From NCBI RefSeq assembly GCF_027579695.1, contig NC_083596.1, positions 50,419,757-50,483,756 of the forward strand: a stretch of 64,000 bases of DNA, written 5' to 3'. Both the position numbers and the translations under genes were made by a program. Positions 1 through 64,000 of this stretch are shown here, in pieces. The DNA is from Neoarius graeffei. Lineage: Eukaryota > Chordata > Actinopteri > Siluriformes > Ariidae. The notes below the pieces were generated by a model. It was given only the letters and a program-made list of their open reading frames with translations, was not told the DNA's origin and searched no databases. Each line of letters begins with the position of its first letter. The first letter of the stretch is position 1.

Positions 1-571
1 TGGATCGATCTTTGTGTAACGTTGCTGAAGTAGATGAAGTACTTTAAAAAAATAAAAGTGCTGTGATTTATAATAATTTTTTTTCTGATTCATAACAGAA
101 TGGAATGTTTATAGAGTATTTGGAATCCGATTGCAATAAATAGAATTAGACCAGAATTAAATTCTGAGCATATAAAAAATGACATGCTTGAAATATTCAG
201 ATTTTTCTATTCCATTCAGAAAATATTTTTTGCAGTTTGTTGTAAATATCGACCGCATATTACAATATCAGGAGACATTTTATATTTTTAGATGTAAATT
301 TAAAATCTCAATGAAAAAAACACTTGTTTGAAAATACTGAAGATTCACCAATCTGAATCTAATTGCAACAAATTAGAGCACTGTTTGAATTATTGGTAAA
401 CGACAAAACTAGAAATTAATACAAACAACAACGAATGATTAACAAAATGTGATCTATGAAAATACTTAGAAAGTGGAACAAAAAGATTTTCTGATGCAGA
501 TTCAATATTATCAGTTCATTTCTTTACAAACATTAGAATTACTTCCTCATTTACATAAACAACGACATCCA
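1..571. other. AT-rich non-coding stretch
   Basis: This stretch is AT-rich with many short A and T runs. I see no gene, RNA gene or clear transposon end in it. It leads into the hairpin at 572. Confidence 0.5.
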
Positions 572-703
572 TATGTGACGAGTCATGGAATCCACGGACA
601 CGTCGGCCGAAACGAATCCGAGAAAATCGCAAAAGAAGCATTGCGATTTTCTCGGATTCGTTTCGGCCGACATGTGTCTGTGGATTCCATGACTCGTCAC
701 ATA
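572..703. repeat. Long imperfect palindrome (hairpin)
   Basis: Two arms of about 60 bp (roughly 572-631 and 642-703) are inverted copies of each other around a loop of about 10 bases. They differ by a single base and a two-base indel. The arms start with TATGTGACGAGTCATGG and end in ATCGCA next to the loop. Both contain TCGGCCGAAACGAATCCGAG. The flanks are AT-rich. It could be a foldback element, a MITE core or a hairpin-forming transcript. No target duplication is obvious. Confidence 0.8.
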
Positions 704-883
704 TATTCATATAAAAGATATTTTGTACTAAATATAAGTCTATGGAAAACACATTTTAAATAAAAACTATGTTTTGTGAACTTAATACCACATACCAATT
801 ATTTATTTTTTAAAATATATAAAAATATTTTATATACCGTATTTTTATAAAAGATTATTTCTTTTTTAAAATAAATAATAATC

Positions 884-1835
884 TGCGTGTCGATAATTGT
901 GGAACGGTGTCGATAACTGAGGACAAAGGTGTCGATAATTGTGGAACGGTGTCGATAACTGTGGACAAAGGTGTCGATAATTGTGGAACGGTGTCGAAGA
1001 TTGTGGAACAGTGTCGATAACTGTGGACAAAGGTGTCGATAATTGTGGAACGATGTCGATAACTGTGGACAAAGGTGTCGATAATTGAGGAACGGTGTCA
1101 ATAACTGTGGACAAAGGTGTCGATAATTGTGGAACGGTGTCGATAACTGTGGACAAAGGTATCAATAATTGTGGAACGGTGTTGATAACTGTGGACAAAG
1201 TTGTCGATAATTGTGGAACAGTGTCGATAACTGTGGACAAAGTTGTCGATAATTGTGGAACGGTATCGATAACTGTGGACAAATGTGTCGATAATTGTGG
1301 AATGGTGTCGATAACTGTGGACAAAGGTGTCGATAATTGTGGAACGGTACCGATAACTGAGAACAAAGGTGTCGATAATTGTGGAATGGTGTTGAAGATT
1401 GTGGAACGGTGTTGAAGATTGTGGAACGGTGTCGATAACTGTGGACAAAGGTGTTGATAACTGTGGACAAAGGTGTCGATAATTGTGGAACGATGTCGAT
1501 AACTGTGGACAAAGGTGTCGATAATTGAGGAACGGTGTCAATAACTGTGGACAAAGGTGTCGATAATTGTGGAACGGTGTTGATAACTGTGGACAAAGGT
1601 ATCAATAATTGTGGAACGGTGTCGATAACTGTGGACAAAGTTGTCGATAATTGTGGAACGGTGTCGATAACTGTGGACAAAGTTGTCGATAGTTGTGGAA
1701 TGGTGTCGATAACTGTGGACAAAGGTGTCGATAATTGTGGAACGGTGTCGATAACTGTGGACAAAGGTGTCGATAATTGTGGAACGGTGTCGATAACTGT
1801 GGACAAAGGTGTCGATAATTGTGGAACGGTGTCAC
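884..1835. repeat. Minisatellite, ~42-bp composite unit
   Basis: About 0.95 kb of tandem repeats. The unit is two related half-units, roughly GTGTCGATAATTGTGGAACG (20 bp) plus GTGTCGATAACTGTGGACAAAG (22 bp). Some units are variants (GTGTTGAAGATTGTGGAACG). The unit is divisible by three, so long open frames appear on both strands, but these are by-products and not genes. It sits about 1.4 kb upstream of the TPCN1 start codon. Confidence 0.95.
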
Positions 1836-2099
1836 GTGATCTGATACGCTAAGTAATCGTGAATCAACTCATTTTTTCCAGTGGAAGTTTGAATAATTCT
1901 TCATGCACAATTTACGGATTGAAAGTCTTTTCTACTTTTGTAACGGCCAAAAGATGTCAATAATTGTCGCCGCTGCTCTATGAGTTATTGTAGATTGCAT
2001 ATTTATTATATTGTGTGCTGTCTATATTGTTAATTACATATACATATATACATTTTTATTATATGACATATACATTACTTACACATGCATATATTCACT
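1836..2099. other. AT-rich non-coding stretch
   Basis: Unique-looking AT-rich DNA with TA-rich runs near 2030-2070. I see no gene in it. Confidence 0.4.
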
Positions 2100-2211
2100 T
2101 TTTTCTGTACCGCTGGAGAGACACCAACTTCCGGAAGCAAATTCCTTGTGTGTGTCAACAAACTGGGCCAATAAACATGATTCTGATTCTGATTCAGATT
2201 CTGATAGATGA
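2100..2211 (+). mobile_element. LINE 3' tail (CR1/L2/Rex1 type)
   Basis: The segment around 2120-2211 contains TTCCGGAAGCAAATTCC, a polyadenylation-like AATAAA, and ends in a short (GATTCT)n repeat. This is typical of the 3' untranslated end of CR1/L2/Rex1-group non-LTR retrotransposons in fish, which end in short repeats instead of poly(A). Only the tail is present, so it is a heavily 5'-truncated copy. The exact 5' edge is uncertain. Confidence 0.55.
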
Positions 2212-2450
2212 GTAAAATGTAGGTAAATTGTTCACATAGTATATATTATAGTGTATATCAACAAAATATTTCTGAATAATGAAAGCAATAATATGATGAA
2301 TATTAATAATATTATTGTAGTAATAATGATAATAATAACGACTAAAATGGTTTAATGTTTATGAAATTCAGTTTACTCACCGGTTTCCTTCTACATCTAA
2401 GATATCTTCAGTAAATATAATAAACACACACTTTTTTCATCTTTATTACA
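2212..2450. other. AT-rich non-coding stretch
   Basis: ATA/AAT-rich sequence upstream of the TPCN1 promoter. I see no gene in it. Confidence 0.4.
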
Positions 2451-2499
2451 GAAGTTTATAAAGTTGCGTTCGCTGTGGAAAGAAATGAAAGTCGGTTTT

Positions 2500-2930
2500 G
2501 TTTTCGTTGCCATGACACTGTTGCCATGGCGCTTGTTGACGTTTAAGTTCCTCCAACAACTGTAGACATTTATGCCAGTATATAACTATGATGTAATTAT
2601 CTCACATATTAATTTATATCTGTATGTATTTTAGTGGATCGTTGTACTGTCAGTGTTTTTGCGTCACTTGTGTTATGAAATGTTTCTCACAACACGTCAG
2701 TCACGTCGGAGGTTTCCGGCACTGTCGTAAAACGATGACGTAAAGTTATGTTTTTTGGTTGAATCCAAAATGGCGCCGTGTTTGCCGAGACAAGTGCCCT
2801 AGACAGGGTGTTAAATACTAACCCGTGCGCACTATATAGTGACACCGTGTTTAAGAAGAGCACATTTGAGGACACCGCCGCTGTGGGGCTGTTATTGAAG
2901 TGAGCTCGCATGGCCGGAAAGCGGAGTGGT
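2500..2930 (+). promoter_or_regulatory. Probable TATA-less TPCN1 promoter
   Basis: Base composition rises in GC here just ahead of the TPCN1 first coding exon. Visible motifs: two X-box-like half sites starting GTTGCCATG at 2506 and 2520 (RFX type), a CRE-like TGACGTAA at 2736-2743, a YY1-type AAAATGGCGCC near 2767, and an ETS-like CCGGAA near 2913. No TATA box is seen. YY1 and ETS motifs close to the start are usual in housekeeping promoters. The transcription start is inferred to lie around 2760-2930. I could not tell whether the 5' UTR is spliced. Confidence 0.5.
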
Positions 2931-2999
2931 GTTTGTGAGTTTCGCTGCTGGCCTGGTGGCAGTTCAGCATGAGTTAAAGAAGAGTGAAGTGCGTCATGT

Positions 3000-3068
3000 G
3001 GAGTGTGTGAGCTGTGTGAAGGACGGGGCTGAGTGTGTGAGCTGTGTGAAGGACGGGGCTGAGTGTGT
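3000..3068. repeat. 30-bp tandem duplication in the TPCN1 5' leader
   Basis: A 30-bp unit beginning GAGTGTGTGAGCTGTGTG and containing AAGGACGGGGCT occurs twice in a row, with the start of a third copy. It lies between the inferred promoter and the start codon, so it may be in the 5' UTR. Confidence 0.85.
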
Positions 3069-3168
3069 GTTGATGTTCTTCACCTCTGACAGACGAGTTC
3101 TTAAAGGTTTGAGGGAGAATCAGTGACATGCTCAGGCTTGATCTGAGGGGTTTGTTTTGTTGACACGG

Positions 3169-3192
3169 TGTGTGTGTGTGTGTGTGTGTGTG
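3169..3192. repeat. (GT)n microsatellite in the 5' leader
   Basis: About twelve GT dinucleotides between the promoter and the TPCN1 start codon. Confidence 0.9.
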
Positions 3193-3264
3193 AGCAGATG
3201 TGAGTCTGCAGCTGTGGCCTGGTTCATTACAGATAGAGCAGGACTGGAGACAGGAAGCTGCAGG

Positions 3265-3426
3265 ATGTCTGACGGGGATGATGATGTGCCTCTGATCTTA
3301 ACCTGGGACGAAGCAGCTGATCTGCTGGAGGAGAGTGAGTGTCTCAGCTCCTCATTTAATCAAGAAAAAAAAAACACTTTACTTTCATTATATCATTTCA
3401 GCTTCAACACAGAGAGAGAGAGAGAT

Positions 3427-3473
<47 letters not shown>

Positions 3474-6400
3474 TTTTATTTATTTTTTTATTTAAGTGTC
3501 CTGGAAATCAAAACAAGTGTTCACAGATTCTCTCATTTTGAAGATATTTTCATTTTATAGCTCATCACTTTCCGGTGACTCATCCTGTACTCAGCAAGTC
3601 AAGTTTATCTGTATAGCGCGTTTAACAATCAACATTGTCACAAAGCAGCTTTACAGAATTTGAATGACTTAAAACTAGTGCTGTCAAAAATGTCGCATTA
3701 TTAACGCGTTAACTTGACTCAATTTTAACAGCGATAATTTTTTTATCGCGAGATTAACGCTCTGTGACATGGTGTAGGTTTTTCATAAGCTTTTGAAACT
3801 GCCAGGAACTTGGAACAGAGACTTTGCTTAGAAAAACGATAGCAGCTAGACAGTAATGCCACGCCCCGCACAGCCAGAGTCCTCTGCCCTCCCCCGAAGA
3901 GCCACGGTGCTCGGCTTAGGTTTCGTTTTCCTATCGGCGGCTCCAGCCCGACTTTGCAGTGGCTGTGACAAGACGACGTGTTATGCTCTGCAATAAAAAA
4001 AAACATTGGTACAACCAGTGTTCAAACTATGCCGATATTTTCGGGGGGTCCCTTTTTTTCCCTTGGGGGGGCGCTTGCGCTAGTCTCAGAGCGCGGATCA
4101 CCATCGCGCGCTCACTTCGGATATGCAAATGCTTCCCGTTACACACAATTGCTATGTCAATAAACATCATTTTGCCAATATTTTAGAGACCCCCCAACAT
4201 TTCCCAAATCATGTTTTCAAGGGATCTCATGTCTGTTTCAGGGGATCTCGGATCCCCCGAGTACCCCCGTAGTTCGAACGGCGAGCAAGCCCATTCACTT
4301 TTTTATGCTGATAAGAGAATTACAATGGTTTTTCCTGTGACAAAAATATGCGATTAAATTGCGATTAATCGCGAGTTAACTATGACAGTCGCGACATTAA
4401 TCACGATTAAATATTTTAATCGCTTGACAGCACTACTTAAAACATGAGCTAATTTTATCCCTAATCTATCCCCAATGATGAAGCCTGTGGCGAGAAAAAA
4501 ACTCCCTCAGACGACATGAGGAAGAAACCTTAAGAGGAACCAGACTGAAAAGGGAACCCAGCCTAATTTGGGCAACAACAGACAACATGACTATAGGGGT
4601 GTTCAAACAGCACATATTTGCATGGATGCTGCACCGATGTATTTTGTTGCGATATATCTTACACCGGTGTAAATTTTGTGGAGCGTTCACACGTCACAAA
4701 CCTGCTTACTAGAGAGAAGCGTGTTAGCACCGGTGCAGCCCCACTTGCGGTCACACGGCAGTTTTTGCGACCGTGCTATGCGATAGTAATAATGCGGAAA
4801 TGAAATATGCGCATGCGTGAAAATGTACTTCCTTTTCCCAGTTGTCATGGCATCACCAAGCGCCGGGAAAACAACGTGGATGAAGACACGCAGTTCTGTT
4901 GTTGTTGATTTTCGCCATTTTGGAAGCGCAAAATACCAGGATGCAAATTATGCAATGCCCATATGTAATCAACTCTCCTCACGCGTAGCGAGTCTACCCC
5001 GTAGCGTTCAGACGTCCCGTTTTATATCGGTGCTGCCCCGCAAACTAGCATTTACTCCGGAGTAAATTTCTGAAACCACCTCCCGAGCAGGGTTAGATTT
5101 GCACCGGTTTAAGCAGCTTTCAGGGGCTACACCGGTATAACTTTGTACCGTGTGAACGCTCTACCGGGGCAGCCCCGGTGCTACACCGGAGTAAAAGTTG
5201 CCACGTGAACACCCCTTATAACATTAACAGTCCTAACATAAGGTCAGCTTCATTGATACTATAAACCCCCCACCGACGGAAACCCGAGCACAAAACCATT
5301 CACGACAACCGCCGTCCCAAAGTCAGCAAGTCAACTGCAGTCCCCAGCCACAAAAGCACCACTGCAAGAGTCCAGAGCGTCCTCCAGGCTCGACCCCCAA
5401 CTGTCCACATGGGGCCGTCCTCCACAGGAGCGATGCGATGAGACTCCAACCAGACACAGGGCACCAGGATGGATCAGGCAGGTCTGAGAAGCAGAAGAGG
5501 TTCAACATCTCGATCCCAGGACCGACATGTAACTCAGAGGGACAGCAGATGTCTGCCCCGCCCCCAGGGGTGTGTCTTTTTTGACAGTGTTTTCCTCCAC
5601 ACTGTTTCCTCATCTAACCATTGTATGCTGGAGAAAAAAGTTTGAGTGACATTTCACAGGAGAGCTTTTCCGACATTGCCGGAATGTTGCTCCTCCGACC
5701 GATGGAGAATTTTGGTCCAGGAACGTCATTTTATCTCCTTTGACAACTGAATTAATAGGAGTAGAGACAAAAGACATCCCTTTCGCCTTGTCAGTTTCTA
5801 GTTAGCTGTTTGCATGAGACTAAACCACCATCACATCACATCATAGTTTCCTCTCCACTTTGTTGCTCTTTCCATTCTCTTTACTGAAATGGGATAGAAG
5901 GGTGCCAGTACTTATGGAGAGAGTCGAGTAGAGGTAATGCTTTGAGCAGGGAGCACAGGACGTACTATTTTATTTGAGCGACTTCTAAAATTCACACTCC
6001 AGGGCCCCTTACTAGTGTGGTGTGGTGCGGTGCAGTGTAGTTTTTGTCCTGTTCGTGTCGCTGTTGTTTCGTGCTCCGTTCTTTTGGCGAAACTTTGAGT
6101 CTGTCTGTGGAGCTGGGAACATTTCATCCTGGAAGTCATTCCACAATTCCAGAAACATTTAACTCTGAAACTTTGTGCTTTGATGATCTGATTTTTGCTG
6201 CTGCATGAAATATCTCTGTGCACATGGTGATAAAAAACTGCATGCAATATGAACACCACCGTTATAGCCTTTACTGCACATGGCTGCTTTAAAACACCAA
6301 CAACAGTGATATTGGGGGGGGGAACAAAACAACAAACTGTCTCATGGCTAGTTAGTTATTTAGCGTATGAATCAACCAGGCAGTTTGCAAGCTGATTTAA

Positions 6401-9053
6401 TTCCGTGTAGAAGTGTGCAGTATATTTAAATACATTTTCCTTTTAATAGACAATTCTTTATGAAAGGACAAAATAGGACGCTGTCACTTTAAGAACAAGA
6501 AAAAAAAAGTTTACTTTGAATAATCTGTATACAAATCTAAACTGTTTTGAATATCCAAGGAACGACTAAAAGTAGGTGAAGGAACACTTTCGAGCATAAC
6601 CTATGAATAATAATCTCATCTCATTATCTCTAGCCGCTTTATCCTGTTCTACAGGGTCGCAGGCGAGCTGGATCCTATCCCAGCTGACTACGGGCGAAAG
6701 GCGGGGTTCACCCTGGACAAGTCGCCAGGTCATCACAGGGCTGACACATAGACACAGACAACCATTCACACTCACATTCACACCTACGCTCAATTTAGAG
6801 TCACCAGTTAACCTAACCTGCATGTCTTTGGAGATAATAATAATAATAATGGCTTTTAGAAAAAAAAAATGAGTATACAAATTAGGACACGCCCTCCAAA
6901 TCCTTCTGCAATCTCATCTCAAAGAGCGAAGTGTTCTGAAACTTTAGCTGACCTTGCGAGTTGGTTCGCGAGCTAGTAAAGTAACTTGCGTCAGTAACAA
7001 TATTTCAGTGACGGAGCCTTGATTTTTATTTTTAATTTTTTTAAATAAAGGTTGTCAGTTTTGTGTTCCCATGACAACCACAATTTAATTAATCACCGTT
7101 AAAATTAGACAGTTCATTCGTTAAAATTAGAATTTTAGACCTGATTGGTCTTTGAAGCATGGAGCTGCTGATGTGTAGCCCCGCCCACTGAGAAAGATTG
7201 TTTGGAAAATGGAATGATTTAAAAAAAAAAATTGAACAAATTTGACATAAATGCTCAGATCTAGACAGAAATCAAATCCGAACCCAAAGAATAGTTTAAT
7301 GCTTAACATTTATCGACATCACATTGTAAACTAGAAAAGCACTCGGAGAGCGCAGACCTCCGCCAAGAATCCTTTAAAAAAAATCCGGGATCCAGAAGGT
7401 GATCCGGATCACCGCCAAAATTTAATGGATTGTTACTTGTGCCCAGTCACACCTCTGGAAAAAATTTCAGAGCAATCCGTTCATTACTTTTTCCGTAATG
7501 TTGTTAACAGACAAACCAACAAACAAACCAACGCTACCGAAAACAACCTCCTTGGCGCAGGTAATAATAATAACTAGAATGCATTTCCAGAGAAAATACG
7601 AAAGTGTGCTTGCTCAGGTGCGCCGCCATGGCGACCCGGCAAGAGAGGCGACCGCACACCCACACGACAAGTTTTGTGTCAACACGCGAAAGTTTGTCCA
7701 AGACACAAGGCGGATTCTCATACGGAGATGACAGGCTGGCAAGGTTCTTTACAGGGACATCCCAGAGCAGCACTAACAGGAAAATTTAGATGTAATTCTA
7801 AATCCGTAAAGAGATATGACCCCAAACAGGTTTTTGCTCATTGTGGCGCCCCCTAGTGACCAAATGACACCCAATTTGATAAGGGTACATGAACTGGTGC
7901 CGAAAGTCATCTCAACAAATATGGTCTTGATACGTCAAAGCGTTTCTGAGATATGAGCCAAAATACATTTTTGCTGATTGTGACGCCCCCTAGTGGCCAA
8001 ATGACACCATGTTTGATGAGGGTAGTTTGGATGGTGTCCAAAGTCATGCCACTAAATATGGTCTTGATACGTCAAAGCATTTCCGTGATATGAGCTCACT
8101 TCCTGTTTGGTGGCTTCGCCATCTAATTTGATTGGCTGCCACAGGCAAATGCTTCGACGTATGAGAGCGAAACAAATATCATTCATTAGGCATGGGCTGG
8201 AGATCATGTGTGCCAAGTTTCGTGATGATCGGACAAAACATGCGGCCAGGGTCACTCTACTTTCACTTTGGACAAAATTCAAAATGGCGGAAAATCTGTT
8301 TAGGCGGAGAATGACGTCATAGGGTGCATTGGAATCGTCTAGCTCCAAGGATTCCAACGGCACCAGACTTATGAAAATCGGACAGTTACGTGCATGAACG
8401 CATGTAAGGCTGTGAGCAGTTGGTGGCGCTAGACCGTGAGACGTACCAACATGAAACTTGATGAAATCAATCAGGGTCCGCTCCTCTATCAGTGCACCAC
8501 GTTTCATGACTTTACACCTTACGGTTTGGCCTACAGAAGGAAAAATGTTTTTTGCGTCGCACGCCCATTCATTTCAATGGGGAAACATTAATCCTTTAAA
8601 AAATTCCAGGATCCAGAAGGTGATCCGGATCACCGCCAAAATTTAATGGATTGTTACTTGTGCCCAGTCACACCTCTGGAAAACATTTCAGAGCAATCCG
8701 TTCATTACTTTTTCCATAATGTTGCTAACAGACAAACAAACAAACGCTACCGAAAACATAACCTCCTTGGCGGAGGTAACAAACAAACAAAAAAAATGGG
8801 GACGCTGTCTCTTTAAGGGAAAAGTTTCCTGACTTTGATGGTCATGTGACTGTCAACCGCAGCGAGCTGGTCTTTGTACATGCATGCACGCAAACACAGA
8901 ACTAACATGCTGTGTCAGCGCAGTGTTTGATGCCACTCTCTCTCTCCTTTTTTTTTTTTTTTTTTTGTGCACTGGGACCTGCTTGTGCTTGTAGAACCCT
9001 TGCTGCTGTCTCTTTTGTCAGTGCTGATTCTTAAAAAAAAAAGACACTTTATA

Positions 9054-9086
<33 letters not shown>

Positions 9087-12000
9087 GATGTAATCAGCAG
9101 TTTACTTCCCTCTGATCACCTGATTGACTCCACAATCCTGTGTTTGTGTCCCACTGGAGGCTCCTGTGACCTGTGTGTGTGTGTGTGTGGGGGGGGGGGG
9201 GTTGGATTGGTAGGACTTTGGATGGAGCTTCCTTTCTGTTCCTCAGACAGTCTGTGAAAGAACCTCGTCGCTCGATGGACGGTGTTTTGATTTCTCTCCA
9301 TCGGATAATTCAGGAATGTGTCGATGATCGATAAATCGATATATTGTGATGTTGAGCCTGCTGGGATCATCATTCCCTCTTGTTCCTGAGGAACTGCAGA
9401 GCAACTGAAAGGAAAAACGTCTTTATTTTCAGGTAAAAACTGTCCACATCAAGGTGGATAATGAAAGTGGACTTTGAGAGCTCGTGTGGGTTTGAATGAA
9501 ACTCTGTGTCGGGTTCTTCGCCTCGGCTTTTTTTTTCCAGAATGAAAGAGGAATCGGAGCAGGAAAAAAGGAAGTGGCCCAAGAGGCTTTCTCCTGTTTT
9601 TATGCTTTTATATCTAGTTATTCTTCAGCAGTCATTCAGCGCTCACTGCTTCTGATTTATGGTTGACATTCCGAAAGCGGATTTCTCACGTTTTTGGGAT
9701 TTGACTTCACAACTTTCCGCTCACCAGAACCGAACTTCATCTGAGAGACAATTTCATCAAAACAACAGCCATTCAAGGACCAGGACGAGGTTTGCTGTTT
9801 TACGTTGCTCGGATGTTCAGGTTTCTTTTTAGGGAAGACTGAGAATCTCTTCCTGTCGTTTCTCCCGGACGATTGCAGACTTCCTTCCCAAGGAGCAGGA
9901 GGTGAAAGAGGACGGGGCACAGATGGTTTCTGATCTGATGTGTTGCACCGACAGCTGGGTTCAGTGATGGATTCTATTTTTCATGTATCAGGAACTTTAA
10001 GGAATTTCAGGGATGTGGAATATAAAGAAGATCCACGTTTGTGAAACGTAAAGGAATTCCAGATTTGTGGATTTTTTGTTTTCTCCCTTTGCTCTTGGAA
10101 CTCTGTCTCGCATGAGTCGACTGCTGATGCTATGATGTTTTGCCCTTTTAACTGACCCCCAGTGACGTCTGTTTACAGCTGTTGCCATGGAAACCGGCAG
10201 CACGCGTTGCAGCAGCGGTCAGCCGGCAGCCAACTGGCCGGCGCACCCTTCCTCTTTCGTTCGCCTGTGTGGTACGTGTGAGAACAGAAGGAGCGCAGCT
10301 GTGTTTACTTTTGAACTGTTATGAGGTTCAGTTGCTGCATCAGGACAGAATTCATTGTTTTATTATTCAATTTATTCTTATGATTATCACAACATAAAAG
10401 CACAGCTCTTGTAGATGATGTAAATAACGCTTGCCGTCGCTGTACGTTGTCAGAGAGTGAAGGACACAGGAAGTCTTCTTGTATCTGTTGAGCTTCGGTT
10501 AGATTGTAAGTCAGGGTGGGAAGTCGATCGTGGCTGAGAGCAGGGAGAGCCAATCTCTTATTTACTTCTATTTGCATCTTTTACTGTTCCACAAAACAGC
10601 ACGTGTTCTAAATAAGGAAACAGCAAGGAGGAGGCAGAGACAGTGTGGGGCAGATGGTTATCAGGGTGCGGAGGGACGGGATGGGGGTGTCATGGCATAC
10701 GGACACGGGGGCGGAATGGTGATGGTGTTGGGGGGGACACAGGGACATGGGGTGGAATGGTGTCAGGGTACATGGGGACCGGAATGGGGATGGTGTCAGG
10801 AGACATGATGATGGAATGGTGATTGTGTCGGGGGACGTGGGGACGGAATGGGGACGGTGTCTGGGGACATGGGGTGGAATGGTGTTGCTGGATGCAGGGA
10901 CACAATGGGGATGGTGTCGGGGGACGCGGGGATGGAATGGTGGTGGTGTTGGGGGACATGGGGACGGAATGGTGATTTTTTATTTTTTATTTTTTTTTAT
11001 TAGGTTAAAATGCAGTACGTACAAAATACAGTATGAACATGGCATAAAAACCAGGATTGCACAAAAAAGTGTGAACACTTGTTTCCATTGTGGTCCCAGA
11101 GACTTAACAATGGTGTCGGGGGACATGGGGACGGTGTCGGGGGACGTGGGGACAGAATGGTGTCGGGGGACGTGGGGACAGAATGGTGTCGGGGGACGTG
11201 GGGACAGAATGGTGTCGGGGGACGTGGGGACGGAATGGTGTTGCTGGACATGGGGGTGGAATGGGGATGGTGTCGGGGGACGCGGGGACACAATGGGGAT
11301 GGTGTCAGGGGACATGGGGACGTAATGGTGATTTTTGATTTATTTGGTTAAAATGCAGTATATACAAAATACAGTATGAACATGGCATAAAACCCAGGAT
11401 TACACAAAAAAGCGTGAACACTTGTTTCCTTTGTGGTCCCAAAGACTTAACAATGGTGTCGGGGGACGCGGGGACGGAATGGTGTTGGGGGACATGGGGA
11501 CGGAATGGTGTCGGGGGACGCGGGGACGTGGCAAGAACAGGGCTGGGTTAGTGTATGAGTGACAGTGAGTGAGTCGGGGACACGGGGAGGTTGTTGGTTT
11601 TGACGGCTCAGGGACAGATGTTCATCCTCACTCATCTCTCCACTATAGTAACTTTTGTGTTCTTCAGAAGCGTGTGTGTGTGTGTGTGTGTGTTCAGAGT
11701 TGCTTCTCATCAGTGACGCTGTGTGGTGTTTGTTCCAGATGGCGTTGGAACCTACGATGCTCTAAACAACACGAACAACCCCACAGCCCCGGACTCCAGT
11801 TGCCCGAATTCTTTGCGGCAGAGTTGGGAGATGAACTATCAGGAAGCAGCAATATACCTACAGGTAAACACGCACACATCTACAGTGAAGAACAGTGTGT
11901 CACCGTGTTAATGAATGTGTGTGTGTGTGTGTTTGGTCAGGAAGGGGAGAATAACGATAAGTTTTACACACACCCGCGGAACCCCCGCGCTCTCAGTGCC

Positions 12001-12119
12001 TACCTGTTCGTCCACAATCACCTGTTCTACCTGATGGAGCTTCTGACCGGAACCCTGCTCATGCTGCTCTCGCTGTCCGAGGCTCCGGCTGTCCCCCCGC
12101 TCCGACTCGATGTCTACGT

Positions 12120-12152
<33 letters not shown>

Positions 12153-14028
12153 AGAATACTTAATACTGAAATTACTAAGAGTACATTCACTATTTTTAAA
12201 TGTTTGATGCTTTTACTCGGGACTCTTTATAAAAGTACTTGCGTACAAAAATACCCCAAGTAACGCATAATGGTACGAGAAGTATTTTGGTATAAAAGTA
12301 CTCCGAGTGCTTCACTTAGTTTAGTTTAGAAGGACCTGCCTGATATTACTGTAGATGCAGAACTTCTTCATTCTTCAGCACTTCTGCTAAAATGGTTTTG
12401 GTACTTCAACCAAAAAGTATCAAAAGTAAAAGTACTTTTAGCTCATTGCAGTAGCTGATACTTTATCACTCTGTAAAAGTATATATTTTAATTATATTTT
12501 TACAGCATACTGTACATAAGTACTTCAAGTGCCTTTTATGAGGCACTTCAGTGTTCTTTGTACCTTTTAGGTAAAGGTACTCCTAGTGCCTTTACACTGC
12601 TTATGGTACTTTAACAGAGCATAAAAGTACTTTTTGCAGGATATGTACAGAACTTATTCCTAGTTTTAACAGAATACTTCAGCACTCTTCGTACTTTTAA
12701 GGTGATTTTAGTACTTTTAGTACGTTTACAAAGCACAAATCGTATATTTTGTGTTCCATGTAATTTCTTCTGGAATTTTAACACAGTATTAAATGACCAA
12801 GTATTTTTTATTTTTAACAGGGATACCTTATCACTCTTGATACTTTTATACCAAGGTACTTCTAGTACTTTTTTTTTAATGCAGTATTCAAGTGCAGCTG
12901 GTCCTGTTTGAGATTACTAGTAGTTCTAGTACTCTAAATACATTCCTAAAATTGTATTGGTACTTTTTCCAGGATTCTTGAGTACCTTTTAGTGCCGTTG
13001 CAGGTTGTTGAAGGTACTTGTGGTGCTTTTAGAGTGTCCTAATTTCCATTCAGTACTTTTACAATAGAGCTGTGCAATATATCGTATTTTTATCACGATA
13101 TCGATATTGGTGTCAAACGATATCAAAATTCATAATATCGATATGAAATGATTTTTTGTCATTTGTCGAAAGGGACGTGCACAATATTTCTACAATGGCA
13201 ATAAAACAACAATAACATTGACGTGACAGTAAGGTAAAACGAACCCTTCTGTCCCCTAAGGCACACCGTAGCCTTGCATACGTCATCCATTCTACTCCCG
13301 CGATATCTCCGCAACAGTAAAAAAATCAGTTCTTCTGTTTTCATACGTGTCGGGTGATTTGATATATTGATTTCTTAATATGTTGTTTGATTTGCTTGCT
13401 AATAGTTATAATAATACAATTAACATATATTTACGTCATATTTTTGGATGTGGGACTGGGTAATGTAAAAATGGCATCTACGGAAGAAAACAAGCACAAC
13501 AATATTAGCACATATCCAGCTTGCTAGCTGTGTTAGATGTGTTAAACCATGTGGATTTAAGTGGAATAATTGCGAGTCGTCCTGTGGTCAAGGCAGCGTT
13601 TTAAGGTAAGGCAATTTGGTTATTAATGTTGCCCGCCGCGGCATGTTTACTTGGGTTCATTTGATTTTGACTTGTGCATCTGCAGCTAGCATCATGCTTT
13701 GAAGTAGGTTCTGCTAAGGACGGGTTTATTGCGCGATGTAGACGGACTCAGATGTAATTACATTGTTTTTAAAATTCCGTGCGCTTAAAACGGTGTCCCC
13801 CTGCTAATCATGTAGCCCTAATCATGTGTTGCTTTTACTTTTCTTAATGGCGAGTGAAATATCTCTGCAAATGGTATTTCAATGCTGACATGCCAAAAAG
13901 ATAGCGGAGTCCACATTTGGAAGATGAAGGAAGAGAAGCCTATTTTCATGTATGTTAATTCTTAAGGACTTGTCTCTATATTGTGCGTGTTTAATGTTGG
14001 TGTCTTAACAACACACAAGCTTACGTTG

Positions 14029-14084
<56 letters not shown>

Positions 14085-14790
14085 TTTTATCCTTGGCTGG
14101 CTACGAGCCAGTGTGGACGTTACGCAGTAATCACTGGTAATACCAGCGCTGGCTCCATCCTCTGTGATCGGAAATGTTGAGTGAGGAGAACGTGAGCCTT
14201 GTGCAGGCGATAGGACCTATGCAAAGTACGCGCTTGCACAGTAAATAGTTTAAGTAAAAGGCGTTTCAGGGTACAACGGGAAGGGTTGACAGGTAGCCTA
14301 TGAGGCCTGTACTATAAAAATGTGGCCCGGTGCCTCAGGTGTTGATGATCAGGGCTTTAAAAAAAGGTGTATAAATATCGTTTTAAAAATCGCGATATCG
14401 ATATTTACTGAAAAAATCGTGATATTGATTTTTTCCAATATCGAGCAGCCCTATTTTACAACACCTTTTTTTTTTTTTTTTAAAGGGTTCCAAAGGGTAC
14501 TTTGATGTGGTACTTAAATAGATGTATACAATAAATACTCAAACGGTGCGTGTTTTCCTGCAGGTTCACGCCACTCTGGAGCTCCTGGCGTTAGTGATGG
14601 TGGCCTTCGAGCTGTGCATGAAGCTCCGGTGGCTCGGCTTTCACACGTTCATACGGCACAAGAGAACCATGGTGAAGGTGCGTTGGACCAAAGTGTAATC
14701 GTGTCACTTGTACGTGTTGACGGCACGTGCGGTGTTTTTGACTCTGTTTAATGAGAATTTGTTACAGTGTGTTGTTGGCTGATGGTTACA

Positions 14791-14822
<32 letters not shown>

Positions 14823-15403
14823 GGTCAGATGAGCGTGTTGCTGATCCAGTTCGTCGAGGCGATCGTAGTGTTGGTGAGACAGACGTCTCACTTGCGTGTT
14901 ACGCGAGCCCTCAGACCCATCTTCCTCGTCGACTGTCGTTACTGCGGTGCTGTGCGAAGGTAAACCAATCACAGCGCAGAAATCACGAATAATTATGATG
15001 TCATCACTGACTGCTTATAACTTCAGAACACAAAGGTGTTGGTTTACTTTTAATATCTGGGCCATTGTTATAGTATTGATATGATGTAAATACACACAAA
15101 CTATTAGTTGATCATAATTATTGGCACCTTTTTTTTTTTTTTAAATAGGAACCTCCGTCAGATTTTCCAGTCGCTCCCTCCATTCATCGACATCCTCCTC
15201 CTCTTGCTCTTCTTCATGGTCATCTTCGCCATCCTCGGCTTCTGTCTGTTCTCCACCAACCCAGCCGACCATGTGGGTTTAACACACAGACATACACACA
15301 CTGATGTACACAATCAGTCTTTTATCATGCTGGATAGTGGGTACTGAAAAAAAAATTTATTTGCAGGACATCTGTCTGTCTGTCTGTCTGTCTGTCTCTT
15401 TCT

Positions 15404-15462
<59 letters not shown>

Positions 15463-15789
15463 TCAGATGGACTGACTCTCTCGCTCTCTCTCTCTCTCTC
15501 TGTGTGTGCAGTATTTTAACACGCTGGAGAACAGTATAGTGAGCTTGTTTGTTTTGCTCACTACTGCAAAGTAAGTGTGTGTTTGTGTGTTCTGTTTTTA
15601 TCCATTAAAGTATCTATTGTGTGCATGTTTTATAAACTCTGACTGCACGTTTCCTTTTTTGTTTGTCTGCATCAGTTTCCCGGACGTGATGATGCCGGCG
15701 TACTCGCGGAATCGCTGGTCCTGCATTTTCTTCATCGTTTATCTCTCCATTGAGCTCTACTTCATCATGAACCTCGTCAGTTCACTTAC

Positions 15790-15859
<70 letters not shown>

Positions 15860-17123
15860 GAATGAAATAATTTATTGAATACTTCATATCCTGATGCGTC
15901 CTCCACTCCTTCATTCACTCGTTTCATTAATCAGCTGTGTAAGCAGGAACCTTGAAGACATTTTGAGTTTATAATTTACTTTTAAATCACTTTTTTTTTT
16001 TAATGTCATGCTTTAATTTAAATTTTGGTAATAAATGATTTATAATCCTGTAATACACAGTTCACTAATGAAAATGAGCTTATGTTTTCTTTATAGTCAG
16101 AAGAATTTTCAAAAAATGTTCAGCAAATTTTATCGTGAATTTTGTTCATTTTATTATTCAGGATTGATTCAGTGAACGTTTAGACATGACAGTAAATATT
16201 CATACTTTGCAGTAAGTAAATGTAGATGAAACTTGGATATATAAATTATTTATGAATTAATCAACAGGATTTATTGAAGAAACTTTGTTATTAAATTAAT
16301 GTTTGAGGAAAATCAGAGGAATCGTAATTTTGTCACCGATATCAGGGATGAATTGAAAGCGGTAATTTCCGAGTAATATTTTTCTCAGTCGAGCTGTGCG
16401 TCGGTGTCGTATCTGTTTTATTTTGTTCCTGATTTTGAGATGAGAGTGAACATGAATGTTTGCTCGTCCTCCAGCTCCTGGCCGTGGTGTTCGACACGTT
16501 TAACGGCGTCGAGAAAGTCAAGTTCAAATCCCTTCTGCTACACAAACGCTCTGCGATCGAACACGCCTTCCAGCTGCTGGTGAGCCGCCAGGTAAACAAA
16601 CACACACATTCTCTCTCTCTCTCACACGTGCTCTCATATTTACACTGCAGTCTGTCTTTTATTCATTTATTCATCCATCCATCCCTGTGAAATTCATCCA
16701 TTCAACATTTATGATGTGGAAATTCATCTGTACTCTTTAATGTGTACTAAGTTACCTTTTGTTTGTGTGTGTGTGTGTGTGTGTGTGTTAGAGACCTGAT
16801 GGAATCTCTCTGAGGCAGTTTGATGGACTGCTGCGTTTCTATCGACCGAGAATGAGAGCACGAGATCGCTTTCTCACATTTAAAGCTCTCAACCAATCAG
16901 GAACACCCATGCTCAGGTATGTGTACACACACACACACACACACACACTTCTGTCCTGTGTGTGTGTGTAAATGGTGTGTTGTTTGTGTGTTTCAGTCTG
17001 CAGGACTTCTATAATGTGTATGAGGTGATGGGTCTGAAATGGAAGGTCAGTTTAAACACGGTGACGTTTCGACCTTTTCAGATCTTTAAATATTGTTCAG
17101 GTGAATCACAAACTGTTCTACAA

Positions 17124-17157
<34 letters not shown>

Positions 17158-17475
17158 ACAGGCTCGGCGTAGTGGTGAACACTGGTTTGATGATCTTCCT
17201 CACACGGCTTTCCTCATTTTTAAAGGTGTTTTATTCGAAACACACTCAGTCTGTTCCAGTGTAGAAATAAACTGCTGCTTTGTGGAGAAATTAATTTTAA
17301 TTTTTAATGTTTGTCCAGGAATCAACCTGGTGGTGAAATCCAAAGTGTTTCAGTACGTCATGTGTAAGTGTTTCTGAGAATAAGCTTTTTTTATTATTGA
17401 AGCTGACCTGTGTGTGTGTGTGAGCTGCACATGTATAATGTGACACACATTTATTCTCAATTCATGTTGCTCTCT

Positions 17476-17529
<54 letters not shown>

Positions 17530-18084
17530 TGCACTGTTCTCTCCTGTGTAGATATCGTTGTGGCTGTTAATGGAGTCTGGATTCTGGTGGAGACCAACAT
17601 GTTAACCCGTAAGTGTGTGTGTGAGATGTACGGAGTGTTGAGGTGCTGCTGTGAGCCCTGCACATTTAAACCACACTTCAAGCACCAGCAAAGTTCTTCA
17701 TAGATTTTAAATCCCCTGGTGGATAATCACACACACACATTACATCATCATAACATCACGTCCCTGCACACCGACTCTCCTTTTACCCAGATGTTGATTT
17801 CGCTCTGTGACTCTCCCTCCACTCCCGCCTCAGAGGCAGAACAGCACCGAGCTCTGTTCCGTCTTCATGTGTTTTATACAGGACAGAGGTAAAGGAGTAA
17901 GATTCCTGCCTTGAACAGGGTGTGTGTGTGTGTTGTGTTGTGTCCAGGTGACTTTAACTGGTCCCGACTCGTACCCTGGAGCTACATTGTGTTCCTCACG
18001 AGTATGTTTGAATTTCCTTATTCCTTTATTTAATCACGTTTTGTTTAGTTTTATTAAAGATGTTTCACTGAATGCAGCATTGAA

Positions 18085-18124
<40 letters not shown>

Positions 18125-18203
18125 AGTTTATGGTGTGGAGGTTCTGTTAAAAATCACTGGTCTTGGTCCATTGGCTTATTTCAGCTCTGGGTGGAACCTG
18201 TAA

Positions 18204-18253
<50 letters not shown>

Positions 18254-18679
18254 ACATTTATAAGCTACTTTACCTAACACACACCCCACTGTTTTGCTCT
18301 GTCCGCTCTCAGGTTCGATTTCTCTGTGACGGTCATCGCGTTTCTGGGTTTGATTGCTTTGGTCTTCCACATGGAGCCGTTCTACTTCGTTGTGGTTCTG
18401 AGACCGCTGCAGCTGCTCCGGTGTGTGTGTGTGTGTGTGTGTGACACCGAACTCTTTATGACCACTCAGACAGGTCTTTTTTATGTCATTATCATGAATG
18501 AAATAAAAAAAAAAAATTGCTATTTTTTTCCCTGAGGCCGTTTCCATCTTCACATTAATAAATGTGTCACCATGGTGATGTAGATGCTGTTGTCATGGTG
18601 ACCCTTATGCTTATTCTGCTCTGTAGACTATATATTATGCTGGTTTTTTAAATTATTTTTAGCAAGGAATATAGTTGTA

Positions 18680-18720
<41 letters not shown>

Positions 18721-18860
18721 CTCTGTAGGTTGTTTAAGATTAAGCAGCGTTTCCGTAATGTGTTGGACACCATGTTTGAGCTGTTTCCACGCATGGCCAG
18801 GTGGGGGCGCTTTATCAACTTACATCACCTTTCATCAAAGATTACACTCATATACAGCAC

Positions 18861-18906
<46 letters not shown>

Positions 18907-19009
18907 CTTGGACTGACTCTCATTATCTTTTATTACTCCTTTGCGATTGTGGGGATGGAGTTCTTTGCTGATGTCGTCTATCCCAACTGCTGCAAGTGAG
19001 ATCGCACTG

Positions 19010-19049
<40 letters not shown>

Positions 19050-19549
19050 TAATCTTGGTTAAATAATAATAATTGTGTATTTAACACTGTGTGGTTTTCA
19101 GTACCAGCACCGTCGCTGATGCGTATCGGCAAATCAACGTAACCGTCGGCAACCACACAGTGCTGCAGGAGGGATATTACTATCTCAACAACTTCAACAA
19201 CATCCTCAGCAGCTTTGGTTTGTTCTGAGTCTCTCTCTCTCTCACTCACTCACTCACTCACTCACTCACTCACTCACTCACTCTCTGCTGAGTCTGAGTT
19301 TGATGTCTTTCTCTTGCAGTGACACTGTTTGAGCTGACTGTCGTCAACAACTGGTACATCACCATGGTAAGCCACGCCTCCTTCATTATGACTGACAAGC
19401 AGGCCACACCTCTTTTATTCAGACTGACAGGTGGAGGCCATGCCTCCTTTATGAAGCTGATGATGTGTTTTGTGTTACAGGAAGGTGTGACATCACAGAC
19501 GAGTCACTGGAGTCGCCTTTACTTCATGACCTTCTACATCGTCACCATG

Positions 19550-19584
<35 letters not shown>

Positions 19585-20901
19585 CATTGTACATTTTTCA
19601 CTCATGCCTGGTCTGTTACAGGTTGTCATGACGATAATTGTGGCTTTCATCCTCGATGCTTTTGTCTTCCGGATGAACTACAGTCGCAAAAACAGAGACC
19701 CACAGGATGATCTGGAAGGTTCTAGATACATTTTTTTTTGTGTGTGTGTGTGTGTTATGACAAAATCATGTGTTGATGGGTAACATGCAACAAAACAGAA
19801 TTCATATCAGTAACAGAAAATAAAGTGTGTGTGTGTGTGTGTGTGTGTGTGTTAGATGAGAAGGGGATCGTGTTTGAAGTGGAAGTGTCTCGTACTGAAG
19901 CTTTACAGACACTGGAACTTTACAAACACACACTTGCTGGGACAAACATCAGCTCGCTACAGGAAATGTGTGTGTCCATGGACCGGAATGGGGTGAGCAA
20001 TCACACTCACACACGTGCGCACAGAGTGCGGTAGGTATTATGCTGCTGTATGAACCCAAAGCAAACATGGAAAATGTTGTAAAAGAAACACGCTCCTATT
20101 GGTCATCGGAGAACTGCTTTGCTTCTCATTTGCATAAAGTCACACGTCTCTCATTTTTGTCACATATCTTGCCCCGCCCACTTCCAGATTACTGACACAA
20201 GCACAAATGAACCAGTTCATGTTGAACTTTGTCTGTTTGCGTTGTGTGCTGATTAATTCTGTTTTTTTGTTGCTGCTGTTTTTTGTCCTTCCCCCAGCAC
20301 TTGAGTCTCGTGTTCCAGGGTCGCAGGTCACGCACAAAAAGTGACCTGAGCATGAAGATGTATCAAGAGGAGATACAGGTATGAGACTGGTTACAGAGAG
20401 AGAACCGAGACGTTTTCCTTTAGATCAGGGACCCGCTGTGTTCCACTCTGGAGGATCTGAGCTTCCTAACAGAGTGGAATAAACGAAGAAATGTTTTTCT
20501 CACGTAACAAAAAGGCATTCATAATAAAAATAAAAAAAAATCCTTGATGTTCAGAAGTCACTGCATACACAATTGACACATTTGCACGTCGCGAATAAGC
20601 GACGCGAGCTGGTGAGCTCAGCACAGAGCGTTCCTCAGCGGACGAGCTGAAGGCAAATCACAAGCGTCGTAGTTCAGTGTTAAAGCGAGTTGATTAAATA
20701 CGATAAAGGATCAAATACGCTGGCATTGATGAGCCGGCTGACCTCACTAACTTGCTCGTATTTGTCACTTTTTCACAAAAACGTGTGTGTGTTTGTTTGT
20801 AGGAATGGTATGAAGAATATTCCAGAACGAATCTACCTCAGACTGACCATGTGCTCCACCCAGACCTGGACATTCCTGATCCAACACACAGCATCAACTG
20901 A
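3265..20901 (+). CDS. tpcn1: Two-pore calcium channel protein 1 (TPC1)
   Basis: Endolysosomal cation channel; vertebrate TPC1 is known as a voltage- and PI(3,5)P2-dependent Na+/Ca2+ channel linked to NAADP signalling. Coding exons: 3265-3334, 11739-11863, 11941-12117, 14564-14677, 14829-14959, 15149-15272, 15512-15570, 15676-15775, 16475-16591, 16792-16916, 16997-17045, 17162-17225, 17319-17363, 17552-17608, 17948-18001, 18127-18199, 18313-18420, 18729-18800, 18906-18995, 19102-19217, 19320-19366, 19481-19549, 19622-19718, 19856-19992, 20298-20378, 20803-20901. All introns are GT-AG and the exons sum to 2400 nt (799 residues; human TPC1 is 816). Seen: N-terminal DDVPLIL with a dileucine-like LI for lysosomal sorting; NWEMNYQEA-type block (here [14 protein letters not shown]); pore I TANFPDVMMP near residues 266-275; inter-domain EF-hand-like region about 340-400; domain II S4 [14 protein letters not shown] near 523-537; pore [11 protein letters not shown] near 631-639; N-glycosylation sites NVT and NHT just before it; conserved tail [24 protein letters not shown]. 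No break is seen. The donor after exon 23 (GTTCTA) is weak. Confidence 0.95.
3410..3470. repeat. (GA)n/(CT)n mirrored microsatellite
   Basis: A short GA run at about 3411-3424 is followed by a (CT)n run to about 3468, at the start of TPCN1 intron 1. The two tracts are complementary and could pair in RNA. Confidence 0.85.
3676..4435. mobile_element. Non-autonomous hAT-type DNA transposon with 8-bp TSD
   Basis: The 760-bp element has matching inverted ends TAGTGCTGTCA and TGACAGCACTA. It is flanked by the exact 8-bp duplication CTTAAAAC (3668-3675 and 4436-4443). Eight-base duplications are the hAT signature. Near both ends lie AT-rich inverted stretches with ATTAATCGCG-type sequence. No transposase is present. 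It is inserted inside the interspersed repeat that starts at 3594. The interior holds G- and C-run-rich sequence (4040-4270) that may itself be a further insertion. Confidence 0.9.
4595..5216. mobile_element. Non-autonomous DNA transposon (MITE), family unassigned
   Basis: The 622-bp element has inverted ends AGGGGTGTTCA and TGAACACCCCT. The inverted relation continues loosely inwards with several ACCGGTGTA and GTGTGAACGCT blocks on both sides. The bases TAT flank both ends, which suggests a short target duplication, but its length is ambiguous. No transposase is seen. It lies in the same host repeat as the hAT element, 159 bp away. Confidence 0.8.
5571..6608. other. TPCN1 intron 1, unassigned
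   Basis: Intronic sequence. I see no coding exon, RNA gene or clear transposon end. There is a run of G at 6314-6322 and short A-rich tracts. Confidence 0.4.
6610..6836 (-). mobile_element. tRNA-derived SINE, 5'-truncated copy
   Basis: Read on the minus strand this is the 3' part of the fish SINE that is complete at 38655-39046 and 42035-42408. It has the AGTCAGCTGGGATAGG and CGGCTAGAGATAATGAGATG blocks. It stops at the CATGTCTTTGGA point and lacks the tRNA-like head. Confidence 0.85.
6837..7366. other. TPCN1 intron 1, unassigned
   Basis: AT-rich intronic sequence with short A tracts. Nothing recognisable. Confidence 0.4.
7367..8781 (+). mobile_element. Interspersed repeat with ~190-bp direct terminal-type copies
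   Basis: A segment at about 7372-7580 (GATCCAGAAGGTGATCCGG to ACCTCCTTGGCG) recurs at about 8597-8780. Both copies end in a run of ACAAACAAACC-type sequence followed by CCTCCTTGGCGNAGGTAA. Between them, 7840-7975 and 7977-8100 are a diverged internal duplication with an offset of about 137 bp around CGCCCCCTAGTG. No open frame of note exists. The family is unassigned; similar AAC-rich ends occur in the repeats at 31795 and 60130. Confidence 0.7.
8782..10670. other. TPCN1 intron 1, unassigned, with microsatellites
   Basis: Intronic sequence with T-run (8948-8966), (AC)n at 9060-9086, (GT)n followed by G-run at 9173-9200. No coding exon or transposon end is clear. An X-box-like site lies at 10181 and is listed separately. 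Confidence 0.45.
10181..10194 (+). promoter_or_regulatory. X-box-like (RFX) motif in intron 1
   Basis: GTTGCCATGGAAAC closely matches the palindromic RFX X-box consensus. Two related sites occur in the promoter at 2506 and 2520. Function is inferred from the motif only. Confidence 0.35.
10672..11530. repeat. G-rich minisatellite with duplicated spacer
   Basis: Units close to GGGGGACATGGGGACGGAATG and GTGTCGGGGGACGTGGGGAC repeat in three blocks (about 10672-10975, 11110-11330, 11452-11530). The blocks are separated by two near-identical non-repeat spacers (about 10975-11110 and 11329-11455) that contain TTAAAATGCAGTA and CTTGTTTCC. So a larger unit of about 350 bp has been duplicated. The + strand has many runs of four to five G and could form G-quadruplexes. 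Confidence 0.9.
12205..14525. repeat. Degenerate GTACTTTT-rich repeat
   Basis: Across 12205-13060, and again at 14462-14525 beyond the inserted hAT element, the motif GTACTTTT or its complement AAAAGTAC occurs dozens of times at irregular spacing, in phrases such as AAAGTACTTTTAGC. It looks like an old, decayed tandem repeat in TPCN1 intron 3. The hAT at 13065 inserted directly beside one of these motifs. Confidence 0.7.
13065..14453. mobile_element. Non-autonomous hAT-type DNA transposon with 8-bp TSD
   Basis: The 1389-bp element has imperfect inverted ends TAGAGCTGTGCAATAT (left) and, read inwards from the right, TAGGGCTGCTCGATAT. It is flanked by the exact 8-bp duplication TTTTACAA (13057-13064, 14454-14461). 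Subterminal ATCGATATCG-type sequence is mirrored at both ends. This terminus is a common fish hAT type. No transposase frame remains. A (GT)n(GA)n microsatellite lies inside at about 14028-14085. Confidence 0.9.
15350..15510. repeat. (GTCT)n, (CA)n and (CT)n microsatellites
   Basis: (GTCT)n at 15374-15397, a (CA)n run of about 58 bp at 15404-15462 and a (CT)n run at 15475-15500 fill TPCN1 intron 6. The last one forms the polypyrimidine tract of the next exon. Confidence 0.9.
15789..15860. repeat. (ATCT)n microsatellite
   Basis: About 18 tetranucleotide copies begin 13 bases after the donor site of coding exon 8. Confidence 0.95.
15861..16474. other. TPCN1 intron 8, unassigned
   Basis: AT-rich intron sequence. 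I see no gene or transposon end. Confidence 0.5.
17481..17528. repeat. (GT)n microsatellite
   Basis: A 48-bp GT run in TPCN1 intron 13, 23 bases before the next coding exon. Similar runs lie in most of the short introns (18205-18253 CA, 18682-18719 GT, 18866-18903 CT, 19014-19046 CA, 19825-19851 GT). Confidence 0.9.
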
Positions 20902-22125
20902 GACACACACTCCTGAAGAAGTTGTTTTATGTAGACGACGGACCTTCTCGGCCGTCTTTCCCTTCCTAATGAAGGCTGCGCTGCAGGTCACCATAGCGAC
21001 GACCCCTTCCTGTATTCTCCAATGACTTCCAGGTCACCACCTGCAGAACTGATTAGCTGACAGGAAGTCTGATGAGCTGACAGGAAGTCTGATTTCCCTT
21101 CGCAACCTTAGGGTTTTGTGACCAATCACATCACGGAAAGACCAGCTGTCGGATCGCACTCGGGTCCAGGAACCATTTTATTTTGTTTTATTTTTCAGAA
21201 GCACAAATGACTTCTCTCTTTAAAATAATAATAACCTCACACACACACACACAGGTCTGGCTTTAGCATCTAGACACACAAAGTTCTCGGTTTCCGCTAA
21301 ACCAGGATGTAATTAGCATTTAAAAATCTATTAGTGCAGATTTTTTCAGCACATATTGTTCATATTGTTTTACATAACTCAGTCCAAACCTTAAAAAAAC
21401 CATACTTTGCCCCAGAATGCTAAAGCTTGCATTAGCGAACGCACCATGCTAACTGATCCTTCCTTGTGTTTATTCACGGTTAGCTGCCTCGTTAGCTCAG
21501 AACTTCGAGTTCCATCGCAATAATCTGGGCCAGCTACAGAAATAAATCAACCAGATTTCCCTCCCTCCATTTCCAAAACCATGCAAGAAACCTCTCCCCA
21601 TGCTAACGCTGCTAACAGTCAGTAGGTAGGGAACCTGCCCTGCTATCATGCTAACTCCTCCTCATAATACCTTCACCACAGAATCTTGAGCAAGATTGTT
21701 TTTTTTTTTTTTCCCTTCCAGGTAGGAGTTCTTTAAACAGTTCTCTTTTTACTTTTGAGCTTTGTTTTCTTGAATAAGTTACTCAAAATGGAGTCTGAAA
21801 TAGCTATAGTGCTAATGCTGTGCTATGCAGGTGCACATGATCTCTCTCTCACACACACACACACACATCACTAAAAACAGTTTTTAAACCCTTTTTTAGG
21901 AGAAAAATCAGAGGAAAGCGCATTGATAAGGCTATTAGCTAAATCTAAAACTTTGGAAGTGATGAAAAGCTCCTCAGCTAGCTTAGCTTAACTTTCAGTG
22001 TAGCTTGTGAGCTAGCATTCCACCTCCACAAGGAGCAGCGAAATAAATATAGCTGCAAACTAGCGATAAAATGAAGAAAAATATCGTTATTTAAGCCAAA
22101 AGCAGGATTCGGATTAAAGTTGAAC
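20902..22125 (+). other. TPCN1 3' UTR and downstream flank
   Basis: Sequence after the stop codon. The first AATAAA is at about 21541; later ones lie near 22042 and 23281. The end of the transcript cannot be chosen without RNA data. There are short CA runs at 21238-21252 and 21850-21867. I see no other gene. Confidence 0.45.
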
Positions 22126-22830
22126 ACTACATTCACACTGCAAGGCTAATGCTCAATTCCGATTTTTTTTGTGAAATCCGATTTTTTTTTTTTTTGTGAG
22201 GTCGTTCACATTAACAAATATATGCGACTTGTATGTGATCCTCAGTATGAACGAAAAGCGACCTAAAAGTGTTCCGCATGCGCATTGCAGGATACGACGA
22301 CGTCGCACGCAGTGAGCATGGCCAGTGTTTACGGAAGTAACCTAAAGTTTCCTGTGTATGACAGTAGCCAGCATGGAGTACCCAGCGATGATGCAGTTGT
22401 TGTTGCGATGGAGCCAGAACATGCACAATAGCCTGATGTTAAGGAGGAGGTTGAGAAGGAAGAGGGCAAGGGTTTTGGCTCAGGCGTTCTGCGGGGTAGT
22501 GACTGCAACCTCCGTTCAAAGGAACATCAAAGCCATGTTGTTGTAACTTTTTTTGAGAGACCCGCCGTCTACTTCAGCGCAGAATAGTGACGTTTGTGGC
22601 TTGTTGATGACGTGTAAGTCGGATGAATGCGACCTGGCGGTTCAGACTGAAGTCGCATATGAAAAGATTGGATAGGAATCGGAATTAGGACCACGTATCC
22701 AAACGGCCTGGGTCGGATTTGAAAAAATCGGATCTGTGTCGTTCATATTGTCAATAAAAGATCGGATACAGGTCACATATGGGCGAAAAAATCGGATTTG
22801 AGTCACTTCAGCCTGCAGTGTGAACGTAGT
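22126..22830. mobile_element. Non-autonomous DNA transposon with 16-bp TIRs
   Basis: The 705-bp element has inverted ends ACTACATTCACACTGC and, from the right, ACTACGTTCACACTGC, with one mismatch. Mirrored subterminal AATCCGATTTTTT-type tracts follow. A short open frame inside (about 22372-22546, beginning MEYPAMMQLL) may be a scrap of an element-encoded protein but is too short to assign. No clear target duplication is seen. Confidence 0.8.
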
Positions 22831-23580
22831 GGAAATGTTGGAACTTTTTGCCTCAGTAAAACATGCTAATGATGTCTCAAGTGTCACCTGTGTTAGCAAA
22901 AGTATTAGCTCTTCTCCATTTAACATTTCGCTCATCGTTAGTGACGTTTACAGAGATCTGTTCAGTTTGTTTGTTTGTTTTTTCTTCACTGATTCGCCTC
23001 ATAACAAATGCGACAACCTTTTGATCCTTTTGCATTAATTTATTTCTAATCAAGTTTTATTCTATGAAGCCTGGAAATCTCTACAGGCGTCCGATGACCT
23101 CCAGTATTTTAACTGTTTTTTTAATAGACCAAGTTTACGACATTTTAAGCGCAGATGCGTTCTGTATCCAAACGTATCTGTGAATATCCGCTTTACTAGT
23201 CACGTTGTCAGTTTATATTTAATTTGAGGTGTAAAGATCTGCAGTGATGAAGCTGTTAAACTTCTCCAACACTAAACTCGGAATAAAATGTGTGACGATG
23301 GCAGATCTGAGGGTTTACACATGACACAACTTTTCTATTCCTGTTTTTTTGTATTATAATATTAATGATGATAATAATGTATTGAATCTATTAAACGATT
23401 CGTTTCAGTGAAGATGTTGTCATTGTGGTCATTTTATTACTTATGTTAAAACAACTTTAAAGGTTTAGAATGTCTTCATAACTACTGGTACCCTTCAAAA
23501 CAACAGCGACAGTTTAACATTCATAAGAATCGTAATGTACCATTAATATATCATTTATGTATTATATGTACAATTGAAAA
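22831..23580. other. Intergenic, unassigned
   Basis: Non-coding sequence with an AATAAA at about 23281 that could be a distal polyadenylation site of TPCN1. Nothing else is recognised. Confidence 0.35.
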
Positions 23581-23599
23581 TTGTATATTTAAATAATAT

Positions 23600-24285
23600 T
23601 GGCTGGCATTGAGTGGTCTATCAGATATATTCCATTCAGAGTCGAAGACAAGTAGCTGAATGGAATATATCTGATAGACCATAAAAAAAGCCATTATTAT
23701 TATTATTATTATACGTACACACACTTCATATCCACATTCTCAAAGGCCAACGCTAGCTTACCTGCAGCTCGGTGCTGTTAGCGCAGCAGTCTAGTTACCT
23801 TCCAGCTGGTGTAGCAGTTGCATTAGTGAAGGCCAACGCTAGCTTACCCATGACTCTGTGCTGTTAGTGCAACAGTCCAGTTTCCTTCTAGCTGGTGTAG
23901 TGTTTGCAAAAGCCAAAAGTAGTGCAGTCAAGCCAAATATTATTATTATTATTTTCCCTGTGTAATTTACTTAGTTACTTTTAAAATCAACATTGACAGC
24001 TCCACACAACGGAGCGACCTGGCAGCCAAACTTCTCTCAGTTTTTAATGACGCAAACCTCAAGACCATGTTTGTTTATAAATTGTCACTGTCGCTCACTA
24101 ACGCGGAAGTTTTACATCCAATGTGTGATGTGTTGTCTTGACAACATGCAATATTGTCACAATATTGCACGCTCATTCTCCAGTAGATACAGTGGCATAA
24201 TACATGTAGGATAAGCGATAGAACAATATCGAATGCTATCAATAAACCCACAAGAAGGGAATAAAACATTTTTATTCTATGGAAA
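23600..24285 (-). mobile_element. Interspersed repeat with 24-bp perfect hairpin; related to 39850-40650
   Basis: A perfect 24-bp inverted repeat (23615-23638 and 23657-23680; GGTCTATCAGATATATTCCA) encloses an 18-bp spacer. Downstream, two tandem copies of CCAACGCTAGCTTACC...AGCTGGTGTAG sequence lie at about 23748-23910. The stretch 23950-24010 is the reverse complement of 40175-40225, so both are copies of one family. It is probably a DNA element, but I cannot name it. Confidence 0.65.
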
Positions 24286-25454
24286 GAGTGGCCTGTATGT
24301 ATAATATTTATAATTATATATTTTTTAAAAAATTTGATAAAATATTGTTTTATTTCCCTGGATCATCCATTTTAAAAGTATTTTTTATAATTAAATAATT
24401 TTAGCATGTATTATCAATATTTAGAAAATGTATAAAACCAAAACGAAACTTTTTTTTTTAATCTTGAAATCTTCACAACTGCCCTCGAACCAACGCAGTT
24501 TTCACAATCAATGTTGCTTCGCCAAAGTGCTTCAGTGAATATCAACGCACAATGTTGGCTTTCTGTTCATTTTATAACTGGCTGAAGCCAACAGCGCTAT
24601 GGACTGGATTAAACCGGTTCTGTTTTTCTGGTGGGTAAAAAAAAAAAAAAGATGACTTGAAACAAGATGGCAGGCCTTCCCACCATGACCTCGGACATCA
24701 GAGATCTGGCGTGCTGCGGTCTGACCAGCTGCTGTACAGCGCACCATCAGGACTGACAACAAGATCAACACCAAAGACAGATAAGGAATTTTTTCCAAGA
24801 GTTTTTAAATATATCCAGATAGTTTTGATGTTTCCTGCTTTGAGCTGTAAAAGATCTCTTGGCTGTTCTGTTAAAATATAAACAAAGCAAAGAAAAGGAA
24901 AATTATTTACGAATCTAAAGCAAAAAAGTCAACCATTTCATCTTCCATTTGACAAGGACCGTTCCTTCACTTATACTTCATAACTTTCACAATTTCCACC
25001 TGAACATTGGACGGATGAAGATATGCAAGGAGTGAGGTCTTCAGAGCCATCAGTAAAGATGAGATGAAAGGAGAAACAGCAGCTGGTGAGGAAAGCTTTC
25101 AGAATTATCCGAGGCTCCTGTCCTGGCTTTGGAGGACACTCGGGGTCATCTGGAGAAGAGGAACGGTGACACGGCAAGTAAAATGTTTCCACTTCAAGGA
25201 TCTCTGTCAATTCAGAATCATCTCAATGCCCAGTGTAGAAGGACAAGTCATCATCAGGATGTCAATCTGAGGAGTATCAGGTTGTCTGGCGAGTGGGCGT
25301 GGTCATACAGCTCCAAAGAGAAGCCTGGAAGAACAGGGGGATCTTGAGATGAGACATGATAAAGATATGTGAAGGAAGCAACAGACAAGTGTGTTTTTTT
25401 TTTCTGTTAGTTCATTTTAAAAGACAAAGGCGCTATGAGACCTGGTTGTCAGTG
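24286..25454. other. Intergenic, unassigned
   Basis: AT-rich to mixed sequence. I see no gene, tRNA or clear transposon terminus. A short A run lies at 24638-24651. Confidence 0.4.
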
Positions 25455-25660
25455 TGAGATTTGTGGTGTTGTGGTAAAGCATTCGCTTCTGGACTCAGAG
25501 GTTGTTGGTTTGATTCCAGCTTGTAGGGGTGTTGGCTAGAGGACTGTAGAAGGTGGATTGTGAGGGAAGAAGTGGTGGAGTAAATGCTGCTGGAGAAGCC
25601 CACAAAAAGTGTGGGTGATAGGTTTTAAAGCATTCTCTATAATGCAAAACTAAGTCGAAA
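25455..25660 (+). mobile_element. Probable tRNA-derived SINE (tRNA-like head)
   Basis: 25460-25530 resembles a tRNA promoter region. There is an A-box-like GTGGTAAAGCATTCG, an anticodon-arm-like CTTCTGGACTCAGAGG and a B-box GGTTTGATTCC. It does not fold as a full functional tRNA by eye, so a SINE head is more likely. Confidence 0.5.
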
Positions 25661-25679
25661 CTCTCTCTTCAAGCACTAT

Positions 25680-25895
25680 AACCCCTTATACCTTATGTTT
25701 TGACCCTGGGGGGGCAGATGCCCGGATATTACCCCCCCAACTCTGTCATACCCTCCAGCACCTTCCTTATGTTTCAGCCTGCCACTGAATCCTGACCCAT
25801 CTCTACTCATATCTTGGAGTCCTGGCTGGGGTTTGAACCAGCAACCTCTCAACCCAGAGGCAAGGCTCATCCACATGAGCCACAGGATCTCATAC
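25680..25895 (-). mobile_element. Second tRNA-derived SINE, opposite orientation
   Basis: On the minus strand the head reads GTGGCTCATGTGGATGAGCC, CCTCTGGGTTGAGAGG and the B-box GGTTCAAACCC, followed by about 130 bp of body ending near 25680. It faces the tRNA-like sequence at 25455, so the two are convergent. Confidence 0.55.
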
Positions 25896-26486
25896 AAGCG
25901 CTGTGTTTTATACAGCTTTTCACCTTCATAACCACAGAACCCTAAACTACAGCTCAAGTACAAAAACACCGACTTGAACCAGCACGATCAGACACTGTGA
26001 CCCGCACCACGAGATAAAAACACTGCTTATTAGACTTTTGTCTTCATAAACAACTTGACACAAGATGATGAAGGGCCTCCAGAGGAGCTGGCTAAGGTTC
26101 AGCACTCATCACTTCCTGTACAGGAACAGGAAGTGCAGCTCTGAGCGCACTAACGAACACACTCTGTACCTGTGGGCTTCCTGGGAAGTCATTTGGGAAA
26201 TGTTCCAAATGAAAAGTGATGTGTGAATGTATTTATAGGTGTTTGGTTAATTAGCTTGAAAGTTATTTTACCCAGTAGTTCAAGTCGTGACTCATTCAGA
26301 GCAACATACCTGGGACTCAACCCAACAACCTCTATCAGGAGGAACCACAACAGTAAACACCTCGCCACTGAGGAACACAGACAGGACTCAGATAACATAA
26401 ATGAGTTTTATTAAAGCCTGAACACTCAGTTCTCGACTTCCTCACTTTAATCCACCTTTGGTCAAATCCCAAACTCAGATTTATAT
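25896..26486. other. Intergenic, with a possible third tRNA-like scrap
   Basis: No gene is seen. On the minus strand around 26300-26395 there is a weak tRNA-like stretch with a B-box-like GGTTGAGTCCC. Confidence 0.3.
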
Positions 26487-26487
26487 A

Positions 26488-26978
26488 CAACCCCCAGCCA
26501 TTTTAATAGGAACTTCTTGTTGATTCTAAGATCCCTGTTCTTGGCTGCAGGAGTGGAACCCAATGTGTTCTTCTGTTTTCTGTTGCATGCTGAGATGCTT
26601 TTCTGCTCACCACGGTTGTAAAGAGCAATTATATGAGTTACTATATCCTTCCTGGCAAAAAAGAAAAGCTTGAACCATTTCGCTCTGACCCTCTCTTATC
26701 AACCAGGCGTTTGTTTCCACCCACAGAACTGTCGCTCACTCACTTGATGATTGTTTTTTGTTTTCCGCCCCATTCTGTGTAAACTCTAGAGACTGTTGTG
26801 TGTGAAAACCCCAGCAGGAGATCAGCAGCTTCTGAAATACTCAAACCTCACACTCATCTGGCTCAAACCAACACCCATACTGCCACAGTGAAAGAAAGAA
26901 AGTCACACTTCACTGTGAGATCACAATGTTTCCCGTTCTGATGTTTGAACATTGTGAACGTTAACTGAAGCTCTGGGA
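26488..26978 (+). mobile_element. Tc1/mariner-like MITE copy, right end missing
   Basis: This is a copy of the element complete at 35271-35922. It starts with the same ACCCCCAGCCATTTTAATAGG-type end and shares TTCTAAGATCCCTGTTCTTGG and the GATCACAATGTTTCCCG block, but stops at about 26978 before the right terminus. It lies just upstream of the gene A promoter. Confidence 0.85.
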
Positions 26979-27109
26979 TTCGGGAAAAGAGACAGGTGGA
27001 GGAGGCGACCTTCAGCGTTGCCATATTTTTCTGTCACTAGAACTCTTTATCAGAAGAGAAATGCAGTGACACCATGAACGGTCCCCTGGAATATTTTTTT
27101 TCCTGCTCT

Positions 27110-27236
27110 CTGAGTTTAATGATTGACCTGTGTGTTGTATTTAATCAGCCGAGAGGAAGGATTTCATCACATCCATTTCTATCAGGAGGTGGGTATAAAA
27201 CAGTGGTGTAGAACATCAGAGATCTCAGCAGTAAAG
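27110..27236 (+). promoter_or_regulatory. Promoter of C1q gene A
   Basis: A TATAAAA box lies at 27194-27200, about 40 bp before the start codon. The whole 120-bp block, including TTTAATGATTGACCTGTG and GAAGGATTTCATCACATCC, is conserved in front of gene C (59138-59273). There the box reads TATAGAA. Conservation between paralogues while the surroundings differ supports a shared promoter. Confidence 0.75.
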
Positions 27237-30200
27237 ATGGAGAGAACCGTGTTCCACGTGCTCGTCGTGTTTCTCCTGACGCCGGTGCCGAGCAGTCTGC
27301 AGGAAACGGAAACTCATGGAAATTGTCAGGATCCATGCAGTGAGCTGAAGCAGCTCCGAGATCTCGTGGATCAGCAGACGGCCACTTTATCTGAGATCAA
27401 GACAAAGATGGTGTACATGGAGAAAGAGAACGCAGGTGAGATGAAGAACATCATCACGCTCAGCATCACTGTTTACACCGTTTATGCTCTTAAAACAATC
27501 TGGTTTGGTTTGGAGAAATTGAGGAATTGTAGAAATTTAGAAAAAAAAATAACAATAAACAAATTCCCAGAGTGTGAGATTTTAAAGTAATTGTCTGCAA
27601 CCAAACTTTAGGTGGTATACTAAACTTTCAACAAAGTTTAAAAACAAACAAACAAAAAACACTACTGAAAAACTCCAGCTGAGCTTGTTAAAATTTTTTT
27701 TAATTATTCCAATTTGACATCGGTACGTATTTGCTTTCATAAGTTCATTCATTTTCCCTTGTTAGTATTTTCTTTTTTACTAGCTCGTCAACTTTCACTA
27801 CTTTTCCTCTGTCGAGGTTCAATAAACCTGACACGCTAGTTTGCTTTCTCCTGCGACTCTGTTCAAACTCAGAGGAAAATTCCCACCATGAACGTGGAAG
27901 TTTGATCACAGTAATGTGGGCGGGGCAAACACCGCTCTTGAGTCCACGATGCTGTATGATAGAGAGATGGAGAACACGCTCTGGGTGTATGATATTAAAC
28001 GGAGAGAATGAAACAGGTCTGTGTTGAGTATTTTACTTTAACATGTGATTTGAAGACCTGAGTGTTGAGTAATGAAAGAAATCGTGAGTCTGAAGAAGGA
28101 GAATGAGAGCAATGACTCAAATGGAAGATACAGTATTTCATCCAAACATTTTCAGTATCTCCTAAAACAAACATCTGAAAATCTTTAATTTTCTCCTCTT
28201 TTTTTTCCTTCAAGCTCAAGCAGGCGAGCTGGTGGCTATGAAAAGCGAACTGGAGAGCGAGAAGAAACGAAACTGCCGTAAACACACAACACTTAACACA
28301 TCAGCATTTAGCCTTGATGCTATTTACAGAGAATTTACAGAAGAGCTTTAAAAAAGAGCGAACGCAACAGTCACTCTAACAGCATGGAATTAACACTGAC
28401 AGTACTAAACACAGCACTAAGCACTTACAGCATTAAACACTTACAGCACTAAACACAGCATTAAACACTGACAACACTGACAGCACTAAACACTTACAGC
28501 ATTAGACACTGACAGCATTAAACACAGCATTAAACACTGATAACACTGACAGCACTAAACACTTACAGCATTAGACACTGACAGCATGAAACACTGACAG
28601 CACTAAACACTTACAGCACTAAACACAGTATTAAACACTGACAGCACTAAACACTTACAGCATTAGACACTGACAGTATGAAACACTGACAGCACGAAAC
28701 ACAGCACTAAACACATCATTAAACACTGACATCAATAAACAGCCTTAAAAACTGGCAGCACTAAACACTGACAGCACCAAACACAGCACTAAACACATAA
28801 TTAAACACTGACATCACTAAACACAGCCTTAAAACTGGCAGCAATAAACACTGACATCACTAAACACAGCCTTAAAAACTGGCAGCACTAAACACTGACA
28901 GCACTAAACACAGCACTAAACACATCATTAAACACTGACATCACTAAACACAGCCTTAAAAACTGGCAGCAATAAACACTGACAGCACTAAACACAGCAC
29001 TAAACACATCATTAAACACTGACATCACTAAACACAGCCTTAAAAACTGGCAGCAATAAACACTGACAGCACTATACACTGACAGTATTAAACACAGCAT
29101 TAAACACTGACAGCACTAAACACTGACAGCACTAAACACAGCATGAAACACTGACAGCACCAAACACAGCATTAAACACTGACAGAATGAAACACTGACA
29201 GCACTAAACACAACACTAAACACTGACAGCATTAAACACAGCAGTAAACACTGACAGCACTAAACACAGCATTAAACACGGACAGCACTAAACACAGCCT
29301 TAAATACTGACAGCATGAAACACTTACAACACTAAACACTGACAGCATTAAACACAGCAGTAAACACTGACAGCACTAAACACAGCCTTAAACACTGACA
29401 GCACTAAACACAGCATTAAACACTGACAGCACTAAACACAGCATTAAACACTGACAGCATTAAACACAGCCTTAAACACTGACAGCATTAAACATAGCCT
29501 TAAACACTGACAGCATGAAACACTGACAGCACTAAACACAGCATTAAACACTGACAGCATTAAACACTGACAGCACTAAACACAGCATTAAACACTGACA
29601 GCACTAAACACAGCATTAAACACTGACAGCATTAAACACTGACAGCACTAAACACAGCATTAAACAGTGACAGCACTAAACACATCATTAAACACTGACA
29701 GCATTAAACACTGACAGCACTAAACACAGCATTGAACAATGACAGCACTAAACACAGCATTAAACACTGACAGCACTAAACACAGCCTTAAACACTGACA
29801 GCATGAAACACTTACAACACTAAACACTGACAGCATTAAACACAGCAGTAAACACTGACAGCACTAAACACAGCCTTAAACACTGACAGCACTAAACACA
29901 GCATTAAACTCTGACAGCACTAAACACAGCATTAAACACTGACAGCATTAAACACAGCCTTAAACACTGACAGCATTAAAAAGCCTTAAACACTGACAGC
30001 ATGAAACACTGACAGCACTAAACACAGCATTAAACACTGACAGCATTAAACACTGACAGCACTAAACACAGCATTAAACACTGACAGCACTAAACACAGC
30101 ATTAAACACTGACAGCACTAAACACAGCATTAAACACTGACAGCACTAAACACAGCATTAAACACTGACAGCATTAAACACTGACAGCACTAAACACAGC

Positions 30201-33200
30201 ATTAAACACTTACAACACTAAGCACTGACAGCACTAAACACAGCATTAAACACTGACAGCACTAAACACAGCATTAAATACTGACAGCATTAAACACTGC
30301 CTTATACACTGACAGCATGAAACACTGACAGCACTGAATCAATAACTTTCTGTTTAACATTCAGTTGTTATCGTTGTTGGATCAGATGCCTCTTCAGTGG
30401 CGTAGTGATTCATTAACACGTACAGTATGAGGTTAAATTAATTTAACAAGTCCTCCATGGACTCTTCTGGTGCTGGATTAACACCACAGCTTCAATACTC
30501 TTCCTTTGACATAAAACAACAACGCTGACCATTTTAACAGCTACAATCAACACCCAAGTTACCTGTGAACTTAAGAAACACAGACGGTGTTAAATAACTT
30601 TGCGCTTTATGAAATCTTAAAATTAGTGTTGACATGAATTCAGATGTGGAATAAAAATTGTGTGTCTACATGATACCTGTGTTGTGTTGTGTTGTGTTGT
30701 GCTGACAGATGGGGGGACAGTGGCATTCAGTGCCGGATTATCTCCTGGATATCACGGACCGTTTAACACCGAAACCACTCTGATCTACAGTAAAGTCGTC
30801 AGCAGCATCGGAGGAGCTTATAACCCATACACAGGTCTGGTAATTAACACACACCTGCACATCATTACAACAAACATTTTCATTCACACTCAGTCTTTCA
30901 TCATGCTAAAGTAATGGGCGTGGTGTATTCCCACCTGACTAGATTTAATGAAATGCGATGAAGCACCAGGGTTGTCGTTGAGTCACTAAACCTCGAGTCC
31001 AGTCTCGAGTCCTCAGTGTTCAAGTCCGAGTCATTCAAGAAAATTTCGAGTCGAGTCCGAGTCAAGTCCACTATTGATCCGAGTCAAGTCCACTATTGAT
31101 CCGAGTCAAGTCCACTATTGATCCGAGTCAAGTCCGAGAACAAAACCCCAGCCGCACCATTTGACGGTGGCTGTTGCTGCCTTTATGTGAAACCGTTTAC
31201 AGTGCACACGCGAGAGTCCGCTTGGCGTGTGCGCTGTCTGGAGCGCGCCCGTGAGTCTATCTGATGCACACGCCAAGGCGCACAGGTGTGACACTCCTGC
31301 ACAAAATTCGTGCAAAAATTAATGTACATCCCAGCTGACTACGGGCGAAAGGCGGGGTACACCCTGGACAAGTCGCCAGGTCATCACAGGGCTGACACAT
31401 AGACACAGACAACCATTCACACTCACATTCACACCTACGGTCAATTTAGAGTCACCAGTTAATCTAACCCGCATGTCTTTGGACTGTGGGGGAAACTGGA
31501 GCACCTGGAGGAAACCCACGCGGACACGGGGAGAACATGCAAACTCCACACAGAAAGGCCCTCGCCAGCCACGGGGCTCGAACCCGGACCTTCTTGCTGT
31601 GAGGCGATAGCGCTAACCACTACACCACCATGCCGCCCCAGGTATAAACATCTTATGCTAAATTATTATGGCATGTTACAAAAAATAAAGAAAAAAAACC
31701 CCAAAGTCCTCATCTCCAATTTATGAGTCTGAATGCAGTTAATGTACGAGTCATCAGTGCTCAAGTCCAAGTCAAGTCACGAGTAAAACAAGTGTTTCCA
31801 GGCAAAACAAACGTCGCCCAGCAGCACTTATTTTATACCTATATGTTGATAGTGGTAATATTTCTCAATCATCAGCTGTCAGGTTATAGTCCTATGAAAA
31901 TCCATGACCTCAAGTTTGACATTTCAAAGTCTTTCAAGGTCAAAGGTCATGGTGCCAAATGAAAGCCCATATGGCACTTCCTATAAGTTGATAATGGTAA
32001 ACATGTCTACCATCAACCGTTTTCAACTTACAGCCCTCTGAAAATCCATGACCTTGAGTTTGACCTTTTCAAGGCCACTCAAGGTCAAAGATTATGGTGC
32101 CAAATGAAAGGCCATATGGGAGTTCCTATTTGCTCATAATAGTAAACATCTGTCTATCAGAAACCTTTTTTGAGTTAGAATGGAAAATGTTATTTTGACC
32201 GAAAGGTTGACCTTTCTGGTGACCTTTACCTTGATCCAATTACTCCCAAAATTTAATCAGGTAATCTACGGACTATTGCCCACCTACCGTGAAAATATGA
32301 AGTCAATTGATGCAACTGTTTGGACGCTAGAGTGTTAACAGACAGATACACAAACAAACAAACAAGGTTGAAGATCATGGTGCCAAATGAAAGGCCATAT
32401 AAGACACGGGCGATTGCTCTAAGACAACGAGGGAGGCTCAGCCTCCTCTAAAAATGACGAACATCGTGTAGGATGAATTGCGCTAGGCTTATGTTATAGC
32501 CGACCTTATAACATTGCTATTTCAGATCCAGAATCATAGAAATATATGTGCTCAACCCAACTACAGTGCGAAATCACTCCGTTATAACTTTCCCCAGTTC
32601 GCCTAATGTGTGCGTGAGTTTTTCCCCCTCGTGACAGCGCGATGCAGCCCAGCCTCAGTGCACTTCAATGGCATTTGGGCGCTCTGCGCTTTTCAATCTC
32701 AAAATGCAAGACGGTTATTGGACAAATACTGCGAAAACGCCCGCCCACGGACTCCCAGCCTCACAGTGGGAGGGACATGGCAGTTTCCGCGAGGAGACTG
32801 GTGATTGGTGAAAGCGGCCGGATATTTTCTTTGATTGACAGCTCGTTTCAAATATAGACAGGCAGCGGTGAATCTCAGTTCAGTCCCATGCGGATTCACA
32901 AGTGCTGTGGTGTATTGTAAGAGATCAGCTTACATTTCGATTTCATTCATTACATACGGTTTCTACCAGCTTTTTTAGTTTGTATATATTTTCATTGTAA
33001 ATAAAGTGTAAATATAGTGTTGTCAAGTTTGCTATCTTAGTTCCAGAAACTTTGTTTATTTGAGTGACTGAACTTGAACTTGAGGGGGCTAGTCAGCTAG
33101 CAAGAAAGCTGCACACGGATGCCAAGCATTGCTGATTTAATTTTGGCGAAGCCATTTGCCAGTCTTCCTTTCGAGGAAAAAATTAAAATGAAAGAGCAGG

Positions 33201-35131
33201 GTAGACCAACGCCTCAAATTGACTTGGTGAAAAAGGTAGGGAATAATACTCGTTCCTTTCAGCTCTCCTGGTACGAGAAAGTGAATTGGCTAACAGCAAG
33301 TGACCCACATCAACAACAGTAAATAGGCTACTTTAGTAATATGTCATGGATGGACCAAAAATATAGAATCTATTTAAAATGTTTATGCTGAGTATATTAT
33401 ATTGGAATATATATTTCTCTGGATATGAATTAAACACAGCTACAATTTGGAAAACATTTTTAAACAAAAACACAGCCGAGAACATTTCACACTACAGACC
33501 TGGATTAAAAGTGAAGGGTTATCAAAATTGTCAATAAAACATTTCTCAGTCAAAATAAGTAAAATATAGGGAAAGTGTCATTGAATGAAATGTGTGGCCC
33601 CCAGCTCTATGTTTGGCTCCCCAAGGTCAGTGCTTGTGCCTATTCCAGAACACTCTGCTGTTACTGCTGAGGTTCCTGACAAAGAGCTGCTTTCAATAAT
33701 GATCAATTTTTAAACAACATGCCACAATTTTAAAATATAAAATGTTAAAATATACCCCTCCCCCCCAACACCACCATCATGTATATTGGACAGTAGGCTA
33801 ATGGGCCAAAAGAACCTGTTATTTCACAGTTTGTGACCCTGCCAACAATCAGCCAGATCAGAGGCAAGAGTATGGGCAAAATTGATGTGTTTTTTCTTTT
33901 AAAATCTGGAAATATCATAACCGACCAGCCTCCCCTGTTTGAAAGATGACCAGCCGCCACTGATATATGACTTCCTACAGGTTGGTAACGATAAACATCT
34001 CTCTAACCATTTTTGAGTTATAATGGAAAATTTGCAAATTTTAGCAATGACCTTGACCCTCAACTGCTAAGAACACTATGAGAGAGACCCCATCATGTAG
34101 CACATCACTGGAAGCAGAATTGAAAGATGAACATTTTGGAATTGGTTTGAAGTAAATATGATGACTATGAAGGGAGATATAATGAAAAAAAAACAATTTT
34201 GACCTTTTTAGTGACCTTGAGCGGATGACCTTCAAAATGTTGGAGGTTCTATTTGAGACCAATGCCCATCTATCCTGAAAGTTTCATGAAGATTGGTCCA
34301 GCTGTATTTCCGTAATGTTGCTAATAAAAAACAAGCAAACAAAGAAACCCCACAGAAAACAATACCTCGCCCCCTGGTGGACTCTGTCCCAGGCGAGGTA
34401 ATTAGAGCACGAGTTAGACTCGAGTACTACAAGCCTGCGAAGCACGAAGACGTGTAAAACGTGCGAGACCGGACATGACGTATAATTCATTCCAATTTCC
34501 AGTCTGTTTTCTCTCCTTGTTGTTTTGAAGTTGCGGCCGGTTGCGTTACAGTGAGACAGTGCGGGTATTTAGATGATGTAGGCGTCAGTAGTTCTGTCGC
34601 AATATCACCGCATCATCATTTACATCACCGCCAGCAGCGTCACGATCGTCACAACACGTTAATCCGATGGTTCCGATTCCTACTGGATTATTGTTAATGT
34701 TACCAGGTCACCGGGGGGTCGATTAATGTTTCAGCTTTAGTGTTTTGCTCCTGTTCCCACACGACACCATGACTGCATAATAACGGAAAATAATCAGTTA
34801 TTACCAACCATAGTGGTAGTAACTCCTGTGTGTGTTAATTGCAGGTGTGTTCACAGCGCCGTTTCGAGGCGTTTACTACATCCGCTTCACAGGCACCACG
34901 TACAACAGCAACAACAACAACATGGGCATTAACCTGTACAAGAACAACCAGCTGCTCTTGCACTTGGGTGAAGGCGCCAATGACGGCAACCTCAGACACG
35001 TGTCCAGCGGCCTGGTGCTGGAGCTGCAAGCCGGAGACGTCGTGTACCTTCGCCTTTACGCCAACTACATCCTCTACGATGACACGCTGCTCCGGAACAC
35101 CTTCAGTGGCTTCCTCCTTTTCCCTTCCTAA
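27237..35131 (+). CDS. C1q-domain secreted protein, paralogue A
   Basis: Four coding exons: 27237-27435, 28215-28277, 30709-30834, 34845-35131, all GT-AG. They give 675 nt, 224 residues. Seen in order: signal peptide [20 protein letters not shown] (about residues 1-20); a coiled-coil stretch with [21 protein letters not shown], continuing through exon 2 to about residue 86; C1q domain from [11 protein letters not shown] to the C-terminal FSGFLLFPS, about 135 residues. The domain has the family's [21 protein letters not shown] and TFSGF signatures. There is no collagen stretch. C1q-domain proteins of this kind form trimers and are secreted. Many fish relatives are called complement C1q-like or cerebellin-like and are tied to innate immunity or the extracellular matrix; the partner here is unknown. 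It is one of three tandem paralogues. Introns 2 and 3 are swollen by a minisatellite and nested transposons. Confidence 0.88.
28370..30340. repeat. Minisatellite in intron 2 of C1q gene A
   Basis: About 2 kb of units close to CAGCACTAAACACAGCATTAAACACTGA (28 bp), made of half-units AGCACTAAACAC and AGCATTAAACACTGAC. There are larger repeats: a block with GCCTTAAAAACTGGCAGC recurs several times in 28740-29060. A stretch with CATGAAACACTTACAACAC recurs near 29310 and 29800, an offset of about 490 bp. Genes B and C lack the array at the same intron position. Confidence 0.95.
31329..31639 (-). mobile_element. tRNA-derived SINE, 3'-truncated copy
   Basis: On the minus strand it has the GGGCGGCATGGTGGTGTAG head, B-box GGTTCGAGCCC and body, but ends at AGTCAGCTGGGA and lacks the usual CTAGAGATAATGAGATG tail. 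Confidence 0.85.
31795..34397 (+). mobile_element. GACCTTGAG-type repeat, split by a hAT element
   Basis: Pieces 31795-32404 and 33963-34397 belong to one repeat. Its relative lies at about 60130-60890 in gene C. It has reiterated phrases such as TCAAGGTCAAAGGTCATGG and AAATGAAAGGCCATAT, each about 130 bp apart, and ends near an ACAAACAAACAA-rich tract. No open frame is present and the family is unassigned. Confidence 0.75.
32405..33962 (+). mobile_element. hAT-type DNA transposon remnant with transposase N-terminus
   Basis: 1558 bp. The right end, read inwards, starts CAGTGGCGGCTGGTC. The left end starts CACGGGCGATTGCTCT and is a diverged match. Flanks ATATAAGA (32397-32404) and ATATATGA (33963-33970) fit an 8-bp duplication with one change. 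At 33119-33322 lies a 67-residue frame ([13 protein letters not shown] at its start, [16 protein letters not shown] near its end). This resembles the N-terminal part of TTF/ZMYM-type hAT transposases just before the zinc finger. The catalytic part is absent, so it is an internally deleted, non-autonomous copy. Confidence 0.8.
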
Positions 35132-35270
35132 AACAAACAAACAAACAAACAAACAAAAAACCCACTATGTTCCAGTTCTGTGCTTATATTTCCAGTAAAA
35201 CGAGTTTATCTGCATTCTATTGTGTTTCTGTTGAATAATTTAAATTCCTTGTGTGTGTGATATCAATCTA

Positions 35271-35690
35271 CACTCCCCGGCCACTTTAATAAGAACTTGT
35301 TGATTCTAAGATCCCTGTTCTTGGCTGCAGGAGTGGAACCCAATGTGTTCTTCTGTTCTGCTGTTGCATGCTGAGATGCTTCTCTGTTCACCACGGTTGT
35401 AAAGAGTGATTATATGAGTTACTATATCCTTCCTGGCAAAAAAAAAAGCTCGAACCACCTCCAATCTGTCCATGTTCTGATCTCCGCCCCTCTCTTATCA
35501 ACAAGGCATTTGTTTCCACCCACAGAACTGTCGCTCACTCACTCGATGATTGTTTTTTGTTTTCCGCACCATTCTGTGTAAACTCGAGAGACTGTTGTGT
35601 GTGAAAACCCCAGCAGGAGATCAGCAGGTTCTGAAATACTCGAACCTCACACTCATCTGGCTCAAACCAACACCCATACTGCCACAGTGA

Positions 35691-35729
<39 letters not shown>

Positions 35730-35922
35730 TCACACTTCACTGTGAGATCACAATGTTTCCCGTTCTGATGTTTGAACATTGTGAACGTTAACTGAAGCTC
35801 TGGATTTGTATCTGTGGGATTTGATGCATTGTGCTGCTGTCGAGGGATCGGCTGATTACAGAACTGCAGAAAACATCTGCAGGTGGATGCAGGGGTGTTC
35901 CTAATATAGTGGCCGGTGAGTG
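35271..35922. mobile_element. Tc1/mariner-like MITE with TA duplication
   Basis: 652 bp. Inverted ends are CACTCCCCGGCCACTTTAAT and, from the right, CACTCACCGGCCACTATATT. Both ends are flanked by TA (35269-35270, 35923-35924), the target duplication of the Tc1/mariner group. There is no transposase. A (GAAA)n microsatellite of about 37 bp lies inside at 35691-35727, expanded relative to the copy at 26488. Confidence 0.85.
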
Positions 35923-36009
35923 TAATATTGTTTTCCGAACAATATTTCATGATTAAATTAACGATTGAAGTAAATGTAAGCAGGCTCATTCAGCATAGGG
36001 AAAAAAAAT

Positions 36010-36290
36010 GCCGAGGGAAGACATGGCGCTGTGTTACAGATGTAAAATGGGGTCACAGAACCTTGGAGTGAGAGTTTAAAACAGAAAAATGCCACAACTG
36101 TGGGAAGATAGGACATAAAGATGAAAGAATAACAATGCAGCAGTGGAAAACATAAACAGATACTGTATCCTTCCTGTAATGAAGGAAATAAATTTCAGAG
36201 TAATGGCAAGATGGAAAGATTCTCAAACTGGCATCCGCAAAGGTCAAACCTGAAACATACACATGCCAGAAAATTCAAGTGAAAGGATAA
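36010..36290 (+). mobile_element. Fossil LTR-retrotransposon gag remnant (possible)
   Basis: Short stretches around 36030-36120 resemble the zinc-knuckle region of gag from Gypsy-like LTR retrotransposons. No LTRs, protease or polymerase are seen nearby. It is a small broken fragment of unknown age, and the assignment is weak. Confidence 0.3.
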
Positions 36291-36507
36291 GCCTGGGTCA
36301 CTCGAGCCTGTCAGCAACACAGTAAACCACGACCTCTCCTGGCAGTGGAGGGCTGTGTTCCAAACTTACCAGGCTGGGGCTGGATGGAGGATATTCACCT
36401 GTGAGGCCCAAGGATTCATGATACTGAATTCAGATATCAAGAGAGGGACAAGAGGGACGAGTGCACACTCCTCCAGAAGGAGGTGCCCTAACTTGGACAC
36501 AAAGCAG

Positions 36508-36607
36508 ATGCAAAGGTGCTACACGCTCCGGAACAGAAGGTCAAAGTGGCCTCCAGCTTCCATTACCTCCTTGACCTTCTGTTCCAGAGGGTGTTGCACC
36601 TTTGCAT
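36508..36607. repeat. Inverted repeat, 36-bp arms
   Basis: Arms 36508-36543 and 36572-36607 (ATGCAAAGGTGC...GAACAGAAGGTCA and its complement) match at about 32 of 36 positions around a 28-bp spacer. It is probably part of an unassigned element. I see no gene. Confidence 0.75.
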
Positions 36608-36724
36608 CCACAAATTTAAGTGGCCACCGTTTACCTCGATGACGCTTTGTCTATTGCACTATTGGCATTATCTTCACCAGCTTCATGAGGTCGTCACTCG
36701 CTTTTCAATTAACAGGGGTGTCTC

Positions 36725-37170
36725 GTCAGAAGGTAATTAGCGGATGAGTTTCTTGCTTCTTAATGGGTAATTATATAGACACGAGTGTTTTAGTGGGAAA
36801 TACGCCACTCGTATTTTTCATCTGGGCTCCATCCGAGGCATGGAGACCAAAAACCATGGCATAAATCTCTATCTGTCACTTGTGCGGAAATCGATGAGTG
36901 AGTTGTTTTGATAAATTTGGGGACTTTTTGTTTGTGAATGTGTCGACATAATAAAAAGAAAGTCACATGTTGGGTTGAAGATATGAACTTTATCTTCTCG
37001 TGTTGACAAACTCGCATTTTTCATATGAAACACATTGCGGATCTGAGTGACGTATTTCTTGATATTTCACTCCTATGATGTCACTTCCAGTGTTTTCCCG
37101 CTGACTAGACGCACATTGTGAAAATGCCAAACTAGTTCAAATTAAAATTCTTTTGATTAACTTGCTACTT
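36725..37170. repeat. Unassigned interspersed repeat
   Basis: Sequence such as CACGAGTGTTTTAGTGGG and ATAAATCTCTATCTGTCAC looks like a fish interspersed repeat. A weaker relative (AAAGATACGCAATTTATCTTC) follows at about 37783-37865. No ends could be fixed. Confidence 0.35.
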
Positions 37171-37171
37171 T

Positions 37172-37347
37172 GGTGTGAATGTGAGTGTGAATGGTTGTCT
37201 GTGTCTATGTGTCAGCCCTGTGATGACCTGGCGACTTGTCCAGGGTGAACCCCGCCTTTCGCCCGTAGTCAGCTGGGATAGGCTCCAGCTTGCCTGCGAC
37301 CCTGTAGAACAGGATAAAGCGGCTAGAGATAATGAGATGAGATGAGA
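37172..37347 (+). mobile_element. tRNA-derived SINE, 5'-truncated copy
   Basis: This is the 3' half of the SINE in plus orientation. It starts at GGTGTGAATGTGAGTG and ends in the CTAGAGATAATGAGATGAGA tail. Confidence 0.85.
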
Positions 37348-37384
37348 ACTTGGTACTTTTTTTGTGAATGTGTTCACAAACGAG

Positions 37385-37782
37385 AACGAGAGGAACGAGA
37401 GAGCAATGTTGAGATGGATGTGTAGCATGAAGCCCGATGATGTGGTCAGCTCTAGCTGTCTTCATCAGAGACTTGGCCTAGTGGTGCTTGATTCTGACCT
37501 TTGATATAAGCGCCTACAGTGACTTGGCCATGTCCATCGGCACACCTCTTGTACTGGAAGGGTCATGTCTCAGCAGGTGGACGGATCAAGGAAAAAGGGC
37601 CGCCCCTGCAAGATCTGGTGTGAGCTGGTCAACCAGGACCTCAAGAAGTGGTGCCTTACACCCAAAGATACTTTAGACAGGGACTTCTGGAAGAAGGAAT
37701 TACGGACTTGCCGTGCAGCGTCCAGCACACCGGTGGTGTTTATGTGACGTGAAACTGGATAGTGAGTGTGAGTGAGTGAGTG
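37385..37782 (+). mobile_element. LINE 3' end (C-terminal reverse-transcriptase protein)
   Basis: The frame at 37565-37747 reads MSQQVDGSRKKGRPCKIWCE and ends TPVVFM followed by a stop. The GSRKKGRPCKIW motif is typical of the C-terminus of non-LTR retrotransposon polyproteins. Upstream, other frames carry decayed matches such as RMLRWM-like sequence. A short (GTGA)n tail lies at 37758-37781. It is 5'-truncated and decayed. Clade is uncertain (RTE- or CR1-like). Confidence 0.65.
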
Positions 37783-37964
37783 TCCATATAATATAAAGAA
37801 CATTATATGGTGGTGCAAAGATACGCAATTTATCTTCTTGTGTTGAAAATATTTTAATTTAGCGTTCTGCTGCCACCTATTGTACAGTGTGATGCAACAT
37901 GCCATGTACAGTTAGCCACAGTGAGCAGGGTGAGGCTTCTCATGTTGCACTCTCCTCAAAATTC

Positions 37965-38060
37965 CTGCTCTGGAAGTTCCCGCCCAACGTGTGGCTGCAT
38001 AAAAAAGTTGAGTATCAGGAAGTTCTGTTTCAGGAGGCTGTGTCAAGAGCTCTCAGCAGC
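37965..38060 (+). promoter_or_regulatory. Diverged promoter region of gene B
   Basis: ATTCCTGCTCTGGAAG at about 37961 matches the sequence ahead of gene C (59094), and GCATAAAAAAG near 37998 sits where A and C have TATAAAA/TATAGAA. The rest has diverged. Confidence 0.4.
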
Positions 38061-38082
38061 ACACACAGAGGGACCTGGGTTC

Positions 38083-41000
38083 ATGCTGGTGGGAAGCGGT
38101 CTGCAGGAAATGGAATCTCATGGAAATTGTCAGGATCGATGCTGTGAGCTGAAGCAGCTCCGAGAGCTCATATATCAGCAGGTAGCCGCTTTATCTGAGA
38201 TCAAGGCAAAGATGGAGTACATGGAGAAAGAGAATACAGGTAAGACAAACACCACACTTTCCTCCATCACTCTCATGGTTTATCGATAGCGGTTTGGAGA
38301 ACAGATGTGGTATAGACCCACAGTACAGATGTTCCTCCACACTGACCTGACACTGAGACAGTCAGTACATTGAGCTGCAGCAGTGTTAGCGCTTCTCCTC
38401 ACACTGCAGTTTCACTCTGACTCAGGACTGACAGGCGTGTTTACATCACATGACATCACATGACATTTAGCAGACGCTCTTATCAAGAGATAAGATACAA
38501 GATACCCAGAGCAGCCTGGGGAGTAGCTGGGGGTTAGGAGCCTTGCTCAAGGGCACTTCAGCCATTCCTGCTGGTCCAGGGAATCAAACTGATGACCTTT
38601 TGGGCCCAAAGCTGCTTCTCTAATCATTAGGCCATGGCTTCCCATTTCCATCCTCATCTCATCTCATCTCATCTCATCTCATTATCTCTAGCCGCTTTAT
38701 CCTGTTCTACAGGGTCGCAGGCAAGCTGGAGCCTATCCCAGCTGACTACGGGCGAAAGGCGGGGTACACCCTGGACAAGTCGCCAGGTCATCACAGGGCT
38801 GACACATAGACACAGACAACCATTCACACTCACATTCACACCTACGCTCAATTTAGAGTCACCAGTTAACCTAACCTGCATGTCTTTGGACTGTGGGGGA
38901 AACCGGAGCACCCGGAGGAAACCCACGCGGACATGGGGAGAACATGCAAACTCCGCACAGAAAGGCCCTCGCCAGCCACGGGGCTCGAACCCAGACCTTC
39001 TTGCTGTGAGGTGACAGCGCTAACCACTACACCACCGTGCCGCCCCCCATTTTCATCCTGTTTATTTAAATGCAGAATTGTGGACTTTGACAGGCAAATA
39101 ATGTAACAAAGTCATACAACTTTGCAATTTAATCTCATCTTTTTTTCAGACGGTGTTGGAATATTGTTCACACAGCATCGGGTTTGAGTCTAACGTGACC
39201 TGCGTAGACCAAGAGCTTAGCCTGTAGACTCCTTTCAATGCAATCGGGCTCAAAATGGTCAAGTCAAGTTTATTTCTATAGCACTTTTAACAACAGACAT
39301 TGTCGCAAAGCAACTTTACAGAATTTTAATGACTTTAAACATGAGCTAATTTTATCCCTAATCTATCCCCAATGATGAGGCCTGCGGCGATGGGGGCAAG
39401 GAAAACCTCCCTCAGATGACATGAGGAAGAAACCTTGAGAGGAACCAGACTCAAAAGGGAACCCATCCTCATTTGGATGATAACAGACAACGTGATTATA
39501 ATAGTTTTAACAGTTTTAACATGAAGTCAGTTTCGTTGATGTTATAAACTCTTCATTGATGGAAACTTCAGTGCAAAACTGTTCATGACAACTGCAGTCC
39601 TAAAGTTAGCAAGTCAGCTGTAGTCCTCAGCCATAAAAGCATTACTGTAAGAGTCCAGAGCGTCCTCCAAGTGCGACTTTCAACTGTCCATATGGGGCTG
39701 TCCTCCACAGGAGCGATGTGATGAGACTTCAACCAGACGTAGGGCATCAGGATGGATCAGGCAGGTCCGAGGAGCAGAAGAGGTTCAGCATCTCGCTGGT
39801 CCTCGCAAACAGAATTTCGACCAAAGGAGTGTGTTTCTAACTCTTCCCAAGTTGTGTAGCCACCGTTCAACAAGTCATTTCCGTTGCTCGGTTGTCGGCA
39901 ATGAAATACAGAAAAAATGCTTTCCCTTATTATCCTCTTGATTGTTTTTGCAACCATGGGCTTTGCACACTGCTCTTTTTCAACAGTGTTTTATACATCT
40001 GGCTACATCACAGTGCCAGGAGCAGCGAGCTAATCAACATACAGGAAACCAGTGGCGAACCGTTACTATTAGAGCTGGGACTTGAGCTCAGCCAAAACTT
40101 CACCAGACACCAAAAAAGCAACAGGGTAAAGGATTTTGTAAGGGATTAGCGTCAGGCTGCCAAGTCACTCCGTTGTGTGTAGCTGTCGATGTTGATTTTA
40201 AAAGTAACTCAGTAAATTACACCGGGAAATGAACACTTCAGTCTGAGTGAAACATACTGTCATGAGCGTGCAGTGTGGTGACAGAAATCTTAGTTTCTCG
40301 CTCATTTGCATGTAGCTCTCGATAGCACTGGCTTGACCGCTTTATAGCATTCGCTAACACTACTGATGAACGCTACACCGGCTGGAAGGTGACTTCACTG
40401 CTGCACTGACTCACGGTGAAGCTCGCGTTGACCTTCGAGAACGCCGAGGGCGATAAATATTTGGTCCCTCCCACTATGAATCAAAAACTGATTGGTGAAT
40501 TCGTCCGTCACTTCTGACATAAACACACACTGCCGTGGCCTTCTGTCCCGGCAATGAAGTCCTAACCAATGAGTGAGCAGCTCTGAACTCTTCTCAGCCT
40601 AGACACAACAAACAAAACAATCTCATCGAATAACTCGATTTTAATGCTTTCAGGACAGTAACCCTTTCATTTCTGAAGGAAATTTAAATGACGCTGAATT
40701 AGAAGAGAATAATTATAATGAAATTATGAAAGAATGAAAGAAATTAAATATAACATTTGAAATGTTGATATGTTTGGGCTTCTCTGAATGCCGAGAAGGC
40801 CCCGACGGTTCTCCTCTGCAGGAAACATATCAACAATACTACGTCATGCTGACCTTTGACTCCGCCTGCAAAATGGCAACATGGCTGCACCCTGAGGTGG
40901 AAGTTAAGTGATTGGGAATACAAAAGAATTTTAAAGCACTGCTTTAAGCAGGTTAATGGAAACATGGCTACCATAATCCTGAAGTCGTTGTCTTCAAACA

Positions 41001-42730
41001 TTTCCTGGAACTTTCTTGAACATCTGAACATTTTGTACTCTCTCTCTTTTTTTTTTAATTTCCAAGCTCAGGCAGGCGAGCTGTTGGCAGTGAAGAGCGA
41101 ACTGGAGAGGATGAAGAAAGAAAATGCTGGTAAAACAACAACAACAACAACAGTAACATTCATTCCTAGTTACTGAGGACTTGCAGAACAGCTTTGAAGA
41201 TGAAATAACAGCAAAGAGTCAATCTTACAGAGTAGAATTAACACAAAAAATAAACACTGAGTTTTTACACACTGTCAGTGTTAAACACATAGCGCTTTCA
41301 CTTACATGGGTGTTTTACTATGAAAGGTGCAACATAACATTCATACATCATCATCATCGTATCTTGAAATCTTAATTAAGATTCAGAACACATTTTTTTC
41401 TTCCCCACTTTTGTGTTAATTGTGTGTCTACTGTACATCATACCTGTGTTGCGTTAATTGCTGTGTGTTGTGTTGGCAGAGCGGCCGAAGGTGGCGTTCA
41501 GTGCCAGATTATCTGCAGGATATCACGGAGTGTTTGACACCGAAACCACTCTGATCTACAGTCAAGTCATCAGCAATATCGGAGCAGCTTATAACCCACA
41601 CACAGGTCGGGTAATTAACACACACCTGCACATCATTACAACTCACACTCAGAATCAATTATAACAATCACAGTCTGCATTTTTCCACATCTGTTCTCTT
41701 TACGTTTGAAACGATTTTTTGTGACATGAAACAAAAAGTGCTACACAAGTCGATTTAACTAAGTCATAATGTTCATGTTTGTGTCCACCAACAAAACTCT
41801 TTTAAAATAAGATGTACAGTGAAATTTCTTTTTTAGCTTTTGTACAAACCATATAAAACTTTCTTTTTGGAGTATTGAGCTCCGCCCACTCAAATGTGCA
41901 ATAATTTGCACAATATGTGAAGCCTACTTGTGTTAATTGGTTGCAGCTACATTTATTATTATTATTAGATTAGATTAGATAAAACTTTATTGATCCCTTT
42001 GGACGGGTTCCCTCAGGGAAATTAAGAAAGATATGGGCGGCATGGTGGTGTAGTGGTTAGCGCTATTGCCTCACAGCAAGAAGGTCCGGGTTCAAGCCCC
42101 GTGGCCGGCGAGGGCCTTTCTGTGCGGGGTTTGCATGTTCTCCCCATGTCCGTGTGGGTTTCCTCCGGGTGCTCCGGTTTCCCCCACAGTCCAAAGACAT
42201 GCAGGTTAGGTTAACTGGTGACTCTAAATTGACCGTAGGTGTGAATGTGAGTGTGAATGGTTGTCTGTGTCTATGTGTCAGCCCTGTGATGACCTGGCGA
42301 CTTGTCCAGGGTGTACCCCGCCTTTCGCCCGTAGTCAGCTGGGATAGGCTCCAGCTTGCCTGCGACCCTGTAGAACAGGATAAAGCGGCTAGAGATAATG
42401 AGGTGAGATTATCAGTTGTAGTAGTAACTCATGTGTGTGTTAATTGCAGGCATGTTCATAGCTCCGGTTACAGGTGCGTACTATGTCCACATCACAGCCT
42501 ACAATGGTACCAACCGCGACACTGGCGTCCGCCTGTACAAGAACAGCCAGCACCTCATGCACTTGGTCAGCGACAGCAAAAACAACTCTACCAAACATGT
42601 GTCCAGCGCGCTGGTGCTCGAACTGGAGGCCGGAGACGTCGTGTATCTCCGTCTTCTCAGGAACTGCGCCCTCTGTGACGACAAGCTGCACTGCAACACC
42701 TTCAGCGGATTCCTCATTTTCACTTCCTAA
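38083..42730 (+). CDS. C1q-domain paralogue B, signal-peptide region lost
   Basis: Exons 2-4 are intact: 41067-41129, 41480-41605, 42450-42730, with the same phases as in A and C. Exon 1 ends at 38239 ([20 protein letters not shown] kept). Its 5' part has changed. Where A and C have CAGCAGTAAAGATG plus a 20-residue signal peptide, B has CAGCAGCACACACAG and a deletion of about 40 bases. The ancestral ATG is gone. The first in-frame ATG is 38083, giving [14 protein letters not shown] with no hydrophobic segment. A product from there would have 208 residues with coiled coil and a full C1q domain ([32 protein letters not shown]). The C1q domain has extra cysteines ([13 protein letters not shown]). 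It may be an early pseudogene, a non-secreted form, or use an unseen upstream exon. Confidence 0.65.
38438..38641 (-). mobile_element. tRNA-derived SINE, probable V-SINE
   Basis: On the minus strand it starts GAAGCCATGGCCTAATGATT, has the B-box-like GTTTGATTCCC and the block CTTGAGCAAGG. It ends in AAGAGCGTCTGCTAAATG followed by (ATGTG)n-type sequence. This 3' end is a hallmark of V-SINE-type elements in fish. Confidence 0.65.
38655..39046 (-). mobile_element. tRNA-derived SINE, full-length, with TSD
   Basis: On the minus strand: head GGCGGCACGGTGGTGTAGTG (A-box region), B-box GGTTCGAGCCC, body, and a (TGAGA)n tail (38655-38682). It is flanked by CCATTTCCATCCT (38642-38654) and CCATTTTCATCCT (39047-39059), a 13-bp target duplication with one change. 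It landed at the head of the V-SINE. Confidence 0.9.
39255..39790 (+). repeat. Interspersed repeat copy 2 (uninterrupted)
   Basis: It matches the split copy at 3594-5570 in order and orientation, starting AAGTCAAGTTTATTTCTATA and ending near GGAGCAGAAGAGGTTCAGC. It serves as the empty-site reference for the two elements inserted in copy 1. Lies in intron 1 of gene B. Confidence 0.85.
39791..41066. other. Gene B intron 1 remainder, with a repeat related to 23600-24285
   Basis: The stretch 40175-40450 is the reverse complement of parts of 23740-24010 (AAAAGTAACTCAGTAAATTAC, CACCGGCTGGAAGGTGA). The rest is unassigned. No coding exon is seen until 41067. Confidence 0.5.
41957..42030 (-). mobile_element. 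LINE 3' tail
   Basis: On the minus strand it reads GGATCAATAAAGTTTTATC followed by (TAATC)n. This is the usual 3' end of CR1/L2/Rex1-group elements in fish. The SINE at 42035 begins right beside it. Lies in intron 3 of gene B. Confidence 0.6.
42035..42408 (+). mobile_element. tRNA-derived SINE, full-length
   Basis: Head GGGCGGCATGGTGGTGTAGT, B-box GGTTCAAGCCC, complete body and the CTAGAGATAATGAG tail. It ends only about 40 bp before exon 4 of gene B. Confidence 0.9.
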
Positions 42731-43090
42731 AAAAAAATAAAATCCACCATCTGTGCCTCAGCTCTGTTTAAATCTCCAGTAAAACGAGTTTATCTGCATT
42801 CTCACATGTTTCTGTCCTCGTGTGTGTGATATCGCATCTCCACATCTAGTGCAAAACGGAAAGTTACAGCTTAACCTCAGACACTGGTGACTCCTTCCAT
42901 TTAATCCTTCCTTGAATTAAAATGTTTATTGAACAAATTATGTAGTCTGGAAACCCAGCCAATCAGAGAAGAGCTAATCAATACATTAATGATCCCACAC
43001 ACAAAAAAAGGGAAACAGTCACATACATTCTACTTAGAAATTGGAGAAATATTTTAAATCACTAAATAAATGCATTGTATGGCACCTTTA
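42731..43090 (+). other. 3' UTR and flank of gene B
   Basis: AATAAA lies at 42736-42741 directly after the stop. The stretch CCAGTAAAACGAGTTTATCT is shared with the 3' regions of A (35190) and C (61788). No further gene is seen before the array. Confidence 0.6.
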
Positions 43091-43091
43091 A

Positions 43092-46000
43092 AATGTGTGC
43101 TCGTGTGCAGTATTACAGTGTGTGTTACAGTGTGTGTTACAGTGTGTGTCCCAGTGTGTGTTAGTGTATATTACAGTGTGTGTCCCAGTGTGAGTTACAG
43201 TGTGTATTACAGTGTGTCCCAGTGTGTTAGTGTATATTACAGTGTGTGTCCCAGTGTGAGTTACAGTGATATTACAGTGCGTGCCACAGTGTGAGTTACA
43301 GTGATATTACAGTGTGTGTCCCAGTGTGAGTTACAGTGATATTACAGTGCGTGCCCCAGTGTGAGTTACAGTGATATTACAGTGTGTGTCCCAGTGTGAG
43401 TTACAGTGTATATTAGTGTGTGTCCCAGTGTGTGTTACAGTATATATTACAGTGTGTGTCCCAGTGTGTGTTACAGTGTATATTACAGTGTGTGTCCCAG
43501 TGTGTGTTACAGTGTATATTACAGTGTGTGTCCCAGTGTGAGTTACAGTGATATTACAGTGTGTGTCCCAGTGTGTGTTACAGTGTATATTACAGTGTGT
43601 GTCCCAGTGTGTGTTACAGTGTATATTACAGTGTGTGTCCCAGTGTGAGTTACAGTGATATTACAGTGTGTGTCCCAGTGTGTGTTACAGTGTATATTAC
43701 AGTGTGTCCCAGTGTGAGTTACAGTGTATATTACAGTGTGTGTCCCAGTGTGAGTTACAGTGTATATTACAGTGCGTGTCCCAGTGTGAGTTACAGTGTA
43801 TATTACAGTGCGTGTCCCAGTGTGAGTTACAGTGTATATTACAGTGTGTCCCAATGTGAGTTACAGTGATTAGTGTGTGTCCCAGTGTGTGTTACAGTAT
43901 ATATTACAGTGTGTGTCCCAGTGTGTGTTACAGTGTATATTACAGTGTGTGTCCCAGTGTGTGTTACAGTGTATATTACAGTGTGTGTCCCAGTGTGAGT
44001 TACAGTGATATTACAGTGTGTGTCCCAGTGTGTGTTACAGTGTATATTACAGTGCGTGTCCCAGTGTGAGTTACAGTGTATATTACAGTGTGTCCCAGTG
44101 TGAGTTACAGTGTATATTACAGTGCGTGCCCCAGTGTGAGTTACAGTGATATTACAGTGTGTGTCCCAGTGTGAGTTACAGTGATATTACAGTGCGTGCC
44201 CCAGTGTGAGTTACAGTGATATTACAGTGTGTGTCCCAGTGTGAGTTACAGTGATATTACAGTGTGTGTCCCAGTGTGTGTTACAGTGTATATTACAGTG
44301 CGTGTCCCAGTGTGAGTTACAGTGTATATTACAGTGTGTCCCAGTGTGAGTTACAGTGTATATTACAGTGCGTGCCCCAGTGTGAGTTACAGTGATATTA
44401 CAGTGTGTGTCCCAGTGTGAGTTACAGTGATATTACAGTGCGTGCCCCAGTGTGAGTTACAGTGATATTACAGTGTGTGTCCCAGTGTGAGTTACAGTGT
44501 ATATTAGTGTGTGTCCCAGTGTGTGTTACAGTATATATTACAGTGTGTGTCCCAGTGTGTGTTACAGTGTATATTACAGTGTGTGTCCCAGTGTGTGTTA
44601 CAGTGTATATTACAGTGTGTGTCCCAGTGTGAGTTACAGTGATATTACAGTGTGTGTCCCAGTGTGTGTTACAGTGTATATTACAGTGTGTGTCCCAGTG
44701 TTTGTTACAGTGTATATTACAGTGTGTGTCCCAGTGTGAGTTACAGTGATATTACAGTGTGTGTCCCAGTGTGTGTTACAGTGTATATTACAGTGTGTCC
44801 CAGTGTGAGTTACAGTGTATATTACAGTGTGTGTCCCAGTGTGAGTTACAGTGTATATTACAGTGCGTGTCCCAGTGTGAGTTACAGTGTATATTACAGT
44901 GCGTGTCCCAGTGTGAGTTACAGTGTATATTACAGTGTGTGTCCCAATGTGAGTTACAGTGATATTAGTGTGTGTCCCAGTGTGTGTTACAGTATATATT
45001 ACAGTGTGTGTCCCAGTGTGTGTTACAGTGTATATTACAGTGTGTGTCCCAGTGTGTGTTACAGTGTATATTACAGTGTGTGTCCCAGTGTGAGTTACAG
45101 TGATATTACAGTGTGTGTCCCAGTGTGTGTTACAGTGTATATTACAGTGCGTGTCCCAGTGTGAGTTACAGTGTATATTACAGTGTGTCCCAGTGTGAGT
45201 TACAGTGTATATTACAGTGTGTCCCCCAGTGTGTGTTACAGTGTATATTACAGTGCGTGTCCCAGTGTGAGTTACAGTGTATATTACAGTGCGTGTCCAA
45301 GTGTGAGTTACAGTGTATATTACAGTGTGTGTCCCAGTGTGAGTTACAGTGTACATTACAGTGTGTGTCCCAGTGTGAGTTACAGTGTATATTACAGTGT
45401 GTCCCAGTGTGAGTTACAGTGTATATTACAGTGCGTGTCCCAGTGTGAGTTACAGTGTATATTACAGTGCGTGTCCCAGTGTGAGTTACAGTGTATATTA
45501 CAGTGCGTGTCCAAGTGTGAGTTACAGTGTATATTACAGTGCGTGTCCCAGTGTGAGTTACAGTGTACATTACAGTGCGTATCCCAGTGTGAGTTACAGT
45601 GTATATTACAGTGCATGTCCCAGTGTGAGTTACAGTGTATATTACAGTGTGTGTCCCAGTGTGAGTTACAGTGCATATTACAGTGCATGTCCCAGTGTGA
45701 GTTACAGTGATATTACAGTGTGTGTCCCAGTGTGTGTTACAGTGTATATTACAGTGTGTGTCCCAGTGTGAGTTACAGTGTACATTACAGTGCGTGTCCC
45801 AGTGTGAGTTACAGTGTATATTACAGTGCGTGTCCTTGTGTGAGTTACAGTGTATATTACAGTGCGTGTCCCAGTGTGAGTTACAGTGTACATTACAGTG
45901 CGTGTCCCAGTGTGAGTTACAGTGTACATTACAGTGCATGTCCCAGTGTGTGTTACAGTGTATATTACAGTGCGTGCCCCAGTGTGAGTTACAGTGTATA

Positions 46001-49000
46001 TTACAGTGTGTGTCCCAGTGTGAGTTACAGTGTACATTACAGTGCGTGTCCCAGAGTGAGTTACAGTGTATATTACAGTGCGTGTCCCAGTGTGAGTTAC
46101 AGTGTATATTACAGTGTGTGTCCCAGTGTGAGTTACAGTGATATTACAGTGTGTGTCCCAGTGTGTGTTACAGTATATATTACAGTGTGTGTCCCAGTGT
46201 GTGTTACAGTGTATATTACAGTGTGTGTCCCAGTGTGTGTTACAGTGTATATTACAGTGTGTGTCCCAGTGTGTGTTACAGTGTATATTACAGTGTGTCC
46301 CAGAGTGAGTTACAGTGATATTACAGTGTGTGTCCCAGTGTGTGTTACAGTGTATATTACAGTGCGTGTCCCAGTGTGAGTTACAGTGTATATTACAGTG
46401 TGTCCCAGTGTGAGTTACAGTGTATATTACAGTGTGTGTCCCAGTGTGTGTTAGTGTATATTACAGTGCGTGTCCCAGTGTGAGTTACAGTGTATATTAC
46501 AGTGCGTGTCCAAGTGTGAGTTACAGTGTATATTACAGTGTGTCCCAGTGTGAGTTACAGTGTATATTACAGTGTGTCCCAGTGTGAGTTACAGTGTATA
46601 TTACAGTGTGTCCCAGTGTGTGTTACAGTGTATATTACAGTGCGTGTCCCAGTGTGAGTTACAGTGTATATTACAGTGCGTGTCCAAGTGTGAGTTACAG
46701 TGTATATTACAGTGTGTCCCAGTGTGAGTTACAGTGTACATTACAGTGCGTGTCCCAGTGTGAGTTACAGTGTATATTACAGTGTGTCCCAGTGTGAGTT
46801 ACAGTGTATATTACAGTGCGTGTCCCAGTGTGAGTTACAGTGTATATTACAGTGCGTGTCCCAGTGTGAGTTACAGTGTATATTACAGTGCGTGTCCCAG
46901 TGTGAGTTAGTGTATATGACAGTGCGTGTCCAAGTGTGAGTTACAGTGTATATTACAGTGCGTGTCCCAGTGTGAGTTACAGTGTACATTACAGTGTGTG
47001 TCCCAGTGTGAGTTACAGTGTATATTACAGTGCATGTCCCAGTGTGAGTTACAGTGTATATTACAGTGTGTGTCCCAGTGTGAGTTACAGTGTATATTAC
47101 AGTGCATGTCCCAGTGTGAGTTACAGTGATATTACAGTGTGTGTCCCAGTGTGTGTTACAGTGTATATTACAGTGTGTGTCCCAGTGTGAGTTACAGTGT
47201 ACATTAAAGTGCGTGTCCCAGTGTGAGTTACAGTGTATATTACAGTGCGTGTCCTTGTGTGAGTTACAGTGTATATTACAGTGTGTGTCCCAGTGTGAGT
47301 TACAGTGTACATTACAGTGCGTGTCCCAGTGTGAGTTACAGTGTACATTACAGTGCGTGTCCCAGTGTGTGTTACAGTGTACATTACAGTGCGTGTCCCA
47401 GTGTGAGTTACAGTGTATATTACACTGCGTGTCCAAGTGTGAGTTACAGTGTATATTACACTGTGTGTCCCAGTGTGAGTTACAGTGTATATTACACTGC
47501 GTGTCCCAGTGTGAGTTACAGTGTATATTACACTGCGTGTCCCAGTGTGAGTTACAGTGTATATTACAGTGCATGTCCCAGTGTGAGTTACAGTGTATAT
47601 TACAGTGCATGTCCCAGTGTGAGTTACAGTGTATATTACAGTGCGTGTCCCAGTGTGAGTTACAGTGTATATTACAGTGCGTGTCCCAGTGTGAGTTACA
47701 GTGTATATTACAGTGCGTGTCCCAGTGTGAGTTACAGTGTATATTACAGTGTGTGTCCCAGTGTGTGTTACAGTGTATATTACAGTGCCTGTCCCAGTGT
47801 GAGTTACAGTGTATATTACAGTGCGTGTCCCAGTGTGTGTTACAGTGTATATTACAGTGCTTGTCCCAGTGTGAGTTACAGTATATATTACAGTGCGTGT
47901 CCCAGTGTGAGTTACAGTGTATATTACAGTGCGTGTCCCAGTGTGAGTTACAGTGTATATTACAGTGCGTGTCCCAGTGTGAGTTAGTGTATATTACAGT
48001 GCGTGTCCCAGTGTGAGTTACAGTGTATATTACAGTGCGTGTCCCAGTGTGAGTTACAGTGTATATTACAGTGCATGTCCCAGTGTGAGTTACAGTGTAT
48101 ATTTCAGTGTGTGTCCCAGTGTGAGTTACAGTGTATATTACAGTGCGTGTCCCAGTGTGTGTTACAGTGTATATTACAGTGCGTGCCCCAGTGTTTGTTA
48201 CAGTGTATATTACAGTGTGTCCCAGTGTGTGTTCGTGTATATTACAGTGTGTGTCCCAGTGTGAGTTACAGTGATATTACAGTGTGTGTCCCAGTGTGTG
48301 TTACAGTGTATATTACAGTGTGTGTCCCAGTGTGTGTTAGTGTATATTACAGTGTGTCCCAGTGTATATTACAGTGCGTGTCCCAGTGTGTGTTACAGTG
48401 TATATTACAGTTCATGTCCCAGTGTGTTAGTGTATATTACAGTTCGTGTCCCAGTGTGAGTTACAGTGTATATTACAGTGCGTGTCCCAGTGTGTGTTAC
48501 AGTGTATATTACAGTGCGTGTCCCAGTGTTTGTTACAGTGTATATTACAGTGCGTGTCCCAGTGTGAGTTACAGTTTATATTACAGTGCGTGTCCCAGTG
48601 TGAGTTACAGTGTATATTACAGTGCGTGTCCCAGTGTGAGTTACAGTGTATATTACAGTGCGTGTCCCAGTGTGAGTTACAGTGTATATTACAGTGCATG
48701 TCCCAGTGTGAGTTACAGTGTATATTTCAGTGTGTGTCCCAGTGTGAGTTACAGTGTATATTACAGTGCGTGTCCCAGTGTGTGTTACAGTGTATATTAC
48801 AGTGCGTGTCCCAGTGTGAGTTACAGTGTATATTACAGTGCATGTCCCAGTGTGAGTTAGTGTATATTTCAGTGTGTGTCCCAGTGTGAGTTACAGTGTA
48901 TATTACAGTGCTTGTCCCAGTGTGAGTTACAGTGTATATTACAGTGCATGTCCCAGTGTGAGTTACAGTGTATATTACAGTGCGTGTCCCAGTGTGAGTT

Positions 49001-50250
49001 ACAGTGTATATTACAGTGCGTGCCCCAGTGTGAGTTACAGTGTATATTACAGTGCGTGCCCCAGTGTTTGTTACAGTGTATATTACAGTGCGTGCCCCAG
49101 TGTTTGTTACAGTGTATATTACAGTGCGTGTCCCAGTGTGAGTTACAGTTTATATTACAGTGCGTGTCCCAGTGTGAGTTACAGTGTATATTACAGTGCG
49201 TGTCCCAGTGTGAGTTAGTGTATATTACAGTGCGTGTCCCAGTGTGAGTTACAGTGTATATTACAGTGCGTGTCCCAGTGTGAGTTACAGTGTACATTAC
49301 AGTGCGTGTCCCAGTGTGAGTTACAGTGTATATTACAGTGCATGTCCCAGTGTGAGTTACAGTGTATATTTCAGTGTGTGTCCCAGTGTGAGTTACAGTG
49401 TATATTACAGTGCGTGTCCCAGTGTGTGTTACAGTGTATATTACAGTGCGTGTCCCAGTGTGAGTTACAGTGTATATTACAGTGCATGTCCCAGTGTGAG
49501 TTACAGTGTATATTTCAGTGTGTGTCCCAGTGTGAGTTACAGTGTATATTACAGTGCGTGTCCCAGTGTGAGTTACAGTGTATATTACAGTGCGTGTCCC
49601 AGTGTGTGTTACAGTGTATATTACAGTGTGTGTCCCAGTGTGAGTTACAGTGTATATTACAGTGCGTGTCCCAGTGTGTGTTACAGTGTATATTACAGTG
49701 CGTGCCCCAGTGTTTGTTACAGTGTATATTACAGTGTGTCCCAGTGTGTGTTCGTGTATATTACAGTGTGTGTCCCAGTGTGAGTTACAGTGATATTACA
49801 GTGTGTGTCCCAGTGTGTGTTAGTGTATATTACAGTGTGTCCCAGTGTATATTACAGTGCGTGTCCCAGTGTGTGTTACAGTGTATATTACAGTTCATGT
49901 CCCAGTGTGTTACAGTGTATATTACAGTTCGTGTCCCAGTGTGAGTTACAGTGTATATTACAGTGCGTGTCCCAGTGTGTGTTACAGTGTATATTACAGT
50001 GCGTGTCCCAGTGTGTGTTACAGTGTATATTACAGTGCCTGTCCCAGTGTGAGTTACAGTGTATATTACAGTGCGTGTCCCAGTGTGAGTTACAGTGTAT
50101 ATTACAGTGCGTGTCCCAGTGTGTGTTACAGTGTATATTACAGTGCGTGTCCCAGTGTGAGTTGCAGTGTGTGTCCCAGTGTGTGTTACAGTGTATATTA
50201 CAGTGTGTATCCCAGTGTGTGTTACAGTGTACACTACAGTGTGTGTCCCA
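43092..50250. repeat. GT-rich tandem array, dialect 1 (36-bp unit)
   Basis: More than 7 kb of units close to CAGTGTGAGTTACAGTGTAT + ATTACAGTGCGTGTCC (36 bp), with shorter variants (GTTACAGTGATATTACAG, GTGTATTAGTG). The unit codes for 12 residues in any frame (QCELQCILQCVS, YSVYYSACPSVS, and HTGT-type on the minus strand), which creates very long frames that are not genes. A larger repeat is visible: 43395-43870 recurs at 44486-44960, an offset of about 1091 bp. Stretches near 48.0-48.4 kb also recur near 49.2-49.8 kb. Confidence 0.95.
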
Positions 50251-53200
50251 GTGTGCGTTACAGCATGTCACAGTGTGCTACAGCATGTGCCAAAGTGTGT
50301 GTTACAGCATGTGTCCCAGTGTGTGTTACAGTGTGTGTCCAAGTGTGCATTACAGTGTGTGTCACAGCATGTTACAGAGTGTGTTACAGCATGTGCCAAA
50401 GTGTGTGTCCCAGTGTGTGTAACAGCATGTGCCAAAGTGTGTGTTACAGTGTGTGGTACAGCGTGTGGTACAGTGTGTGTCCCAGTGTGCATTACAGTGT
50501 GTGTCACAGCATGTTACAGTGTGTGTAACAGCACGTGCCAAAGTGTGTGTTACAGTGTGTGTCCCAGTGTGTTTTACAGTGTGTGCCAAAGTGTGTGTTA
50601 CAGTGTGTGTTACAATGTGTGTCCCAGTGTGTGTTACAGTGTGTGTCCCAGTGTGTGTTTTAGTGTGTTACAGCATGTGCTAAAGTGTGTGTTACAGTGT
50701 GTGTCCTAGTGTGTGTCCCAGCATGTTACAGTGTGTGTCACAGTGTGTGCCAGAGTGTGTGTCCCAGTGTGTGTTACAGCATGTGCCAAAGTGTGTGTTA
50801 CAGTGTGTGTTACAGCATGTGCCAAAATGTGTGTCCCAGTGTGTGTTACAGCATGTGCCAAAGTGCGTGTCCCAGTGTATGTCACAGCATGTGCTAAAGT
50901 GTGTGTCTCAGTGTGTGGTACAGCATGTGACAAAGTGTGTGTCCCAGTGTGTGTTACAGCATGTACCAAAGTGCGTGTCCCAATGTATGTTACAGCATGT
51001 GCCAAAGTGTGTGTTACAGTGTGTGGTACAGCGTGCATTACAGTGCGCGTCTCAGTGTGTGTTACAGCATGTGCCAAAGTGTGTGTCCCAGTGTGTGTTA
51101 CAGGGTGTGCCAAAGTGTGTGTCCCAGTGTGTGTTACAGGGTGTGCCAAAGTGTGTGTCCCAGTGTGTGTTTCAGTGCGTGCCAAAGTGCATGTTACAGT
51201 GTGTGGTACAGCGTGCGTTACAGTGTGTGTCCCAGTGTGTGTCACAGCATGTTACAGTGTGTGTTACAGCATGTGCCAAAGTGTGTGTCCCAGTGTGTGT
51301 TACAGGGTGTGCCAAAGTGTGTGTCCCAGTGTGTGTTACAGGGTGTGCCAAAGTGTGTGTCCCAGTGTGCATTACAGTGTGTGTCACAGCATGTTACAGT
51401 GTGTGTAACAGCACGTGCCAAAGTGTGTGTTACAGTGTGTGTCCCAGTGTGTTTTACAGTGTGTGCCAAAGTGTGTGTTACAGTGTGTGTTACAATGTGT
51501 GTCCCAGTGTGTGTTACAGTGTGTGTCCCAGTGTGTGTTTTAGTGTGTTACAGCATGTGCTAAAGTGTGTGTTACAGTGTGTGTCCTAGTGTGTGTCCCA
51601 GCATGTTACAGTGTGTGTCACAGTGTGTGCCAGAGTGTGTGTCCCAGTGTGTGTTACAGCATGTGCCAAAGTGTGTGTCCCAGTGTGTGTTACAGCATGT
51701 GCCAAAGTGTGTGTTACAGTGTGTGTTACAGCATGTGACAAAATGTGTGTCCCAGTGTGTGTTACAGCATGTGCCAAAGTGCGTGTCCCAGTGTATGTCA
51801 CAGCATGTGCTAAAGTGTGTGTCTCAGTGTGTGGTACAGCATGTGACAAAGTGTGTGTCCCAGTGTGTGTTACAGCATGTACCAAAGTGCGTGTCCCAAT
51901 GTATGTTACAGCATGTGCCAAAGTGTGTGTTACAGTGTGTGGTACAGCGTGCATTACAGTGCGCGTCTCAGTGTGTGTTACAGCATGTGCCAAAGTGTGT
52001 GTCCCAGTGTGTGTTACAGGGTGTGCCAAAGTGTGTGTCCCAGTGTGTGTTTCAGTGCGTGCCAAAGTGCATGTTACAGTGTGTGGTACAGCGTGCGTTA
52101 CAGTGTGTGTCCCAGTGTGTGTCACAGCATGTTACAGTGTGTGTTACAGCATGTGCCAAAGTGTGTGTCCCAGTGTGTGTAACAGCATGTGCCAAAGTGT
52201 GTGTTACAGTGTGTGGTACAGCGTGTGGTACAGTGTGTGTCCCAGTGTGCATTACAGTGTGTGTCACAGCATGTTACAGTGTGTGTAACAGCACGTGCCA
52301 AAGTGTGTGTTACAGTGTGTGTCCCAGTGTGTTTTACAGTGTGTGCCAAAGTGTGTGTTACAGTGTGTGTTACAATGTGTGTCCCAGTGTGTGTTACAGT
52401 GTGTGTCCCAGTGTGTGTTTTAGTGTGTTACAGCATGTGCTAAAGTGTGTGTTACAGTGTGTGTCCTAGTGTGTGTCCCAGCATGTTACAGTGTGTGTCA
52501 CAGTGTGTGCCAGAGTGTGTGTCCCAGTGTGTGTTACAGCATGTGCCAAAGTGTGTGTCCCAGTGTGTGTTACAGCATGTGCCAAAGTGTGTGTTACAGT
52601 GTGTGTTACAGCATGTGCCAAAATGTGTGTCCCAGTGTGTGTTACAGCATGTGCCAAAGTGCGTGTCCCAGTGTATGTCACAGCATGTGCTAAAGTGTGT
52701 GTCTCAGTGTGTGGTACAGCATGTGACAAAGTGTGTGTCCCAGTGTGTGTTACAGCATGTACCAAAGTGCGTGTCCCAATGTATGTTACAGCATGTGCCA
52801 AAGTGTGTGTTACAGTGTGTGGTACAGCGTGCATTACAGTGCGCGTCTCAGTGTGTGTTACAGCATGTGCCAAAGTGTGTGTCCCAGTGTGTGTTACAGG
52901 GTGTGCCAAAGTGTGTGTCCCAGTGTGTGTTTCAGTGCGTGCCAAAGTGCATGTTACAGTGTGTGGTACAGCGTGCGTTACAGTGTGTGTCCCAGTGTGT
53001 GTCACAGCATGTTACAGTGTGTGTTACAGCATGTGCCAAAGTGTGTGTCCCAGTGTGTGTTACAGGGTGTGCCAAAGTGTGTGTTACAGTGTGTGTTACA
53101 GGGTGTGCCAAAGTGTGTGTCCCAGTGTGTGTTACAGGGTGTGCCAAAGTGTGTGTCCCAGTGTGCATTACAGTGTGTGTCACAGCATGTTACAGTGTGT

Positions 53201-54856
53201 GTAACAGCACGTGCCAAAGTGTGTGTTACAGTGTGTGTCCCAGTGTGTGTTTTAGTGTGTTACAGCATGTGCTAAAGTGTGTGTTACAGTGTGTGTCCTA
53301 GTGTGTGTCCCAGCATGTTACAGTGTGTGTCACAGTGTGTGCCAGAGTGTGTGTCCCAGTGTGTGTTACAGCATGTGCCAAAGTGTGTGTCCCAGTGTGT
53401 GTTACAGCATGTGCCAAAGTGTGTGTTACAGTGTGTGTTACAGCATGTGCCAAAATGTGTGTCCCAGTGTGTGTTACAGCATGTGCCAAAGTGCGTGTCC
53501 CAGTGTATGTCACAGCATGTGCTAAAGTGTGTGTCTCAGTGTGTGGTACAGCATGTGACAAAGTGTGTGTCCCAGTGTGTGTTACAGCATGTACCAAAGT
53601 GCGTGTCCCAATGTATGTTACAGCATGTGCCAAAGTGTGTGTTACAGTGTGTGGTACAGCGTGCATTACAGTGCGCGTCTCAGTGTGTGTTACAGCATGT
53701 GCCAAAGTGTGTGTCCCAGTGTGTGTTACAGGGTGTGCCAAAGTGTGTGTCCCAGTGTGTGTTACAGGGTGTGCCAAAGTGTGTGTCCCAGTGTGTGTTT
53801 CAGTGCGTGCCAAAGTGCATGTTACAGTGTGTGGTACAGCGTGCGTTACAGTGTGTGTCCCAGTGTGTGTCACAGCATGTTACAGTGTGTGTTACAGCAT
53901 GTGCCAAAGTGTGTGTCCCAGTGTGTGTTACAGGGTGTGCCAAAGTGTGTGTCCCAGTGTGTGTTACAGGGTGTGCCAAAGTGTGTGTCCCAGTGTGTGT
54001 TTCAGTGTGTGCCAAAGTGCATGTTACAGTGTGTGGTACAGGGTGCGTTACAGTGTGTGTCCCAGTGTGTGTCACAGCATCTTACAGTGTGTGTTACAGC
54101 ATGTGCCAAAGTGTGTGTCCCAGTGTGTGTTACAGTGTGTGCCAAAGTGTGTGTTATAGTGCATGTGCCAAAGTGCATGTTACAGTGTGTGGTACAGCGT
54201 GTGTTACAGTGTGTCCCCCAGTGTGTGTCACAGCATGTTACAGTGTGTGGTACAGGGTGCATTACAGTATGTGTCCCAGTGTGTGTCACAGCATGTTACA
54301 GTGTGTGTTACAGCATGTGCCAAAGTGTGTGTCCCAGTGTGTGTTACAGCATGTGCTAAAGTGCGTGTCCCAGTGTGTGTTACAGCATGTGCCAAAGTGC
54401 GTGTCCCAGTGTATGTCACAGCATGTGCTAAAGTGTGTGTCTCAGTGTGTGGTACAGCATGTGACAAAGTGTGTGTCCCAGTGTGTGTTACAGCATGTAC
54501 CAAAGTGCGTGTCCCAATGTATGTTACAGCATGTGCCAAAGTGTGTGTTACAGTGTGTGGTACAGCGTGCATTACAGTGCGCGTCTCAGTGTGTGTTACA
54601 GCATGTGCCAAAGTGTGTGTCCCAGTGTGTGTTACAGGGTGTGCCAAAGTGTGTGTCCCAGTGTGTGTTACAGGGTGTGCCAAAGTGTGTGTCCCAGTGT
54701 GTGTTTCAGTGCGTGCCAAAGTGCATGTTACAGTGTGTGGTACAGCGTGCGTTACAGTGTGTGTCCCAGTGTGTGTCACAGCATCTTACAGTGTGTGTTA
54801 CAGCGTGTGCCAAAGTGTGTGTCCCAGTGTGTGTTACAGGGTGTGCCAAAGTGTGT
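50251..54856. repeat. GT-rich tandem array, dialect 2 with 880-bp higher-order repeat
   Basis: The 36-bp unit changes to CAGTGTGTGTTACAGCATGT + GCCAAAGTGTGTGTCC. Near-identical copies of a long block start at about 50687, 51567, 52447 and 53279, giving periods of 880, 880 and 832 bp. Part of the block is repeated again from about 54300. Private variants (CAGCGTGCATTACAGTGCGC, TGTGTTTTAGTGTGTTACAG) recur at fixed places in each block. Open frames of up to 542 codons are by-products. Confidence 0.95.
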
Positions 54857-54864
54857 GTCCCAGT

Positions 54865-55646
54865 CAGCGATGGGAATAACGGCGTTAGAAATAAACGGCG
54901 TTACTAACGGCGTTACTTTTTTTAGTAGCGACTAATCTAACTAATTACTTTTTACATCGTTATAACGCCGTTCCCGTTACTTACAATAAAATGCTATGCG
55001 TTACTTTATTAAAGCTGTTTTCATCTGGCACGCTGCTCGTTCAGCCTTTCTTTACTCTGCTTTAGTGTGGGGCGGGGAGACCCGAGACAACGGCACAGTA
55101 AGCCAATCAGAGTAGATTTGGACAACATACGTAGGTAGGCCACGCCCTACGATGGCGAGCGGTCAGCCCAGCACTGCGCTTTCACACTGGAAATACAGCC
55201 AGGACTTTTCATTACTTGAAATAAAACGCAAAAATGTGTACGTGCAATGCACATTATGTCGAGGAACAAAGCGTTTGTCCGCGTCAGTGGCCAGTAATTA
55301 GTAACATAATTTTAATAACTACAAAAATATATTAAATTTGATAGATGTCTTCTCACATAGTCCCACAAAAATATTAATATACTGTAGATAATGTTACTGA
55401 TTGGTTCTGTTAAGTGTCCATTTCAGTCATTAAACACATTTAACATTCACTTTTATTATGATTACACTAATTGAATTTGATTTATTTTTTGGGGGGGAGG
55501 TAACAAAATGTAACGGAATAATTACTTTCCCTGGTAATTAGTTACTTTTATGACAAAGTAACTCCGTTACTAACTCAGTTACTTTTTGGGAAAAGTAACT
55601 AGTAACTATAACTAATTACTTTTTGAAAGTAACGTGCCCAACACTG
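54865..55646. mobile_element. hAT-type element inserted in the array, 8-bp TSD
   Basis: 782 bp. Ends are CAGCGATGGGAATAACG (left) and, from the right, CAGTGTTGGGCACGTTAC. The exact 8-bp duplication GTCCCAGT (54857-54864, 55647-55654) is array sequence. Reiterated GTTACTTTT/AACTAATTAC lies near both ends. An interior stretch at about 55152-55300 encodes a decayed BED-zinc-finger-like segment (SHWKYSQDFSLLEI, VQCTLC), as in hAT transposases. The rest of the transposase is absent. Confidence 0.9.
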
Positions 55647-56536
55647 GTCCCAGTGTGTGTTTCAGTGTGTGCCAAAGTGCATGTTACAGTGTGTGGTACA
55701 GCGTGCGTTACAGTGTGTGTCCCAGTGTGTGTCACAGCATCTTACAGTGTGTGTTACAGCATGTGCCAAAGTGTGTATCCCAGTGTGTGTTACAGTGTGT
55801 GCCAAAGTGTGTGTTATAGTGTGTGTTACAGTGCATGTGCCAAAGTGCATGTTACAGCGTGTGTTACAGTGTGTCCCCCAGTGTGTGTCACAGCATGTTA
55901 CAGTGTGTGGTACAGCGTGCGTTACAGTGTGTCCCTCAGTGTGTGTCACAGCATGTTACAGTGTGTGGTACAGGGTGCGTTACAGTATGTGTCCCAGTGT
56001 GTGTCACAGCATGTTACAGTGTGTGTTACAGCATGTGCCAAAGTGTGTGTCCCATTGTGTGTTACAGGGTGTGCCAAAGTGTGTGTTATAGTGTGTGTTA
56101 CAGTGCATGTGCCAAAGTGCGTGTTACAGTGTGTGGTACAGCGTGTCTTACAGTGTGTGTCCCAGTGTGTGCCAAAGTGTGTGTTATAGTGTGTGTCCCA
56201 GTGTGTGTTACAGCATGTGCCAAAGTGCGTGTTACAGTGTGTGTCCCAGTCTGTGTTACAGTGTGTGTCACAGCATGTTACAGTGTGTGTTACAGCATGT
56301 GCCAAAGTGTGTGTCCCAGTGTGTGTTACAGTGTGTGCCAAAGTGTGTGTTACAGTGTGTTATAGTGTGTGTTACAGTGCATGTCCCAGTGTGTGTCCCA
56401 GCATGTTACAGTGTGTGTCCCAGCATGTTACAGTGTGTGTTACAGCGTGTGCCAAAGTGTGTGTCCCAGTGTGTGTTACAGTATGTGCCAAAGTGTGTGT
56501 TACAGTGTGTGTCCAAGTGTGCATTACAGTGTGTGT
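55647..56536. repeat. GT-rich tandem array, continuation
   Basis: Dialect 2 units continue after the hAT insertion, more diverged and with more GTTATAGTG and TGTCCCCCAGTG variants than the 880-bp blocks. Confidence 0.9.
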
Positions 56537-58472
56537 TGGATTGGATTGGATTGGATTGGATTGGATTAACTTTAATACTCGCCAAAGGGGAAACTCAGTG
56601 CCACCATCAACATACAAGACACAACACAACATGAAGCAAGACATTAAAACAGGTACAGGACAGAAGATATAGCAGAGAGCAACATAGAGAAGCAGACCAT
56701 GGCAATGGACCACCAACATGTGCAACATACAGCAGTATAAGCAAGGAAGAAAACAAGCATCAACAGTTAATGGCAATGGACCACCAACATGTGCAACACA
56801 GAACAGTATAAAAAGAACCATGCATACACATACATGCACATACACACATATGCCTAAGTAAAGAAATAAATAAATAAATAATAGTGAGTCAATAAAAACA
56901 ACACTATATCAAAGGTGCTTATTAAAAAACCTAACTGCAGAAGGTACAAAAGATCTCCTGAATCTCTCAGTTGAGCAGCTGGGGAAGAGGAGTCGCTGAC
57001 TCCTACCACTTCTTACAAAGAAACTATGAAGAGGATGGTCCTCTTCTGCCACAATCCTTTTCATTTTTCTCATGGTTCTCTGTTCAATTACTTCTTCTAG
57101 AGAACTGGGGCTGAGACCAATAATTGAGCCTGCTTTTCTGATCAGCTTATTGAGCCTGTTCCTGTCCTCCCCTGACAAACAGCTACCCCAGCACACCACC
57201 GCATAAAAGAGGACACTGCCCAGAATCCCATTATAAAAAGTGTTTAAGATGGGCCTACTAATACTAAAAGACCTGAGTTTCCTTAGGAAGAACATTCTAG
57301 ACTGAGATTTTTTGAACGTGTTGCTACTGTGTACCTTCCAGTCCAGTTTGCTGTCCACATGTACACCCAAATACCTATAAGAAGAAACTATCTCGACAGG
57401 CTGGTCTTTAATTAAAATTGGGCTAACCTCAGTTTTCTTACGTCTAAAATCAATGGTAAGCTCTTTTGTTTTTTCAACATTTAAGATGAGCTGTGCTTCA
57501 TCACACCATTCCACAAATCTCTTAATCTCATCTTTGTACTCTCTGTAGTCATTATTAGTTATATAGCCCACCAGGGCAGAATCATCTGAAAACTTTTGTA
57601 GGTGACAGGAAGCATTAATGTGTCTGCAGTCAGAAGTGTACAATGTGAATAAAAAAGGAGAGAGAACTGTCCCCTGCGGTGCCCCTATGTTGGTGTTAAT
57701 AACAATAGACGTGTTGCCATGGAGCTTGACAAACTGAGGTCTAGATGTGAGATAGTCATATATCCATGCTATGGTGGCTGGGTTTAAGTTCATGTTCATA
57801 AGTTTTTTTGCAAGGAGGCGTGGTTGTAGTGTGTTGAAAGCACTAGAAAAGTCGAAAAACATTACCCTGAGAGATGCACCAGTACTCTCCAGGTGACAGT
57901 ATGCTCGGTGAAGCAAGTATAAGAGGGCGTCATCAGTACCCACCCCCTCCCTGTAAGCAAACTGGAGTGGGTCCTGATGCAGTTGCACCTGTTTCCTTAG
58001 ATGTACAAGGAGGGATCTCTCAAAACATTTCATGACATGAGAAGTAAGGGCAATGGGTCTGAAATCCTTAACTGCCTTGACATTTGGCTTTTTGGGCACT
58101 GGAATGATACAAGATGTTTTCCATATGGATGGAATTCTAGAACATGACAGGGATAAATTAAATAAATAATGAAACACAGTACATAGTTGATCAGCACATG
58201 TCTTAAGGACACGTGGGATAACTCCATCTGGGCCAGGGGCCTTGTTCACTTTGAGCCTCCTCAGCTGTGAGTGGACCTCATCTAATGTGATATTTATAGG
58301 AGAACAGGGAGGTAAACTGCCCCCCTGCTCCCCATGTGAAATACTGGATACCCCTGGCACATCATTTTCCCAGTTCCCCATGGACTCAAACCTGGCATAA
58401 AATTGGTTCGCCTCATCAGGAGAAAAGGAGTTCCCCCCTGTACTGTTACATACAGGACCATAGCCTGTAATA
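56537..58472 (-). mobile_element. 5'-truncated LINE with open reverse-transcriptase frame
   Basis: A minus-strand non-LTR retrotransposon inserted in the array. From about 58470 down to a stop at 56909-56911 there is an open frame of about 520 codons. Numbering from the upstream array ATG at 58495, motifs are NKAPGPDG (84-91), DFRPIAL (144-150), FFDFSSAF (213-220), GAPQGTVLSP (271-280), the catalytic FSDDSALVG (302-310), and a C-terminus with RRSFVPSAVRFFNKHL. These fit the CR1/L2/Rex1 group. A 3' UTR follows, then a tail of five to six TCCAA-type pentamers (56537-56567). The endonuclease half is missing by 5' truncation. The lack of stops suggests a recent insertion. Confidence 0.9.
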
Positions 58473-58740
58473 TGTGTTAGTGTGTGCCAAAGCATGTGTC
58501 CCAGTGTGTATTATAATGTGTGTTACAGTGTGTGCCAAAGCATGTGTCCCAGTGTGTGTTACGGCATGTTACAGTGTGTGCTCGTGTGTTACAGTGTGTG
58601 TCTTACAGCATGTTAAATGACAGTTAATGGCTGATGGTGTGTGTTACAGTATGTGTTACAGTGTGTGTTACGGCATGTTACAGTGTGTGCTTGTGTGTTA
58701 AATGACAGTTAATGGCTGATGGTGTATGTTACAGTGTGTA
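58473..58740. repeat. GT-rich tandem array, distal end
   Basis: Array units resume directly after the LINE (GTGTTAGTGTGTGCCAAAGC) and fade out near 58740. A 50-bp phrase with AAATGACAGTTAATGGCTGA occurs twice (about 58614 and 58699). Confidence 0.9.
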
Positions 58741-59137
58741 ACTCATCTTCGCTCGAACATCTGCTCTCAGTTTTTATAAGTTTGTCCTGATCAGTGATGT
58801 TCATCTTCATCACCCATTGAAGCTGCTCTCTCTCACACAGACAACTCAGCTTCTTAAATCCCATCTTCCAATCATTTCTCTACAACACTCTTAAATGTGG
58901 GTAGATACAGGCCTCATGATCATCTCTTAATAAACTGAGAAACATCTCTGAACAGCCACATCGGTGAATGTCACTCCTGGATCTGTGAGGCAGAACCTCC
59001 TCGGCGGCAGAGCTCTACACTCCTACATCATCATTTCTTTAACTTTCTTCAGTACAGACAGATCAAAACCTATCAGTCCTTCTCTGTTGGACATTCCTGC
59101 TCTGGAAGATTAAATTCCCATATTTCACAAGTCCGAG
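58741..59137. other. Flank between array and gene C
   Basis: Unique-looking sequence. CATTCCTGCTCTGGAAG at about 59092 is shared with the region upstream of gene B. No gene is seen. Confidence 0.45.
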
Positions 59138-59273
59138 TTTAATGATTGACCTGTGTGTTGTATTTAATCAGCAGAGAGGAAGGATTTCATCACATCCATT
59201 TAAAGGAGCAGCTCTGTCAGGGGGTGGGTATAGAACAGAGTGGTGTAGAACGTCAGAGATCTCAGCAGTAAAG
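59138..59273 (+). promoter_or_regulatory. Promoter of C1q gene C
   Basis: Closely matches the gene A promoter block (TTTAATGATTGACCTGTG, GAAGGATTTCATCACATCC). The TATA-like box is TATAGAA at 59229-59235, about 40 bp before the start codon. A short insertion (about 15 bp near 59205) distinguishes it from A. Confidence 0.7.
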
Positions 59274-61738
59274 ATGGAGAGAACCGTGTTCCACGTGCTC
59301 GTCGTGTTTCTCCTGACGCCGGTGCCGAGCAGTCTGCAGGAAACGGAAACTCACGGAAATTTTCAGGATCCATGCAGTGAGCTGAAGCAGCTCCGAGATC
59401 TCGTGGATCAGCAGACGGCCACTTTATCTGAGATCAAGACGAAGATGGTGTACATGGAGAAAGAGAACGCAGGTGAGATGAAGAACATCACGCTTCATCT
59501 TGCTCAGCATCACTGTCGCTGTTTATACCGTTTCTGCTCTTTACCACCAACCAGAACCCGAGTCCGTTTGTAGAAACTGACAAACTCTTGAAACTCTGGT
59601 TGATTTTCAAATGATTGTATGCTATCAAACTTGAGGTGTTGATGTTAAACATACACCAAGGTTCAAAAAAAAAAAGTAGCAGCTGGAAGCCAAATTTCAC
59701 TCGCTAAATAACTTTTCCTCCAAACTCAACTTTTGCTAGTTCACGATCACTTGCTGGTTGACATCTAGAACATCAAAACATCACTCTATTCTTCTTTATT
59801 CCCAAGCTCAATCAGCCGAGCTGTCAGTCGTGAAGAGTGAACTGGGGAGTGTGAAGAAGCAAAACGCTGGTAAACACACACCATTCAACACTCAACACTT
59901 AACACAGTATGCCATGATGCTAATTATTCACATTTACAGAACAGTGTTATAGAAGAAATAAGATCAACAATCAACTCTTACATTGTCGAATTAACACCAA
60001 ATATAAAATAACGACCTACCATGCTGAATAACCACTTATTAATATCATGCTGAAATGTGATTTGTGAGCTGCAAATTAAATGACATGACTGTCCTGTGAT
60101 GAAACACATCAATGCTGGTGGTAATATTTGTCAACAATTGTTTCCAGACAAAACTGATCTCGCCCGGCGTCACTTTTATACCTATATGTTGATAATGGTA
60201 ATATTTCTCAATCATCAGCTGTCAGGTTATAGTCCTATGAAAATCCATGACCTTGAGTTTGACATTTCAAAGTCATTCAAGGTCAAAGGTCATGGCAGCA
60301 AGTGAAAGCCCAAATGGGACTTCTTATATGTTGATAATAGTAAACATCTAGCTTTCATGAACCATTTTAAAGTTATAGCCCTTTGAAAACCCATGACCTT
60401 CAGTTTGACCTTTCAGGGTCACTCAAGGTTAAAGATCATGGTGCCAAATGAAAGCCCATATGGCACTTCCTGTAAGTTGATGAGGGTAAATATCTGTCTA
60501 CCATCAACCGTTTTCAAGTTACAGCCCTCTGAAAATCCGTGATCTTGAGTTTGACTTTTCAACGTCGCTCAAGGTCAAAGGTCATGAAGCCAAATGAAAG
60601 GCCATATAGGAGTTCCTATATGCTCATAATAGTAAACATCTGTCTATCGGCAACCATTTTTGAGTTATAATGGAAAATATGTTATTTTGACGGAAAGGTT
60701 GACCTTTCCGGTGACCTTCACCTTGACCCGATTACCCCCAAAATTTAATCAGGTAATTTACGGACCATTGAAAATTTGAAGTCAATCAGTGCAACCGTCT
60801 AGCTGCTAGATTGTTAACAGACGGACACAAACAAACAAACAAACAAACAAACAAACTGATTACTGTGTTGTGGGCGAAGTAAAAACCTGCATTTTATGGG
60901 TTGAAAAAGGCTCAAAACGCCACCTACTGGTTAAAATCATGCTACACCTTTCAAGGCCGATGCTGATGTAGCGTTGACTGTTTGGGATTTATCTCCATCG
61001 TTATCTACATTTTCATAAACAAAACAATACTAACATCCCTGAATCAGGACTAAGAACTGTCATAGTTTTTAATTAACACCAGTAGTTTGTGATCTTACTG
61101 ATGGTGTTTACATGATCACCATTTTGTTTTGCGTTAATCGCTGTGTGTTGTGTTGACAGAGCGGCCGAAGATAGCGTTCAGCGCCGGATTATCTGCAGGA
61201 CAGGCAGGGCCGTTTAACACCGAAACCACTCTGATTTACAGTAAAGTCATCAGCAACATCGGAGGAGCTTATAACCCACACACAGGTCCTGTAATTAACA
61301 CACAACTAACAGTTAGAATCAAGTATAACGATGACAGTCTGCAACTTCCACATCTGTTCTCTTTACATTTGAAATGATTTTTTGAAAAAGTCCTACACAA
61401 GTAGATTAATACCTTGAGTGCTGAATGAAATTGTGTGCGTGTTAATCGCAGGCGTGTTCACAGCCCCGGTTCGAGGCGTGTACTATATCCGCTTCACAGC
61501 TGCCACCTACAACACCAACAACCACAACATGGGCGTTCATCTGTACAAGAACAGCCAGCACCTCATGCACTTGGGCGAGTACAGCACGGACGGCACTGCC
61601 AGACACGTGTCCGGCGCTCTGGTGCTCGATCTGGAGGCCGGAGACGTCGTGTATCTCCGCCTCCTCACCAACTACACCCTCTACGATGACACGATGCTCC
61701 GCAACACCTTCAGCGGCTTCCTCATTTTCCCTTCCTGA
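59274..61738 (+). CDS. C1q-domain secreted protein, paralogue C
   Basis: Four exons: 59274-59472, 59807-59869, 61160-61285, 61452-61738, all GT-AG. They give 675 nt and 224 residues, the same exon lengths and phases as gene A. The signal peptide ([20 protein letters not shown]) and the exon 1 coiled coil are nearly identical to A, while exon 2 ([20 protein letters not shown]) and the C1q domain have diverged more. The domain has [37 protein letters not shown] and ends LIFPS. As in A there is no collagen region. Inferred role: secreted, trimer-forming C1q-superfamily protein. Polyadenylation signals AATAAA lie at about 61898 and 61908. The gene is compact (2.5 kb) compared with A (7.9 kb). Confidence 0.88.
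60130..60890 (+). mobile_element. GACCTTGAG-type repeat in gene C intron 2
   Basis: Uninterrupted relative of the split copy at 31795-34397. Same order of phrases (CCTATATGTTGATAATGG, TCAAGGTCAAAGGTCATGG, AAATGAAAGGCCATAT) and the same ACAAACAAACAA-rich end near 60825-60855. Useful as the empty-site reference for the hAT insertion at 32405. Confidence 0.75.
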
Positions 61739-62674
61739 AAAACAAACAAACAAAACACCGTCCATGTTCCAGCTCTGTGTTTAATCTCCAGGAAAATGAG
61801 TTTATCTGCATCCGAATGTGTTTCTGTCCTTCTGGGTGTGAGATCACGTCTCCACATTGAGTGTAAAACTTAAACCTCTGACACTGGAGACTCCTTCAAT
61901 AAATGCTAATAAAACCCCACCTCCTTCCTTCCAGAAAACTTCACCAGATCAACAACAACAACACGTTTTTTAAAATTCGTTCCATGGAGCGCTGCTCCTC
62001 AGACCTCAGTCGTTTATTGTATCCCGTAAAATCCTGTAAAATTTATTGCATGTCATAATAAATTTCTCTCTCTTGAGAAAGATGTGAAAATTTTTGTTGC
62101 CACGTCTGTTTGGACGTAAACGTGTCACATTGATGTGTGGTTCTCTCACTGTTTCTGCATAAATACATGCCAAATTCTTTTTTCTATTCTTTTCCCTCCA
62201 TAACACCTTTGTTCAGTCACATCTCAGTGTGTTGTGATTTATTTGGATTAAAGTGTTTATTTATCAGCACAGACTCAATCCAAGATTCAGGAAAATATCA
62301 ATCAATATATCAATATAATCTTTATATTATATTCCACCATATTTTAGCCAGATTGCTTAATTAGTGAGTTGATGCTAAACTGCATTCTCATGTATGTTCA
62401 ATAGAGGGCAGTATTACACCATTACAATATTATACAGGGATCTGAAAATGGTGCATTGACCCTAAAATATCAGGAGTGTGTGTGTGTGTGTGTGTATGTG
62501 TGTGTTGTCTCGGGTTTCACCGTTTTATTCTCTGCCCCAGTGACCTTTAACCTCTGTTATCTCAGTTCTCACTAGTAATATGAACTGTTATGAACAGCGC
62601 TGGGCCACTTCCTGTTTTTCTCTTCTGCAGTGAAATTAGTTCAGTTTTGTATTCACGCCTCCACATCAGTTATT

Positions 62675-62714
<40 letters not shown>

Positions 62715-62951
62715 AAACCCCAATAAAATAAAAATCAGTCTGTTGTTGTCAGTACTGCGTTTCTTTCCTCAGCTGTTCACAAGTTTAAGGAAACGCACTG
62801 AAACAGACACACACACACACACACTGTACATTATAGATGTTACGCCTTGTATATTGAGGGTCAAATAAAGACACACCTTCCTCAAACGCAAAAATATTTT
62901 TATTTCTAAAAATAAACAAAATATACACTACATTTGTATGACAGTGAATGA

Positions 62952-63019
<68 letters not shown>

Positions 63020-63085
63020 ATGGTATATAATGAACTCTCACGTGACCCTATTTCCGGTTTTCCCCTGCTGCATTAAAACAGGATG
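61739..63085. other. 3' flank of gene C with CA/CT microsatellites
   Basis: After the 3' UTR of gene C the sequence is AT-rich and non-coding. Microsatellites: (GT)n at 62474-62505, (CA)n at 62678-62709, (CA)n at 62808-62823, (CT)n(CA)n at 62953-63015. No gene is seen. Confidence 0.5.
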
Positions 63086-63089
63086 CTCA

Positions 63090-64000
63090 AAGATATTACA
63101 GTGTGTTACAGTGTTGTATAGTGTTACAGTGTGTGTTACAGTGTGTTAGTGTTGTATGATGTTAGTGTGTCAGTGTGTATTACAGTGCTGTATGGTGTTA
63201 CAGTGTGTGTTACAGTGTGTGGTAGTGTTGTATGATGTTAGTGTGTTAGTGTGTATTACAGTGCTGTATGGTGTTACAGTGTGCGTTACAGTGTGTGGTA
63301 GTGTTGTATGATGTTACAGTGTGTGTTAGTGTTGTATGATGTTACAGTGTGTGTTAGTGTTGTATGATGTTAGTGTGTTAGTGTTGTATGGTGTTACAGT
63401 GTGTGTTAGTGTTGTATGATGTTACAGTGTGTATTACAGTGTTGTATGATGTTACAGTGTGTGTTGCAGTGTTGTATGATGTTACAGTGTGTGTTAGTGT
63501 TATGATGTTAGTGTGTATTACAGTGTTGTATGATGTTACAGTGTGTGTTAGTGTTGTATGATGTTACAGTGTGTGTTACAGTGTGTGTTAGTGTTGTATG
63601 GTGTTACAGTGTGTGTTAGTGTTGTATGATGTTAGTGTGTTAGTGTTGTATGGTGTTACAGTGTGTGTTAGTGTTGTATGATGTTACAGTGTGTATTACA
63701 GTGTTGTATGATGTTACAGTGTGTGTTGCAGTGTTGTATGATGTTACAGTGTGTGTTAGTGTTATGATGTTAGTGTGTATTACAGTGTTGTATGATGTTA
63801 CAGTGTGTGTTAGTGTTGTATGATGTTACAGTGTGTGTTACAGTGTGTGTTAGTGTTGTATGGTGTTACAGTGTGTGTTAGTGTTGTATGATGTTACAGT
63901 GTGTGTTACTGTTGTGTGGTGTTACAGTGTGTGTTAGTGTTGTATGATGTTAGCGTGTTAGTGTGTACAACAGTGTTGCATGATGTTACAGTGTGTTAGT
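63090..64000. repeat. Second GT-rich tandem array, runs off the window
   Basis: Units such as GTGTTAGTGTTGTATGATGT + TACAGTGT repeat to the end of the window. A larger unit of about 262 bp is visible: the phrase GTGTTGCAGTGTTGTATG occurs at 63461 and 63723, and GTTAGTGTTATGATG at about 63493 and 63755. The core TTACAGTGTGTGTTA is shared with the large array at 43-58 kb. Confidence 0.95.

Follow-up and report, generated by a model that had tools for sequence, protein, structure and literature searches.

The 36-bp tandem repeat at 43113–58740 of the window, a 64,000-nucleotide stretch of the Neoarius graeffei genome, is very probably a locus-specific, hypervariable-type minisatellite that expanded through unequal exchange or break repair and has very recently undergone a burst of block duplication. 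As an earlier note on this DNA had proposed, it lies between two C1q genes, recognized by PF00386 matches on both sides (Table 1). About 12.9 kb of repeat are left when two transposon insertions are subtracted, which agrees with the ~13 kb first estimated: TRF gives a period of 36 with 329 copies and 85% matches at 43116–54845 (11.7 kb), and the repeat resumes beyond the two insertions, up to 56535 and then from about 58468. Minisatellites consist of head-to-tail units of roughly 10–100 bp spanning 0.1–20 kb, and such short units in head-to-tail order are what the array contains.

Table 1 Features of the array and its surroundings (positions in the window)
Feature	Position	Strand	Description
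C1q-domain gene, last exon	42428..42727	+	PF00386, 7.2e-17; ends ~0.4 kb before the array
Dialect 1 array	43113..50243	+	unit CAGTGTGAGTTA-CAGTGTATATTA-CAGTGTGTGTCC, 36 bp = 3 x 12
Dialect 2 array	50244..54864	+	unit CAGTGTGTGTTA-CAGCATGTGCCA-AAGTGTGTGTCC
Dialect 2 block 1	50472-51351
Dialect 2 block 2	51352-52231
Dialect 2 block 3	52232-53147
Dialect 2 block 4	53148-54080
Left target-site duplication of the hAT-like insertion	54857..54864		8 bp, GTCCCAGT
hAT-like DNA transposon	54865..55646		782 bp, ends CAGCGATGGG / CCCAACACTG; within the fifth dialect-2 block
Array continuation	55647..56535	+	dialect-2-like, more irregular; opens with the right target-site duplication, 55647-55654
LINE-like retroelement	56536..58467	-	reverse-transcriptase frame (PF00078); (TTGGA)n at 56536-56567
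Right edge of the array	58468..58740	+	degenerate, periods 48 and 85 bp
Next C1q-domain gene, last exon, past the array	61430..61735	+	PF00386, 2.9e-18
Second GT-rich array	63096..64000	+	~28-bp unit, 3' of the downstream C1q gene; continues 7.8 kb past the window

Two dialects composed of 12-bp sub-units

The array is made up of two parts with different 36-bp units, termed dialects, and the switch placed by the earlier note near 50.25 kb is indeed abrupt: an average of 32.8/36 bases agree with the dialect-1 unit in positions 50001–50250, and 27.4/36 in the adjacent 250-bp interval, 50251–50500. The two units are unlike at 8 of 36 positions. Each decomposes into an ordered triplet of 12-mers, A-B-C and D-E-F, and, compared with a pure trimer of one 12-mer, the two 36-mers have 5 and 7 differing positions. 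Some array 12-mers carry length changes of −2 or +1 bp. Such an organization is consistent with an ancestral GT-rich 12-bp word (about CAGTGTGTGTTA) that would have been repeated in tandem, three diverged 12-mers then becoming one 36-bp unit. The two parts of the array would subsequently have fixed different variants of this unit, and runs of units of about 0.9–1.5 kb would have been duplicated as blocks, via out-of-register exchange or break repair.

All six frames of 43113–54864 have stop-free stretches of 285–529 codons and the longest frame, of 543 codons, continues into the insertion, as a repetitive protein would require. A coding repeat is nevertheless virtually excluded and was rejected: long open frames are expected, because the consensus units are themselves stop-free in most frames (4/6 in dialect 1 and 5/6 in dialect 2), the 12-mers with −2 and +1 bp break the frame, and neither of the two frames tested gave a Pfam match at E 0.001. 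The suggestion that a pure GT strand might adopt the Z-DNA form is weak, because the relevant tracts are short. The strand is GT-rich but holds no pure GT run, its longest (GT)n tract being 8 bp against 50 bp in positions 1–43000 of the window, and the longest alternating purine-pyrimidine tract in 43113–54864 is 10 bp against 55 bp in the same upstream segment. A G4 reading was rejected on the motif count, no G4 motif being found in 43113–56540.

Near-identical kilobase blocks

Dialect 2 has four consecutive blocks, followed by a truncated fifth at a step of 906. The blocks were previously described as about 880, 880 and 832 bp long; their size of ~0.9 kb stands, but the fifth block had been missed and the steps depend on the landmark chosen, the first being 880 or 916 and the third 832, 868 or 916. 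The best ungapped run is 1863 bp (95.8%) at offset 880, 546 bp (100%) at offset 832, 566 bp (98.8%) at offset 906 and 624 bp (99.8%) at offset 2628; the corresponding values are 581 bp (99.7%) at offset 1091 and 651 bp (97.1%) at offset 1419. Offset peaks near 880 and 1091 bp are thus both seen, and both dialects exceed controls in which the order of the units was shuffled (20 shuffles): the long-range signal is 1310 against at most 189 in dialect 2, and 567 against at most 414, a modest margin, in dialect 1. The 1091-bp offset reported for dialect 1 is present, but as one of several block lengths (1091, 1419, 1483 and 1519 bp, among others), and the higher-order repeat (HOR) organization of this dialect is weaker and irregular. 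That its signal rises only modestly above the shuffles counts against the minisatellite model.

The six pairs among the four blocks show 11/844, 2/844, 0/796, 9/880, 7/796 and 4/832 mismatches, as counted in pairwise alignments since a multiple alignment slipped in places, with block ends set by hand and surplus end bases taken as uncounted end gaps (101, 29 and 65 for block c4 against c1, c2 and c3). The blocks are therefore unlike at 0–1.3% of aligned bases, compared with a unit match of 85% over the array. Gaps inside the alignments measure 36, 72 or 84 bp only, all multiples of the 12-bp sub-unit, as copy-number change by whole units or sub-units would produce. The few substitutions and several whole-sub-unit gaps between blocks suggest that length change outruns point mutation. 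The recent block-wise exchange put forward earlier is well supported, because the blocks are near-identical and the gaps are multiples of 12 bp; the mechanism would be the exchange or repair described above, the burst may be recent in years as well, and the array may vary in length between individuals at present.

High block identity of this kind could also arise by assembly duplication, an observation that counts against the minisatellite model. In that case, the array would be real and the number of near-identical 880-bp blocks would have been inflated or collapsed by the assembler. The pair c1 and c4, with its 0 mismatches in 796 aligned bases, presents the very situation in which assemblers err, but the window contains no N, the blocks are set apart by their 36-, 72- and 84-bp gaps and few substitutions (their number could still be wrong), and only in the fifth block is there a transposon, flanked by a clean 8-bp duplication. 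We consider an artefact unlikely.

This transposon, absent from dialect-2 blocks 1–4, is presumably a hAT element, a name we take from the 8-bp duplication and the end sequence. Its family is dispersed, with 1631 first-look candidates, of which 40 were scored. The second insertion is probably a LINE, judging by its frame and its short-repeat end; its stop-free frame (56912–58510) extends 43 bases into the array.

The C1q surroundings

The window has three C1q last exons, and arrays begin 0.4 kb and 1.4 kb downstream of two of them; a CA-rich array (28392–30335) is also present within the first C1q gene, separating exons of a gene model inferred from homology. The array following the downstream gene has the 12-bp word in common with the main array, but not the 36-bp unit. 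This layout would suit a functional role for the array as a non-coding element in the C1q cluster, with GT-rich DNA or GU-rich RNA affecting termination, splicing factors or expression. Against it, no such array was detected by TRF after the third C1q exon (34823–35128), and none of nine other C1q 3' flanks (~6 kb each, drawn from 59 C1q matches outside the window) has a TRF array with a score of at least 100 and a period of at least 8. Furthermore, two C1q exon pieces have no match in 30 kb around the C8 arrays, which lie elsewhere in the genome, or in 3 kb on C13, and the homology between C1q units is over before the arrays start, at 42857 and 61869. A functional element is thus very unlikely, and no molecular function of the array is needed or indicated.

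That two arrays come after C1q last exons makes it tempting to imagine a seed that travelled with C1q duplication. This idea was rejected on the early end of the homology, the third exon and the nine flanks. A connection between the C8 arrays and C1q was likewise rejected, there being no C1q match in their 30 kb.

Related GT-rich arrays in the genome

A search of the assembly (38 contigs) for the two exact dialect words tested found nothing outside the main array, with 80/80 and 28/28 matches inside it, as befits locus-specific unit variants. The centromere-like character proposed earlier holds for the architecture alone: centromeric satellites, which are bound by CENP-A, share a unit among several chromosomes and form very long arrays, whereas here ~13 kb with single-locus words lie in a 53.09-Mb contig, ~2.6 Mb from its end. 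The centromere reading was rejected on the single locus of the exact words.

Diverged relatives of the array word do occur at other loci, and several GT-rich arrays elsewhere in the genome differ in period and show their own block repeats. The block signal is weak in the C8 array at 8003–10578 (82 against a shuffle maximum of 59), and little or none in L027, L064 and L068, three of seven short stretches from related loci (37, 32 and 10); both results count against the minisatellite model. The exact 18-mer TTACAGTGTGTGTTACAG is present in 84 copies, distributed over the main array, its neighbour and 11 further loci, while its reversed control has 0. A dispersed element that brought the word TTACAGTGTGTG to many loci, followed by local expansion, could account for this distribution. 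It is quite improbable, given that the 30-kb surroundings of the C8 arrays and the window share only short multi-place repeats outside the arrays (dust masking on) and that repeated origin from (GT)n is equally simple.

With 9.7% expected within 3 Mb of a contig end, 8/12 word-sharing loci (P 2.8e-6; 39 of 56 candidates scored), 4/11 18-mer loci (P 0.017) and 9/17 in the union of both sets (P 9e-6) lie there, in a post hoc count noticed after the search, with loci grouped by hand, several of them single short matches that are perhaps not arrays, and contig ends that may not be telomeres. It is conceivable, if doubtful, that the loci marked by the GT-rich core word TTACAGTGTGTG form a break-prone set near chromosome ends, in which each locus independently makes its own dialect and kilobase blocks; if true, this set would indicate the sites of greatest meiotic break repair activity.

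Comparison with known systems

Although striking, the array is a minisatellite of an ordinary kind, and knowledge of satellites is unchanged by it. It offers a clear three-tier case (12, 36 and about 880 bp) of HOR origin outside centromeres and, in practice, a candidate hypervariable marker; as a caution, assemblies of the C1q cluster may vary. Classical hypervariable minisatellites have a GC-rich core, and those of human proterminal regions were reportedly described by Royle et al. in 1988. The array here resembles the latter in a possible chromosome-end bias and in whole-unit change, but they are hypervariable, whereas a single assembly is considered here and its contig ends are perhaps not telomeric.

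HORs in euchromatin are not without precedent: as far as the accounts drawn on here go, kilobase HORs have been described in human VNTR arrays (PMC2588610), and HORs in mouse arrays with short units, single-locus or unplaced (PMC3218096). The human 61-bp VNTR of pseudoautosomal Xp22.33 spans 18 kb and has irregular HORs of 1.6 and 2.5 kb; compared by description, it is likewise a short-unit VNTR of more than 10 kb with irregular kilobase HORs, but its unit is 61 bp rather than 36 bp, the locus is unrelated and the account of its HORs describes no two-dialect border (PMC2588610). Among large tandem repeats of the mouse, TR-17A, TR-29A (single locus) and TR-36A (unplaced) are marked HOR-positive and have units of 17–36 bp in arrays of 3–10 kb, a likeness of description, not of sequence, to a source that scores HORs merely as + or − (PMC3218096). 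A search of the literature found no published work on minisatellite HORs in fish genomes. Centromeric alpha-satellite, as portrayed in the same two sources, shares the nested repeats and near-identical higher-order blocks (PMC3218096, PMC2588610), whereas the present array has a 36-bp unit, measures only 13 kb, lies between genes and is confined, in the exact words tested, to a single locus.

Array anatomy and higher-order repeats

The GT-rich array between two C1q genes holds about 12.9 kb of repeat sequence and lies approximately 2.6 Mb from the end of the 53.09-Mb contig. TRF returns a single array (43116–54845; period 36, 329 copies, 85% matches), and the repeat resumes beyond two insertions, at 55647–56535 and ~58468–58740. 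Decomposition into 12-mers resolves the units into CAGTGTGAGTTA-CAGTGTATATTA-CAGTGTGTGTCC triplets before 50.25 kb (dialect 1) and CAGTGTGTGTTA-CAGCATGTGCCA-AAGTGTGTGTCC triplets after it (dialect 2), with numerous irregular steps in the latter part; the switch is confined to ~250 bp. The dialect 36-mers differ from each other at 8 positions and from a CAGTGTGTGTTA trimer at 5 and 7 positions, and from this comparison we infer that such a trimer may have been the ancestor of both. The same decomposition places two CAGTGTGTGTTA-type 12-mers side by side at the left array edge.

Ungapped self-comparison of 43100–58740 reveals long runs at offsets of 880 (1863 bp, 95.8%), 2628 (624 bp, 99.8%), 1091 (581 bp, 99.7%), 832 (546 bp, 100%), 1419 (651 bp, 97.1%), and 906 (566 bp, 98.8%). 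Landmark 30-mers in dialect 2 recur at steps of 880/916, then 880, then 832/868/916, then 906, and therefore delimit five blocks, while the dialect-1 offsets include 1091, 1419, 1483, and 1519, plus others. Shuffling the unit order (n = 20) abolishes the long runs: the long-run score is 1310 in dialect 2 versus a shuffle maximum of 189, and 567 in dialect 1 versus 414, a margin that makes the dialect-1 higher-order repeat (HOR) less clear-cut. The two-dialect 36-bp array with kilobase block repeats described in the earlier note is thus confirmed by TRF, self-comparison, and unit shuffles.

Features of the window and of related stretches (L010 and L011 lie just downstream; C8 is another contig)
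Feature	Position	Remarks
Window	C29:50419757-50483756	2.34-Gb genome, 38 contigs
C1q-domain exons	34823-35128, 42428-42727, 61430-61735	PF00386
782-bp element	54865-55646	GTCCCAGT flanking both sides
Second insertion	56536-58467	minus-strand reverse-transcriptase frame (PF00078, 2.5e-24); (TTGGA)n end
Second GT-rich array, ~28-bp unit, 8.7 kb	63096-64000 and L010 1-7780	past the next C1q gene
60-bp-unit array, 1.35 kb	L010 8911-10000 and L011 1-260	TRF matches 94%, 91%
CA-rich array	28392-30335	28-bp period, alternatively 16, 44, or 72
Minisatellites	887-1833; 10742-11528	42 bp; 26/32 bp
Dispersed repeat, ~110-375 bp	~6.6, 31.3, 37.2, 38.7, 42.1 kb; L048	window and C8 copies ~95-99% identical
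~146-bp tandem repeat	60133-60842, 31787-32400	between exons of two C1q genes
18-bp-unit array ACAGGGTGAGGAGGAAGC, 7 kb	C8:76520004-76526967 (L046)	block repeat at 455 bp; adjoins GT-rich arrays; could extend past the retrieved stretch, at whose edge it starts

Block similarity and insertions

The six pairwise alignments of the first four dialect-2 blocks (c1–c4) contain 11/844, 2/844, 0/796, 9/880, 7/796, and 4/832 mismatches. In the c1/c2 pair, 10 of the 11 mismatches fall in the final 51 bases, and the closest pair, c1/c4, is formed by non-adjacent blocks. Gaps inside the alignments, unequal block ends being left out, measure 36, 84, and 72 bp, each a multiple of 12. Such a pattern would be expected from unequal exchange or from break repair in which blocks are copied; an assembly artefact is a less likely source of the near-identical blocks.

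The fifth block is interrupted by the 782-bp element, which blocks 1–4 lack and which, judging from its termini and the 8-bp duplication, is presumably a hAT. Relatives of the element's first 336 bases are numerous in the genome (1631 first-look candidates); among the best 40, which were scored, 39 lie outside the window, at 87–90% identity.

Related sequences in the genome

The exact dialect words tested are restricted to the array (80/80 genome-wide occurrences for dialect 1 and 28/28 for dialect 2). The exact 24-mer TTACAGTGTGTGTTACAGTGTGTG occurs 26 times: two copies at the left array edge, 16 in the neighboring array from 63.1 kb, seven on C8, and one on contig C13. A 159-base composite query gave at least 126 matches (39 of 56 candidates scored), grouped by hand into the array with its neighbor and 12 other loci, and an exact 18-mer has 84 occurrences, which include 11 loci other than the two window-side arrays. 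Loci less than 3 Mb from a contig end, expected at 9.7%, make up 8/12 of the composite-query list (P 2.8e-6), 4/11 of the 18-mer list (P 0.017), and 9/17 of their union (P 9e-6); these tests are post hoc, the lists give minimum numbers, and among the loci are several lone short matches that may or may not be arrays. For contig starts only, 8/17 loci compare with 1/39 hAT copies (Fisher P 1.3e-4), the latter being the best-scoring set and not a random sample.

Nine array stretches were compared at offsets of at least 150 bp, with five shuffles each of 48-bp pieces. Besides the two dialects, six of seven score well over shuffles: four stretches without a C8 label (287 vs 73, 227 vs 68, 316 vs 67, and 650 vs 111), C8 1–6967 (485 vs 77), and C8 14398–21311 (350 vs 64); C8 8003–10578 exceeds them slightly (82 vs 59). 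The score also climbs in uniform-unit arrays, as in the 60-bp array with its peaks at multiples of 60, and therefore indicates order, not always HOR. Seven short stretches of related loci, scored without shuffles, gave block repeats with scores of 221 at 1122 bp (L063), 232 at 892 bp (L065), and 392 at 366 bp (L067); L066 scored 473 at 150 bp, outside its TRF array, and L027, L064, and L068 scored low (37, 32, and 10). Block duplication is therefore frequent, not universal, in such arrays of this genome, and dialect 2 carries the strongest block signal among those measured.

C1q neighborhood

Two arrays start a short way past C1q last exons, and TRF finds none after the third such exon in the window. 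Homology between the C1q units stops short of the arrays. The genome contains 62 C1q matches, three of them within the window; none of nine other C1q 3′ flanks (~6 kb each) carries a TRF array with a score of at least 100 and a period of at least 8, and two pieces of C1q exons find no match in 30 kb of sequence surrounding the C8 arrays. We regard the proximity to C1q as coincidental or, at most, of very local significance.

The ~28-bp array at 63096 has a 12-bp word, not the 36-bp unit, in common with the main array. In the gene model predicted from homology, the first C1q gene has the CA-rich array between its exons. The further minisatellites make the region dense in tandem arrays. Pieces of the ~146-bp repeat of at least 190 bp are 79–86% identical between the two C1q genes, so that it may have been co-duplicated with them.

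Comparison with known arrays

Several VNTR arrays with HORs have been described, among them one at Xp22.33 (61-bp VNTR, 18 kb), whose HORs Warburton et al. report as irregular and 1.6 and 2.5 kb long (PMC2588610). A mouse survey reports short-unit arrays with HOR, both single-locus and unplaced, one unplaced array having a 36-bp unit (PMC3218096), and meiotic breaks are described as leading to minisatellite instability near telomeres (PMC7615360). The earlier interpretation, centromere-like order arising from recent block-wise unequal exchange, is supported in part: the near-identical blocks are as block copying would leave them, whereas the exact dialect words are confined to a single locus and the array fits a known kind, that of VNTR/minisatellite arrays with HORs.
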